From a virus, in the IMG/VR virus record IMGVR_UViG_3300031963_000512, positions 1 through 34,617 of that record: a DNA stretch of 34,617 bases. One strand, given 5' to 3'. The notes under the pieces were generated by a model. It saw only the letters and a list, made by a program, of their open reading frames with translations, did no database searches and had not been told where the DNA came from. Every line of letters begins with the position of its first letter. Position 1 is the stretch's first letter. Positions 1 through 34,617 of the stretch are shown here, piece after piece. The position numbers were made by a program, and so were the translations under genes.

Positions 1-1
1 G

Positions 2-67
2 CAGCACATGCTGCACAAAGACGGACGCTCGATGCGTGAACGATTTATTGACTGGGCTCTTAACTAG
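2..67 (+). CDS. 3' end of a gene cut by the window edge
   Basis: A reading frame is open from base 2 and ends at TAG 65-67, giving 21 C-terminal residues that finish in FIDWALN. The next gene's ribosome site (AGGAG, 66-70) overlaps this stop, the tight spacing used throughout this phage. That arrangement is the only support. The rest of the gene lies outside the window and no family can be named. Confidence 0.45.
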   Translation, partial: QHMLHKDGRSMRERFIDWALN

Positions 68-77
68 GAGAAAGCAA

Positions 78-248
78 ATGAATATGTTTGACGCAGTGAT
101 GATTGCTGAAGGCGAGATCGAGGCAGACGAAGACAAGCAATTGGAAGCGTGGCAGTTCCTGCATGACTCAGGACTTGCCTACCAACTGCAAGGCTGGTTC
201 GGACGCAAAGCACAAGAGTTGATCGAAGCAGGATTCATTCGAGAGTAA
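78..248 (+). CDS. Small hypothetical phage protein, 56 aa
   Basis: The ATG at 78 is preceded by AGGAGAAAGCA (66-76), a good ribosome site. An upstream in-frame ATG at 36 has no such site and would overlap the preceding gene, so 78 is preferred. The product is a small, acidic and probably helical protein. Its C-terminal half (GLAYQLQGWFGRKAQELIEAG) resembles short phage proteins I have seen without any assigned function. A strong hairpin terminator follows 9 bp after the stop, so this is the last gene of its transcript. Confidence 0.7.
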   Translation: MNMFDAVMIAEGEIEADEDKQLEAWQFLHDSGLAYQLQGWFGRKAQELIEAGFIRE

Positions 249-256
249 TTCTCCGG

Positions 257-290
257 GGGGCAGGGACTTCAAACCTGCCCCTTTTTATTT
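257..290 (+). terminator. Rho-independent terminator
   Basis: An 8-bp G/C-rich stem, GGGGCAGG (257-264) with CCTGCCCC (274-281), closes a 9-nt loop and is followed by a T tract (282-290). It lies just after the stop at 248 and separates that transcript from the promoter at 375-402. Confidence 0.85.
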
Positions 291-303
291 GGCCTCAAAT
301 TTT

Positions 304-327
304 TGATACCAGTTATGCGTGTGCGCG
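304..327. repeat. 24-bp direct repeat, copy 1
   Basis: A 24-bp stretch starting TGATACCAGTTATGCG and ending GTGCGCG is repeated exactly at 1363-1386. Both copies lie a short way downstream of a hairpin terminator and 60-90 bp upstream of a TTTAAA hexamer. It could be a regulatory or protein-binding site, or a recombination relic; the function is unknown. Confidence 0.8.
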
Positions 328-374
328 TGAGCCGGGGAGGGCCTCGCGTGCGTGGGCTTGCGTACGTTTAAATT

Positions 375-402
375 TTGCAACATAAGTTGCGATTCGTATA
401 AT
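375..402 (+). promoter_or_regulatory. Sigma70-type promoter with operator-like dyad
   Basis: A -35-like TTGCAA (375-380) is separated by 16 bp from a perfect -10 TATAAT (397-402). It lies 48 bp upstream of the ATG at 450, after a terminator. A short dyad, GCAAC-ATAA-GTTGC (377-390), overlaps the -35 element and spacer, where a repressor could block polymerase. A TTTAAA hexamer (367-372) and AT-rich bases sit just upstream, where an UP element would be. The operator and UP-element roles are inferred. Confidence 0.7.
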
Positions 403-449
403 GGGAACCGTCGAGGCAATCCCGCTTCGACGTTATCGGAGAAAAGCAT

Positions 450-1067
450 ATGTGGAAAGTATCAACTGCAGACAAGCTAGTCGGTGGACTATCCGCGCCG
501 GGCAAGATGCCGTGCAAGTCATTTTCGATTAGCGCGTTCTTGTGCCAGACCGGCGGGCGATTGTCCAAGATTCTCGGCTCGGTGTGCGCGATGTGCTACG
601 CACGCAAGGGTCGGTATATGTTCGCCAATGTTCAGGCCGCGTTAGCTCGCCGCATGACGGTGCTTGCGCGTGCTCTGGCAGATCCCGTGTTTCGTGGTGA
701 GTTTATTTCGGCGATGTCCTACCTGATCGCCCGGTCGCCGTGGTTCCGCTGGCATGACTCGGGTGACCTACAGTCAAAGGCGCACTTTGCTCTGATCTGT
801 GACATTGCGCGGGCGACGCCTGACACCATGCACTGGCTACCTACCAAGGAGCCGCGCTACGCCAAGGGCGATGTCCCGAGCAACTTAATTGTCAGAGTGT
901 CCGCGCCTCACATCGACCAGCCAGCACCGAATCACGCGCATACGTCAACGGTGGTATCGGATAAGAGCAAGGCGACGTGCCGGGCATTCGAGCGGCAAGG
1001 TAAGTGCGGCCCATGCCGGATGTGCTGGGACCCTACTGTGAAGAATGTTGCTTATTACCAACACTAA
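450..1067 (+). CDS. GP88-like cysteine-containing phage protein, 205 aa
   Basis: The GGAG at 438-441 sets the ATG at 450. The protein carries a Cys-rich segment (CAMCYARKG) near residue 50, then FRWHDSGDL near residue 100, and a C-terminal Cys cluster (CRAF...CGPCRMCW). This order matches the phage 'gene product 88' family as I remember it, in which CYA-type and W/H-SGD motifs recur. No biochemical role is known for that family; the cysteines could bind zinc or an iron-sulfur cluster, which is inference. The gene has its own promoter (375-402) and terminator (1073-1096), so it is probably a single-gene transcript. Confidence 0.72.
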   Translation: MWKVSTADKLVGGLSAPGKMPCKSFSISAFLCQTGGRLSKILGSVCAMCYARKGRYMFANVQAALARRMTVLARALADPVFRGEFISAMSYLIARSPWFRWHDSGDLQSKAHFALICDIARATPDTMHWLPTKEPRYAKGDVPSNLIVRVSAPHIDQPAPNHAHTSTVVSDKSKATCRAFERQGKCGPCRMCWDPTVKNVAYYQH

Positions 1068-1072
1068 CCAAC

Positions 1073-1096
1073 GGGGGCTTCGGCCCCCTCTTTTTA
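1073..1096 (+). terminator. Rho-independent terminator with TTCG loop
   Basis: GGGGGC (1073-1078), the tetraloop TTCG, and GCCCCC (1083-1088) are followed by TCTTTTT. It lies 6 bp after the stop at 1067. The same 16-base hairpin core recurs at 1325-1340. Confidence 0.85.
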
Positions 1097-1106
1097 GGAG
1101 ACTACG

Positions 1107-1310
1107 ATGGAATGCAAATTTAATGAAAACATGTTGCCGTCTTTGGGTGTCATGTGGCATTGGTTTTCGACTGAGGCAGAGGCCCTAGCGTTTGCAGACT
1201 GGGCGGAGCACGTAACTCGTCATTCACAGTATCCCTGCGAGGCGCAAGTAAAGATATGCGATGACCACCCTGAGCACGAACGGTTTGAGGTTAAGGTCCG
1301 CAATTGGTAG
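1107..1310 (+). CDS. Small hypothetical protein, 67 aa
   Basis: The ATG at 1107 follows TAGGAG at 1094-1099. The product begins MECKFNENML and has two aromatic-rich stretches (MWHWFSTEAEALAFADWAEH, then VKVRNW at the end). It is acidic and shows no signal peptide or membrane segment. Terminators lie on both sides (1073-1096 and 1325-1349), so either some polymerase reads through the first one or a promoter sits within it; I see no clear promoter. I do not recognise the family. Confidence 0.65.
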   Translation: MECKFNENMLPSLGVMWHWFSTEAEALAFADWAEHVTRHSQYPCEAQVKICDDHPEHERFEVKVRNW

Positions 1311-1324
1311 CGGGTTGATTTTCG

Positions 1325-1349
1325 GGGGGCTTCGGCCCCCTTTCTTTTT
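1325..1349 (+). terminator. Rho-independent terminator with TTCG loop
   Basis: GGGGGC (1325-1330), TTCG, and GCCCCC (1335-1340) are followed by TTTCTTTTT. It lies 14 bp after the stop at 1310 and marks the left boundary of the 700-bp stretch without a gene. Confidence 0.85.
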
Positions 1350-1362
1350 GTCTGCAGGCACC

Positions 1363-1386
1363 TGATACCAGTTATGCGTGTGCGCG
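1363..1386. repeat. 24-bp direct repeat, copy 2
   Basis: This is an exact match to 304-327, about 1.06 kb away. It again follows a terminator and precedes a TTTAAA hexamer (1452-1457). Confidence 0.8.
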
Positions 1387-1609
1387 AGGGGGTGGGGGTT
1401 TTTGCGAAGCCCCGGTTGCGTTTGACTTGGCCTTCTCGATTCGGCAGCGCATTTAAACGCCGCGCAGGACGCAGCGAGGGGCTTTGTGCGGTTTTGTGCG
1501 GGTCTCTGTGTGGCTTTGTGCGGTTTTGTGCGGACTAAAAAGCGAAACCGCACAAAATTTTTTCTCCGTAAGTGCTTGATTTACAAAGCAAAAACGACGT
1601 TTGCTCAAA

Positions 1610-1755
1610 AGTTTGTGTAGCTTGTGCGGCTTTTTTTGAGAGGGGGGCTCCGAAAACGGGATCGGCAGGAGAGGACGAGGAGGGGCAGCAAGCGCATGAC
1701 ATAGCCCGCCGAGAACCCCCCTATTTTCAAAAACACCGCACAAGCTACACAAACT
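1610..1755. repeat. Long inverted repeat / potential large hairpin
   Basis: A perfect 20-bp inverted repeat pairs 1610-1629 with 1736-1755, each arm holding one exact octamer and one variant. Inside it the arms continue imperfectly: a T tract and six G (1642-1647) face six C (1716-1721) and an A-rich run. The loop is about 70 nt. It could extrude as a cruciform or fold as a structured RNA. Confidence 0.7.
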
Positions 1756-1756
1756 A

Positions 1757-1807
1757 ACTTTTCTTATAAAATAATAATAATAAATCTCTATATAAAACAA
1801 TAACTTA
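1757..1807. other. AT-rich tract (candidate DNA unwinding element)
   Basis: About 50 bases are almost entirely A and T, including an ATAATAATAATAA run and TATATAAAA. The tract sits between the hairpin (1610-1755) and the right-hand octamers (1856-1906). It stands out sharply from the surrounding GC-balanced sequence and would melt easily. It also holds -10-like hexamers, so a promoter cannot be excluded. Confidence 0.5.
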
Positions 1808-1940
1808 CCCGCGCCAAAACCCCGTTTTTCTTGTGCAATTCCATAACTTCCAAATCCGCACAAATCCCCCAAAAACCGCACAAGACACACAAGCCTTTCC
1901 GCACAAAACAGATACATAGCAAAAAAGGTAGGTATCTGGG

Positions 1941-1968
1941 GTAGACGGGGCTTTAAACGTTCTATAAC
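1941..1968 (+). promoter_or_regulatory. Possible promoter for the rightward operon
   Basis: A -10-like TATAAC (1963-1968) lies 48 bp before the ATG at 2017, the same distance as the promoter before the gene at 450. The -35 region (around 1941-1947, TAGACG) is a poor match. A TTTAAA (1952-1957) lies in the spacer. The position, at the start of a long run of same-strand genes, is the main argument. Confidence 0.35.
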
Positions 1969-2016
1969 ATTCCTTCCACAACGCAGTCACGGTGACTGCC
2001 CAACAGGAGAAGCATC

Positions 2017-2352
2017 ATGCAAGGCGAACTGAACGTGACCAACCCCCTGACCAACACCAACCAATCCAACCTCGATAACTACCTCATCATCATCTACACC
2101 CGATTCGCCGGGGCTACGAACACGCAGGGCAGCCGGATCGTGGCGACCTCGACCTACTTCGGCAAGACAAGCAAGGTGAGCCACAACTACCTCCACGAGT
2201 ACGGCGGCACGGAGAACCACCTGACGGCAGCGTTTAAATTCCTCCGCAAGCACTACGGGGAGGCTGACGGGCACAACTTCGAGTTGGTCGGGCAGAGTGA
2301 CAACCCGACAGGCAGCGGCATGGCCTTCGTCTTCAAGCGAGTGGGAGTCTGA
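2017..2352 (+). CDS. Hypothetical protein, 111 aa
   Basis: This is the first gene after the origin-like region. AGGAGAAGCA at 2004-2013 sets the ATG at 2017. The first 20 residues are rich in Asn and Thr and are probably disordered; the rest looks like a mixed alpha/beta domain (YLIIIYTRFAGA near the start, GMAFVFKRVGV at the end). There is no recognisable motif or membrane segment. It is two bases away from the SprT-like gene that follows, so the two are probably translated together. I do not recognise the family. Confidence 0.75.
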   Translation: MQGELNVTNPLTNTNQSNLDNYLIIIYTRFAGATNTQGSRIVATSTYFGKTSKVSHNYLHEYGGTENHLTAAFKFLRKHYGEADGHNFELVGQSDNPTGSGMAFVFKRVGV

Positions 2353-2354
2353 AC

Positions 2355-2915
2355 ATGACACGCGAAGAATGGTTGAACGCCGGGCTCGATGCCCTCCGTC
2401 CGTGGTTTGAAGAGAAGGCGATGGTGAGTATCCCATTGGATACACGGGTGAGCGTGGGCTTCCCCGGCGGTGGCTCCGCCCGTAAGCGGATCGGGGAGTG
2501 CTGGGCTCGCAGAATGTCCAAGGACAACGTGAACGAGATCTTCATCAACCCGACACTCTCTGACACCGTGCAGATGCTCGATGTACTAGCCCATGAGGCG
2601 ATCCATGCCATCGACGACTGCGTGTCGGGACACAAAGGGGAATTTAAACGCATCGCCAAGGACATTGGCCTCGAAGGGAAGATGACCTCGACGAAGGCCG
2701 GGGAGAAGTTGAAGGCGGAGTTGGAGCGGATCATCAAGACCCTGCCGACGCTGACCCACGGGGCGTTGGACTTGAGCAAGCGGAAGAAGCAGCCTACCCG
2801 CCTCGTGAAGTTGGAGTGCGACAACTGCGGCATGATCCTGCGAACGACGGCGAAGTGGATCGAGCAGACGGGCGAACCCAACTGCGCTTGCGGCGGCCAC
2901 TTCTACTGCGCTTGA
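2355..2915 (+). CDS. SprT-like zinc metallopeptidase with zinc ribbon, 186 aa
   Basis: The zinc-peptidase motif HEAIH (residues 80-84) is followed by a short helical region, as in SprT/Spartan-like proteins. The C-terminus has a zinc ribbon with CDNC (155-158) and CAC (177-179). This HExxH-plus-ribbon order is typical of small phage and bacterial SprT-like proteins, whose eukaryotic relatives degrade proteins crosslinked to DNA. The actual substrate here is unknown. HEAIH keeps both zinc-binding histidines and the catalytic Glu. The start is two bases after the previous stop, with a GGGAG ribosome site inside the upstream gene. The position among early genes fits a host-takeover or DNA-maintenance role, which is inference. 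Confidence 0.78.
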   Translation: MTREEWLNAGLDALRPWFEEKAMVSIPLDTRVSVGFPGGGSARKRIGECWARRMSKDNVNEIFINPTLSDTVQMLDVLAHEAIHAIDDCVSGHKGEFKRIAKDIGLEGKMTSTKAGEKLKAELERIIKTLPTLTHGALDLSKRKKQPTRLVKLECDNCGMILRTTAKWIEQTGEPNCACGGHFYCA

Positions 2916-2971
2916 CAGGGATTTAAACCCGATCAATAATGCAACATACCTTACACAACGGAGAAGCAGAC

Positions 2972-3253
2972 ATGACCACACAACACACCCCTGCCCCTTG
3001 GACGGTTTCTGACAACGCGATTTATGGCAGCAGCGGTTTGATTAAGCCTCTGATCGCTTACTTGGATGACCGTTTCGCTGATGAGGAGGCAGCGAATAAC
3101 GCTCGACTGATAGCAGCAGCACCGGAACTTATGGCCTGTCTGGTCGAACTGTCCAATTACGTCTTTGATGAGTACACCGCATCGCATCCGTTATGCGAAA
3201 GAGCAGCGGAAGCGCGTGAATTGATAAAGCGAGTAAAAGGAGAAGCAAAATGA
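2972..3253 (+). CDS. Hypothetical phage protein, 93 aa
   Basis: The ATG at 2972 follows CGGAGAAGCA (2959-2968) and is preferred over an in-frame ATG at 2939 that lacks a ribosome site. The layout is familiar from phages of Proteobacteria: an N-terminal TPAPWTVS stretch, a short beta region, then an Asn-Ala-rich helix (NNARLIAAAPELMACLVEL). Proteins of this type are common in phages and have no assigned role. A 56-bp gap before the ATG holds a TTTAAA hexamer (2922). The stop overlaps the next start (ATGA). Confidence 0.78.
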   Translation: MTTQHTPAPWTVSDNAIYGSSGLIKPLIAYLDDRFADEEAANNARLIAAAPELMACLVELSNYVFDEYTASHPLCERAAEARELIKRVKGEAK

Positions 3254-3471
3254 TTCCGTTGAAGAACACCGAGAAGGGCAGGAAGAAAGACTTGGGTGCG
3301 CTCTACGGCAAAGCCCTCGACAAGCACAACGAACTGGAGCGAGACCTCGCCCGAATCATGCACCGTTGGGAGAAGTCCCGCGCCGTGCTCAAGCGGATCG
3401 AGAAGCGCATGGACGAGGCACAAGCAGCAGCGTGGGATGCGAACGCAGCCTACCTTGAAGACTCAATTTAA
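3250..3471 (+). CDS. Small coiled-coil protein, 73 aa
   Basis: The start overlaps the upstream stop (ATGA, 3250-3253), with AAGGAGAAGCA just before it. The product is highly charged and almost entirely helical (HNELERDLARIMHRWEKSRA, then RIEKRMDEAQAAAWDANAAY), with heptad-like spacing over residues 20-70. It could dimerise or act as a small adaptor. No family is recognised. The end of the gene overlaps a TTTAAA hexamer (3467). Confidence 0.72.
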   Translation: MIPLKNTEKGRKKDLGALYGKALDKHNELERDLARIMHRWEKSRAVLKRIEKRMDEAQAAAWDANAAYLEDSI

Positions 3472-3486
3472 ATCAGGAGAAAAGCA

Positions 3487-3642
3487 ATGAACGTCACAGA
3501 TCAAGTTAGAAAAGAAGTCGATGAGTTGGTTGACCGCCTGTCACGCGATGAGGTGCAGGACTTGTTGACTGTACTGCGCGAGAGGTTTGCGCGGGAGAAC
3601 GAGGAGTTGCGGCGGATGTACCGAGAGGAGGACGCAGCATGA
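3487..3642 (+). CDS. Small helical protein, 51 aa
   Basis: AGGAGAAAAGCA (3475-3486) directly precedes the ATG at 3487. The 51-residue product begins MNVTDQVRKEVDELVDRL and is strongly amphipathic and charged (RERFARENEELRRMYREE), most likely one helical hairpin. The stop overlaps the next start (ATGA at 3639-3642). It is short, but the excellent ribosome site and the overlaps on its downstream side make it credible. The function is unknown. Confidence 0.65.
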   Translation: MNVTDQVRKEVDELVDRLSRDEVQDLLTVLRERFARENEELRRMYREEDAA

Positions 3643-3809
3643 AAACTTATGACGTAACCGTTCGTGGCACGGTGACCAAGACTATTCGGGTCAAGGCCGA
3701 AGATATCGATGAGGCAATCGAGGAGGCACACGAGGAATTCAACACGGATTTCAACATGGCCGAGCACTACGACGAGGAGACGGTGAGCGTGAAGGAGGTA
3801 AAGTTATGA
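3639..3809 (+). CDS. DpnD/PcfM-like small protein, copy 1, 56 aa
   Basis: The product runs MKTYDVTVRGTVTKTIRVKA, then EDIDEAIEEAHEEF: two beta strands followed by an acidic helix. That is the layout of the DpnD/PcfM family of small proteins found on phages and mobile elements. The start and stop both overlap neighbours by ATGA. The gene just downstream (3806-3997) encodes a protein of the same layout, suggesting an old tandem duplication. No molecular function is established for the family. Confidence 0.65.
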   Translation: MKTYDVTVRGTVTKTIRVKAEDIDEAIEEAHEEFNTDFNMAEHYDEETVSVKEVKL

Positions 3810-3997
3810 AGAAGTTTTTAGTGTCGCTCGCCCGGATCGAGCACCGGATCTATCAGATCGAGGTCGAGGCAGCGGATGCCATCGAGGCTGAACAACTGGC
3901 CGACGAGATGTGGACGGAGGACGACGAGGCGTTTACTGACTTCGGCTGTGTCCATGCCGAGGAGTACATCGAGCAAGTTAAGGAGCAAGCAGCATGA
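3806..3997 (+). CDS. DpnD/PcfM-like small protein, copy 2, 63 aa
   Basis: The product begins MKKFLVSLARIEHRIYQIEV and continues with an acidic helix (EAADAIEAEQLADEMW), the same strand-strand-helix plan as the upstream gene at 3639. AAGGAGG (3793-3799) lies at ideal distance from the ATG. The stop overlaps the next start (ATGA, 3994-3997). Family membership is judged from layout and a few shared positions only. Confidence 0.65.
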   Translation: MKKFLVSLARIEHRIYQIEVEAADAIEAEQLADEMWTEDDEAFTDFGCVHAEEYIEQVKEQAA

Positions 3998-4311
3998 AAC
4001 AAGTCGCGACCAAGACATTTAAATCCTCTCTCATCATGGAGGGATCGTGGGGTGAGCGATCACTTGGAGAACACGAGAGCGTGATGGCGCTGTATATAAC
4101 CGCCGACGGGAGGCGGGGCTTCATCGAGTGGGATGTGCCTGACCTCGAAGAGTTGACCGAGATCGGGCTTTGGTTCGACCAAGATGAGGAAGACCCAGAC
4201 CCCTCGATCCATTCGGTGCTGACCGATTACGATGGTGTGTTCTCGCTCCCTGCCGAGGCAGTCAAGATGCTAGAGGAGTTTGGTGTGCGAGTCGGAGTTG
4301 AATTTAGATAG
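3994..4311 (+). CDS. Hypothetical acidic protein, 105 aa
   Basis: The start is coupled to the upstream stop by ATGA. The product has a beta-rich N-terminal half (SVMALYITADGRRGFIEWDV) and an acidic second half (DQDEEDPDPSIHSVLTDYDG, PAEAVKMLEEFGV). There are no cysteines or membrane segments. It looks like a small globular phage protein of no known family. It is the last gene of this coupled run; a 63-bp gap follows, with short GATTA repeats but no clear promoter. Confidence 0.7.
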   Translation: MKQVATKTFKSSLIMEGSWGERSLGEHESVMALYITADGRRGFIEWDVPDLEELTEIGLWFDQDEEDPDPSIHSVLTDYDGVFSLPAEAVKMLEEFGVRVGVEFR

Positions 4312-4374
4312 ACAACCTCAAAAGATTAGATTAGATTCAAATCGTAACTTACATTCATCAAAGGAAAAGCAATC

Positions 4375-4755
4375 ATGAGCAAAGATCAAAATTGGTGGGA
4401 AGACCAAGACCGTGACGCCGCTTGGATCAAGCAGCAGGAAGAAGAACTCCAACGTCACGACGAGGAGAGCGACGAGCCTATCTATGCTGATGGGTTCGAT
4501 GACGCCCTGTTAGGTCTGGGTGTGCAGTTCAATCAGCGCGTAGCGATCTATGACTACGACAAGTGCCTCAACATTCTTGAGAAGAGCGGGATGCCGCCCG
4601 AGGATGCCATCGAGTACATGGAATACAACGTGCTAGGCGCGTACATGGGTCGCCGCACTCCAGTCTTTTTAAGCAGATACATCGAGCGCAAGCCCAAGCG
4701 TGTGCGATCCCAGATCACCGGCCAGTTGGAGTTGGACTTCGGAGATACGCCATGA
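4375..4755 (+). CDS. Hypothetical protein, 126 aa
   Basis: AAAGGAAAAGCA (4359-4370) precedes the ATG at 4375. The first 40 residues are very acidic and rich in Gln and Trp (NWWEDQDRDAAWIKQQEEEL). The middle contains DYDKCLNILEKSGMPPEDAI followed by YMEYNVLGAYMGRRTPVFL, a pattern common in uncharacterised phage proteins. The stop overlaps the next start (ATGA). The function is unknown. Confidence 0.75.
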   Translation: MSKDQNWWEDQDRDAAWIKQQEEELQRHDEESDEPIYADGFDDALLGLGVQFNQRVAIYDYDKCLNILEKSGMPPEDAIEYMEYNVLGAYMGRRTPVFLSRYIERKPKRVRSQITGQLELDFGDTP

Positions 4756-5144
4756 AGGACATTACCTCTGGCGTGTGGGAGCGCGGCACATGGGAGAAGG
4801 TCGAGTGGGACTTTTATCACCGGATCGCCCAAAAGAAATCCTCGTATCAGGGTTTCATCAATGCGCGGTATGAAGACCTAGTAGCGGCGTTTGGTGAGCC
4901 ACGCGAGTGCGCTGATGGGAAAGTACAGGTCGAGTGGCTGATCGCGTTCTACGATGAAGAGCAAGACAAATACATCGCGGCATCGGTCTACGATTGGAAG
5001 ATGGGTGGGATGTACTGGAGAGATGGCGCGTACTACGGACTCACGCCAGAGATGATCACCACATGGCACATCGGTGGGATGAATTTAAACGCCGTTGACT
5101 GCATCAAGTCGGTGTTGGCTAGAGAGGTGAGGGCTGCGGCATGA
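4752..5144 (+). CDS. Hypothetical phage protein, 130 aa
   Basis: The start is coupled by ATGA to the gene before. The central part (YEDLVAAFGEPRECADGKVQ, then VEWLIAFYDEE...AASVYDWK and WHIGGMN) matches a pattern I have seen in many phage proteins: a Phe-Gly-Glu-Pro turn, a beta strand with VEW, a YDWK strand and a terminal helix. None has a known role to my knowledge. A TTTAAA occurs at 5084, where it makes Leu-Asn with a TTA codon. The stop overlaps the nuclease gene that follows. Confidence 0.75.
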   Translation: MKDITSGVWERGTWEKVEWDFYHRIAQKKSSYQGFINARYEDLVAAFGEPRECADGKVQVEWLIAFYDEEQDKYIAASVYDWKMGGMYWRDGAYYGLTPEMITTWHIGGMNLNAVDCIKSVLAREVRAAA

Positions 5145-5425
5145 CCCCCGAGGCCAAGGTCAAAGCCAAGGTTAAGAAGACCCTGACCGAGATGGGGGCG
5201 TATTACGCCATGCCTGTGGCATCGGGCTACGGGCATTCAGGAACGCCGGACTTTCTGATCTGCTACAGAAACCAGTTCCTAGCAGTAGAGACGAAGGCAA
5301 AAGGAAACAAGCCCACCGCCTTGCAAGAGGCAACCATGCAAAGGATCAGGGACGCAGGTGGGCGCGTCTTTGTGATCGACGAAACCAACGTAGAGAACCT
5401 ACGCAAACTGATTGAGGAGATTTAA
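5141..5425 (+). CDS. VRR-NUC domain endonuclease, 94 aa
   Basis: The whole protein is one VRR-NUC domain, a small PD-(D/E)xK nuclease fold. SGTPDFLI gives the catalytic Asp37, LAVETKAK gives Glu50 and Lys52, and NKPTALQEA follows, all in the usual order. Stand-alone phage VRR-NUC proteins of about 90-110 residues are common, and related domains cleave branched or flap DNA, so a role in replication or recombination is likely. The gene is coupled upstream by ATGA, and its TAA is directly followed by the next ATG. Confidence 0.9.
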   Translation: MTPEAKVKAKVKKTLTEMGAYYAMPVASGYGHSGTPDFLICYRNQFLAVETKAKGNKPTALQEATMQRIRDAGGRVFVIDETNVENLRKLIEEI

Positions 5426-6031
5426 ATGAAGATGACTGACAAAGTACGCCGCATGTTGGCGAAGGGTGCGAGCACCGCCGAGATTGCCAAGAAGTTGAAG
5501 ATTAGACCCGCTTACGTTCACACCGTGAAGTGGTTGGACAAGAAGAAAAAGAAAACGCAGCCCGAGCGCAGCCACGACCCGAAGGTGGTGAAGGCCGAGA
5601 AGAAATATCTCAAGGCCGTGAAGACGAGCAAGCCGTCGAAGATTGTGAAGGCGGTGAAAGAGATGAAGCAGGCACTCGATGTGATTGAGAAGCCGAAGAT
5701 CACGCGCAAAGAATTGTTGAATGAGTTGATGCCGGGGATAAATGCTTGTTTCGATTTGGATAAGAAGCCGACGAAGTTGTTCGTCCAACCCCAACACGAA
5801 TACGCAGCCATGAAAATTCTTGCTGATAACGATCTCGTCAATCACCCATCGCACTACAAGTCTGGCGGCATCGAGACCATCGATTTCATCGAGGCGAAGG
5901 ATTTAAATTATCGCTTGGGCAACGTCGTGAAGTATGTCAGCCGTGCGGGTAAGAAGGGTGACCCGATCCAAGATCTGGAGAAGGCTGCGTGGTACTTGCA
6001 GCGTGAGATCAACGCGAGAAAGAACGCATGA
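5426..6031 (+). CDS. HTH plus DUF3310 fusion protein, 201 aa
   Basis: The N-terminus (residues 1-40) is a helix-turn-helix of the resolvase/Trp-repressor style (RMLAKGASTAEIAKKLKIRP, then AYVHTVKWL). A long Lys-rich linker (about 42-110) follows. The C-terminus (139-197) is a clear DUF3310 domain: NHPSHYKSGGIETIDFIEAK, then LNYRLGNVVKYVSRAGKKGD and LEKAAWYLQREI. DUF3310 proteins of phages are sometimes called nucleotide kinases, but the biochemistry is uncertain. A GAGGAG ribosome site (5413-5418) lies in the upstream gene. The HTH suggests DNA binding; whether the two domains work together is unknown. Confidence 0.85.
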   Translation: MKMTDKVRRMLAKGASTAEIAKKLKIRPAYVHTVKWLDKKKKKTQPERSHDPKVVKAEKKYLKAVKTSKPSKIVKAVKEMKQALDVIEKPKITRKELLNELMPGINACFDLDKKPTKLFVQPQHEYAAMKILADNDLVNHPSHYKSGGIETIDFIEAKDLNYRLGNVVKYVSRAGKKGDPIQDLEKAAWYLQREINARKNA

Positions 6032-6477
6032 ACGCGAATTTAAAAGAACTACAAAATAAGTACAAAGATATTTTACTTGCTCCTGTAGATGAACTTGAAT
6101 TTACGATTCGCGTTGCGAACTGTTTTACATCGGAGGGTATCAAGCAGGTAAAAGACCTTGTGCAGTTAACTGAAGTAGAACTGTTTCGGATGCCCGGTTT
6201 TGGAAGAAAATCTTTGCAAGAAGTGAAAGAAGTATTGGCAGGTTACAACTTGAGTTTAAATACAAAGTTGTTGGATGAAGATCCTCCGTTGGGAATGTCG
6301 TCACAGGTTCTTCCTAGTGTGAATCAGTCTGTTAGGCACAGTCTTAACTACACGCTGCGCGTTGCCGCCGATCAAGCACATTCTAATTGCGTGAACAACG
6401 AACCAGAAAAAGCACAGTTGTTTATAAACATAATAGTAGATATTTTAGAGTTATTGACTGAGAGGAAGAACGCATGA
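6028..6477 (+). CDS. Stand-alone RNA polymerase alpha C-terminal domain protein, 149 aa
   Basis: Residues 15-80 match the C-terminal domain of the bacterial RNA polymerase alpha subunit without a gap, compared from memory with the E. coli protein: LAPVDELEFTIRVANC, DLVQLTEVELFRMPGFGRKS, then LQEVKEVLAGYNLSL. DNA-contact residues R265, N268, C269, G296, K298, S299 and E302 of E. coli correspond to R28, N31, C32, G59, K61, S62 and E65, all kept. The acidic patch that touches sigma is also kept (D21, E22, E24). There is no N-terminal assembly domain, so it cannot replace alpha; it could act as a free UP-element-binding factor or adaptor. Residues 85-149 are an added helical region I do not recognise. 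The gene is visibly richer in A/T codons than its neighbours and is coupled on both sides (ATGA). Confidence 0.9.
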   Translation: MNANLKELQNKYKDILLAPVDELEFTIRVANCFTSEGIKQVKDLVQLTEVELFRMPGFGRKSLQEVKEVLAGYNLSLNTKLLDEDPPLGMSSQVLPSVNQSVRHSLNYTLRVAADQAHSNCVNNEPEKAQLFINIIVDILELLTERKNA

Positions 6478-7472
6478 TCGGGAAGGACTACCTCCCGCAG
6501 TACGCTGCCGAGGCGGTGAGGGATCTGGAGGAGGCGGCAAGGCGATTGAGAGTGTTTGCTGACGCAACTCGCGGCAAGGAGCAAGAGAAGTACGCAAAGA
6601 TGTATGTGGCTCACCTTGTAGTAGCCGATTTGCTGCGGCGAGCCGAACACGTAGTGCTTCCTCCAAACGGAGAAATCTATCGGGACAACAAACACACGGG
6701 GCCGACGAATCAGGAGTGCGTATCTCTGACAGGGTTACCTGCTCCGATTACCTCGTTTGAATTTCCGTGGACGCACAACATGGAGGGGCCTTTAAATCCG
6801 AAATACGAGTATCACGGTGAGGAGTCACAATTAGAGAATCCACCGAAGCGAATCGCTTTGGTGTTGGACGAAAAACAATTAAGTCCGGAGACAGCGGAAG
6901 ATGAGGAAAAAACGCGGATCGCGTTTTATAGCGTTTGCTACTACGAATCCATAAAGAGATGGGCGTTTTCCCCACACTCCCTTACGGTGTTTGATCCGTT
7001 TCAAGTGCAAAGGTTTGAAGATAGACCAAAAGGGTGGGCAGCCAAAGCGCAAGTCCTTGACATACTGGAAGCCGAGTACATAGATCAAAAAGATATAGAT
7101 CGGGGCGCGGCAGTCTTCAGCGAATATCAATCGGACATTAGCCTCGTAGTGCAAGCCTGTCATGCGCTGCGCGTAGGCGCGACGTTGGAGACCCGCAAGG
7201 ATAAGTCATACACACGCACTCGCACGTTTGAGAAGGCAGGCGTGGGTGGGTTTGAGTATCACGTGCTGAAGTTGCCACACGGCACGGTCAAAGAAACGCT
7301 GGGCACACGGGAGGGCAGCGAGCGAGATGGCCCGAGGTATCACTTCCGACGCGCTCACTTGCGTAACTTATCGACCGGGGCACAGACTTTTGTGCGATCC
7401 TGCTTTGTCGGTAACCGCGAGAAGGGCGTGGTCGAGAAGACATACAAGATGGAGAAGGAGGTTGCAGCATGA
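6474..7472 (+). CDS. Hypothetical protein, 332 aa
   Basis: The start is coupled by ATGA to the alpha-CTD gene. The N-terminal 60 residues are helical and rich in Ala, Arg and Glu (AAEAVRDLEEAARRLRVFAD). The C-terminal end, YHFRRAHLRNLSTGAQTFVR followed by SCFVGNREKGVVEKTYKM, resembles a short module seen at the end of various phage and plasmid proteins (an R-R-x-H-x-R pattern followed by V-G). No catalytic motif is clear. It may act with its neighbour, but nothing in the sequence proves this. Confidence 0.8.
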   Translation: MIGKDYLPQYAAEAVRDLEEAARRLRVFADATRGKEQEKYAKMYVAHLVVADLLRRAEHVVLPPNGEIYRDNKHTGPTNQECVSLTGLPAPITSFEFPWTHNMEGPLNPKYEYHGEESQLENPPKRIALVLDEKQLSPETAEDEEKTRIAFYSVCYYESIKRWAFSPHSLTVFDPFQVQRFEDRPKGWAAKAQVLDILEAEYIDQKDIDRGAAVFSEYQSDISLVVQACHALRVGATLETRKDKSYTRTRTFEKAGVGGFEYHVLKLPHGTVKETLGTREGSERDGPRYHFRRAHLRNLSTGAQTFVRSCFVGNREKGVVEKTYKMEKEVAA

Positions 7473-8110
7473 AGCCGATAGAGATTGGTCGCAAGCGATT
7501 GAGTGACATCGTGTGGGGCATCATCGACGAGAAGGTGGGCGACTTCCCGTATGAAAAGATTGAGAAGATCGTTGAAGATCAGCAAGCACTACGATCTCAG
7601 GCCGATTACAACACCGGATCTGTGCCGGTGGATGACGCGTTTGAGTTGTACAAGGTGGTGAAGTTCTTTCAGCCCAAGGTCATTGCCGAGGTGGGTACGT
7701 TCATCGGTGTGTCCACGATGGTGATGGATCTGGCTACGCCTGATGTGACTGTGATCCATACATGCGATGCGTCGAACAATATCAATCTGGAGATGCTTGC
7801 GAACGTCATTCAGTATCCCAAGACGCTCTCTTGTGACATGTTCAGAGACCTCGCTGCAAAAGAAGTGAAGGTTGATCTCGTGTACCTCGACGGACGACTG
7901 GGTCAGGATGACATCGAGCCGTTAAGTAAGATCGTTCACGAGAAGACTGTGGTTATCTTCGACGACTTTGAAGGGGTTGAGAAAGGCGTAGTCAACGCGT
8001 TGATGATCGAAGCCCCGAACCGTATGCTGATCTATCCTCGCGATGGTAGGAAGACAGCGATGTCCATTCCATTCACCTTACTGCATATCATTCCGCAGGA
8101 GGCCGTATGA
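7469..8110 (+). CDS. SAM-dependent methyltransferase-like protein, 213 aa
   Basis: A Rossmann-type methyltransferase core is visible. VIAEVGTFIGVSTMVMDLA (motif I, with the acidic residue E74 and a G-T-F-I-G loop) is followed by VIHTCDASN (motif II), VDLVYLDGRLG (Asp141, as in class I O-methyltransferases) and VVIFDDFEG. This layout is like the Methyltransf_24 / O-methyltransferase group. The substrate is unknown. The gene opens a cassette with glycosyltransferases, an oxygenase and a sulfotransferase, so methylation of a sugar or of a modified protein is plausible. It is coupled at both ends by ATGA. Confidence 0.75.
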   Translation: MKPIEIGRKRLSDIVWGIIDEKVGDFPYEKIEKIVEDQQALRSQADYNTGSVPVDDAFELYKVVKFFQPKVIAEVGTFIGVSTMVMDLATPDVTVIHTCDASNNINLEMLANVIQYPKTLSCDMFRDLAAKEVKVDLVYLDGRLGQDDIEPLSKIVHEKTVVIFDDFEGVEKGVVNALMIEAPNRMLIYPRDGRKTAMSIPFTLLHIIPQEAV

Positions 8111-8223
8111 TCCGTTGGTTATTAGACTTTTTTAAACGCCGCGACGAGTATCGCCGCCGTGAGTGGGCACACGTACCACCCCCGAGTTGGGGTGCATCAA
8201 GAGGCGGGAGGGATTACTGGTGA
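8107..8223 (+). CDS. Very small basic protein, 38 aa
   Basis: The ATG at 8107 overlaps the stop of the methyltransferase gene (ATGA), and the frame stays open for 38 codons to TGA 8221-8223. The upstream AGGAGG-like bases (GCAGGAGGCC, 8096-8104) are very close to the ATG. The product starts MIRWLLDFFKRRDEYRRREW, a hydrophobic then strongly basic helix, and ends GGRDYW. It could touch the membrane. Its size makes it uncertain, but it fills an otherwise empty gap in a tightly packed operon. Confidence 0.5.
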   Translation: MIRWLLDFFKRRDEYRRREWAHVPPPSWGASRGGRDYW

Positions 8224-8243
8224 ACATAGGAGATACGAAGACC

Positions 8244-8465
8244 ATGATTATTAAATTCTTAAAATCTTTTTTTGAGTCCAAGCAGAAACTCAGAGCGCGG
8301 ATTGAATTTCTTGAGGAGCGTTTGGCTCAGAGTGAAATACGTTGGGTTGAACAAGAAAAGGAACTCGACAGATTGAGAGAGGACGTTAAGTTTCTTGACC
8401 CCGGTTGTTATGAGCGTGGCTGCGTGGCGAGAGATATGTTTGATATTCATATCAAGGACGCTTGA
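8244..8465 (+). CDS. Small coiled-coil protein, 73 aa
   Basis: The ATG at 8244 has AGGAG at 8228-8232, slightly far away (11 bp); an in-frame GTG at 8220 is an alternative start. The product begins MIIKFLKSFFESKQKLRARI, a short hydrophobic stretch, and continues with a clear coiled coil (EFLEERLAQSEIRWVEQEKE, LDRLREDVKFL). The end has two cysteines (GCYERGCVARDMFD). It might be a small membrane-linked or accessory subunit for the glycosyltransferase downstream; that is speculative. Confidence 0.6.
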   Translation: MIIKFLKSFFESKQKLRARIEFLEERLAQSEIRWVEQEKELDRLREDVKFLDPGCYERGCVARDMFDIHIKDA

Positions 8466-8474
8466 GGAAAAAGT

Positions 8475-10376
8475 ATGCCCGAAGAAAAGAAAGAATCGCA
8501 GACGCTGCCCCAGATGATGGACGCGGTGTTTAAACACGCTACGGAATTGTCGAGCCAAGACAAGTTCGACGAGGCTGCTAATGCGTTCAGTAACATCGCA
8601 GACTGCATTGGCATGATGACAGGCGCTATCTTGCAGCGTGGTCGATGCCATTGGGAGATGCGACGATGGTCGCTTGCCAAGCGAGACTTTAATTCCGCGA
8701 TTGCCATCGATCCGACGAACGCAGATGTGCAATGGACGAAGGCACTCCTCGATCTTCAGTTGCACGACTTTGAAAACGGGTGGCGCGGTTACGAGTCCCG
8801 GTGGGGCAGTAACTCTTTCAAGACGGCCAAACTTCATACCACTCGCCCGCAATGGCAGCCGGGCATGGAGTGCGATCACTTGTTTGTATGGCAAGAGCAA
8901 GGCGTTGGTGACCAGATCATCTACACAACCTTCCTGCCGCTCCTGAAGAAGCAGGTCAAACGCCTGACGGTGATGATCGATCATCGTCTTGTGCCGCTAT
9001 ACAAAAGATCATTCCCTGACATCGAGTTCATTGGACCGACAGATCGTTGTAAGTTGGGGAAGAACGCCGCTCATCTGCCGATGGGTAGCATCTCGCAGCA
9101 CTTCATTAAGAAATTGTCAGACCTCCCGAAGAACGTATCGACTAACTATCTCAAGCCTGATTTTGAGAAGCGCGACCTGCTCCGTAACCTGATGGGCGTG
9201 ACTGACAAGGACTTTGTAGTCGGCATCTCGTGGTCAAGTAAGGCGGGCGTCATCGGACAGCATAAGAGCATGGCTTTAGAGGCAATGCTTCCGTTGTTCA
9301 ACATCCCCAACGTCAAGTTCGTAAACCTGCAGTACTCCGACATGTTGCAGGAGATCGCAGAGTTTGAAGAGAAGCATGACAAGAAGATCATCACGGTCAA
9401 CGCCATCAATAACTTCTTGGATCTGGACGGCCTCGCTTCGTTGATCTCTGCGTGCAATGCAGTGGTCTCTGTCAGCAATGCCACGGTGCATCTGGCTGCT
9501 GCGATAGGCAAGCCAGTGTTCTTGCTTGATGCCAATAAGTTGTTCTTCTGGAATCACCGAGTCGGGCGTAAGAACCTGTGGTATCCGTCCGTTCGTATCT
9601 ATCCTCGCGGCAACATGCTTGAGCCGTGGACGCTACCCGTCGAGGCGGCAGCGAAAGATTTAAAGGCCATGCGCGATATGCAGAGTGGCTTGCTGAAGAC
9701 AGAAACAATAGAGACTTTCGTGTTTTTTCATGTGGGAAGCGATATCTCGTACCCGCAGAAGATGGTCAGTTCGATTCGGATATCGAACCCGGCAGCAGAG
9801 ATCATCATGTGTACCGACAAGGCGACGCCCGAAGTACTTGGGGTTGACCAGCGCATCGAGGACGAGGTTGATCGCACTCGACTCATGACCGAGCGCCTAC
9901 GCATGTACGGGATGGCGAAACTGACTTACCCGGCGATCTATCTCGACACAGACATGTTGGTGACCAAGAAGATCAAGCCCGCCGAGATGCTGGGTGACAA
10001 CGATATTGCGCTTTGTCAGAGGAGTTTCGAGCGGGACGCCGAGTTTAACACCGAGCAGCGTGGGCTCTCGTTCCCCGAGTACGCAGGGAAAACCCTTATG
10101 GAGGTGTACCCGTACCTTGCTTGTACAATCGTCGCCAAGGATCACACGGTGTGGGATAGGCTGCTTGAGATCCTGCGCGACATGGACCCGAAGTACCACG
10201 TGTGGTACGGGGATCAGGAAGCCTTGAAGGTTATCGCCACAGAACGTCGAGGCAAGGTCACGGTGTTCAGCGAGAGTGAGTACGGCTGCTTGCCAGAGCA
10301 TATCGGCACGGCTGACTCTAAGATCTTCCACTTCAAAGGCCCGCACCGTAAGCAGATGTTTGAGGACGTAGCGTGA
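8475..10376 (+). CDS. TPR / GT-B / GT-A multidomain glycosyltransferase, 633 aa
   Basis: Three parts are visible. Residues 15-95 look like TPR helices (ELSSQDKFDEAANAFSNIAD, then RCHWEMRRWSLAKRDFNSAI). Residues 130-390 resemble the GT9-like, GT-B fold region found in bacterial TPR-glycosyltransferases (WQEQGVGDQIIYTTFLPLL, VGISWSSKAG, CNAVVSVSNATVHLAAAIGK). From about 410 to the end there is a GT-A domain with the metal-binding D491-T-D493 in IYLDTDMLV and a GDQEAL motif, like GT8-type enzymes. TPR domains often hold protein acceptors, as in O-GlcNAc transferases. It may therefore glycosylate a protein and carry two activities in one chain. The stop overlaps the next start (GTGA). Confidence 0.8.
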   Translation: MPEEKKESQTLPQMMDAVFKHATELSSQDKFDEAANAFSNIADCIGMMTGAILQRGRCHWEMRRWSLAKRDFNSAIAIDPTNADVQWTKALLDLQLHDFENGWRGYESRWGSNSFKTAKLHTTRPQWQPGMECDHLFVWQEQGVGDQIIYTTFLPLLKKQVKRLTVMIDHRLVPLYKRSFPDIEFIGPTDRCKLGKNAAHLPMGSISQHFIKKLSDLPKNVSTNYLKPDFEKRDLLRNLMGVTDKDFVVGISWSSKAGVIGQHKSMALEAMLPLFNIPNVKFVNLQYSDMLQEIAEFEEKHDKKIITVNAINNFLDLDGLASLISACNAVVSVSNATVHLAAAIGKPVFLLDANKLFFWNHRVGRKNLWYPSVRIYPRGNMLEPWTLPVEAAAKDLKAMRDMQSGLLKTETIETFVFFHVGSDISYPQKMVSSIRISNPAAEIIMCTDKATPEVLGVDQRIEDEVDRTRLMTERLRMYGMAKLTYPAIYLDTDMLVTKKIKPAEMLGDNDIALCQRSFERDAEFNTEQRGLSFPEYAGKTLMEVYPYLACTIVAKDHTVWDRLLEILRDMDPKYHVWYGDQEALKVIATERRGKVTVFSESEYGCLPEHIGTADSKIFHFKGPHRKQMFEDVA

Positions 10377-11044
10377 AAGTTTTTATTGGTTGGGACAGCC
10401 GCGAAGACGTTGCGTATCAGGTTTGTCGAGAGTCGCTTGCGCGTAACTCTTCCATCGAACTGAACATCAAGCCGATCAAGCAGAGCGATCTGCGTGAGAA
10501 GAATCTGTACTGGCGGGAGCATGATCCGCTGTCGTCTACCGAGTTCTCCTTCACCCGATTCCTCACACCGTATCTTGCAGGATACGAAGGGTGGGCGTTG
10601 TTCATGGACTGTGACTTCTTCTGGCGAGGAGATGTGGCAGGGTTACTAGACTACGCTGATCCGAAGTATTCGGTGATGTGTGTACAGCACAAGTACAAGC
10701 CGAAGGAAGAGACGAAGATGGACGGAGCGGCACAGCACCAATACCCACGTAAGAATTGGTCGAGCCTGATGCTGTTCAATTGCGGGCATCCTGACATCAA
10801 GCAGAATCTGACTCCGAAGACCGTGAACATTGCGACGGGTATGTATCTGCATCGGTTCAGGTGGACAGGTGATGAGCAGATCGGTGCGTTGCCTATCGCC
10901 TATAACTACCTTGAAGGATGGCACACTAAGAACGATTGCCCGAACCCGGTCGCTGTTCACATGACCCGAGGTGGGCCGTGGTTCAAGGATTGGCAACACG
11001 TTGAATACGCCGACGAATGGTTGGCAGTAGCGAAGGAGATTTAA
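10373..11044 (+). CDS. GT-A glycosyltransferase, 223 aa
   Basis: The product starts MKVFIGWDSREDVAYQVCRE, typical of short phage and bacterial GT-A enzymes related to GT8. The metal-binding motif is D79-C-D81 in FMDCDFFWRGD. Later come KNWSSLMLFNC and the acceptor-site-like pattern near IAYNYLEGW and AVHMTRGGPW. It uses a nucleotide-sugar donor; the sugar cannot be told from sequence. A GTG start at 10373 overlaps the upstream stop; the in-frame product matches from there. It is related in layout to the C-terminal domain of its upstream neighbour. Confidence 0.85.
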   Translation: MKVFIGWDSREDVAYQVCRESLARNSSIELNIKPIKQSDLREKNLYWREHDPLSSTEFSFTRFLTPYLAGYEGWALFMDCDFFWRGDVAGLLDYADPKYSVMCVQHKYKPKEETKMDGAAQHQYPRKNWSSLMLFNCGHPDIKQNLTPKTVNIATGMYLHRFRWTGDEQIGALPIAYNYLEGWHTKNDCPNPVAVHMTRGGPWFKDWQHVEYADEWLAVAKEI

Positions 11045-11045
11045 A

Positions 11046-11291
11046 GTGTCTGACGAAGAAGAGGTTTATCTAGTTAACCCTGACGGCACATCGCCCGGTA
11101 AGAAAGAAATTACATGGGTTAAAATTGGTGACGACGGAAGTTTGGAATACATCAACTGGGAAACAATTAATGAGTACTCGAAAGAGTTTGATGAACTTGG
11201 TTCAAACGGAAGGCGTACTCAGACCCATGTTATCTGCAAACTGTTAACCCTTATTCGTGATGAAACGCGAAAAGAATTGGAGATCAAATGA
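11046..11291 (+). CDS. Small acidic hypothetical protein, 81 aa
   Basis: A GTG start at 11046 follows AAGGAG (11034-11039), and a TTTAAA hexamer lies between them. The product is acidic (SDEEEVYLVNPDGTSPGKKE, WVKIGDDGSLEYINWETINE) and ends in a charged helix (LTLIRDETRKELEIK). No family is recognised. Base composition drops toward A/T here and stays low through the next two genes. The stop overlaps the oxygenase start (ATGATG). Confidence 0.68.
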   Translation: MSDEEEVYLVNPDGTSPGKKEITWVKIGDDGSLEYINWETINEYSKEFDELGSNGRRTQTHVICKLLTLIRDETRKELEIK

Positions 11292-11929
11292 TGAAGAAAA
11301 CGCTGCACAGTGAATTTCTTGAAAGACACCCGTCTTTAAAGTATGAAATTGGAAACGATTTTGTTGGCGTATTTGACGGAATTTTCTCTGAGAATTTATG
11401 CAAGACGGCTATTCATGAATTTGAAGTGCGGGACAAGATTGATAAAACTTACAACCGCGTACAGGGATTTGATAAGCAGCGCCACGTAGTTAGCGATTCG
11501 GCCATAGATTTTAGAGGCCATGCATTCTACGAAGACTTAGGTTTTAAATATGTCTCCGATGAATTTTCTAATGTTTTCTGGTCTATTGCATATCCGTTAT
11601 ACAGAGAAAAGTATTCAATTCTAAACACTTATGCTCGTCATGAAATTCACACAATCAAACTTCAAAGGACTAAACCCGGCGAGGGGTATCACGTTTGGCA
11701 TTCTGAAGATATGGCCCGGCATGAGTGTACCCGAGTAGCGGTATTTATTCTTTACCTGAATGATATAGACGAAGGCGGCGAAACAGAATTTTTATACTTA
11801 AATAAAAGGATTAAACCTGAAGCGGGCAGGTTGATCATTTGGCCTGCTGGGTTTACGCACACGCACAGGGGAAATCCTCCTCTAGGTGATAAAGAGAAGT
11901 ACATCCTTACGGGATGGGTGGAACTTTAA
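11288..11929 (+). CDS. 2OG-Fe(II) oxygenase, prolyl 4-hydroxylase-like, 213 aa
   Basis: This is a double-stranded beta-helix oxygenase. The first iron ligands are in YHVWHSED (H138, with E140 in the acidic position, an H-x-E form). Then comes GGETEFLYLN, typical of P4H-like enzymes, and RLIIWPAGFTHTHRGNPP with the second histidine (H191 or H193), followed by KYILTGW, where a basic residue would bind 2-oxoglutarate. Such enzymes hydroxylate proline or related residues using O2, Fe(II) and 2-oxoglutarate. The length suits a single catalytic domain. In this cassette it lies about 2.2 kb before a homologue of hydroxyproline GlcNAc-transferase (14164). The gene is A/T-rich compared with its surroundings. 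Confidence 0.85.
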   Translation: MMKKTLHSEFLERHPSLKYEIGNDFVGVFDGIFSENLCKTAIHEFEVRDKIDKTYNRVQGFDKQRHVVSDSAIDFRGHAFYEDLGFKYVSDEFSNVFWSIAYPLYREKYSILNTYARHEIHTIKLQRTKPGEGYHVWHSEDMARHECTRVAVFILYLNDIDEGGETEFLYLNKRIKPEAGRLIIWPAGFTHTHRGNPPLGDKEKYILTGWVEL

Positions 11930-12633
11930 TGTTTTTATTTAAATCTAAAAAAGTGGTAGTAGACTGTTTTACTCGTGAGCCGGTAGTGGCCCAAAACTAT
12001 CCTATTAAAAAATCTTTTAGCTACGTGCCGGAGTGGTGGAGGAATTTGGAGCAATGCGTACATCACCGTACGCAGTATGCGATTGCCCGCCCTTCGCCTA
12101 CCATGAAGACATGTACAGGGTTTATAAATCTATTCCAAAAAACTTGGACGATACCCCTATGGACTGACTTTATTTTACAAACTAGAAGCGATGGGAATTA
12201 CGATTACCTGTTTCCTAACCCTGTCGATCCTTCGCATATAGGTAGCCACCCAAGCCATCAACATCAAGACGGTATGCGCGATAGAATCCACGTGAAAATA
12301 ACTCCTCCTTGGATTTTATGGGAAAAAACAGGAATTCATTTTGTATTTTTTGGGGCAGACTGGACGTTAATGGATGAACTGCCGTCTGTCAGAGTAGTCC
12401 CCGGCATAGTTAATTACAGAGACCAACATGGTTCTGCTGTAAACTTTTTTGTGGATAAAAAAGACGCGAGATTAGAATTCCGGGCTGGTACGCCAATGGT
12501 TTATTTGGCCCCCATGACCGATAAGAAAGTTGAATTTAAAGTTCAAGTAGTGGACGAGCAAGAATGGAGTAAGTTAGAGAAACACAAAGCCGTTTTCCTA
12601 AATAAATTTATTACCCGAGGAAAGTGGAAGTGA
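11929..12633 (+). CDS. Hypothetical protein in modification cassette, 234 aa
   Basis: The start is taken at ATG 11929, overlapping the upstream stop (TAATG); an in-frame ATG at 11914 would overlap more of the oxygenase. The protein begins MFLFKSKKVVVDCFTREPVV. It has many aromatic residues (VPEWWRNLEQCVHHRTQYA, PLWTDFILQ), a His-rich SHPSHQHQDGM near the middle, and a beta-rich second half. No signal peptide is seen. I do not recognise the family. Its place directly after the oxygenase, with the same A/T-rich composition, suggests the two moved together and may work on the same substrate. Confidence 0.78.
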   Translation: MFLFKSKKVVVDCFTREPVVAQNYPIKKSFSYVPEWWRNLEQCVHHRTQYAIARPSPTMKTCTGFINLFQKTWTIPLWTDFILQTRSDGNYDYLFPNPVDPSHIGSHPSHQHQDGMRDRIHVKITPPWILWEKTGIHFVFFGADWTLMDELPSVRVVPGIVNYRDQHGSAVNFFVDKKDARLEFRAGTPMVYLAPMTDKKVEFKVQVVDEQEWSKLEKHKAVFLNKFITRGKWK

Positions 12634-13400
12634 ACAAATATCACTTCATTTCTGGGTTGCCAAGATCTGGGTCAACACTACTTGTAAGTATTCTGAATCA
12701 AAACCCAAAGTTTTATGCGGAGATAGCGAACCCGCTGGCTGATTTTGTCAGCGCCGTAGCAAGCGCCTACACCCACAGGACTGCGACGCATAAGATCATC
12801 TGTCCACCAGACAGGATTGCTGACACAGTGAAAGGCATGGTGGATGGGTACTACTCTTTTACGAACAAACCAGTGGTGTTCAACACAGATCGTTCGTGGA
12901 CAAGAACTCCAGAATACTTGGCTGCTGTTTACCCTGACTTCAAACTAATATGTACTGTCAGAGACTACGCTGATGTGTTGAATTCTTTTGAATACCTCTA
13001 CAAAAAGCGAGGGATTCGCGAAGACTCGCTCTACGGCGAACGTGCTTTAAACGTCTACACAAGAACAGTGGCGCTAGACACTGGGTATGTTCGTAATTCG
13101 TATGACTCTTTAAAAGAGTGTTACTACGGCCCTTACCGGAAGCATCTTCTTCTGGTGGAGTACCAAGACTTAGTTACTGCTCCGCATTCCACCATGAAGG
13201 AAATTTACGACTTCATTGGTGAGCCGTACTTTGAGCACGACTTCAACGATGTGGAGTACTCATTTCCTGAGTATGATCATGCGACTAATTTTCCAAACCT
13301 CCACACAGTAAGGAAGAAACTGGAAGCCCATGTAAACAACACGGTTCTTCCACCCGATATTTATAATCGATTTAAAGGCATGGAATTTTGGAGACAATGA
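12630..13400 (+). CDS. Sulfotransferase-family protein, 256 aa
   Basis: The N-terminal FISGLPRSGSTLLVSIL (residues 8-18 hold SGLPRSGSTLL) is the 5'-phosphosulfate-binding loop of PAPS-dependent sulfotransferases. CTVRDYADVLNSFEYLYKKR is the 3'-phosphate-binding region with the expected Arg and Ser. The C-terminus (YQDLVTAPHSTMKEIYDFIG) fits the Sulfotransfer_3 type. It would move a sulfate group from PAPS to a sugar, tyrosine or other acceptor; the host must supply PAPS. GTG 12630 is chosen because it overlaps the upstream stop (GTGA) with GAGG 9 bp before it; GTG 12624 is too close to that site. Confidence 0.85.
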   Translation: MNKYHFISGLPRSGSTLLVSILNQNPKFYAEIANPLADFVSAVASAYTHRTATHKIICPPDRIADTVKGMVDGYYSFTNKPVVFNTDRSWTRTPEYLAAVYPDFKLICTVRDYADVLNSFEYLYKKRGIREDSLYGERALNVYTRTVALDTGYVRNSYDSLKECYYGPYRKHLLLVEYQDLVTAPHSTMKEIYDFIGEPYFEHDFNDVEYSFPEYDHATNFPNLHTVRKKLEAHVNNTVLPPDIYNRFKGMEFWRQ

Positions 13401-13804
13401 CTGAGAAGAAGACTTATACAAAGCCGTCGCGGTTCAACTTAGTACTGTCGCTTGATCAATACAAATACTTGTTGCAGCGCAAGGCTCATGCAAGGAAGTA
13501 CGACGAGCGGGTGAAGTACAAAGATCTGGTGGAGAAGTGGGGCATCGCACAGCACCACATGGCTAGTGCCGTGTACCGTGGGATCAAACAATACGACGAC
13601 CGGATAAAGGAGGAGGAACGTGTCAATAACATACGACGACAAATCGCCGCCGGGCGCATGGAAAGACGAAATGAAAGCCGCGCCGTGGGGGTATGGGCAG
13701 ACGCAGCAACAACAGATAGACCGTGCTTTGCAGAATATCCGCAGAGCCGGGTTATCCGAGGAGGCTACAGTGATTTCGTTAGAGCTAGTTACTTTGAGGA
13801 ATGA
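13397..13804 (+). CDS. Helical DNA-binding-like protein with odd C-terminus, 135 aa
   Basis: ATG 13397 overlaps the upstream stop (ATGA), with GGAG at 13390-13393. Residues 1-75 look like a real protein: basic and helical, with a possible HTH (YKDLVEKWGIAQHHMASAVY RG region) and a charged tail (DRIKEEERVNNIRRQ). From about residue 75 the composition changes (ESRAVGVWADAATTDRPCF), as expected when a frame is read under another gene. That part overlaps the gene at 13620 by 185 bp, far more than elsewhere in this phage. A lost stop codon or sequencing indel may have lengthened it. Confidence 0.55.
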   Translation: MTEKKTYTKPSRFNLVLSLDQYKYLLQRKAHARKYDERVKYKDLVEKWGIAQHHMASAVYRGIKQYDDRIKEEERVNNIRRQIAAGRMERRNESRAVGVWADAATTDRPCFAEYPQSRVIRGGYSDFVRASYFEE

Positions 13805-13835
13805 ATTGGAGGCACTACGTGGAGATCGAAGATGA
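13620..13835 (+). CDS. Small Gln-rich coiled-coil protein, 71 aa
   Basis: GTG 13620 follows a very strong ribosome site (AAGGAGGAGGAA, about 13606-13617). The product starts MSITYDDKSPPGAWKDEMKA, has a QTQQQQIDRALQNIRRAG helix, and ends in a heptad-like coiled coil (LELVTLRNELEALRGDRR). Codon use looks more normal than in the overlapping frame of 13397-13804. The function is unknown. Confidence 0.65.
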   Translation: MSITYDDKSPPGAWKDEMKAAPWGYGQTQQQQIDRALQNIRRAGLSEEATVISLELVTLRNELEALRGDRR

Positions 13836-14019
13836 TATCCTTGACCTGATCCGCGAGTTGCCTCGTGAGATCAATGACGCATCAACAACAACGGAATTTA
13901 AATTCTTAACAGTGGGCAGCGTTCTGTGGCAGTGCCATGACGAGATCAAGTACTTGCGTGCAGAAGTTGCGAGGTTGAAAAGTGACGGTCGTAGTAAAAA
14001 AGGAAAGAAGGTGTACTGA
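13819..14019 (+). CDS. Small hypothetical protein, 66 aa
   Basis: GTG 13819 is preferred because TGGAGG (13807-13812) lies 6 bp before it; an in-frame ATG at 13801 has no ribosome site at the right distance. The protein is helical and acidic at the start (EIEDDILDLIRELPREINDA) and ends with a basic tail (RLKSDGRSKKGKKVY). It overlaps the upstream gene by 17 bp and the downstream gene by 38 bp. No family is recognised. Confidence 0.62.
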   Translation: MEIEDDILDLIRELPREINDASTTTEFKFLTVGSVLWQCHDEIKYLRAEVARLKSDGRSKKGKKVY

Positions 14020-14167
14020 GTGTAAGCGCCAGTTCGCTACGCCGGAATCATATCGGTCTCACAAATACAAGTTTGGTGGGTGCCGTTCGTTAGAAGCCTT
14101 GGCAGCAGCCGGGTTCATAGAAACGGGTAAAGGTTGGAAATACACAAGATTAGTGGGGAACAAATGA
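13982..14167 (+). CDS. Small zinc-finger protein, 61 aa
   Basis: A GTG start at 13982 is proposed. The core RRCTECKRQFATPESYRSHK followed by YKFGGC has the spacing C-x2-C-x12-H-x5-C, like a single C2H2-type zinc finger with Cys as the last ligand. The rest is a short helix (SLEALAAAGFIETGKGWKYT). Similar single-finger proteins occur in actinobacterial and proteobacterial phages; they may bind DNA or protein. The stop overlaps the next start (ATGA). Confidence 0.7.
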   Translation: MTVVVKKERRCTECKRQFATPESYRSHKYKFGGCRSLEALAAAGFIETGKGWKYTRLVGNK

Positions 14168-15144
14168 GTCCTAGAATTTTTATCAGTATTATTTCGTACC
14201 GTGATCCGCTGTTGATGAGCACGGTCATGTCTGCGTATAACAACGCGAGATACAAGCAGCAATTGGTTTTCGGCATCGTAGATCAAGCGTATCCCGGAGA
14301 GTTCTTTACTCCCAAAGCATTGTCCTATGACGGGCAGATTCGCTATCTGCGCGTAGATCCTGAGTACGCACGAGGCGCTTGCTGGGCTAGAAACTCCGCG
14401 CAGACCATGTGGAACGGCGAAGACTATTTCATGCAGATCGACTCGCACACGCTGTTCGATGCTGATTGGGATGAGATCCTGATCAATGCTTATCAAGACT
14501 TGAAGCAGTATCACGATAAGCCGGTCATTACTGCGTATCCGCATTCCTTCTCTGCAGTCGATGACAACATCAACAATCTGAAGAAGTACAAGTACAACGG
14601 GTTGCTGACCCTCGTAGTCGATGCCCCCGGTACGTTCAAGAAGGATCTGTACGTCAGTACTCACGCACGTGTTCTGGGTCGCAAAGATCCTGTACACGGT
14701 TTCTTACTGAGCGCCAACTGCCTATTCGCGCAAGGCTCCGTCTGCGAAGAAGTGCCGTACGATCCTTACCTTTACTTCTCAGGAGAGGAGCACTCGCTTG
14801 CTTTGAGACTGTGGACACACGGATACAACATCTTCCACATCCCGCAGATCCCGGTATACCACCACTACGGACGGAGTTACCGGACGACAGTGTGGAGCGA
14901 CACGTTCATCGAAAACAACCGCGCACAAAAGTGGTACAACTACGATAAGAATTCTAGGTCGCGGTTGACAGACGTAGTGACAGGCACGTTACCCGGAGTG
15001 TATGGCCTTGGCTCACAACGTACGTTGGACCAGTACATTGAGTGGTCAGGCATTGACTACCGCAACAAGACCTTGACGACTAAGGCGTTGACTGGTGATG
15101 GCATCTTTGACCACGATTACAAGGCACCGCTGGTCTTGATATGA
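14164..15144 (+). CDS. GT60-type GlcNAc-transferase (Skp1-hydroxyproline GnT family), 326 aa
   Basis: The product starts IFISIISYRDPLLMSTVMSA, has YARGACWARNSAQTMWNGED and YFMQIDSHTLFDADWDEILI (D93-S-H95), and later GEEHSLALRLWTHGYNIFHI followed by YHHYGRSYR. This order is the signature of the Pfam GlcNAc family (CAZy GT60), founded on the Dictyostelium enzyme Gnt1 that adds GlcNAc to a hydroxyproline of Skp1. The fold is GT-A; D93 and nearby acids would bind metal and UDP-sugar. Bacterial members exist, mostly uncharacterised. A prolyl-hydroxylase-like oxygenase lies upstream (11288), which could make the acceptor. ATG 14164 overlaps the upstream stop (ATGA). Confidence 0.88.
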   Translation: MSPRIFISIISYRDPLLMSTVMSAYNNARYKQQLVFGIVDQAYPGEFFTPKALSYDGQIRYLRVDPEYARGACWARNSAQTMWNGEDYFMQIDSHTLFDADWDEILINAYQDLKQYHDKPVITAYPHSFSAVDDNINNLKKYKYNGLLTLVVDAPGTFKKDLYVSTHARVLGRKDPVHGFLLSANCLFAQGSVCEEVPYDPYLYFSGEEHSLALRLWTHGYNIFHIPQIPVYHHYGRSYRTTVWSDTFIENNRAQKWYNYDKNSRSRLTDVVTGTLPGVYGLGSQRTLDQYIEWSGIDYRNKTLTTKALTGDGIFDHDYKAPLVLI

Positions 15145-16991
15145 GTCTGATCACACTCGACTTTGAGACGTACTACTCCAAGGACTACAGTCTCAGCAAA
15201 CTGACGACGGAAGAGTACATCCGCGACAAGCGGTTTGAAGTCATTGGCGTGGCATTTAAAGTTAATAACAACCCAACCGAATGGGTGACGGGTACACACC
15301 ATGACATTCAAAAACGACTCAAGGAACTAGACTGGGAGAACTCTGCCCTCCTCTGTCACAACACACTCTTTGACGGGGCGATCCTGTCATGGGTATTTGG
15401 GATTGAGGCGGGCGTATATATGGACACGCTCTGCATGGCGCGGGCGGTACATGGGGTGGATGCGGGCGGCTCGTTGGCTGCCCTCGTCAAGCGTTACAAC
15501 TTAGGGGAAAAGGGAACGGAGGTAGTCGATGCACTGGGTAAGAAGCGTGGGGACTTTGATAGTGGAGACCTTGATCGGTATGGCGGTTATTGTCGTAATG
15601 ACGTTGATCTTACTTATTCTCTATTCTATGTCTTGGCTGAAAGATTTCCGAGATCAGAACTTGAACTGATCGACATGACTCTGCAGATGTTCATCAAGCC
15701 CACACTGAAGATTGACGATGGGCTGCTGATGGATCGGCAGGAGGAGATCAAGACGGAGAAGTCTGAATTACTTCGTGGCCTGATGTCGGTGCTCAAGGCC
15801 GAGAACGAGGAAGAGGTTCGTAAGAAACTCTGCAGCAACAAGCAGTTTGCTCAGGTGTTGGAATCATTCAACATCAAGCCTCCGGTCAAGACTAGCCCGA
15901 CGACGGGCAAAGAAACATTTGCATTTGCTAAGAACGACGAGGGCTTCATTGAACTGACGCAGCATGAAGACCCGGTAGTGCAGCAACTTTGCGCGGTGCG
16001 TCTGGGTACTAAATCAACTTTGGAGGAAAGCAGAATTGAACGCTTTATTCGTATTCGTGGTAGGAACCGTGGTCGGCTACCTATCCCGCTCAAGTATTAC
16101 GGCGCTCACACGGGTCGCTGGTCGGGTATGGACTCCGTCAACTTACAAAACCTTCCATCACGAGATAAGAAAAAGAAGGCACTCAAGAATTCGGTGGTGG
16201 CTCCGGAAGGCACTGTCGTTATCAACTGCGACTCCTCGCAGATCGAAGCACGCGTCCTTGCGTGGCTGGCTGGGCAGGCATCTGTAGTCGAGCAGTTCCG
16301 CAAGGGTGAGGATGTGTACAGCATCTTCGCCAGTAAGATCTACGACCGCCCGATCAGCAAGAAAGATCCAGTCGAGCGGTTCGTGGGTAAGACCTGCATC
16401 CTTGGACTGGGCTACGGGACCGGGGCTTTGAAACTGAAGCACACTTTGAAGACCCAGCCGCCGGGGGCGGATATCACCGAGGAAGAAGCCAAGCGCATCG
16501 TGTCGGTGTACCGCAACGAGAACGACAAGATTCCAGACCTCTGGTCTGAGTGTGACCGTGCTTTAAATGACATGATGAAAGGGGTCAATCGTAGCTACGC
16601 CTTGGGACAGGGTGGAGCACTATGGGTCACTCCAGACGGTATCGAACTACCGAACACCTTGAAGATCCGTTATGCCAACCTGCGATTGGAAGAAGGCAAG
16701 ATGGTCTACGACTCTCGCAAAGGGCCGGTCAATATCTGGGGTGGTGGCATGGTGGAGAACGTAGTGCAGGCTCTGGCCCGCATCATCGTAGGCGAACAGA
16801 TGATTAAGATCCGGGAAAAATACCGTCCGGTGCTGACTGTCCATGACGCCGCTGTGATCGTGGCTCCGAAAGATGATGTCGAAGAAGCCCTTGAATTCAT
16901 AACAAAAATTATGTCTACTGCTCCGGAATGGTGTGCAGATTTGCCTGTGGCTTGTGAGGCCAAATGGGGCGAATCATACGGAGAGTGCTAA
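15141..16991 (+). CDS. Family A DNA polymerase with 3'-5' exonuclease, 616 aa
   Basis: This is the phage replicative polymerase. The N-terminal exonuclease begins with LDFETYY (D7, E9). The polymerase part shows YGAHTGRWSGMDSVNLQNLP, motif A NCDSSQIEARV (D364), motif B VGKTCILGLGYGTG (K417), and motif C LTVHDAAVIV (H568, D569). All catalytic aspartates are present. The residue matching Phe762 of E. coli Pol I in motif B is leucine (L421), a change that in environmental phages has been linked with slower or temperate replication. There is no 5' nuclease domain. The start overlaps the upstream stop (ATGA), tying the polymerase to the modification cassette's transcript. Confidence 0.95.
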   Translation: MSLITLDFETYYSKDYSLSKLTTEEYIRDKRFEVIGVAFKVNNNPTEWVTGTHHDIQKRLKELDWENSALLCHNTLFDGAILSWVFGIEAGVYMDTLCMARAVHGVDAGGSLAALVKRYNLGEKGTEVVDALGKKRGDFDSGDLDRYGGYCRNDVDLTYSLFYVLAERFPRSELELIDMTLQMFIKPTLKIDDGLLMDRQEEIKTEKSELLRGLMSVLKAENEEEVRKKLCSNKQFAQVLESFNIKPPVKTSPTTGKETFAFAKNDEGFIELTQHEDPVVQQLCAVRLGTKSTLEESRIERFIRIRGRNRGRLPIPLKYYGAHTGRWSGMDSVNLQNLPSRDKKKKALKNSVVAPEGTVVINCDSSQIEARVLAWLAGQASVVEQFRKGEDVYSIFASKIYDRPISKKDPVERFVGKTCILGLGYGTGALKLKHTLKTQPPGADITEEEAKRIVSVYRNENDKIPDLWSECDRALNDMMKGVNRSYALGQGGALWVTPDGIELPNTLKIRYANLRLEEGKMVYDSRKGPVNIWGGGMVENVVQALARIIVGEQMIKIREKYRPVLTVHDAAVIVAPKDDVEEALEFITKIMSTAPEWCADLPVACEAKWGESYGEC

Positions 16992-17645
16992 GTGATTAAG
17001 TGGAGTTACAGTGGACTGAAGGACTACGTGAACTGCCCCCGGCAGTATTACGAAGTGAAGGTCGCCAAGAATTTTACCAAGCGTCCTACTCAGCAGATGC
17101 TGTACGGCACGGCTGTTCACAAGGCACTGGAAGATTACGTTGGAGAGGGCAAGCCGCTTGAGAAGAACTACGAGCGGTACCAACCCATGCTGGATGCTCT
17201 GCTGACTATCGAGGGAGAACGACTTCCTGAGTATCGCATGGCGATCAACACGGAATTAGAACCGTGCACATGGGGAGCCGAGGACTACTGGGTCCGAGGT
17301 ATTGTGGACTTGCTTGTGCTGGGCGGCGACACGGCTTACATCGTGGACTACAAAACCGGTAGCGCCAAGTATCCGGACGTGAACCAATTAAAGTTAATGT
17401 CCTTGATGACCTACGCCCACTTCCCCAATGTCAAACACATCAAGGCTGGTTTGCTGTTCGTTGCACACAACACGTTCATCAACGAGGTCTATCACCGGGA
17501 TCAGTCTGAGGACATGTGGAAGGATTTTCTCCCTGATCTGGAACGACTGAAGTTATCCTACGACAACGACAAGTGGCCGGAGAATCCAACCCCGCTGTGC
17601 GGCTGGTGTCCGGTGACTAGCTGTCAATTTCATAAGGTGCGCTAA
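16992..17645 (+). CDS. PD-(D/E)xK nuclease, Cas4/RecB-like, 217 aa
   Basis: A GTG start at 16992 follows directly after the polymerase stop, with GGAG at 16980-16983. The N-terminus has SGLKDYVNCPRQYYEVKVAK and LYGTAVHKALEDYV (catalytic His). The core has WVRGIVDLLVL (Asp) and AYIVDYKTGSAKYPDVNQL (Asp-x-Lys and the Gln motif). The end has LCGWCPVTSCQFHK; with the early Cys these give the C...CxxC-x5-C set that binds an iron-sulfur cluster in Cas4 and AddB-like nucleases. It is expected to be a DNA exonuclease acting in replication or recombination. Confidence 0.88.
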   Translation: MIKWSYSGLKDYVNCPRQYYEVKVAKNFTKRPTQQMLYGTAVHKALEDYVGEGKPLEKNYERYQPMLDALLTIEGERLPEYRMAINTELEPCTWGAEDYWVRGIVDLLVLGGDTAYIVDYKTGSAKYPDVNQLKLMSLMTYAHFPNVKHIKAGLLFVAHNTFINEVYHRDQSEDMWKDFLPDLERLKLSYDNDKWPENPTPLCGWCPVTSCQFHKVR

Positions 17646-17929
17646 TGCCATACGTCAACAAGAAACGTCCATACGACAAAGAATACCAGCAGCAAAAGGC
17701 TCGCGGGGAACATGCAGACCGCATGGAGCGTCAACGCGCTCGCCGCGCAGTCGATAAGACTGGGAAAGATTTAAATGGTAACGGGAAAGCAGACCGTCGC
17801 GAGGGCAAAGATATTGCCCACAAGAAACCACTGTCTCGCGGTGGTACGAACAAAGACGGTTACACTATTCAATCGGTTCGCCGGAATCGCTCCTTTAAAC
17901 GTACCTCGACGGGAGCGATGAAGGTCTAG
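17645..17929 (+). CDS. HNH-like nuclease or packaging protein, 94 aa
   Basis: The start overlaps the upstream stop (TAATG). The product is very basic (RMERQRARRAVDKTGKDLN). Its C-terminal part, DIAHKKPLSRGGTNKDGYTI followed by RRNRSFKR, resembles the HNH core (catalytic His in AHKKPLSRGG and a later Asn-Arg-Ser). The CxxC zinc residues of many HNH proteins are absent. Similar short phage proteins are labelled HNH endonuclease-like. A 171-bp gap follows with no clear gene. Confidence 0.65.
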   Translation: MPYVNKKRPYDKEYQQQKARGEHADRMERQRARRAVDKTGKDLNGNGKADRREGKDIAHKKPLSRGGTNKDGYTIQSVRRNRSFKRTSTGAMKV

Positions 17930-18100
17930 TCCCCACAAGGCATGAGTGTGGAGGACGGGGGGTTTCCTCACCCACTTCCCCCCAGCGAGATTCATCCCTC
18001 GCTCAACCATGCCTGTCAGCGATGGCTTAGCTTTATTGCTTTTCCGGGTCGTGCGCTGACCGACTAACCCCCGTAAGGGGTCTTAGTAATCGGAGTAGTT

Positions 18101-19684
18101 ATGCAGATTATTGATGACACAGTCCTGCAGTTTCGGCTGCCGTATCAACTCGCCGACGATGTGTATTCCTGCATCGATAAATGCGAGATCCATAAGTCCG
18201 TAGGACAGGACAAAGAACTACTGATGTATTGGGGGCACGAGGAAGTCCAACGACTGACTCACCTGTGCGACGCTGCACTACCCACTACCCTGAAAGTTCC
18301 CTCACCCATGCAGCGGGACTATAAGTGGCCCGGCGTTTACAAACCGTTCGATCACCAGAAGGAAACGGCAGAGTTTCTATCCGTCAGGCAACGAGCGTTT
18401 TGTTTCAACGAGGCAGGCACTGGCAAGACTTCGGCTGCAATTTGGGCAGCAGACTACCTGATGAATATCGGGGCAATACGCAAGGTGCTAGTTATCTGCC
18501 CAATCTCAATCATGTACTCAGCATGGCAAGCCGACGTGCTGAAGACTGCCATGCACCGTTCTTGTGGTGTGGCGTACGGTCCATCCGAGCGCCGAAAGAA
18601 GATCATCCGTAGCGGCTATGACTTCACCATCATCAACTACGACGGCACTCACGTCATGTTGGAGGAGTTAAAGACCGCTGACTTTGACCTGATCATCGTT
18701 GATGAAGCCAATGCTTATAAGACTGTCAGCACCCGCAGATGGAAGACGCTGGCTAAACTCATACAGCCTCACACGTGGCTCTGGATGATGACCGGTACTC
18801 CTGCCTCACAGTCTCCGGTCGATGCGTTTGGCATCGCTAAACTTGTCTCGCCGTACCGAGTTCCGAAGTTCATGACTGCATGGCGCGACAAAGTCATGAT
18901 GCAGATATCACGTTTCAAGTGGATGCCAAAACGCACAGCACAAGAAGAAGTCTTTAACGCACTGCAGCCCGCGATACGGTTTACCAAGGCAGAGTGTCTT
19001 GACTTGCCAGAGGTGATGTATCAGACCCGTGATGTCCCACTGACCCCACAAGTCATTGCGTACTACAAGCGACTTCGCGACCAGATGCTGGTGCAAGCAG
19101 CAGGCGAACAGATCACCGCTGTCAATGCTGCGGCATCGCTCAACAAATTACTGCAGTTGTCAGGCGGCGCTGTATATACAGACACCCGTGAAGTTGTTGA
19201 GTTCGACATCTCGCCACGTTTAAACGCACTCGAAGAAGTACTTGATGAAACTGTAAATAAAGTTGTAGTATTTGTTTCGTACACGCATACTATCGATGTG
19301 GTGGCTGAACACTTAACGGAAAAGGGATACAGCAACGAGATCATTCAAGGCGCAGTTGCAGCGGCAAAGCGATCAGAGATCATTCAAAGATTTCAGACGC
19401 AGCAGCACCCACGGGTGTTGATCATTCAGCCGCAAGCCGCATCGCATGGTGTGACGTTGACTGCTGCAGATACTGTAGTGTTTTGGTCGCCCGTGATGAG
19501 CGTGGAAACGTATCTTCAGTGCATCGCTCGCATCGACCGTGTGGGTCAAAAGAACCGCATGACCGTGGTTCACCTGCAGGGTTCAGATGTCGAGAAGAAG
19601 ATGTACACGATGCTGCAAGGCAAAGTTGATAACCATCAATTGTTGGTGGATATGTACAAACAGGAGTTGGAAAGCAATGAGTAA
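18101..19684 (+). CDS. SNF2-like superfamily 2 helicase, 527 aa
   Basis: The Q/I region has DHQKETAEFL and the Walker A motif NEAGTGKT (K109). Motif Ia is ICPISIMYSAWQ. Motif II is DEAN (201-204), typical of SNF2-type proteins, and motif III is MMTGTPASQSP. The second RecA lobe has VVFVSYTHTIDVVAEHL, LIIQPQAASHGVTLTAADTV and the arginine-finger motif CIARIDRVGQKNR. Phages use such enzymes in replication or recombination. GGAG at 18092-18095 precedes the ATG. The end overlaps the next gene by 8 bp. Confidence 0.93.
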   Translation: MQIIDDTVLQFRLPYQLADDVYSCIDKCEIHKSVGQDKELLMYWGHEEVQRLTHLCDAALPTTLKVPSPMQRDYKWPGVYKPFDHQKETAEFLSVRQRAFCFNEAGTGKTSAAIWAADYLMNIGAIRKVLVICPISIMYSAWQADVLKTAMHRSCGVAYGPSERRKKIIRSGYDFTIINYDGTHVMLEELKTADFDLIIVDEANAYKTVSTRRWKTLAKLIQPHTWLWMMTGTPASQSPVDAFGIAKLVSPYRVPKFMTAWRDKVMMQISRFKWMPKRTAQEEVFNALQPAIRFTKAECLDLPEVMYQTRDVPLTPQVIAYYKRLRDQMLVQAAGEQITAVNAAASLNKLLQLSGGAVYTDTREVVEFDISPRLNALEEVLDETVNKVVVFVSYTHTIDVVAEHLTEKGYSNEIIQGAVAAAKRSEIIQRFQTQQHPRVLIIQPQAASHGVTLTAADTVVFWSPVMSVETYLQCIARIDRVGQKNRMTVVHLQGSDVEKKMYTMLQGKVDNHQLLVDMYKQELESNE

Positions 19685-20075
19685 GTTCAATACCGAAGAG
19701 TTAGTGTCGGCATATCTCGCACTGCGTAACAGCCGCGCTGAGTTGAAAGATAACTACGAGGAAGCTGACGGCAAACTAAAGTCTGAGATGGAACAGATCG
19801 AGCAGGCTATGCTTGAGATCTGTAACGACGTTGGTGCCGACAGTATTAAGACTACGTACGGCACGCTGATCCGCAAAGTCAATGAGCGGTTTTACTGCAC
19901 TGACTGGGACAACTTCAAGAATTACGTGCTTGAGAACGAGGCTGTGGAACTTCTTGAGCGTCGTATACATCAGGGGAACTTTAAGGAGCACATGACGCAG
20001 ATCGAAGGTCAGGGTCTCCCTCCGGGTGTTAACGTGATGCGCGAGTATGGCATCACAGTTCGCAAAGCAAGCTAA
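19677..20075 (+). CDS. Hypothetical replication-module protein, 132 aa
   Basis: The ATG at 19677 is preferred over a much earlier in-frame codon because AGGAG lies about 10 bp before it and the upstream extension would run under the helicase. The first 60 residues form a coiled coil (YLALRNSRAELKDNYEEADG, KLKSEMEQIEQAMLEIC). The rest is a small domain (TLIRKVNERFYCTDWDNFKN, then RRIHQGNFKEHM and LPPGVNVMREYGITVRK). Proteins with this ending are often encoded beside phage ssDNA-binding proteins, as here. A role as a helicase or SSB partner is inferred. Confidence 0.75.
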   Translation: MSKFNTEELVSAYLALRNSRAELKDNYEEADGKLKSEMEQIEQAMLEICNDVGADSIKTTYGTLIRKVNERFYCTDWDNFKNYVLENEAVELLERRIHQGNFKEHMTQIEGQGLPPGVNVMREYGITVRKAS

Positions 20076-20090
20076 GTTAGGAGTTTAGTT

Positions 20091-20921
20091 ATGAGCAACG
20101 ATTTGATTCTGAGTATCAAGAACACTCTCGCCAAAGTTGGCGTTGATGATGAGACCCGTGCTGTCGCTGGCAAAGGCGGTGGCGGTGGTGGCAATAAGCG
20201 CATCTCCATCAAAGGCGGTGTGTTCCGCAAGTACGTAGGTGGTAAGGAAGTCGCGGCTGTCGAAGATCGCCACATGAACGTGGTGTTCGTCAAGATGGCT
20301 CCGGACCCGAGCCGTACGTTCTACACTGGCGCGTACAAGGAAGGTGAGAAGATCTCTCCGGCCTGCTGGTCAAGCAACTCCAAGTCGCCTGATCCGGAAG
20401 TCAAGAATCCTCAATCTGCTTCCTGCGAGACGTGCCAGTGGTCCGTCAAGGGTTCAGGTCAGGGTGGCAGTGGTACTGCATGTCGTATGTCATGGCGTAC
20501 GGCGGTTGTTCTGCCCGGTGACCCGAGCGGTGACGTGATGCAGTTGGTTCTTCCGGCTACCTCAGCGTTCGCTAAGGAAGATGCAGGCAAGTGGGGCTTC
20601 CGTCCGTACTGTCAGTATTTGGCAAATAACAACATCAGCGCCAAGCATGTTGTGACCAAGATGCAGTTCGATACGAAGTCGCCTGTACCGAAGGTGATGT
20701 TCTCGCCGGTATCAGCAATTGACGATGCTGTCTTGCCGATTATCGAAGCGCAGTCGAAGTCGCAGGCCGCCGAGAATGCTGTCAAACTGAACGTCTACCA
20801 GTCTGATGAGGGCGAGGCTCCGGCGATTCCGGAACCGACTCTTCGTAAGTCTGACAAGGCGGAATCTGTTCCTTCTGAAGACGTGTCTGAAGTCATCAAG
20901 AAGTGGTCAAAGAAAAAGTAA
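20091..20921 (+). CDS. Probable ssDNA-binding protein, 276 aa
   Basis: The order of features matches a phage protein type found next to polymerase and helicase genes: a Gly-rich N-terminal segment (GKGGGGGGNKRISIKGGVFR), a Cys-rich zinc-binding-like region (CWSS...CETCQWSVKGSGQGG, then CRMSWRTAVVLP), a beta-rich core (MQLVLPATSAFAKEDAGKWG, VVTKMQFDTKSPVPKVMFSP), and an acidic, low-complexity tail ending KKWSKKK. It lacks a textbook OB-fold motif, so the call rests on context and layout. TTAGGAG precedes the ATG at a good distance. Confidence 0.65.
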   Translation: MSNDLILSIKNTLAKVGVDDETRAVAGKGGGGGGNKRISIKGGVFRKYVGGKEVAAVEDRHMNVVFVKMAPDPSRTFYTGAYKEGEKISPACWSSNSKSPDPEVKNPQSASCETCQWSVKGSGQGGSGTACRMSWRTAVVLPGDPSGDVMQLVLPATSAFAKEDAGKWGFRPYCQYLANNNISAKHVVTKMQFDTKSPVPKVMFSPVSAIDDAVLPIIEAQSKSQAAENAVKLNVYQSDEGEAPAIPEPTLRKSDKAESVPSEDVSEVIKKWSKKK

Positions 20922-20930
20922 CGGTGATTT

Positions 20931-21245
20931 ATGGCACGACCTTACGGACAAAAATTTCTCATCGCTCTTAATAAGTCTGAGCCCGACACCCTCGGGCTGC
21001 AGTTGGCGAAGTTGTGTGTAAAGGCAAACTTGCCTGCCACTATGGTGGCGACTGCGTTGGAGGTGTCTTCAACAACAGTCTACAAATGGTTTCGCGGACA
21101 GGGAATCAGAGAGCGTAAGCGTAAGGCAGTGGAGGTCTTGATTGACCTCATGAAGGAAGACCTTGCTAATGGAGACTTACCCGTCGCCGATGTGAATGCT
21201 GCTGCAGCATACATGGAAGCGATGCTTGGTAAACCCATTCGCTGA
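20931..21245 (+). CDS. Helix-turn-helix DNA-binding protein, 104 aa
   Basis: Residues 23-60 hold a helix-turn-helix: LQLAKLCVKANLPATMVATA followed by LEVSSTTVYKWFRGQG, with the second helix reading V-S-S-T-T-V-Y-K-W. The C-terminus is helical (AVEVLIDLMKEDLANGDLPV). It could be a repressor or an origin-binding protein; among genes seen here it is one of the better candidates to bind the octamer array at 1484-1906, but that is inference. A terminator (21265-21293) follows. Confidence 0.75.
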   Translation: MARPYGQKFLIALNKSEPDTLGLQLAKLCVKANLPATMVATALEVSSTTVYKWFRGQGIRERKRKAVEVLIDLMKEDLANGDLPVADVNAAAAYMEAMLGKPIR

Positions 21246-21264
21246 TATGGCTTCTCCCTTTCAC

Positions 21265-21293
21265 GGCGGGGGACTGACACCCCGCCTTATTTC
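21265..21293 (+). terminator. Hairpin terminator-like structure
   Basis: GGCGGGG (21265-21271) pairs with CCCCGCC (21280-21286) around an 8-nt loop and is followed by a short TTATTT. It lies between the HTH gene (stop at 21245) and the primase-helicase (21305). The U tract is weak, so it may attenuate rather than fully stop transcription. Confidence 0.6.
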
Positions 21294-21304
21294 TCGCTGC
21301 GCTT

Positions 21305-24154
21305 ATGAGAAAACAATTTTACGAAAAAGCACTACCATCGCAGGGCGTCTACTGCGTTGCGTTGATCAATGCCGAGACGAAACGAACACGACATGAGTAC
21401 GTCTACAACGTAACGGAATTGGAAGAGGTACTAGCTAAGTACTCCAACCAGACTGAATACAACGTATACGTCGCTCCCTGCTCGTTCCAAGACGAGAGTC
21501 GTAACTCCAACAATGCGTTGTTTGGGCGCTCGTTCTTTGTTGACCTTGATGTCAATCACGGTAGCGTCTGTTACACGAGCAAAGAAGAAGCTTTAAATGC
21601 ACTAACTGAGTTCCTCAACGAGCATGACTTGCCTCCGCCTGTTCGGATCGACTCCGGTGGTGGTATTCAAGCGTACTGGCTGTTTGAGGAAGACGTATCG
21701 GCGGAAGAATGGAAGGTTGTTGCGGCGCTGTTCAAACAGTTCTGCATGGACAATGGCCTTCTGATCGACCCTGCTGTGACGGCAGATGCTGCTCGCATCA
21801 TGCGTTGCCCTGAGACGATGAACCTTCGGGTGCAGGCTGCCTCTAAGTTTATTGACGACGAGTTCAACCAGTACGACTTTGGTGCATTTAAATCTTTCCT
21901 AGGCGGCGAAGAGGCCGTCGAGTCTATCGAGCAGATCAAGACTAAGTCTCGCGGGATGGATGAAGAGACCAAGGCCATCGCCCGTCTCGACAACTTTCAA
22001 GACTCGTTCGCTGTGCTGGCTGAGAAGAGTCTCTCCGGCAACGGCTGTAACCAGATTAAGTACGCCATCGAGAACCGCGAGACCCTGCCATACGGTCTAT
22101 GGTTCGGGGCCTTGTCGATTGCTCAACGATGCGTCGATAGAGAAGGTGCGATCCGTGCTGTATCTGAAGGACACCCGGACTACACGTACGAGAAAGCAGA
22201 GCAGAAAGCCCAAGAGACGGCCAAGGCTAGTGGCCCGTGGACATGCACTAAGTTTGGCGAGGAGTTCCCGGACGGCTGCGAAGACTGTCCATTCCGGGGG
22301 CAGTTCACATCGCCGATTGCCTTGGCGCGACAGGTCCGGTTACCGACACAGGAGACCGCTCCACTCCCAGTGCCCGAAGAGGACGCAGTATGGGGCGAGG
22401 CTAGCAATCAAGACCTACTAATTTTCCCGGAGTATTTAGAGCCGTTCAGCCGCAGCGCACGGGGCAGCATCATGTACAGTCCACCGGCTACCATCGACAA
22501 GACCGGTAAAGTGGTGCAGCACCCACCGATAGAGTTGATAACGCGTCCGGTGTACCCATACAAGCGTATGTTCAGCCCGCATGACGGCGAATGTTTCATG
22601 GTTCGAACAGTCATGCCGATGGACGGATACCGGGAATTCATGCTGCCGGTAGATCAAGTGTATTCGCAGGAGCATCTGACTAAGGCGCTCGTGCAAAGCG
22701 GGGCGACGTTTGACCCCGAGAAGACTAAGTACGTTATGAAATATTTCATTCGCTGGGCAGAGTACCTGTCGAGCGTGGGGAGGGCAGAACAAATGAGAAT
22801 GCAAATGGGATGGACGGCAGAGCGAGACGGCTTTGTCATCGGCAACAATGAAGTTAAGCCTGACGGAGAAGTGGTCAAAGCCGCTTCGTCTCCGCTGGTC
22901 CGTGGCGTGGCACAGCATTTAAAGCCTGCTGGCGACTACGCGGTTTGGAAGTGGGCGACGACTATTTTCAATCGCCCCGGTTTCGAGATGCAGGCATTCG
23001 GAATGATGACCGGGTTCGGTTCTCCTCTGATGAGCCTGACGACGGTGGCGGGGGCATCGCTCTGCTTCCTGAGCGCCAACTCAGGTACAGGTAAGACCGG
23101 CTCGCTCTACGGTGCAATCAGCATCTGGGGGCATCCCAAAGAACTGAGCCTTGTGGATCAAGGTGCGACACAGAACGGTTTCATCGGACGTTATCTGAAC
23201 CTGAAGAACCTGCCACTTGGTATTGACGAGGCATCCAACGCTAAGGCTGAGGATCTGGCTAAGCTGATTCACGCGGTGTCGCACGGTAAGGCCAAGGTTC
23301 GAATGCAGTCCTCGGTTAATGCTGAGCGCGAGCACGAAGCCTCGGCATCGATGATTACGTTCTTCACGACGAACCAATCCATCTACAACAAGTTGGAGAC
23401 ACTCAAGGCGCGACCTGATGGTGAGATGGCCCGCCTCGTTGAGTTCACGGTCAAGCAGCCGGACTGGTTCAACGACGACGTGGGTATCGCGCACTTCGAT
23501 AAATTTAAATATCACTACGGGCACGCTGGCATTGAGTTCATCCAGCACTACTACAAGCGCGGTGAGCTTTACGTCAAAGACTTAGTGGATAAGTGGTACA
23601 AGCGTTTCAATGACGCTGTGGGTAACGACACGGGCTACCGCTTCTATCGTAACTTGGTAGCTGCCACATTCGCTGGCGGTGAACTGGCCGTCGAGGCTGG
23701 GATCGTCGAACTTGACCTTGAGCGTATTTTCAACGCCGTCATACTGGAGATCATTCAATTGAAGGACGATACCGTTAAGATCAATAAGACCGACTACCCT
23801 GCGCTGGTCACCGAGTTCCTGCTCAACAACTGGGCTGGCATGTTGGTGTTGGACGACAACAATCGCGTGGTGCAGGAGCCTATGTACGGCAGGCCACTGA
23901 TCGCCCGGTCAGAGATTACAGACAGTATGCAGTACATCTCCAAGAACGAATTTAAGAAATTCTTGGTAGAAAAGCAGGTAAGTAGCCGTGAGTTTGAGAA
24001 GGCTATGGAGCAGCACGGCCTCATTAAGAAGATCGACCGGCATCGTCTCTCGACGGGTTGGAACAAAGGTATTCATGCGAATGCGGTTGCAGTGTATGCC
24101 ATCAAAGCTAAGTTGCCGGACGAGTTGTTGAAGCAGAATGAATCAAGTACCTGA
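21305..24154 (+). CDS. Primase-helicase fusion (AEP-like primase + DUF927-like ATPase), 949 aa
   Basis: The N-terminal 200 residues look like an archaeo-eukaryotic primase: FFVDLDVNHG gives D80 and D82, followed by RIDSGGGIQAYWLF and DPAVTADAARIMRCPETMNL. Residues 250-340 hold a region common in phage primases (GCNQIKYAIE, ALSIAQRCVDREGAIRAVSE) with cysteines near 313-330 (C-T-K-F...CEDCPF) that may bind zinc. From about 540 there is a DUF927-like ATPase with Walker A NSGTGKT (K597). It would prime and unwind DNA at the fork. No ribosome site is visible before the ATG at 21305, unlike most genes here. Confidence 0.85.
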   Translation: MRKQFYEKALPSQGVYCVALINAETKRTRHEYVYNVTELEEVLAKYSNQTEYNVYVAPCSFQDESRNSNNALFGRSFFVDLDVNHGSVCYTSKEEALNALTEFLNEHDLPPPVRIDSGGGIQAYWLFEEDVSAEEWKVVAALFKQFCMDNGLLIDPAVTADAARIMRCPETMNLRVQAASKFIDDEFNQYDFGAFKSFLGGEEAVESIEQIKTKSRGMDEETKAIARLDNFQDSFAVLAEKSLSGNGCNQIKYAIENRETLPYGLWFGALSIAQRCVDREGAIRAVSEGHPDYTYEKAEQKAQETAKASGPWTCTKFGEEFPDGCEDCPFRGQFTSPIALARQVRLPTQETAPLPVPEEDAVWGEASNQDLLIFPEYLEPFSRSARGSIMYSPPATIDKTGKVVQHPPIELITRPVYPYKRMFSPHDGECFMVRTVMPMDGYREFMLPVDQVYSQEHLTKALVQSGATFDPEKTKYVMKYFIRWAEYLSSVGRAEQMRMQMGWTAERDGFVIGNNEVKPDGEVVKAASSPLVRGVAQHLKPAGDYAVWKWATTIFNRPGFEMQAFGMMTGFGSPLMSLTTVAGASLCFLSANSGTGKTGSLYGAISIWGHPKELSLVDQGATQNGFIGRYLNLKNLPLGIDEASNAKAEDLAKLIHAVSHGKAKVRMQSSVNAEREHEASASMITFFTTNQSIYNKLETLKARPDGEMARLVEFTVKQPDWFNDDVGIAHFDKFKYHYGHAGIEFIQHYYKRGELYVKDLVDKWYKRFNDAVGNDTGYRFYRNLVAATFAGGELAVEAGIVELDLERIFNAVILEIIQLKDDTVKINKTDYPALVTEFLLNNWAGMLVLDDNNRVVQEPMYGRPLIARSEITDSMQYISKNEFKKFLVEKQVSSREFEKAMEQHGLIKKIDRHRLSTGWNKGIHANAVAVYAIKAKLPDELLKQNESST

Positions 24155-24338
24155 GCCGGAATGGATATTCCCATTCGATCAGATGAACGTGGGCGACAGT
24201 TTCTTTATACCGACGCTACGCCCCGCTGAGCTATTGTTTGCCGTGGATAACCGAGCCAAGGTGGCAGGGGTGAAGGTGAAAGCCTTTCCCTCGTCCAAGG
24301 ATGGACGCCTCGGCATCCGTGTATGGCGCGTGGCCTAG
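24138..24338 (+). CDS. Small phage protein, DUF7303-like, 66 aa
   Basis: The product runs EWIFPFDQMNVGDSFFIPTL to SSKDGRLGIRVWRVA. A VGDSFF turn followed by a C-terminal G-x-R-V-W-R-V is a pattern in a widespread family of 60-90 residue phage proteins of unknown role. The start lies inside the end of the primase gene (17-bp overlap). Its TAG stop shares the palindrome CTAG (24335-24338) with the stop of the large leftward gene. Confidence 0.78.
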   Translation: MNQVPEPEWIFPFDQMNVGDSFFIPTLRPAELLFAVDNRAKVAGVKVKAFPSSKDGRLGIRVWRVA

Positions 24339-27300
24339 GGTACTAAGTTCTTAGCTGCGCCGAATCGGTAGTAATCGTCGATGTCTTCTTCGTATGTTTT
24401 GTAAAGACCGTCTACCTGATTCATGAATACGTCGCGGCTCTTGTTGATTTCTTTCTTGTAGTTTTTTCGATCTTTCGGCGTTTCAGCATAGATCTCACCC
24501 ACGGCGGTCATCTCCCGCAGGTTACTTAGCGCGGCGATCTGCTGGTTGTAGATGTACACAATTGCAGGTGCGTTCGGATACTTCTTGATGAAGCGTTCTG
24601 CAAAAGCGGGATCTGGATTGTTAATGGCAGTGTCGTAGCCCCGCTTGAGTACCTCGATACGCTCACGGGCCTTGTTGAACGTGATCACAGACGGGCTGAT
24701 CTTGTTACCGATGTAGCTGTCGAGAATTACCAGATCCGTCTTGGGATCAAAGTCTTTCTGCCCCGCTGCGACAAGCCCGATGTTTACGAAGTCCGACAGG
24801 ATGGATACGACGCCGTCAGCGTATGCCGTAGCGAGATACCGCAGTTCATTCGGATCGTACTGCACGCGACCATCTGTAGCTGCCAAGATTTTTTTAGAAG
24901 CATAGCGATACATCTCTTCGATGTTCTCAGAACCCGCGTATGCAGGCCCATAGCGGTTGTAATAGTCGCGGTAGATAGACTGCCCAGTACCACTCATGTT
25001 GACGCCGTATTCAAAGAATGGACGTATAGCGGTGGGCATCAATGAACTCATCAGCCAATTGAACGGCGCGTCAATCGGGTTGTATCGAGCAACCGGCAAT
25101 GGAAGATAACTATCGACCGCAATAGAAGCCACGTTACCGAGTAAGTCTTTCGTCGAAGCCTTGCCACCAGCACCGGCCAAAGCAGAAGTCTGGGCGGCGA
25201 CCTGAGCGCCGATTGCTGCAAAAGCTCCCATGCCGAATCCCCACGGGATCTGGAAGAACTTTTCCTTCATAGACGGCAAGCCAAGCCAGTCTAGCGGTAT
25301 GCGGATGTTACGGGTCCAAAGTTCCTTATTGTCCTCAGCGACGACATTCTTCGGATCTTCGTCATCTTCGCCGATAAAGTCTTTGGCTGCCGCGCCGAGT
25401 GACAATGCCATCATGTACATCATGTAGCCAAAGCCAGCATAGATGCCAATCGTGAACTGGGCGTTACGCTTCAGTTGTGTGTAGCGTTTAGCGTAGGCGG
25501 CCTTAGCTTCAGGATCGTTACGGAGGTCTTCCGGGAGTTCTTCCAGAATACGATCCATGTTCTCAGAGCGCCCAGTCAGCCGCAGAGCAGGCATGATGGC
25601 GTCAAACGCTCTAACTGCACCTGTGGCAGACGGGTTGAAGAACGCATACAGAGCGCCCGGTATCTTATTCAGACCCTTCTTTTCAAAGTTAGCTAAGTTC
25701 TTGGCAAAGCTAACACCATACTTCTCGGCGTCCTCGGGCTTCATCTTGCGTACGTTTGAAGCGTACGACTCAGCCACACGGAACCCTTCAATACGCGCCA
25801 CCAATTCGAAGCCGTCGAGCCACAAGTCAAAGATGCGATCTGCCGCAGCCTTGTACTTTTCCATCGTTTTTCTGGCGTCAGACTTGTTTGCGTCATCGAT
25901 CAACTGCTCAAGCTTGCCACGTGTCTGCCAGCTACGGACGATGGAGACTTTGCCGCCACGCTCCAGATAGCGGTATGCATCACGAACGAACGGATCGCGC
26001 CACTGCCCAGTCTTTTCATTGAAACCACCCATCTTCTTGATGGCAGCAAAGTCGCCGCCAGAGTGGGCATAAGCGATCTTCCACACCTGCGGAAGGCGGC
26101 CTTTCAGAAATACTTCCTTGCCGACGCCAGCAAAATACTTCGCCGCATTCGCCGGGCCAAGATCCGTAGAAATAGCACCTGCGTTTGCAAACAGGTTGCG
26201 GGGGAAGTCATAGATCGCAAACTTAAGTTGATAGCGAGTATGCCCCTGACCAATGATGCTCGTAGCAGCTTGAAGGCCAGTCGTTATACGTCCACCGAGT
26301 CCTTTGGGTGGGGTCCACTCAGGACGCAACGCTTGAACGATCTTTTCGTCATCGACACGCCAGACTTCGATATCGCCATTCGGCAGGTAATTGTAGAACT
26401 TGTCCTTACCGACAAATTTCTTACCGCCCTTACCGTCTGACTCCTCAAAGTTCACTTCGCCCTTGTAGCGATCTGTGAATTTAATCACGCCCATCAACTC
26501 ACCCTTGAGGTACTTCTTGCCAGTCTTAGGGTGAGGATTCATCAAATTGACCATCGTGGGCACGATGTCGGCACGAGCAGCACGAGTTGCCGCCCTACCA
26601 GCGTTGATCTGGGTCATCAGGATGGGGCTATCAGGCGCAGTTTCTCGGCCACGGAAACCCGGCAGCCATTCATTCGGTACCGTATTTAAATACAACGCAC
26701 CGTCTCGCTTCTGCACTTCCTTCTTGACCTTGCCCATCATTGGGACGTACTTGTCCCAGCCGTACAGCTTGATGAGGTTTCTCGCGGGCTGGGTCAGGTG
26801 ATTAGCTTCGGCGTTGAACTGCATCGTCAGATTATCAAGCTCAACTAATGACTGACGAACGGCTTTGATCTCGTTGCCGAACTTAGTCATCTCCTTAGCC
26901 ATATCAGCCAAGATCTTGTTGTTGGTCTTGTAGTCCCAGTTCTCGATGATGTCGTAGTAGGGATCTTCAAAATCAACAGGGCGCTTACCCGGCTTACGAG
27001 CTTCGCCTTTCTTGTCCAACTGGCCGTACGATGCTCCGAGCGGATCGGCATATTTATCAGCATCTGCAGATTTGCGTGGCTTGCCGTCCGTGCCAATCTC
27101 GATTCCAGCCAACTCTGTCAGGCGCTTGTAGATAGCATCGCGAGTCGCATCGTCCAGAGTCTTGTCCGTCTGAACGGAATCAATCAGCATGTCTCGCAGT
27201 TGCGCGTAGCTAATCAGCTTGTCCGACCCTTTCAGGCGGATCATTGGCTTAGTCTTAAGAGGCTTCTCTTTCAGATAATTGGTCAGGCGACGTTGATCAC

Positions 27301-30300
27301 TCGTCTCAGCCGTGAAGAACGTATCAAGCTGAACCATCGCGTCGTCAAACGCCTTACCAGTACGAGCGGCGTAAGCCTTGACAGCCTTAGTGACGTTAGC
27401 CAGCTTGGGAGCCAGAATGTTTTCGTTGTTCTGATAGCGCCCGGCAGACTCATCGTTTGCTGCAGCAAGGGTGTTGCCACCATTAGCGCCAGATGCCCAG
27501 ATAGCCAGCCCTGATCGATCCAAGTCAGTTTGCTGCCGCAACAACGGGCGCTGCTGATCTTGGTAGTTACGGACTAGTTCTTCAATACTGTCCGACGAAG
27601 TCAGGTGGTTAACGAGGCCCCTGAACGTAAGCTTGTCTTCGCGAATCGCGTTGTACTTCTTACGAGTTTCTTCGTACGGATTAATCTCGGGCTTCGGTTC
27701 TTTCTCTGCCTTCTTGCGCTCTCGTCCAGCCAGAGGACTGACACCAGTTACCCCCTGAGAAGTGGGGGCTGCGAGGACTTCGCTGAAGGCTTGGCCGAGT
27801 TCACTTAGCGCAGACGCGTCACCGACCGACTTGAAGTCCAACCCGAACAGATTCGCAACCGCTTTGACAAACTCGGTCCAAATGTTCTTGCGCCCAACAG
27901 GCATGGATACTTCGATCCGCGCAAGGCGTGACTGGAACGCTGCATTTGTCAGGCCGTAGGCTAAGAACTCGTAAACGTTGTCGAACGCTTCGGGGAACTC
28001 GCGCACAAGAGAAACATCGCCCGCCTGCGTCTGCGCGAAGTCATAGAGACCAATCAGCCTTTCTACACCCAGTCGCTGCTCGTCAGTCAGTTTGCTCTTG
28101 TCGAGTTCGTATTGCCGAATTGTCTGCACCGAGCCTGCGTGAATAAGCTCGTGCATGATGTTGTTGGAGTACACCTTGTCGCGGCGTACGTACATCGTGT
28201 TATTAGCTGGGTCGTATTCAGCTAATTTAAATTCATCTTTGAGTCGTTTGAATACCTTGAGGTCTGCGCCCGGCGTTGCTTCAGTCACGACACGGACGTT
28301 GGAGAAGTCCGTTTGGTTTAGCTTTCGTGCAACTGACGTGAAGATGGGGCGATACTTTTCCGCCTTCTTCGGGTAGGCATCCACCGCAGACGCTGGCTCA
28401 ACGAGCATCTGAGTTACAGACTTAAGATCATTACTCTCCAAAGCCTGACGGAGCCTACGAGCTTGCTTCGGTAGAATCTCTTCTTCAGTGCGGGCGCGGT
28501 CGTACTGATCTCGCAACGAATCGGCAATACGATCTTGCTCAATTTGGCGCTGCGCTCTCTCTAGAGCGACTTGCTCTTGCTGCTTTAACTGCCGCGTGCG
28601 GAGGTCAATACCCGCTGCCGACTCGCCAGACTCTATGCCTTCAGCAACAGTTTCAAACCGACTGATGATCTCATCGGCCTGCTTCAATACAGGCTCGTAC
28701 CCTTCCGGGTTAGTAAGCGGATTACCCTGCTTGAGTTGAGTACGGATACGATTCAGCAGAATTGGCGTGATGCGTCCGGCGTTACGCAAGCCCTCAAGCC
28801 TGCGCTCCAAGGAATCGTACTTCTCCTGCGGGGCTTCGACCGTCTTAGTCTTCAGTGCAGGGGGAGTTGACTCTTCTCCTGCATCAATCCGTTCAGCAGT
28901 ATCAGGAGTAAGCGCCACTCTTGAGTCGATAACTTTCTCAGAGACTCTTGTTCTGGGACGGGCGGGTCTAGCTCCGGCCACTGCTGCTCCAGATACAGGT
29001 ACTCTAGTGCGCTCTCCAAGTTCTTCAGACTTAGCTTCTGCAGCAACTCGTGCATCTGCGGCGGATACATCTTTAACCTCCGTCTCTACGGGTTTTAATC
29101 GCGTAGCTTCTTCGGGTGTTAATTCAAAATTAAACGTAAAGCCCTGTTTTATACCCTGCTCTGGGTAGTCAAGATTACGTACTCTCGGGTCATCCGCAGG
29201 TATGTCTGTATAAAACAGCGGCATGTCCGGCCTGTAATTCTTGGCGTACTCTTTATCAGTAGAAGCCCAACGTCCGGTCTCTCCTTCGCCCTGTGATCCG
29301 CTGTGGTAAACACGAACCGTCTCTGCGGGTTTGACTACTTCGATAGGCTCAACTTTTTGTTCAGTAACTGCGGCCTTACGAACTTTGTCTTTACCTTGGA
29401 TGACGCCTTCATCGACCAACTGCTTACGGATCTGGCTGGCCTGAGACATCGTAATCCGTTCCATACCTTCAGGGAGGTAGGCGTTTACGGCGTTCATGAT
29501 GTACGGCGCAGCAGTCTTACCCGACTCTTGCACTTTAGTGCGGGCGATGTTCAAAGCAGTGCCAGTCTCGCCTTCAGTGACTTTCTGGACAGTCTCTTCA
29601 AACTTCTTCTTTTCTTCGTCTGCCGCCGCCTCGTCTACTTCCTCAATATCAGCGAGTAGCTTGGCCCGCTCTTCATCAACAGGCGCGGCTTCAGTGGTAG
29701 GTACTGTCGGAGGGGCTTCCCCTTCTGGCGCAGGTTCTTCGGCTACAGGTGCTTCAGGACGGAATCGACGTGAGGCTGCTTCAGCCCCAGCACCAAGGAA
29801 CCCACCTGCTATTGCCTCTAGTGCACCCGCACCAACTGCACCTCGGAATGTGGGGACATCGACGCCTTCACGCTGCAGGGCAACGTTTTGAGCCACTTGC
29901 TCTTGCGCGGCTTGAAGGGCTTCAGGTGCAGCTTCCTCCAGACCAGCCTTAACAAGATTCTTCTGAGTAATGTTGCCAGCCAATTGCTTGGCAACCGCAG
30001 GCTCGATACCGAAGCGACCAGCAGCACCGCCAATCACGGTACCCAGCAGGATCTGATCAAGGTTCTCGCCGCCGTACTCTTGGGCTAACACCGCCTTCTT
30101 TTCGGCTTCTTCAGGTGACGCACCAAGGTCAGTCAGCGTCTGCTTGACCTCATCGTAAATCGAACTCTTGACGGTGCCTGCACCCATGACAGCGCCAACA
30201 CCGGTCGAAGCCAGAAGCGCCGGGGCTTTAAGTGCCTGTGCGGCAAGACCACCCGCAATCGTTGGGACGGCAGTGCCTGCAGCCTGCGCGATCAAATCAA

Positions 30301-30718
30301 CCGGTGCCGTGGCAAAAGCTTCCAACGCTGCGCGAAGGTTAGCCCCTATGCCTTGATCCTCTGCAGCCTTCATGATCCTAGCAATTTCTTGCTGGTCATC
30401 TTTGGCTTGGGCGCTCAGCAGTCCCTGCAGGTAGTCCTCGACCCCACGGATATTCTGTGAGACTGGGTTATCTGCACCGAACGAATCGGCAATCAGACGT
30501 ACGCCAGTCGCTATACCGGTTGCGGCTTGTACAGGAACGTCAAGAGCTTGACGCAGGAATCCCGACTCTTCTTTTGGAGGCTGCAAGCCGATCTTGCTCG
30601 CAAACTCCTCATACGGGATGTCGCTGTAGTACTTGTTGTACAGCCCACGCGCAAGTTGTTCGTCGGACAGATCCTGATACTGCGGGTATTGCTGTCTGAT
30701 TTCTGCAAGAGACGGCAT
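24335..30718 (-). CDS. Large polyvalent protein, probable ejected virion protein, 2127 aa
   Basis: This is a giant multidomain protein of the phage 'large polyvalent protein' type. The N-terminus (MPSLAEIRQQYPQYQDLSDE) is typical of podovirus internal virion proteins. Residues 130-310 are Ala/Gly-rich and partly hydrophobic. Near 468 is RVYHSGSQGEGETGRWASTD, like an ART or LPD-type domain. The motif HELIH at 856-860 marks a zinc metallopeptidase. From about 1490 to 2000 lies a region like the LPD38 domain, with a hydrophobic stretch near 1755-1780 (GIYAGFGYMMYMMALSLGAA). Such proteins are thought to be carried in the capsid and injected with DNA, where their domains act on host targets. No clear ribosome site precedes the start. 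Confidence 0.82.
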   Translation of the reverse strand: MPSLAEIRQQYPQYQDLSDEQLARGLYNKYYSDIPYEEFASKIGLQPPKEESGFLRQALDVPVQAATGIATGVRLIADSFGADNPVSQNIRGVEDYLQGLLSAQAKDDQQEIARIMKAAEDQGIGANLRAALEAFATAPVDLIAQAAGTAVPTIAGGLAAQALKAPALLASTGVGAVMGAGTVKSSIYDEVKQTLTDLGASPEEAEKKAVLAQEYGGENLDQILLGTVIGGAAGRFGIEPAVAKQLAGNITQKNLVKAGLEEAAPEALQAAQEQVAQNVALQREGVDVPTFRGAVGAGALEAIAGGFLGAGAEAASRRFRPEAPVAEEPAPEGEAPPTVPTTEAAPVDEERAKLLADIEEVDEAAADEEKKKFEETVQKVTEGETGTALNIARTKVQESGKTAAPYIMNAVNAYLPEGMERITMSQASQIRKQLVDEGVIQGKDKVRKAAVTEQKVEPIEVVKPAETVRVYHSGSQGEGETGRWASTDKEYAKNYRPDMPLFYTDIPADDPRVRNLDYPEQGIKQGFTFNFELTPEEATRLKPVETEVKDVSAADARVAAEAKSEELGERTRVPVSGAAVAGARPARPRTRVSEKVIDSRVALTPDTAERIDAGEESTPPALKTKTVEAPQEKYDSLERRLEGLRNAGRITPILLNRIRTQLKQGNPLTNPEGYEPVLKQADEIISRFETVAEGIESGESAAGIDLRTRQLKQQEQVALERAQRQIEQDRIADSLRDQYDRARTEEEILPKQARRLRQALESNDLKSVTQMLVEPASAVDAYPKKAEKYRPIFTSVARKLNQTDFSNVRVVTEATPGADLKVFKRLKDEFKLAEYDPANNTMYVRRDKVYSNNIMHELIHAGSVQTIRQYELDKSKLTDEQRLGVERLIGLYDFAQTQAGDVSLVREFPEAFDNVYEFLAYGLTNAAFQSRLARIEVSMPVGRKNIWTEFVKAVANLFGLDFKSVGDASALSELGQAFSEVLAAPTSQGVTGVSPLAGRERKKAEKEPKPEINPYEETRKKYNAIREDKLTFRGLVNHLTSSDSIEELVRNYQDQQRPLLRQQTDLDRSGLAIWASGANGGNTLAAANDESAGRYQNNENILAPKLANVTKAVKAYAARTGKAFDDAMVQLDTFFTAETSDQRRLTNYLKEKPLKTKPMIRLKGSDKLISYAQLRDMLIDSVQTDKTLDDATRDAIYKRLTELAGIEIGTDGKPRKSADADKYADPLGASYGQLDKKGEARKPGKRPVDFEDPYYDIIENWDYKTNNKILADMAKEMTKFGNEIKAVRQSLVELDNLTMQFNAEANHLTQPARNLIKLYGWDKYVPMMGKVKKEVQKRDGALYLNTVPNEWLPGFRGRETAPDSPILMTQINAGRAATRAARADIVPTMVNLMNPHPKTGKKYLKGELMGVIKFTDRYKGEVNFEESDGKGGKKFVGKDKFYNYLPNGDIEVWRVDDEKIVQALRPEWTPPKGLGGRITTGLQAATSIIGQGHTRYQLKFAIYDFPRNLFANAGAISTDLGPANAAKYFAGVGKEVFLKGRLPQVWKIAYAHSGGDFAAIKKMGGFNEKTGQWRDPFVRDAYRYLERGGKVSIVRSWQTRGKLEQLIDDANKSDARKTMEKYKAAADRIFDLWLDGFELVARIEGFRVAESYASNVRKMKPEDAEKYGVSFAKNLANFEKKGLNKIPGALYAFFNPSATGAVRAFDAIMPALRLTGRSENMDRILEELPEDLRNDPEAKAAYAKRYTQLKRNAQFTIGIYAGFGYMMYMMALSLGAAAKDFIGEDDEDPKNVVAEDNKELWTRNIRIPLDWLGLPSMKEKFFQIPWGFGMGAFAAIGAQVAAQTSALAGAGGKASTKDLLGNVASIAVDSYLPLPVARYNPIDAPFNWLMSSLMPTAIRPFFEYGVNMSGTGQSIYRDYYNRYGPAYAGSENIEEMYRYASKKILAATDGRVQYDPNELRYLATAYADGVVSILSDFVNIGLVAAGQKDFDPKTDLVILDSYIGNKISPSVITFNKARERIEVLKRGYDTAINNPDPAFAERFIKKYPNAPAIVYIYNQQIAALSNLREMTAVGEIYAETPKDRKNYKKEINKSRDVFMNQVDGLYKTYEEDIDDYYRFGAAKNLVP

Positions 30719-30727
30719 GGCGGTATC

Positions 30728-32098
30728 TTAACGAAGATTTAACGGATCGTTATTAGCCCCGCCTTGCTGACCTGCTCCTAACTCGCTTTCAATATCTTCT
30801 GGATTGACGCCACTTCTCGTCAACTTGCCATATAGCGCGTTGTACTGGCTCTCAATATTCATTTTATTTTTATTGTCCGCAGGAAGGTACGTCATCAGTT
30901 TTAACTGAGCGCCCAGATCCTTCAACTTCTGCATATCTGCAGGATTGGGTTTTGCGCCAGCACGAATGTTCGCCGTGGCAATTGACTTGTCAATCGCGTC
31001 ATACCGGGTCTTGACCTTAATATACTCAGGTGAACCGGGGTCTAGTTTAGAAAGCTGCGCTGACAAATCTGCCAAAACTTTTTCACGCCCGGTCGGATTC
31101 TTCTGAACCTGCGCGACCATAAGCTGAGTATCGCGAGAATACTTATTGTCTGCCTCCTTGACCTTAGCTTCAAGCGCATCTTTACGCGCCGACGCAGCAC
31201 TTTCAGCGGCCTTCGCACGGAGGGCTTCAGCTTCTTTGAGTCGGCCAGCCTTCTCAGCCTCACGAGCCTGCTCCAGCAGAATCTCAGTGGTCTTGGCCTC
31301 GCGGATAGCCTGTCGGGCTTTCTCTGCCGTCGCACGCTTACGCGAAGCTTTGCCCTTCTGGGCCTTGGCAAGTGAAGTCAGTAGCGTAGCGCCGCTTTTA
31401 GAAGCTTGATCAGCAACATCGCCCCAGTACTCATCTTCATCGTAGCCAGCCTCTTCAGCCGCTACGGTCTCAGCACGCTTCTTGTCTTCTTCCAACAAGT
31501 CTTCGCGCAATTCAAACGACTGACCAAACTCGCCCAAACCCTGCTCACGAGCCAAAGTTTCACGGCGAGCCATCTCTTGCTGGACGAATCTTGGGTCTTG
31601 CAGTTGCTTGTTGTAGAACTCCGCCATTTCGTCATAGGTCTTGAACTGCGGAACAGGGCCGCCGTAAAGCTCCGGGGTAAAGCCCTGATTCTGTGCGGGC
31701 TGAGTCTGTGCTCCACCGCCCTGTTGGAAAGCCACGATGCCGCCACCAGCGAATGACGGGTTCTCCATCGATCCAGCATTCATACCACCAAGGCCCATCG
31801 ACATCGGGTCGCGCATTAGTCCGCCGCCAGCAGCTTGTCTAATTCCTTCATCCTGCGGGGCCTGATTAAGCATCGCCATGTTTTCACGGATGCTGCCGCC
31901 TTCAGGGGGACGACGCGAGGGCTGCTTTAAACGCTGGAACTGCATCATCATTGCGTACAGATCGGTAAGCGGAGCAATGCCATCCATCGCCAAACTTTTG
32001 ACGTAGGCAATCGCTTGTTCTGCGGGCATACCTTTAGCCATCGCGTTCTGCAACGACTGCATCATGGCCTGCCCTGTGGTGCTTACCGGTCCAATCAT
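30728..32098 (-). CDS. Virion-associated low-complexity protein, 456 aa
   Basis: The first 130 residues hold Gly/Met-rich segments (GGGLMRDPMSMGLGGMNAGS, SFAGGGIVAFQQGGG), a hallmark of virion proteins of uncultured aquatic phages. Residues 225-340 form a long Ala/Arg/Glu coiled coil (RATAEKARQAIREAKTTEIL, EQAREAEKAGRLKEAEALRA). The end is helical and rich in Asn and Gly. A GGGGAAATAAACC leader precedes the ATG at 32098. It lies between the giant protein and another structural gene, so it may be an internal or tail-tube-associated protein. No enzyme motif is seen. Confidence 0.75.
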   Translation of the reverse strand: MIGPVSTTGQAMMQSLQNAMAKGMPAEQAIAYVKSLAMDGIAPLTDLYAMMMQFQRLKQPSRRPPEGGSIRENMAMLNQAPQDEGIRQAAGGGLMRDPMSMGLGGMNAGSMENPSFAGGGIVAFQQGGGAQTQPAQNQGFTPELYGGPVPQFKTYDEMAEFYNKQLQDPRFVQQEMARRETLAREQGLGEFGQSFELREDLLEEDKKRAETVAAEEAGYDEDEYWGDVADQASKSGATLLTSLAKAQKGKASRKRATAEKARQAIREAKTTEILLEQAREAEKAGRLKEAEALRAKAAESAASARKDALEAKVKEADNKYSRDTQLMVAQVQKNPTGREKVLADLSAQLSKLDPGSPEYIKVKTRYDAIDKSIATANIRAGAKPNPADMQKLKDLGAQLKLMTYLPADNKNKMNIESQYNALYGKLTRSGVNPEDIESELGAGQQGGANNDPLNLR

Positions 32099-32101
32099 GG
32101 T

Positions 32102-33157
32102 TTATTTCCCCAATCCGCCAAACAGTCCACCTAACCCGCCCGTTATACCCGTCAGCATACCAATCGTACTGGGCGGGGCCGAGTACGTGCTAATCGTTTT
32201 ATCACCAGTCGGGATGCCGCGCAGCAAGTTCGACATGAACTCCAACTGCTTGTACGGGTACGTCATCTCGTCGATGAAGCGTTGATAGTCAGACGACAAC
32301 TCCGCCTGCTTCTGTGCCTGCTGCTGAGCGCCTGCGCCCAACTGCTGCTGGAGGATGCCTGACTGTTGCTGGAACTGCTGCTGACCCAACTGACCCAACT
32401 GACCGGCTGCGGCCAACTGCTGCTGAAGCCCCTGCAGACCAAGACCTGCACCGAACTGACGAGACTGCTCACCTAATTGCGTGCCAGCCAGACCGTACTG
32501 AGCGCGAAGCTGAGCATCTTGGGCTGCCTGCTGAACCGCCTGCTGATACGCGTTTTGAAGTCCGGTTGCCTGAATGGTCTGCAACTGCTCATTTAAACCA
32601 CGCTGCCCTTCGGCGCGAACCAACGCCTCACGCGTACCGCCTTTCGCTCCAGCACGAGCAGCAGCCGCAGCGACGCCCGGAAGTTGCCGTCCATAGTCCG
32701 CGATTGCCTGTTTCTTTTGCTGCTCAACTACGCCCTGCATGTAGGGCGACATGTAAGGACTAAGTCCTTCCGGCTGAGTAAACGGAGACTGGTAATACTC
32801 CCTACGGCTTGAAAGCGGGCGGTACCGCGCTAAGTCTTGTGCCTGCAAAGCAGCCAGACCGGTGAAGCCTGTAGCCTGCGAGGTCTGCGGCGCAACCTGC
32901 ATCCGCGAGATATCAGAAATAGCCTGCTTCTGAAGAGGGCTTTCCCCTGCGACAAGCTCACCAGCGTAAGGCTGAAACCCTGTCTCAAGAATCGGATTGC
33001 CCGCCGAATCTTTCATCGGCTGCCCCGTTGCAGGATCGATCCGCTGTTTCGGGAATGTCAGCGCAGCACCAAATCCCAACATCCGCTGGGAAAGTTCTTT
33101 TGCCCAAGACGGGATCGTAGTGCTGATTGTTTCAGTCGAAGTAGGTGCTGTTGACAT
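32102..33157 (-). CDS. Virion-associated Gln/Ala-rich protein, 351 aa
   Basis: The middle (residues 170-290) is extremely rich in Gln, Ala, Leu and Gly (GLQGLQQQLAAAGQLGQLGQ). A short conserved-looking end (YQRFIDEMTYPYKQLEFMSN, LLRG) and a Gly-rich tail (GGLGGLFGGLGK) follow. The N-terminus (SWAKELSQRMLGFGAALTFP) resembles a small domain seen in related phage structural proteins. A CGGAG site precedes the ATG. Such proteins often sit inside the capsid with the ejected proteins. The function is inferred from context only. Confidence 0.72.
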   Translation of the reverse strand: MSTAPTSTETISTTIPSWAKELSQRMLGFGAALTFPKQRIDPATGQPMKDSAGNPILETGFQPYAGELVAGESPLQKQAISDISRMQVAPQTSQATGFTGLAALQAQDLARYRPLSSRREYYQSPFTQPEGLSPYMSPYMQGVVEQQKKQAIADYGRQLPGVAAAAARAGAKGGTREALVRAEGQRGLNEQLQTIQATGLQNAYQQAVQQAAQDAQLRAQYGLAGTQLGEQSRQFGAGLGLQGLQQQLAAAGQLGQLGQQQFQQQSGILQQQLGAGAQQQAQKQAELSSDYQRFIDEMTYPYKQLEFMSNLLRGIPTGDKTISTYSAPPSTIGMLTGITGGLGGLFGGLGK

Positions 33158-33168
33158 GCCAGTCTCCG

Positions 33169-34617
33169 TTAGATACGCGGCAGGTATTTGTCAGGATTCA
33201 CGCGAGGGGCCTGCTTACTCTTACCCGTCCGTGCACGGCGAATCTGTTCCATCATCTTGTACAACTTCTTGGCTCCTGCTTCAGTCGAGCCGTTACCAAG
33301 GTGCGATACCACATCGGCAGGAATGACGAACTCGCCGTCAGCTAGTGCAGCACGCTGAACACCTTTCCCGCGAATAACAGCAGGAATATCGTCCGACATA
33401 CCGTCCCCTGCACCACGCAGGAGCTTACCACCAGCGCGATATTCCGGCATCTGCGCCATACCACCAGAGGCAAAGCCAAAGTTGTATCCGTCCATCGGAT
33501 TCACGGCTCCGCCAAGACTGGGGTCACGGGTCAGGGAGGCGATACCACCAGCCTGATACTTTTTCTTTTTGATCTTACCTTTCTTCACATAGCCTCCTGC
33601 TGCGCCTTTTTCATCAGGGGGTCTACCGCAGCCATACTCAGGATGTCTTGGATAAGGTCCACGCGGACCCCAGCAAATGTCTTCTTCTTCCACGGTGACA
33701 GTCGGGCACTTGTCTCCAATTGCTACAACCGATCCGCCCGGACAAACTTTATAGAAAGGTTGGCCGCCATCGCCACCGCCGCCATCTCCACCATCTCCAC
33801 CATCTCCGCCATCTCCGCCATCGCCACCATCGCGGTCTTGTTCATCAACGTAGGACTGCAGGATGCATCCACCCGTATAACCGCCCTGTGCAATTTCAGG
33901 TTGGTACCCAGCAGGGCACGTACCGTCCGGCTTTTTTGGTACGCGAGTTGGAGTTGAAGTCATGTCCGGCATTTTTCCGCAGAAACTGCGCGTTTTACCT
34001 GCGTCTGGACCAGCTTCAATTTTGACGGAACCCTGCCGTGAATATCCTTCTGGGCAAGTTTCTCGTTCGCCTATCTCAATAATTTCCATCTCTTCGGGTA
34101 CGCAGCCTTCGCCCGTGGGGCCTTCTTTAAACCCCTTACCACAATTAGGTATGCCCTTTATCGGCGGTGGCGGCGACGGAGGCATACTTGTGCCCGGCCA
34201 GCCCGGAGTCGGGTCGCCAATTGTCGGATCAAAGTACTTAACGCAACCCAACTTGAACGGGTCAAAGTACCAGCCCGGCGGACAGAAACCTTGTCGCGGG
34301 TAAGGAATACAAATGTTAGTCGCTGCGTTGCGATACCACCCGCTCGGACACTCACCCGTCTTCGGATCAGGCGTAGGATCAGGCGGCTGAGTCTCAACAG
34401 GAGGCTCAAAAGAAACCGGCGGGAACGGTGTTCTAGGCGGCTCCCGAGTCTCAGGCGGCGGTGAGCATTCACCGTTTTCGTCAAAGTCATACCCCGGCGG
34501 ATAACCAAGGTCTTGGCAAGTAAAGGGTCCTACAGAAGGCGTAGGAGTGGGCGGAGACGGGGTCTCAGGGGGAGCAACACACTCGCCCTTTTCGTTGAAG
34601 TCATAGCCCGGAGGATA
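33169..34617 (-). CDS. Partial Pro/Cys-rich modular virion protein (C-terminal 482 aa)
   Basis: The frame is open from the right window edge to TAA at 33169-33171, so the start lies outside. Visible from the edge inward are repeated Cys-Pro modules: YPPGYDFNEKGEC, YPPGYDFDENGEC, CPSGWYRNAATNIC, CPPGWYFDPF, CPEGYSRQG and CPAGYQPE, joined by Pro/Thr-rich linkers (PPETPSPPTPTPS). Then comes a Gly-Gly-Asp tract (33781-33834), and a C-terminal domain (GKGVQRAALADGEFVIPADV, VSHLGNGSTEAGAKKLYKMM) that recurs at the end of phage structural proteins. The modules look like small adhesion or EGF-like units, suggesting a surface or receptor-binding role. The many PP and TP pairs make it a candidate for proline modification. 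Confidence 0.78.
   Translation of the reverse strand, partial: YPPGYDFNEKGECVAPPETPSPPTPTPSVGPFTCQDLGYPPGYDFDENGECSPPPETREPPRTPFPPVSFEPPVETQPPDPTPDPKTGECPSGWYRNAATNICIPYPRQGFCPPGWYFDPFKLGCVKYFDPTIGDPTPGWPGTSMPPSPPPPIKGIPNCGKGFKEGPTGEGCVPEEMEIIEIGERETCPEGYSRQGSVKIEAGPDAGKTRSFCGKMPDMTSTPTRVPKKPDGTCPAGYQPEIAQGGYTGGCILQSYVDEQDRDGGDGGDGGDGGDGGDGGGGDGGQPFYKVCPGGSVVAIGDKCPTVTVEEEDICWGPRGPYPRHPEYGCGRPPDEKGAAGGYVKKGKIKKKKYQAGGIASLTRDPSLGGAVNPMDGYNFGFASGGMAQMPEYRAGGKLLRGAGDGMSDDIPAVIRGKGVQRAALADGEFVIPADVVSHLGNGSTEAGAKKLYKMMEQIRRARTGKSKQAPRVNPDKYLPRI
33781..33834 (-). repeat. Six 9-bp tandem repeats coding Gly-Gly-Asp
   Basis: Six near-identical 9-bp units (CCATCTCCR on the plus strand) encode a run of Asp-Gly-Gly triplets in the partial Pro/Cys-rich gene. 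The tract is prone to slippage and may change length; in the protein it would be a flexible acidic linker. Confidence 0.8.
34465..34617 (-). repeat. Two 39-bp imperfect repeats coding Cys-Pro modules
   Basis: The segments 34465-34503 and 34579-34617 match over most of their 39 bp and lie 114 bp apart. They code YPPGYDFDENGEC and YPPGYDFNEKGEC modules. More copies may lie beyond the window edge. Confidence 0.7.

Follow-up and report, generated by a model that had tools for sequence, protein, structure and literature searches.

A conserved iteron array as the probable replication origin of a group of environmental phages

The window discussed here is the whole of a linear virus record of 34,617 bases, which is a portion of a larger phage. 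It contains a gene-free stretch of 450 bases in which one octamer is repeated many times, and the question is what these repeats do. A sequence-only reading had suggested an origin or a control hub. As judged from the comparisons below, the stretch is very probably the start site of phage DNA copying.

The rightward early genes of the window encode a family-A DNA polymerase, an SNF2-type helicase, an exonuclease, a small HTH protein, and a primase-helicase, and are followed by leftward late genes. Other genes have also been observed. The gene at 6028–6477 encodes a protein with the C-terminal domain of RNA polymerase alpha (Pfam, 3.7e-19), for which a weak match was found in the relative G007 and none in most relatives. 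Likely sugar or small-molecule genes (methyltransferase, glycosyltransferases, 2OG-Fe(II) oxygenase, and sulfotransferase) occupy 7469–15144, and a leftward gene of 2127 aa (24335–30718) adjoins the end of the early operon.

The octamer array and its surroundings

The octamer TTGTGCGG or its complement CCGCACAA is present in ten exact copies between 1484 and 1906, a span of 423 bp, and nowhere else in the 34,617 bp, which bears out the earlier count of ten unique copies within 425 bp. The exact copies start at 1484, 1494, 1516, and 1526 (+), 1548 (-), 1622 (+), and 1736, 1856, 1876, and 1899 (-). TTGTGCGG is the most clustered 8-mer of the window, followed by an overlapping shifted word with seven copies and then by five copies, and the largest 8-mer cluster in 30 Markov simulations has three to five copies. 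Near-match octamers are found at 1613 (TTGTGTAG), 1506 (CTGTGTGG), 1745 (CTACACAA), and 1885 (ACACACAA). As a result, several sites become pairs 9–10 bp apart. The features of the array and of the proteins discussed with it are listed below, where L006 is a near relative.

1484..1491, +: octamer iteron TTGTGCGG, left block; exact match, same place in L006
1494..1501, +: octamer iteron TTGTGCGG, left block; exact match, same place in L006
1506..1513, +: degenerate iteron CTGTGTGG (CTGTGCGG in L006), from the sequence
1516..1523, +: octamer iteron TTGTGCGG, left block; exact match, same place in L006
1526..1533, +: octamer iteron TTGTGCGG, left block; exact match, same place in L006
1548..1555, -: inverted octamer iteron, end of left block; exact match, inverted copy here in most relatives
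1568..1581, +: conserved 14-mer GTAAGTGCTTGATT, left copy; in nearly all arrays, with any octamer
1610..1647, +: left arm of central hairpin, with iteron pair TTGTGTAG (1613) and TTGTGCGG (1622); from folding
1622..1629, +: octamer iteron TTGTGCGG, central pair; exact match, same place in L006
1718..1755, -: right arm of central hairpin, with inverted central iteron pair (1736, 1745); from folding
1736..1743, -: octamer iteron, inverted central pair; exact match, same place in L006
1749..1808, no strand: AT-rich tract (85% A+T), probable melting site; AT-rich stretch within every array
1795..1808, -: conserved 14-mer, inverted right copy GTAAGTTATTGTTT; in nearly all arrays
1856..1863, -: octamer iteron, right block; exact match, same place in L006
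1876..1883, -: octamer iteron, right block; exact match, same place in L006
1885..1892, -: degenerate iteron ACACACAA, right block; from the sequence
1899..1906, -: octamer iteron, right block; exact match, same place in L006
1952..1968, +: conserved right flank TTTAAACGTTCTATAAC; identical in L006 and L008
20931..21245, +: small HTH protein; present in all array genomes tested
21305..24154, +: DUF927 primase-helicase, 949 aa, candidate initiator; Pfam DUF927, profile and fold matches to 5dgk and 8tch
23903..24106, +: winged-helix-like C-terminal domain of the primase-helicase, candidate octamer-binding domain

The array consists of a left block, a central repeat pair, a G-rich loop, an inverted pair that closes the hairpin, an AT-rich tract, and an inverted right block, with a single copy of a conserved 14-mer (GTAAGTNNTTGATT) to either side. 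The long hairpin and the AT-rich tract that had been noticed amid the repeats are both real. The hairpin arms (1610–1647 and 1718–1755) give -43.2 kcal/mol as DNA (z = -8.6), and the 60 bases from 1749 are 85% A+T. The array also lies, as had been claimed, within the largest gap between likely genes (1310–2017), directly after a terminator-like hairpin at 1324–1341. The word TTTAAACG does flank the array on both sides, but it is not a mark of the array because it is common across the window, with 12 occurrences; TTTAAA occurs 40 times in the whole window compared to ~5.5 expected from trinucleotide content. A 23-bp element, GATACCAGTTATGCGTGTGCGCG, is repeated at 305–327 and 1364–1386, at 9109, 9699, and 10508 in L006, and at 3095 and 4491 in L008. 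This element is placed in the early region of the window and of its close relatives, behind terminators and before promoters or the array.

A minus-strand ORF at 1453–1917 covers the array. It is not listed as a single ORF in L006, and the region has therefore been taken as non-coding. The stretch could instead act as a structured RNA, in which stems keep the inverted octamers complementary, and as RNA it folds better than shuffled sequences (z = -6.5). Inverted repeats alone give such folding, however, and an RNA would leave the direct repeats 8–10 bp apart and the AT-rich tract unexplained. An Rfam search of the stretch gave no match, and this explanation is considered extremely improbable.

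L006 extends further to the left than the window and shows large terminase and portal genes running leftward, with the rightward early genes beginning ~3 kb left of the array. The array is thus inside the rightward early region and not at the point where transcription diverges. The switch in cumulative GC skew that had been associated with an origin here is absent from the array; the skew turns, at its minimum, 1.2–3.4 kb to the left, near the change of transcription strand. Since the turn lies near this change and off the array, the skew is neutral for the origin reading.

Iterons may also serve regulation, partition, or packaging. The array could be a transcription control hub, at which an octamer-bound phage regulator switches the rightward early operon. 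It does lie upstream of this long operon, and it is followed by the conserved promoter-like flank TTTAAACGTTCTATAAC, which is possibly the operon's promoter. On the other hand, operators rarely take the form of at least ten inverted sites spread across 420 bp together with a hairpin and an AT-rich tract, replication is favoured by the symmetric plan and by the initiator-type helicase, and divergent transcription begins ~3 kb left of the array, so that a control hub appears improbable. A packaging (pac/cos) or partition site is very improbable. Repeat arrays by terminase genes have such a role in some phages, and the L006 terminase is ~3 kb left of the array, but several early genes separate the array from the terminase genes and the plan matches that of iteron origins.

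Array plan and octamer classes in related phages

The same array plan has been found in 35 records of related phages, using an unbiased repeat scan for clustered 8-mers and site mapping. Every record used, apart from that of the phage KPP25 described below, comes from an uncultured phage, and the majority are fragments; contigs stopping short of the array or of the helicase were left out. In L006, all ten octamers are present at identical spacing. None of the 80 octamer bases differs between L006 and the window, compared to 31 of the 411 other aligned bases (Fisher p = 0.005). In L008/G001, the array is at the same place and has the same plan with the octamer TTGTGTCA, and the neighbouring proteins are 74–92% identical. 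The octamer is therefore invariant in L006, as the sequence-only reading would have it for close relatives, while elsewhere the array is kept with a different octamer.

The octamers across the relatives include TTGTGTCA, TTGTGCCGG, TTGTTCCA, TTGTTCTA, TGTTCTG, CGTTCCA, and GGTTCCA. The GT step is common to all octamer classes and TGT to most of them. Sites are near-uniform inside each array and differ between arrays. The exceptions are G010 (L186, 140–650) and G011 (L201), whose arrays mix TTGTGTC, TTGTGCGG, and TTGTGCCGG and are possibly intermediates of a specificity switch.

The general plan starts with a left block, made up of two to five sites in forward orientation and, in most cases, a single inverted site, followed by the 14-mer GTAAGTNNTTGATT, a forward pair 8–9 bp apart, and the loop. 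To the right are the inverted pair, the AT-rich tract, the inverted 14-mer, and a right block with some three inverted sites. Nearly all arrays have forward sites on the left and inverted sites on the right. The sequence of the 14-mer is constant across octamer classes, and it is weak or absent in G031, G019, and G039. After near-duplicates were dropped, the remaining 31 arrays hold 299 exact sites, compared to 106 elsewhere in 806 kb. The distance between neighbouring same-strand sites in these 31 arrays is mostly 8, 9, or 10 bp, a spacing that would be suitable for a protein binding along a single face of the double helix.

In some relatives with the same helicase, no array was found in up to 18 kb upstream, so an array at that place may be absent from some members. 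Also, 25 further helicase-bearing records yielded few additional arrays. A DNA search of phage records with positions 1–20000 of the window gave no match. Exact 18-mer matches in the unrelated contigs L004 and L005 were not used, as about one chance match is expected at the size of the collection by our estimate. In L005, a 38-kb phage contig, GGCTTTGTGCGGTTTTGTGCGG followed by loose TGTGCGGT repeats was observed at 8793–8840 and may be due to chance.

Candidate octamer-binding proteins

The sequence-only reading had named three possible binders: the primase-helicase (21305), the small HTH protein (20931), and the DUF3310-HTH protein (5426). The first is favoured here and the other two are poorer candidates. 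Replication proteins were compared in 24 genomes with both the array and replication genes. VRR-NUC, DNA polymerase, exonuclease, helicase 18101, 19587, the SSB-like protein, HTH protein 20931, and the primase-helicase are present in all 24, and 17645 is present in 23. The DUF3310-HTH protein is missing from 3 of the 24 and another HTH protein, 13388, from 17, and both were rejected as octamer binders. The recognition helix of HTH 13388 differs between the window and G001.

The DUF927 domain of the primase-helicase (E = 5e-19 in the window) was found in 23 of 23 relatives. Profile searches match the protein to the self-loading initiator helicases Cch (5dgk, E = 1.9e-18), in an alignment reaching the C-terminal part, and SaPIbov1 Rep (8tch, E = 1.9e-13). 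The same two structures are the best fold matches to a model of residues 350–949 (E = 2e-19 and 3.5e-15, respectively). The TM-scores are 0.37–0.49, and these modest values are possibly due to a different domain placement in the model. When the C-terminal 150 residues are modelled alone, they adopt a winged-helix-type fold with 5dgk and 8tch again as top matches, at E values of 0.03–0.3 that are weak by themselves. When the helicase alignment was searched against the genomes of bacteria and archaea, no relative was obtained.

If the C-terminal domain recognises the octamers, the two may be expected to change together. Among 580 windows from nine near-universal proteins, the helicase C-terminus ranks top for divergence at octamer switches and conservation otherwise (z = 4.5), with an identity of 0.55 at the switches compared to 0.81 expected. 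This positive result is drawn from one clade with three octamers, represented by the window, G001, and G007, in which the C-termini are 54–62% identical and the core is 80–84% identical. In close pairs that share an octamer, the C-terminal similarity mostly equals or exceeds that of the rest of the protein, with G035/G030 as an exception. A contrary close pair is G055 (TGTGTCA) and G047 (TGTTCCA), with 65% identity in the C-terminus compared to 60% in the core. A partial Mantel test on 22 genomes found C-terminal divergence unrelated to octamer distance (r = -0.03, p = 0.6). A column-by-column search for specificity residues gave no clear winner; R912, which is arginine in 6 of 6 TGTG phages and lysine in 16 of 18 TGTT phages, is only suggestive.

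In another version of the origin reading, the octamers are bound by a different phage protein, such as HTH 20931, which recruits the helicase. Each of the 24 array genomes carries the gene of HTH 20931, which adjoins the helicase gene. However, the recognition helix of this protein is identical in the window and G001 despite differences in three of the eight octamer bases, and the protein shows no divergence at octamer switches (z = -0.2 in the same scan). This conserved helix would fit the conserved 14-mer better than the octamers, and the 14-mer is possibly the binding site of HTH 20931. Recruitment by another protein is thus considered unlikely, and the sequence comparisons make the primase-helicase a likely binder of the octamers.

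Proposed origin and comparison with known systems

An origin is the best reading of the array because its plan is conserved in 35 records, its octamers are invariant in L006, and an initiator-type DUF927 helicase is encoded by the phage; the origin proposed by the sequence-only reading is supported to this extent. It appears very likely that the array is the phage replication origin, and probable that the DUF927 primase-helicase binds the octamer iterons via its C-terminal winged-helix-like domain, that facing complexes melt the AT-rich tract (1749–1808), and that iterons and domain switch together. Two such helicase complexes would probably form on the oppositely oriented iteron sets flanking the hairpin and the AT-rich tract. 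After melting, they would load onto the strands, where the N-terminal primase would start synthesis for the phage A-family DNA polymerase. A lineage that changes its binding domain would change all iterons of its array too, and the origin plan would stay. The sequences themselves show the array with its plan and conservation, the repeated change of octamer, the relationship between the helicase and known initiators, and the C-terminal divergence of the helicase in one clade that switches octamers. Binding, melting, loading, and the direction of replication are what we infer here.

Among the closest known systems are the SaPI/PICI replicons, with SaPIbov1 Rep and its ori. The C-terminal domain of SaPI Rep recognises the origin iterons, and that of Cch2 binds the putative Cch2 origin (PMC7581432). 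PICI origins always have two iteron sets around an AT-rich region (PMC6092414). The phages studied here share with the SaPI/PICI replicons a DUF927-related initiator helicase and two iteron sets around an AT-rich region, but differ in detail, as the inverted central pair of the window lies to the left of the AT-rich tract. The SaPI and PICI origin is directly 3' of rep, whereas the array is 19.8 kb from the helicase gene in the window and ~15–20 kb in relatives. Unlike the satellites, these phages are of full size and encode a terminase, a portal, and a DNA polymerase of their own, and they have extra conserved 14-mers, a central hairpin, and a primase fused to the helicase. Cch of SCCmec type IV (5dgk) is the best profile and fold match to the phage helicase, C-terminal part included, but the phage protein has an N-terminal primase; no Cch origin is given in the literature cited here. 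P4 alpha combines primase, helicase, and a winged-helix origin-binding domain in one protein that acts on origin repeats (PMC4234260). By this published description, it resembles the phage protein as a single primase-helicase with a winged-helix domain, and it differs in having a bacterial-type (Toprim) primase.

A satellite-type origin in full-size environmental phages suggests an origin system common to phages and satellites. Tentatively, and with slightly less than even confidence, we propose a widespread group of free-living phages that have a satellite-type origin of fixed plan, with iterons exchanged whole in step with the initiator domain, and at least eight specificities that possibly bar competitors or satellites. 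If so, the origin of one phage may be protected from being used or attacked by competing phages or satellites. The natural arrays, more than thirty in number and of at least eight octamer classes, also form a data set on joint change of initiator and site specificity.

The cultured Pseudomonas phage KPP25, whose DNA polymerase is 34% identical, offers a place for testing part of the origin system. In the corresponding early region, its intergenic stretch 26219–26895 has eight TGTTACGA and four TGTCACGA around an AT-rich tract, compared to five and four across the remaining 43 kb that were examined. This array was picked out by eye in hindsight and carries less weight than the other arrays. A limited literature search found no report of a KPP25 origin. 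The KPP25 helicase, gp57, differs in belonging to another family (DUF5906).

A further comparable system is that of the PLE satellites of Vibrio cholerae, in which the DNA-binding domain of RepA and the origin covary as a module (PMC8263062). PLE RepA is a RepA_N initiator without helicase or primase (PMC7145576), and the PLE iterons differ from the octamers described here in being semi-palindromes of ~30 bp.
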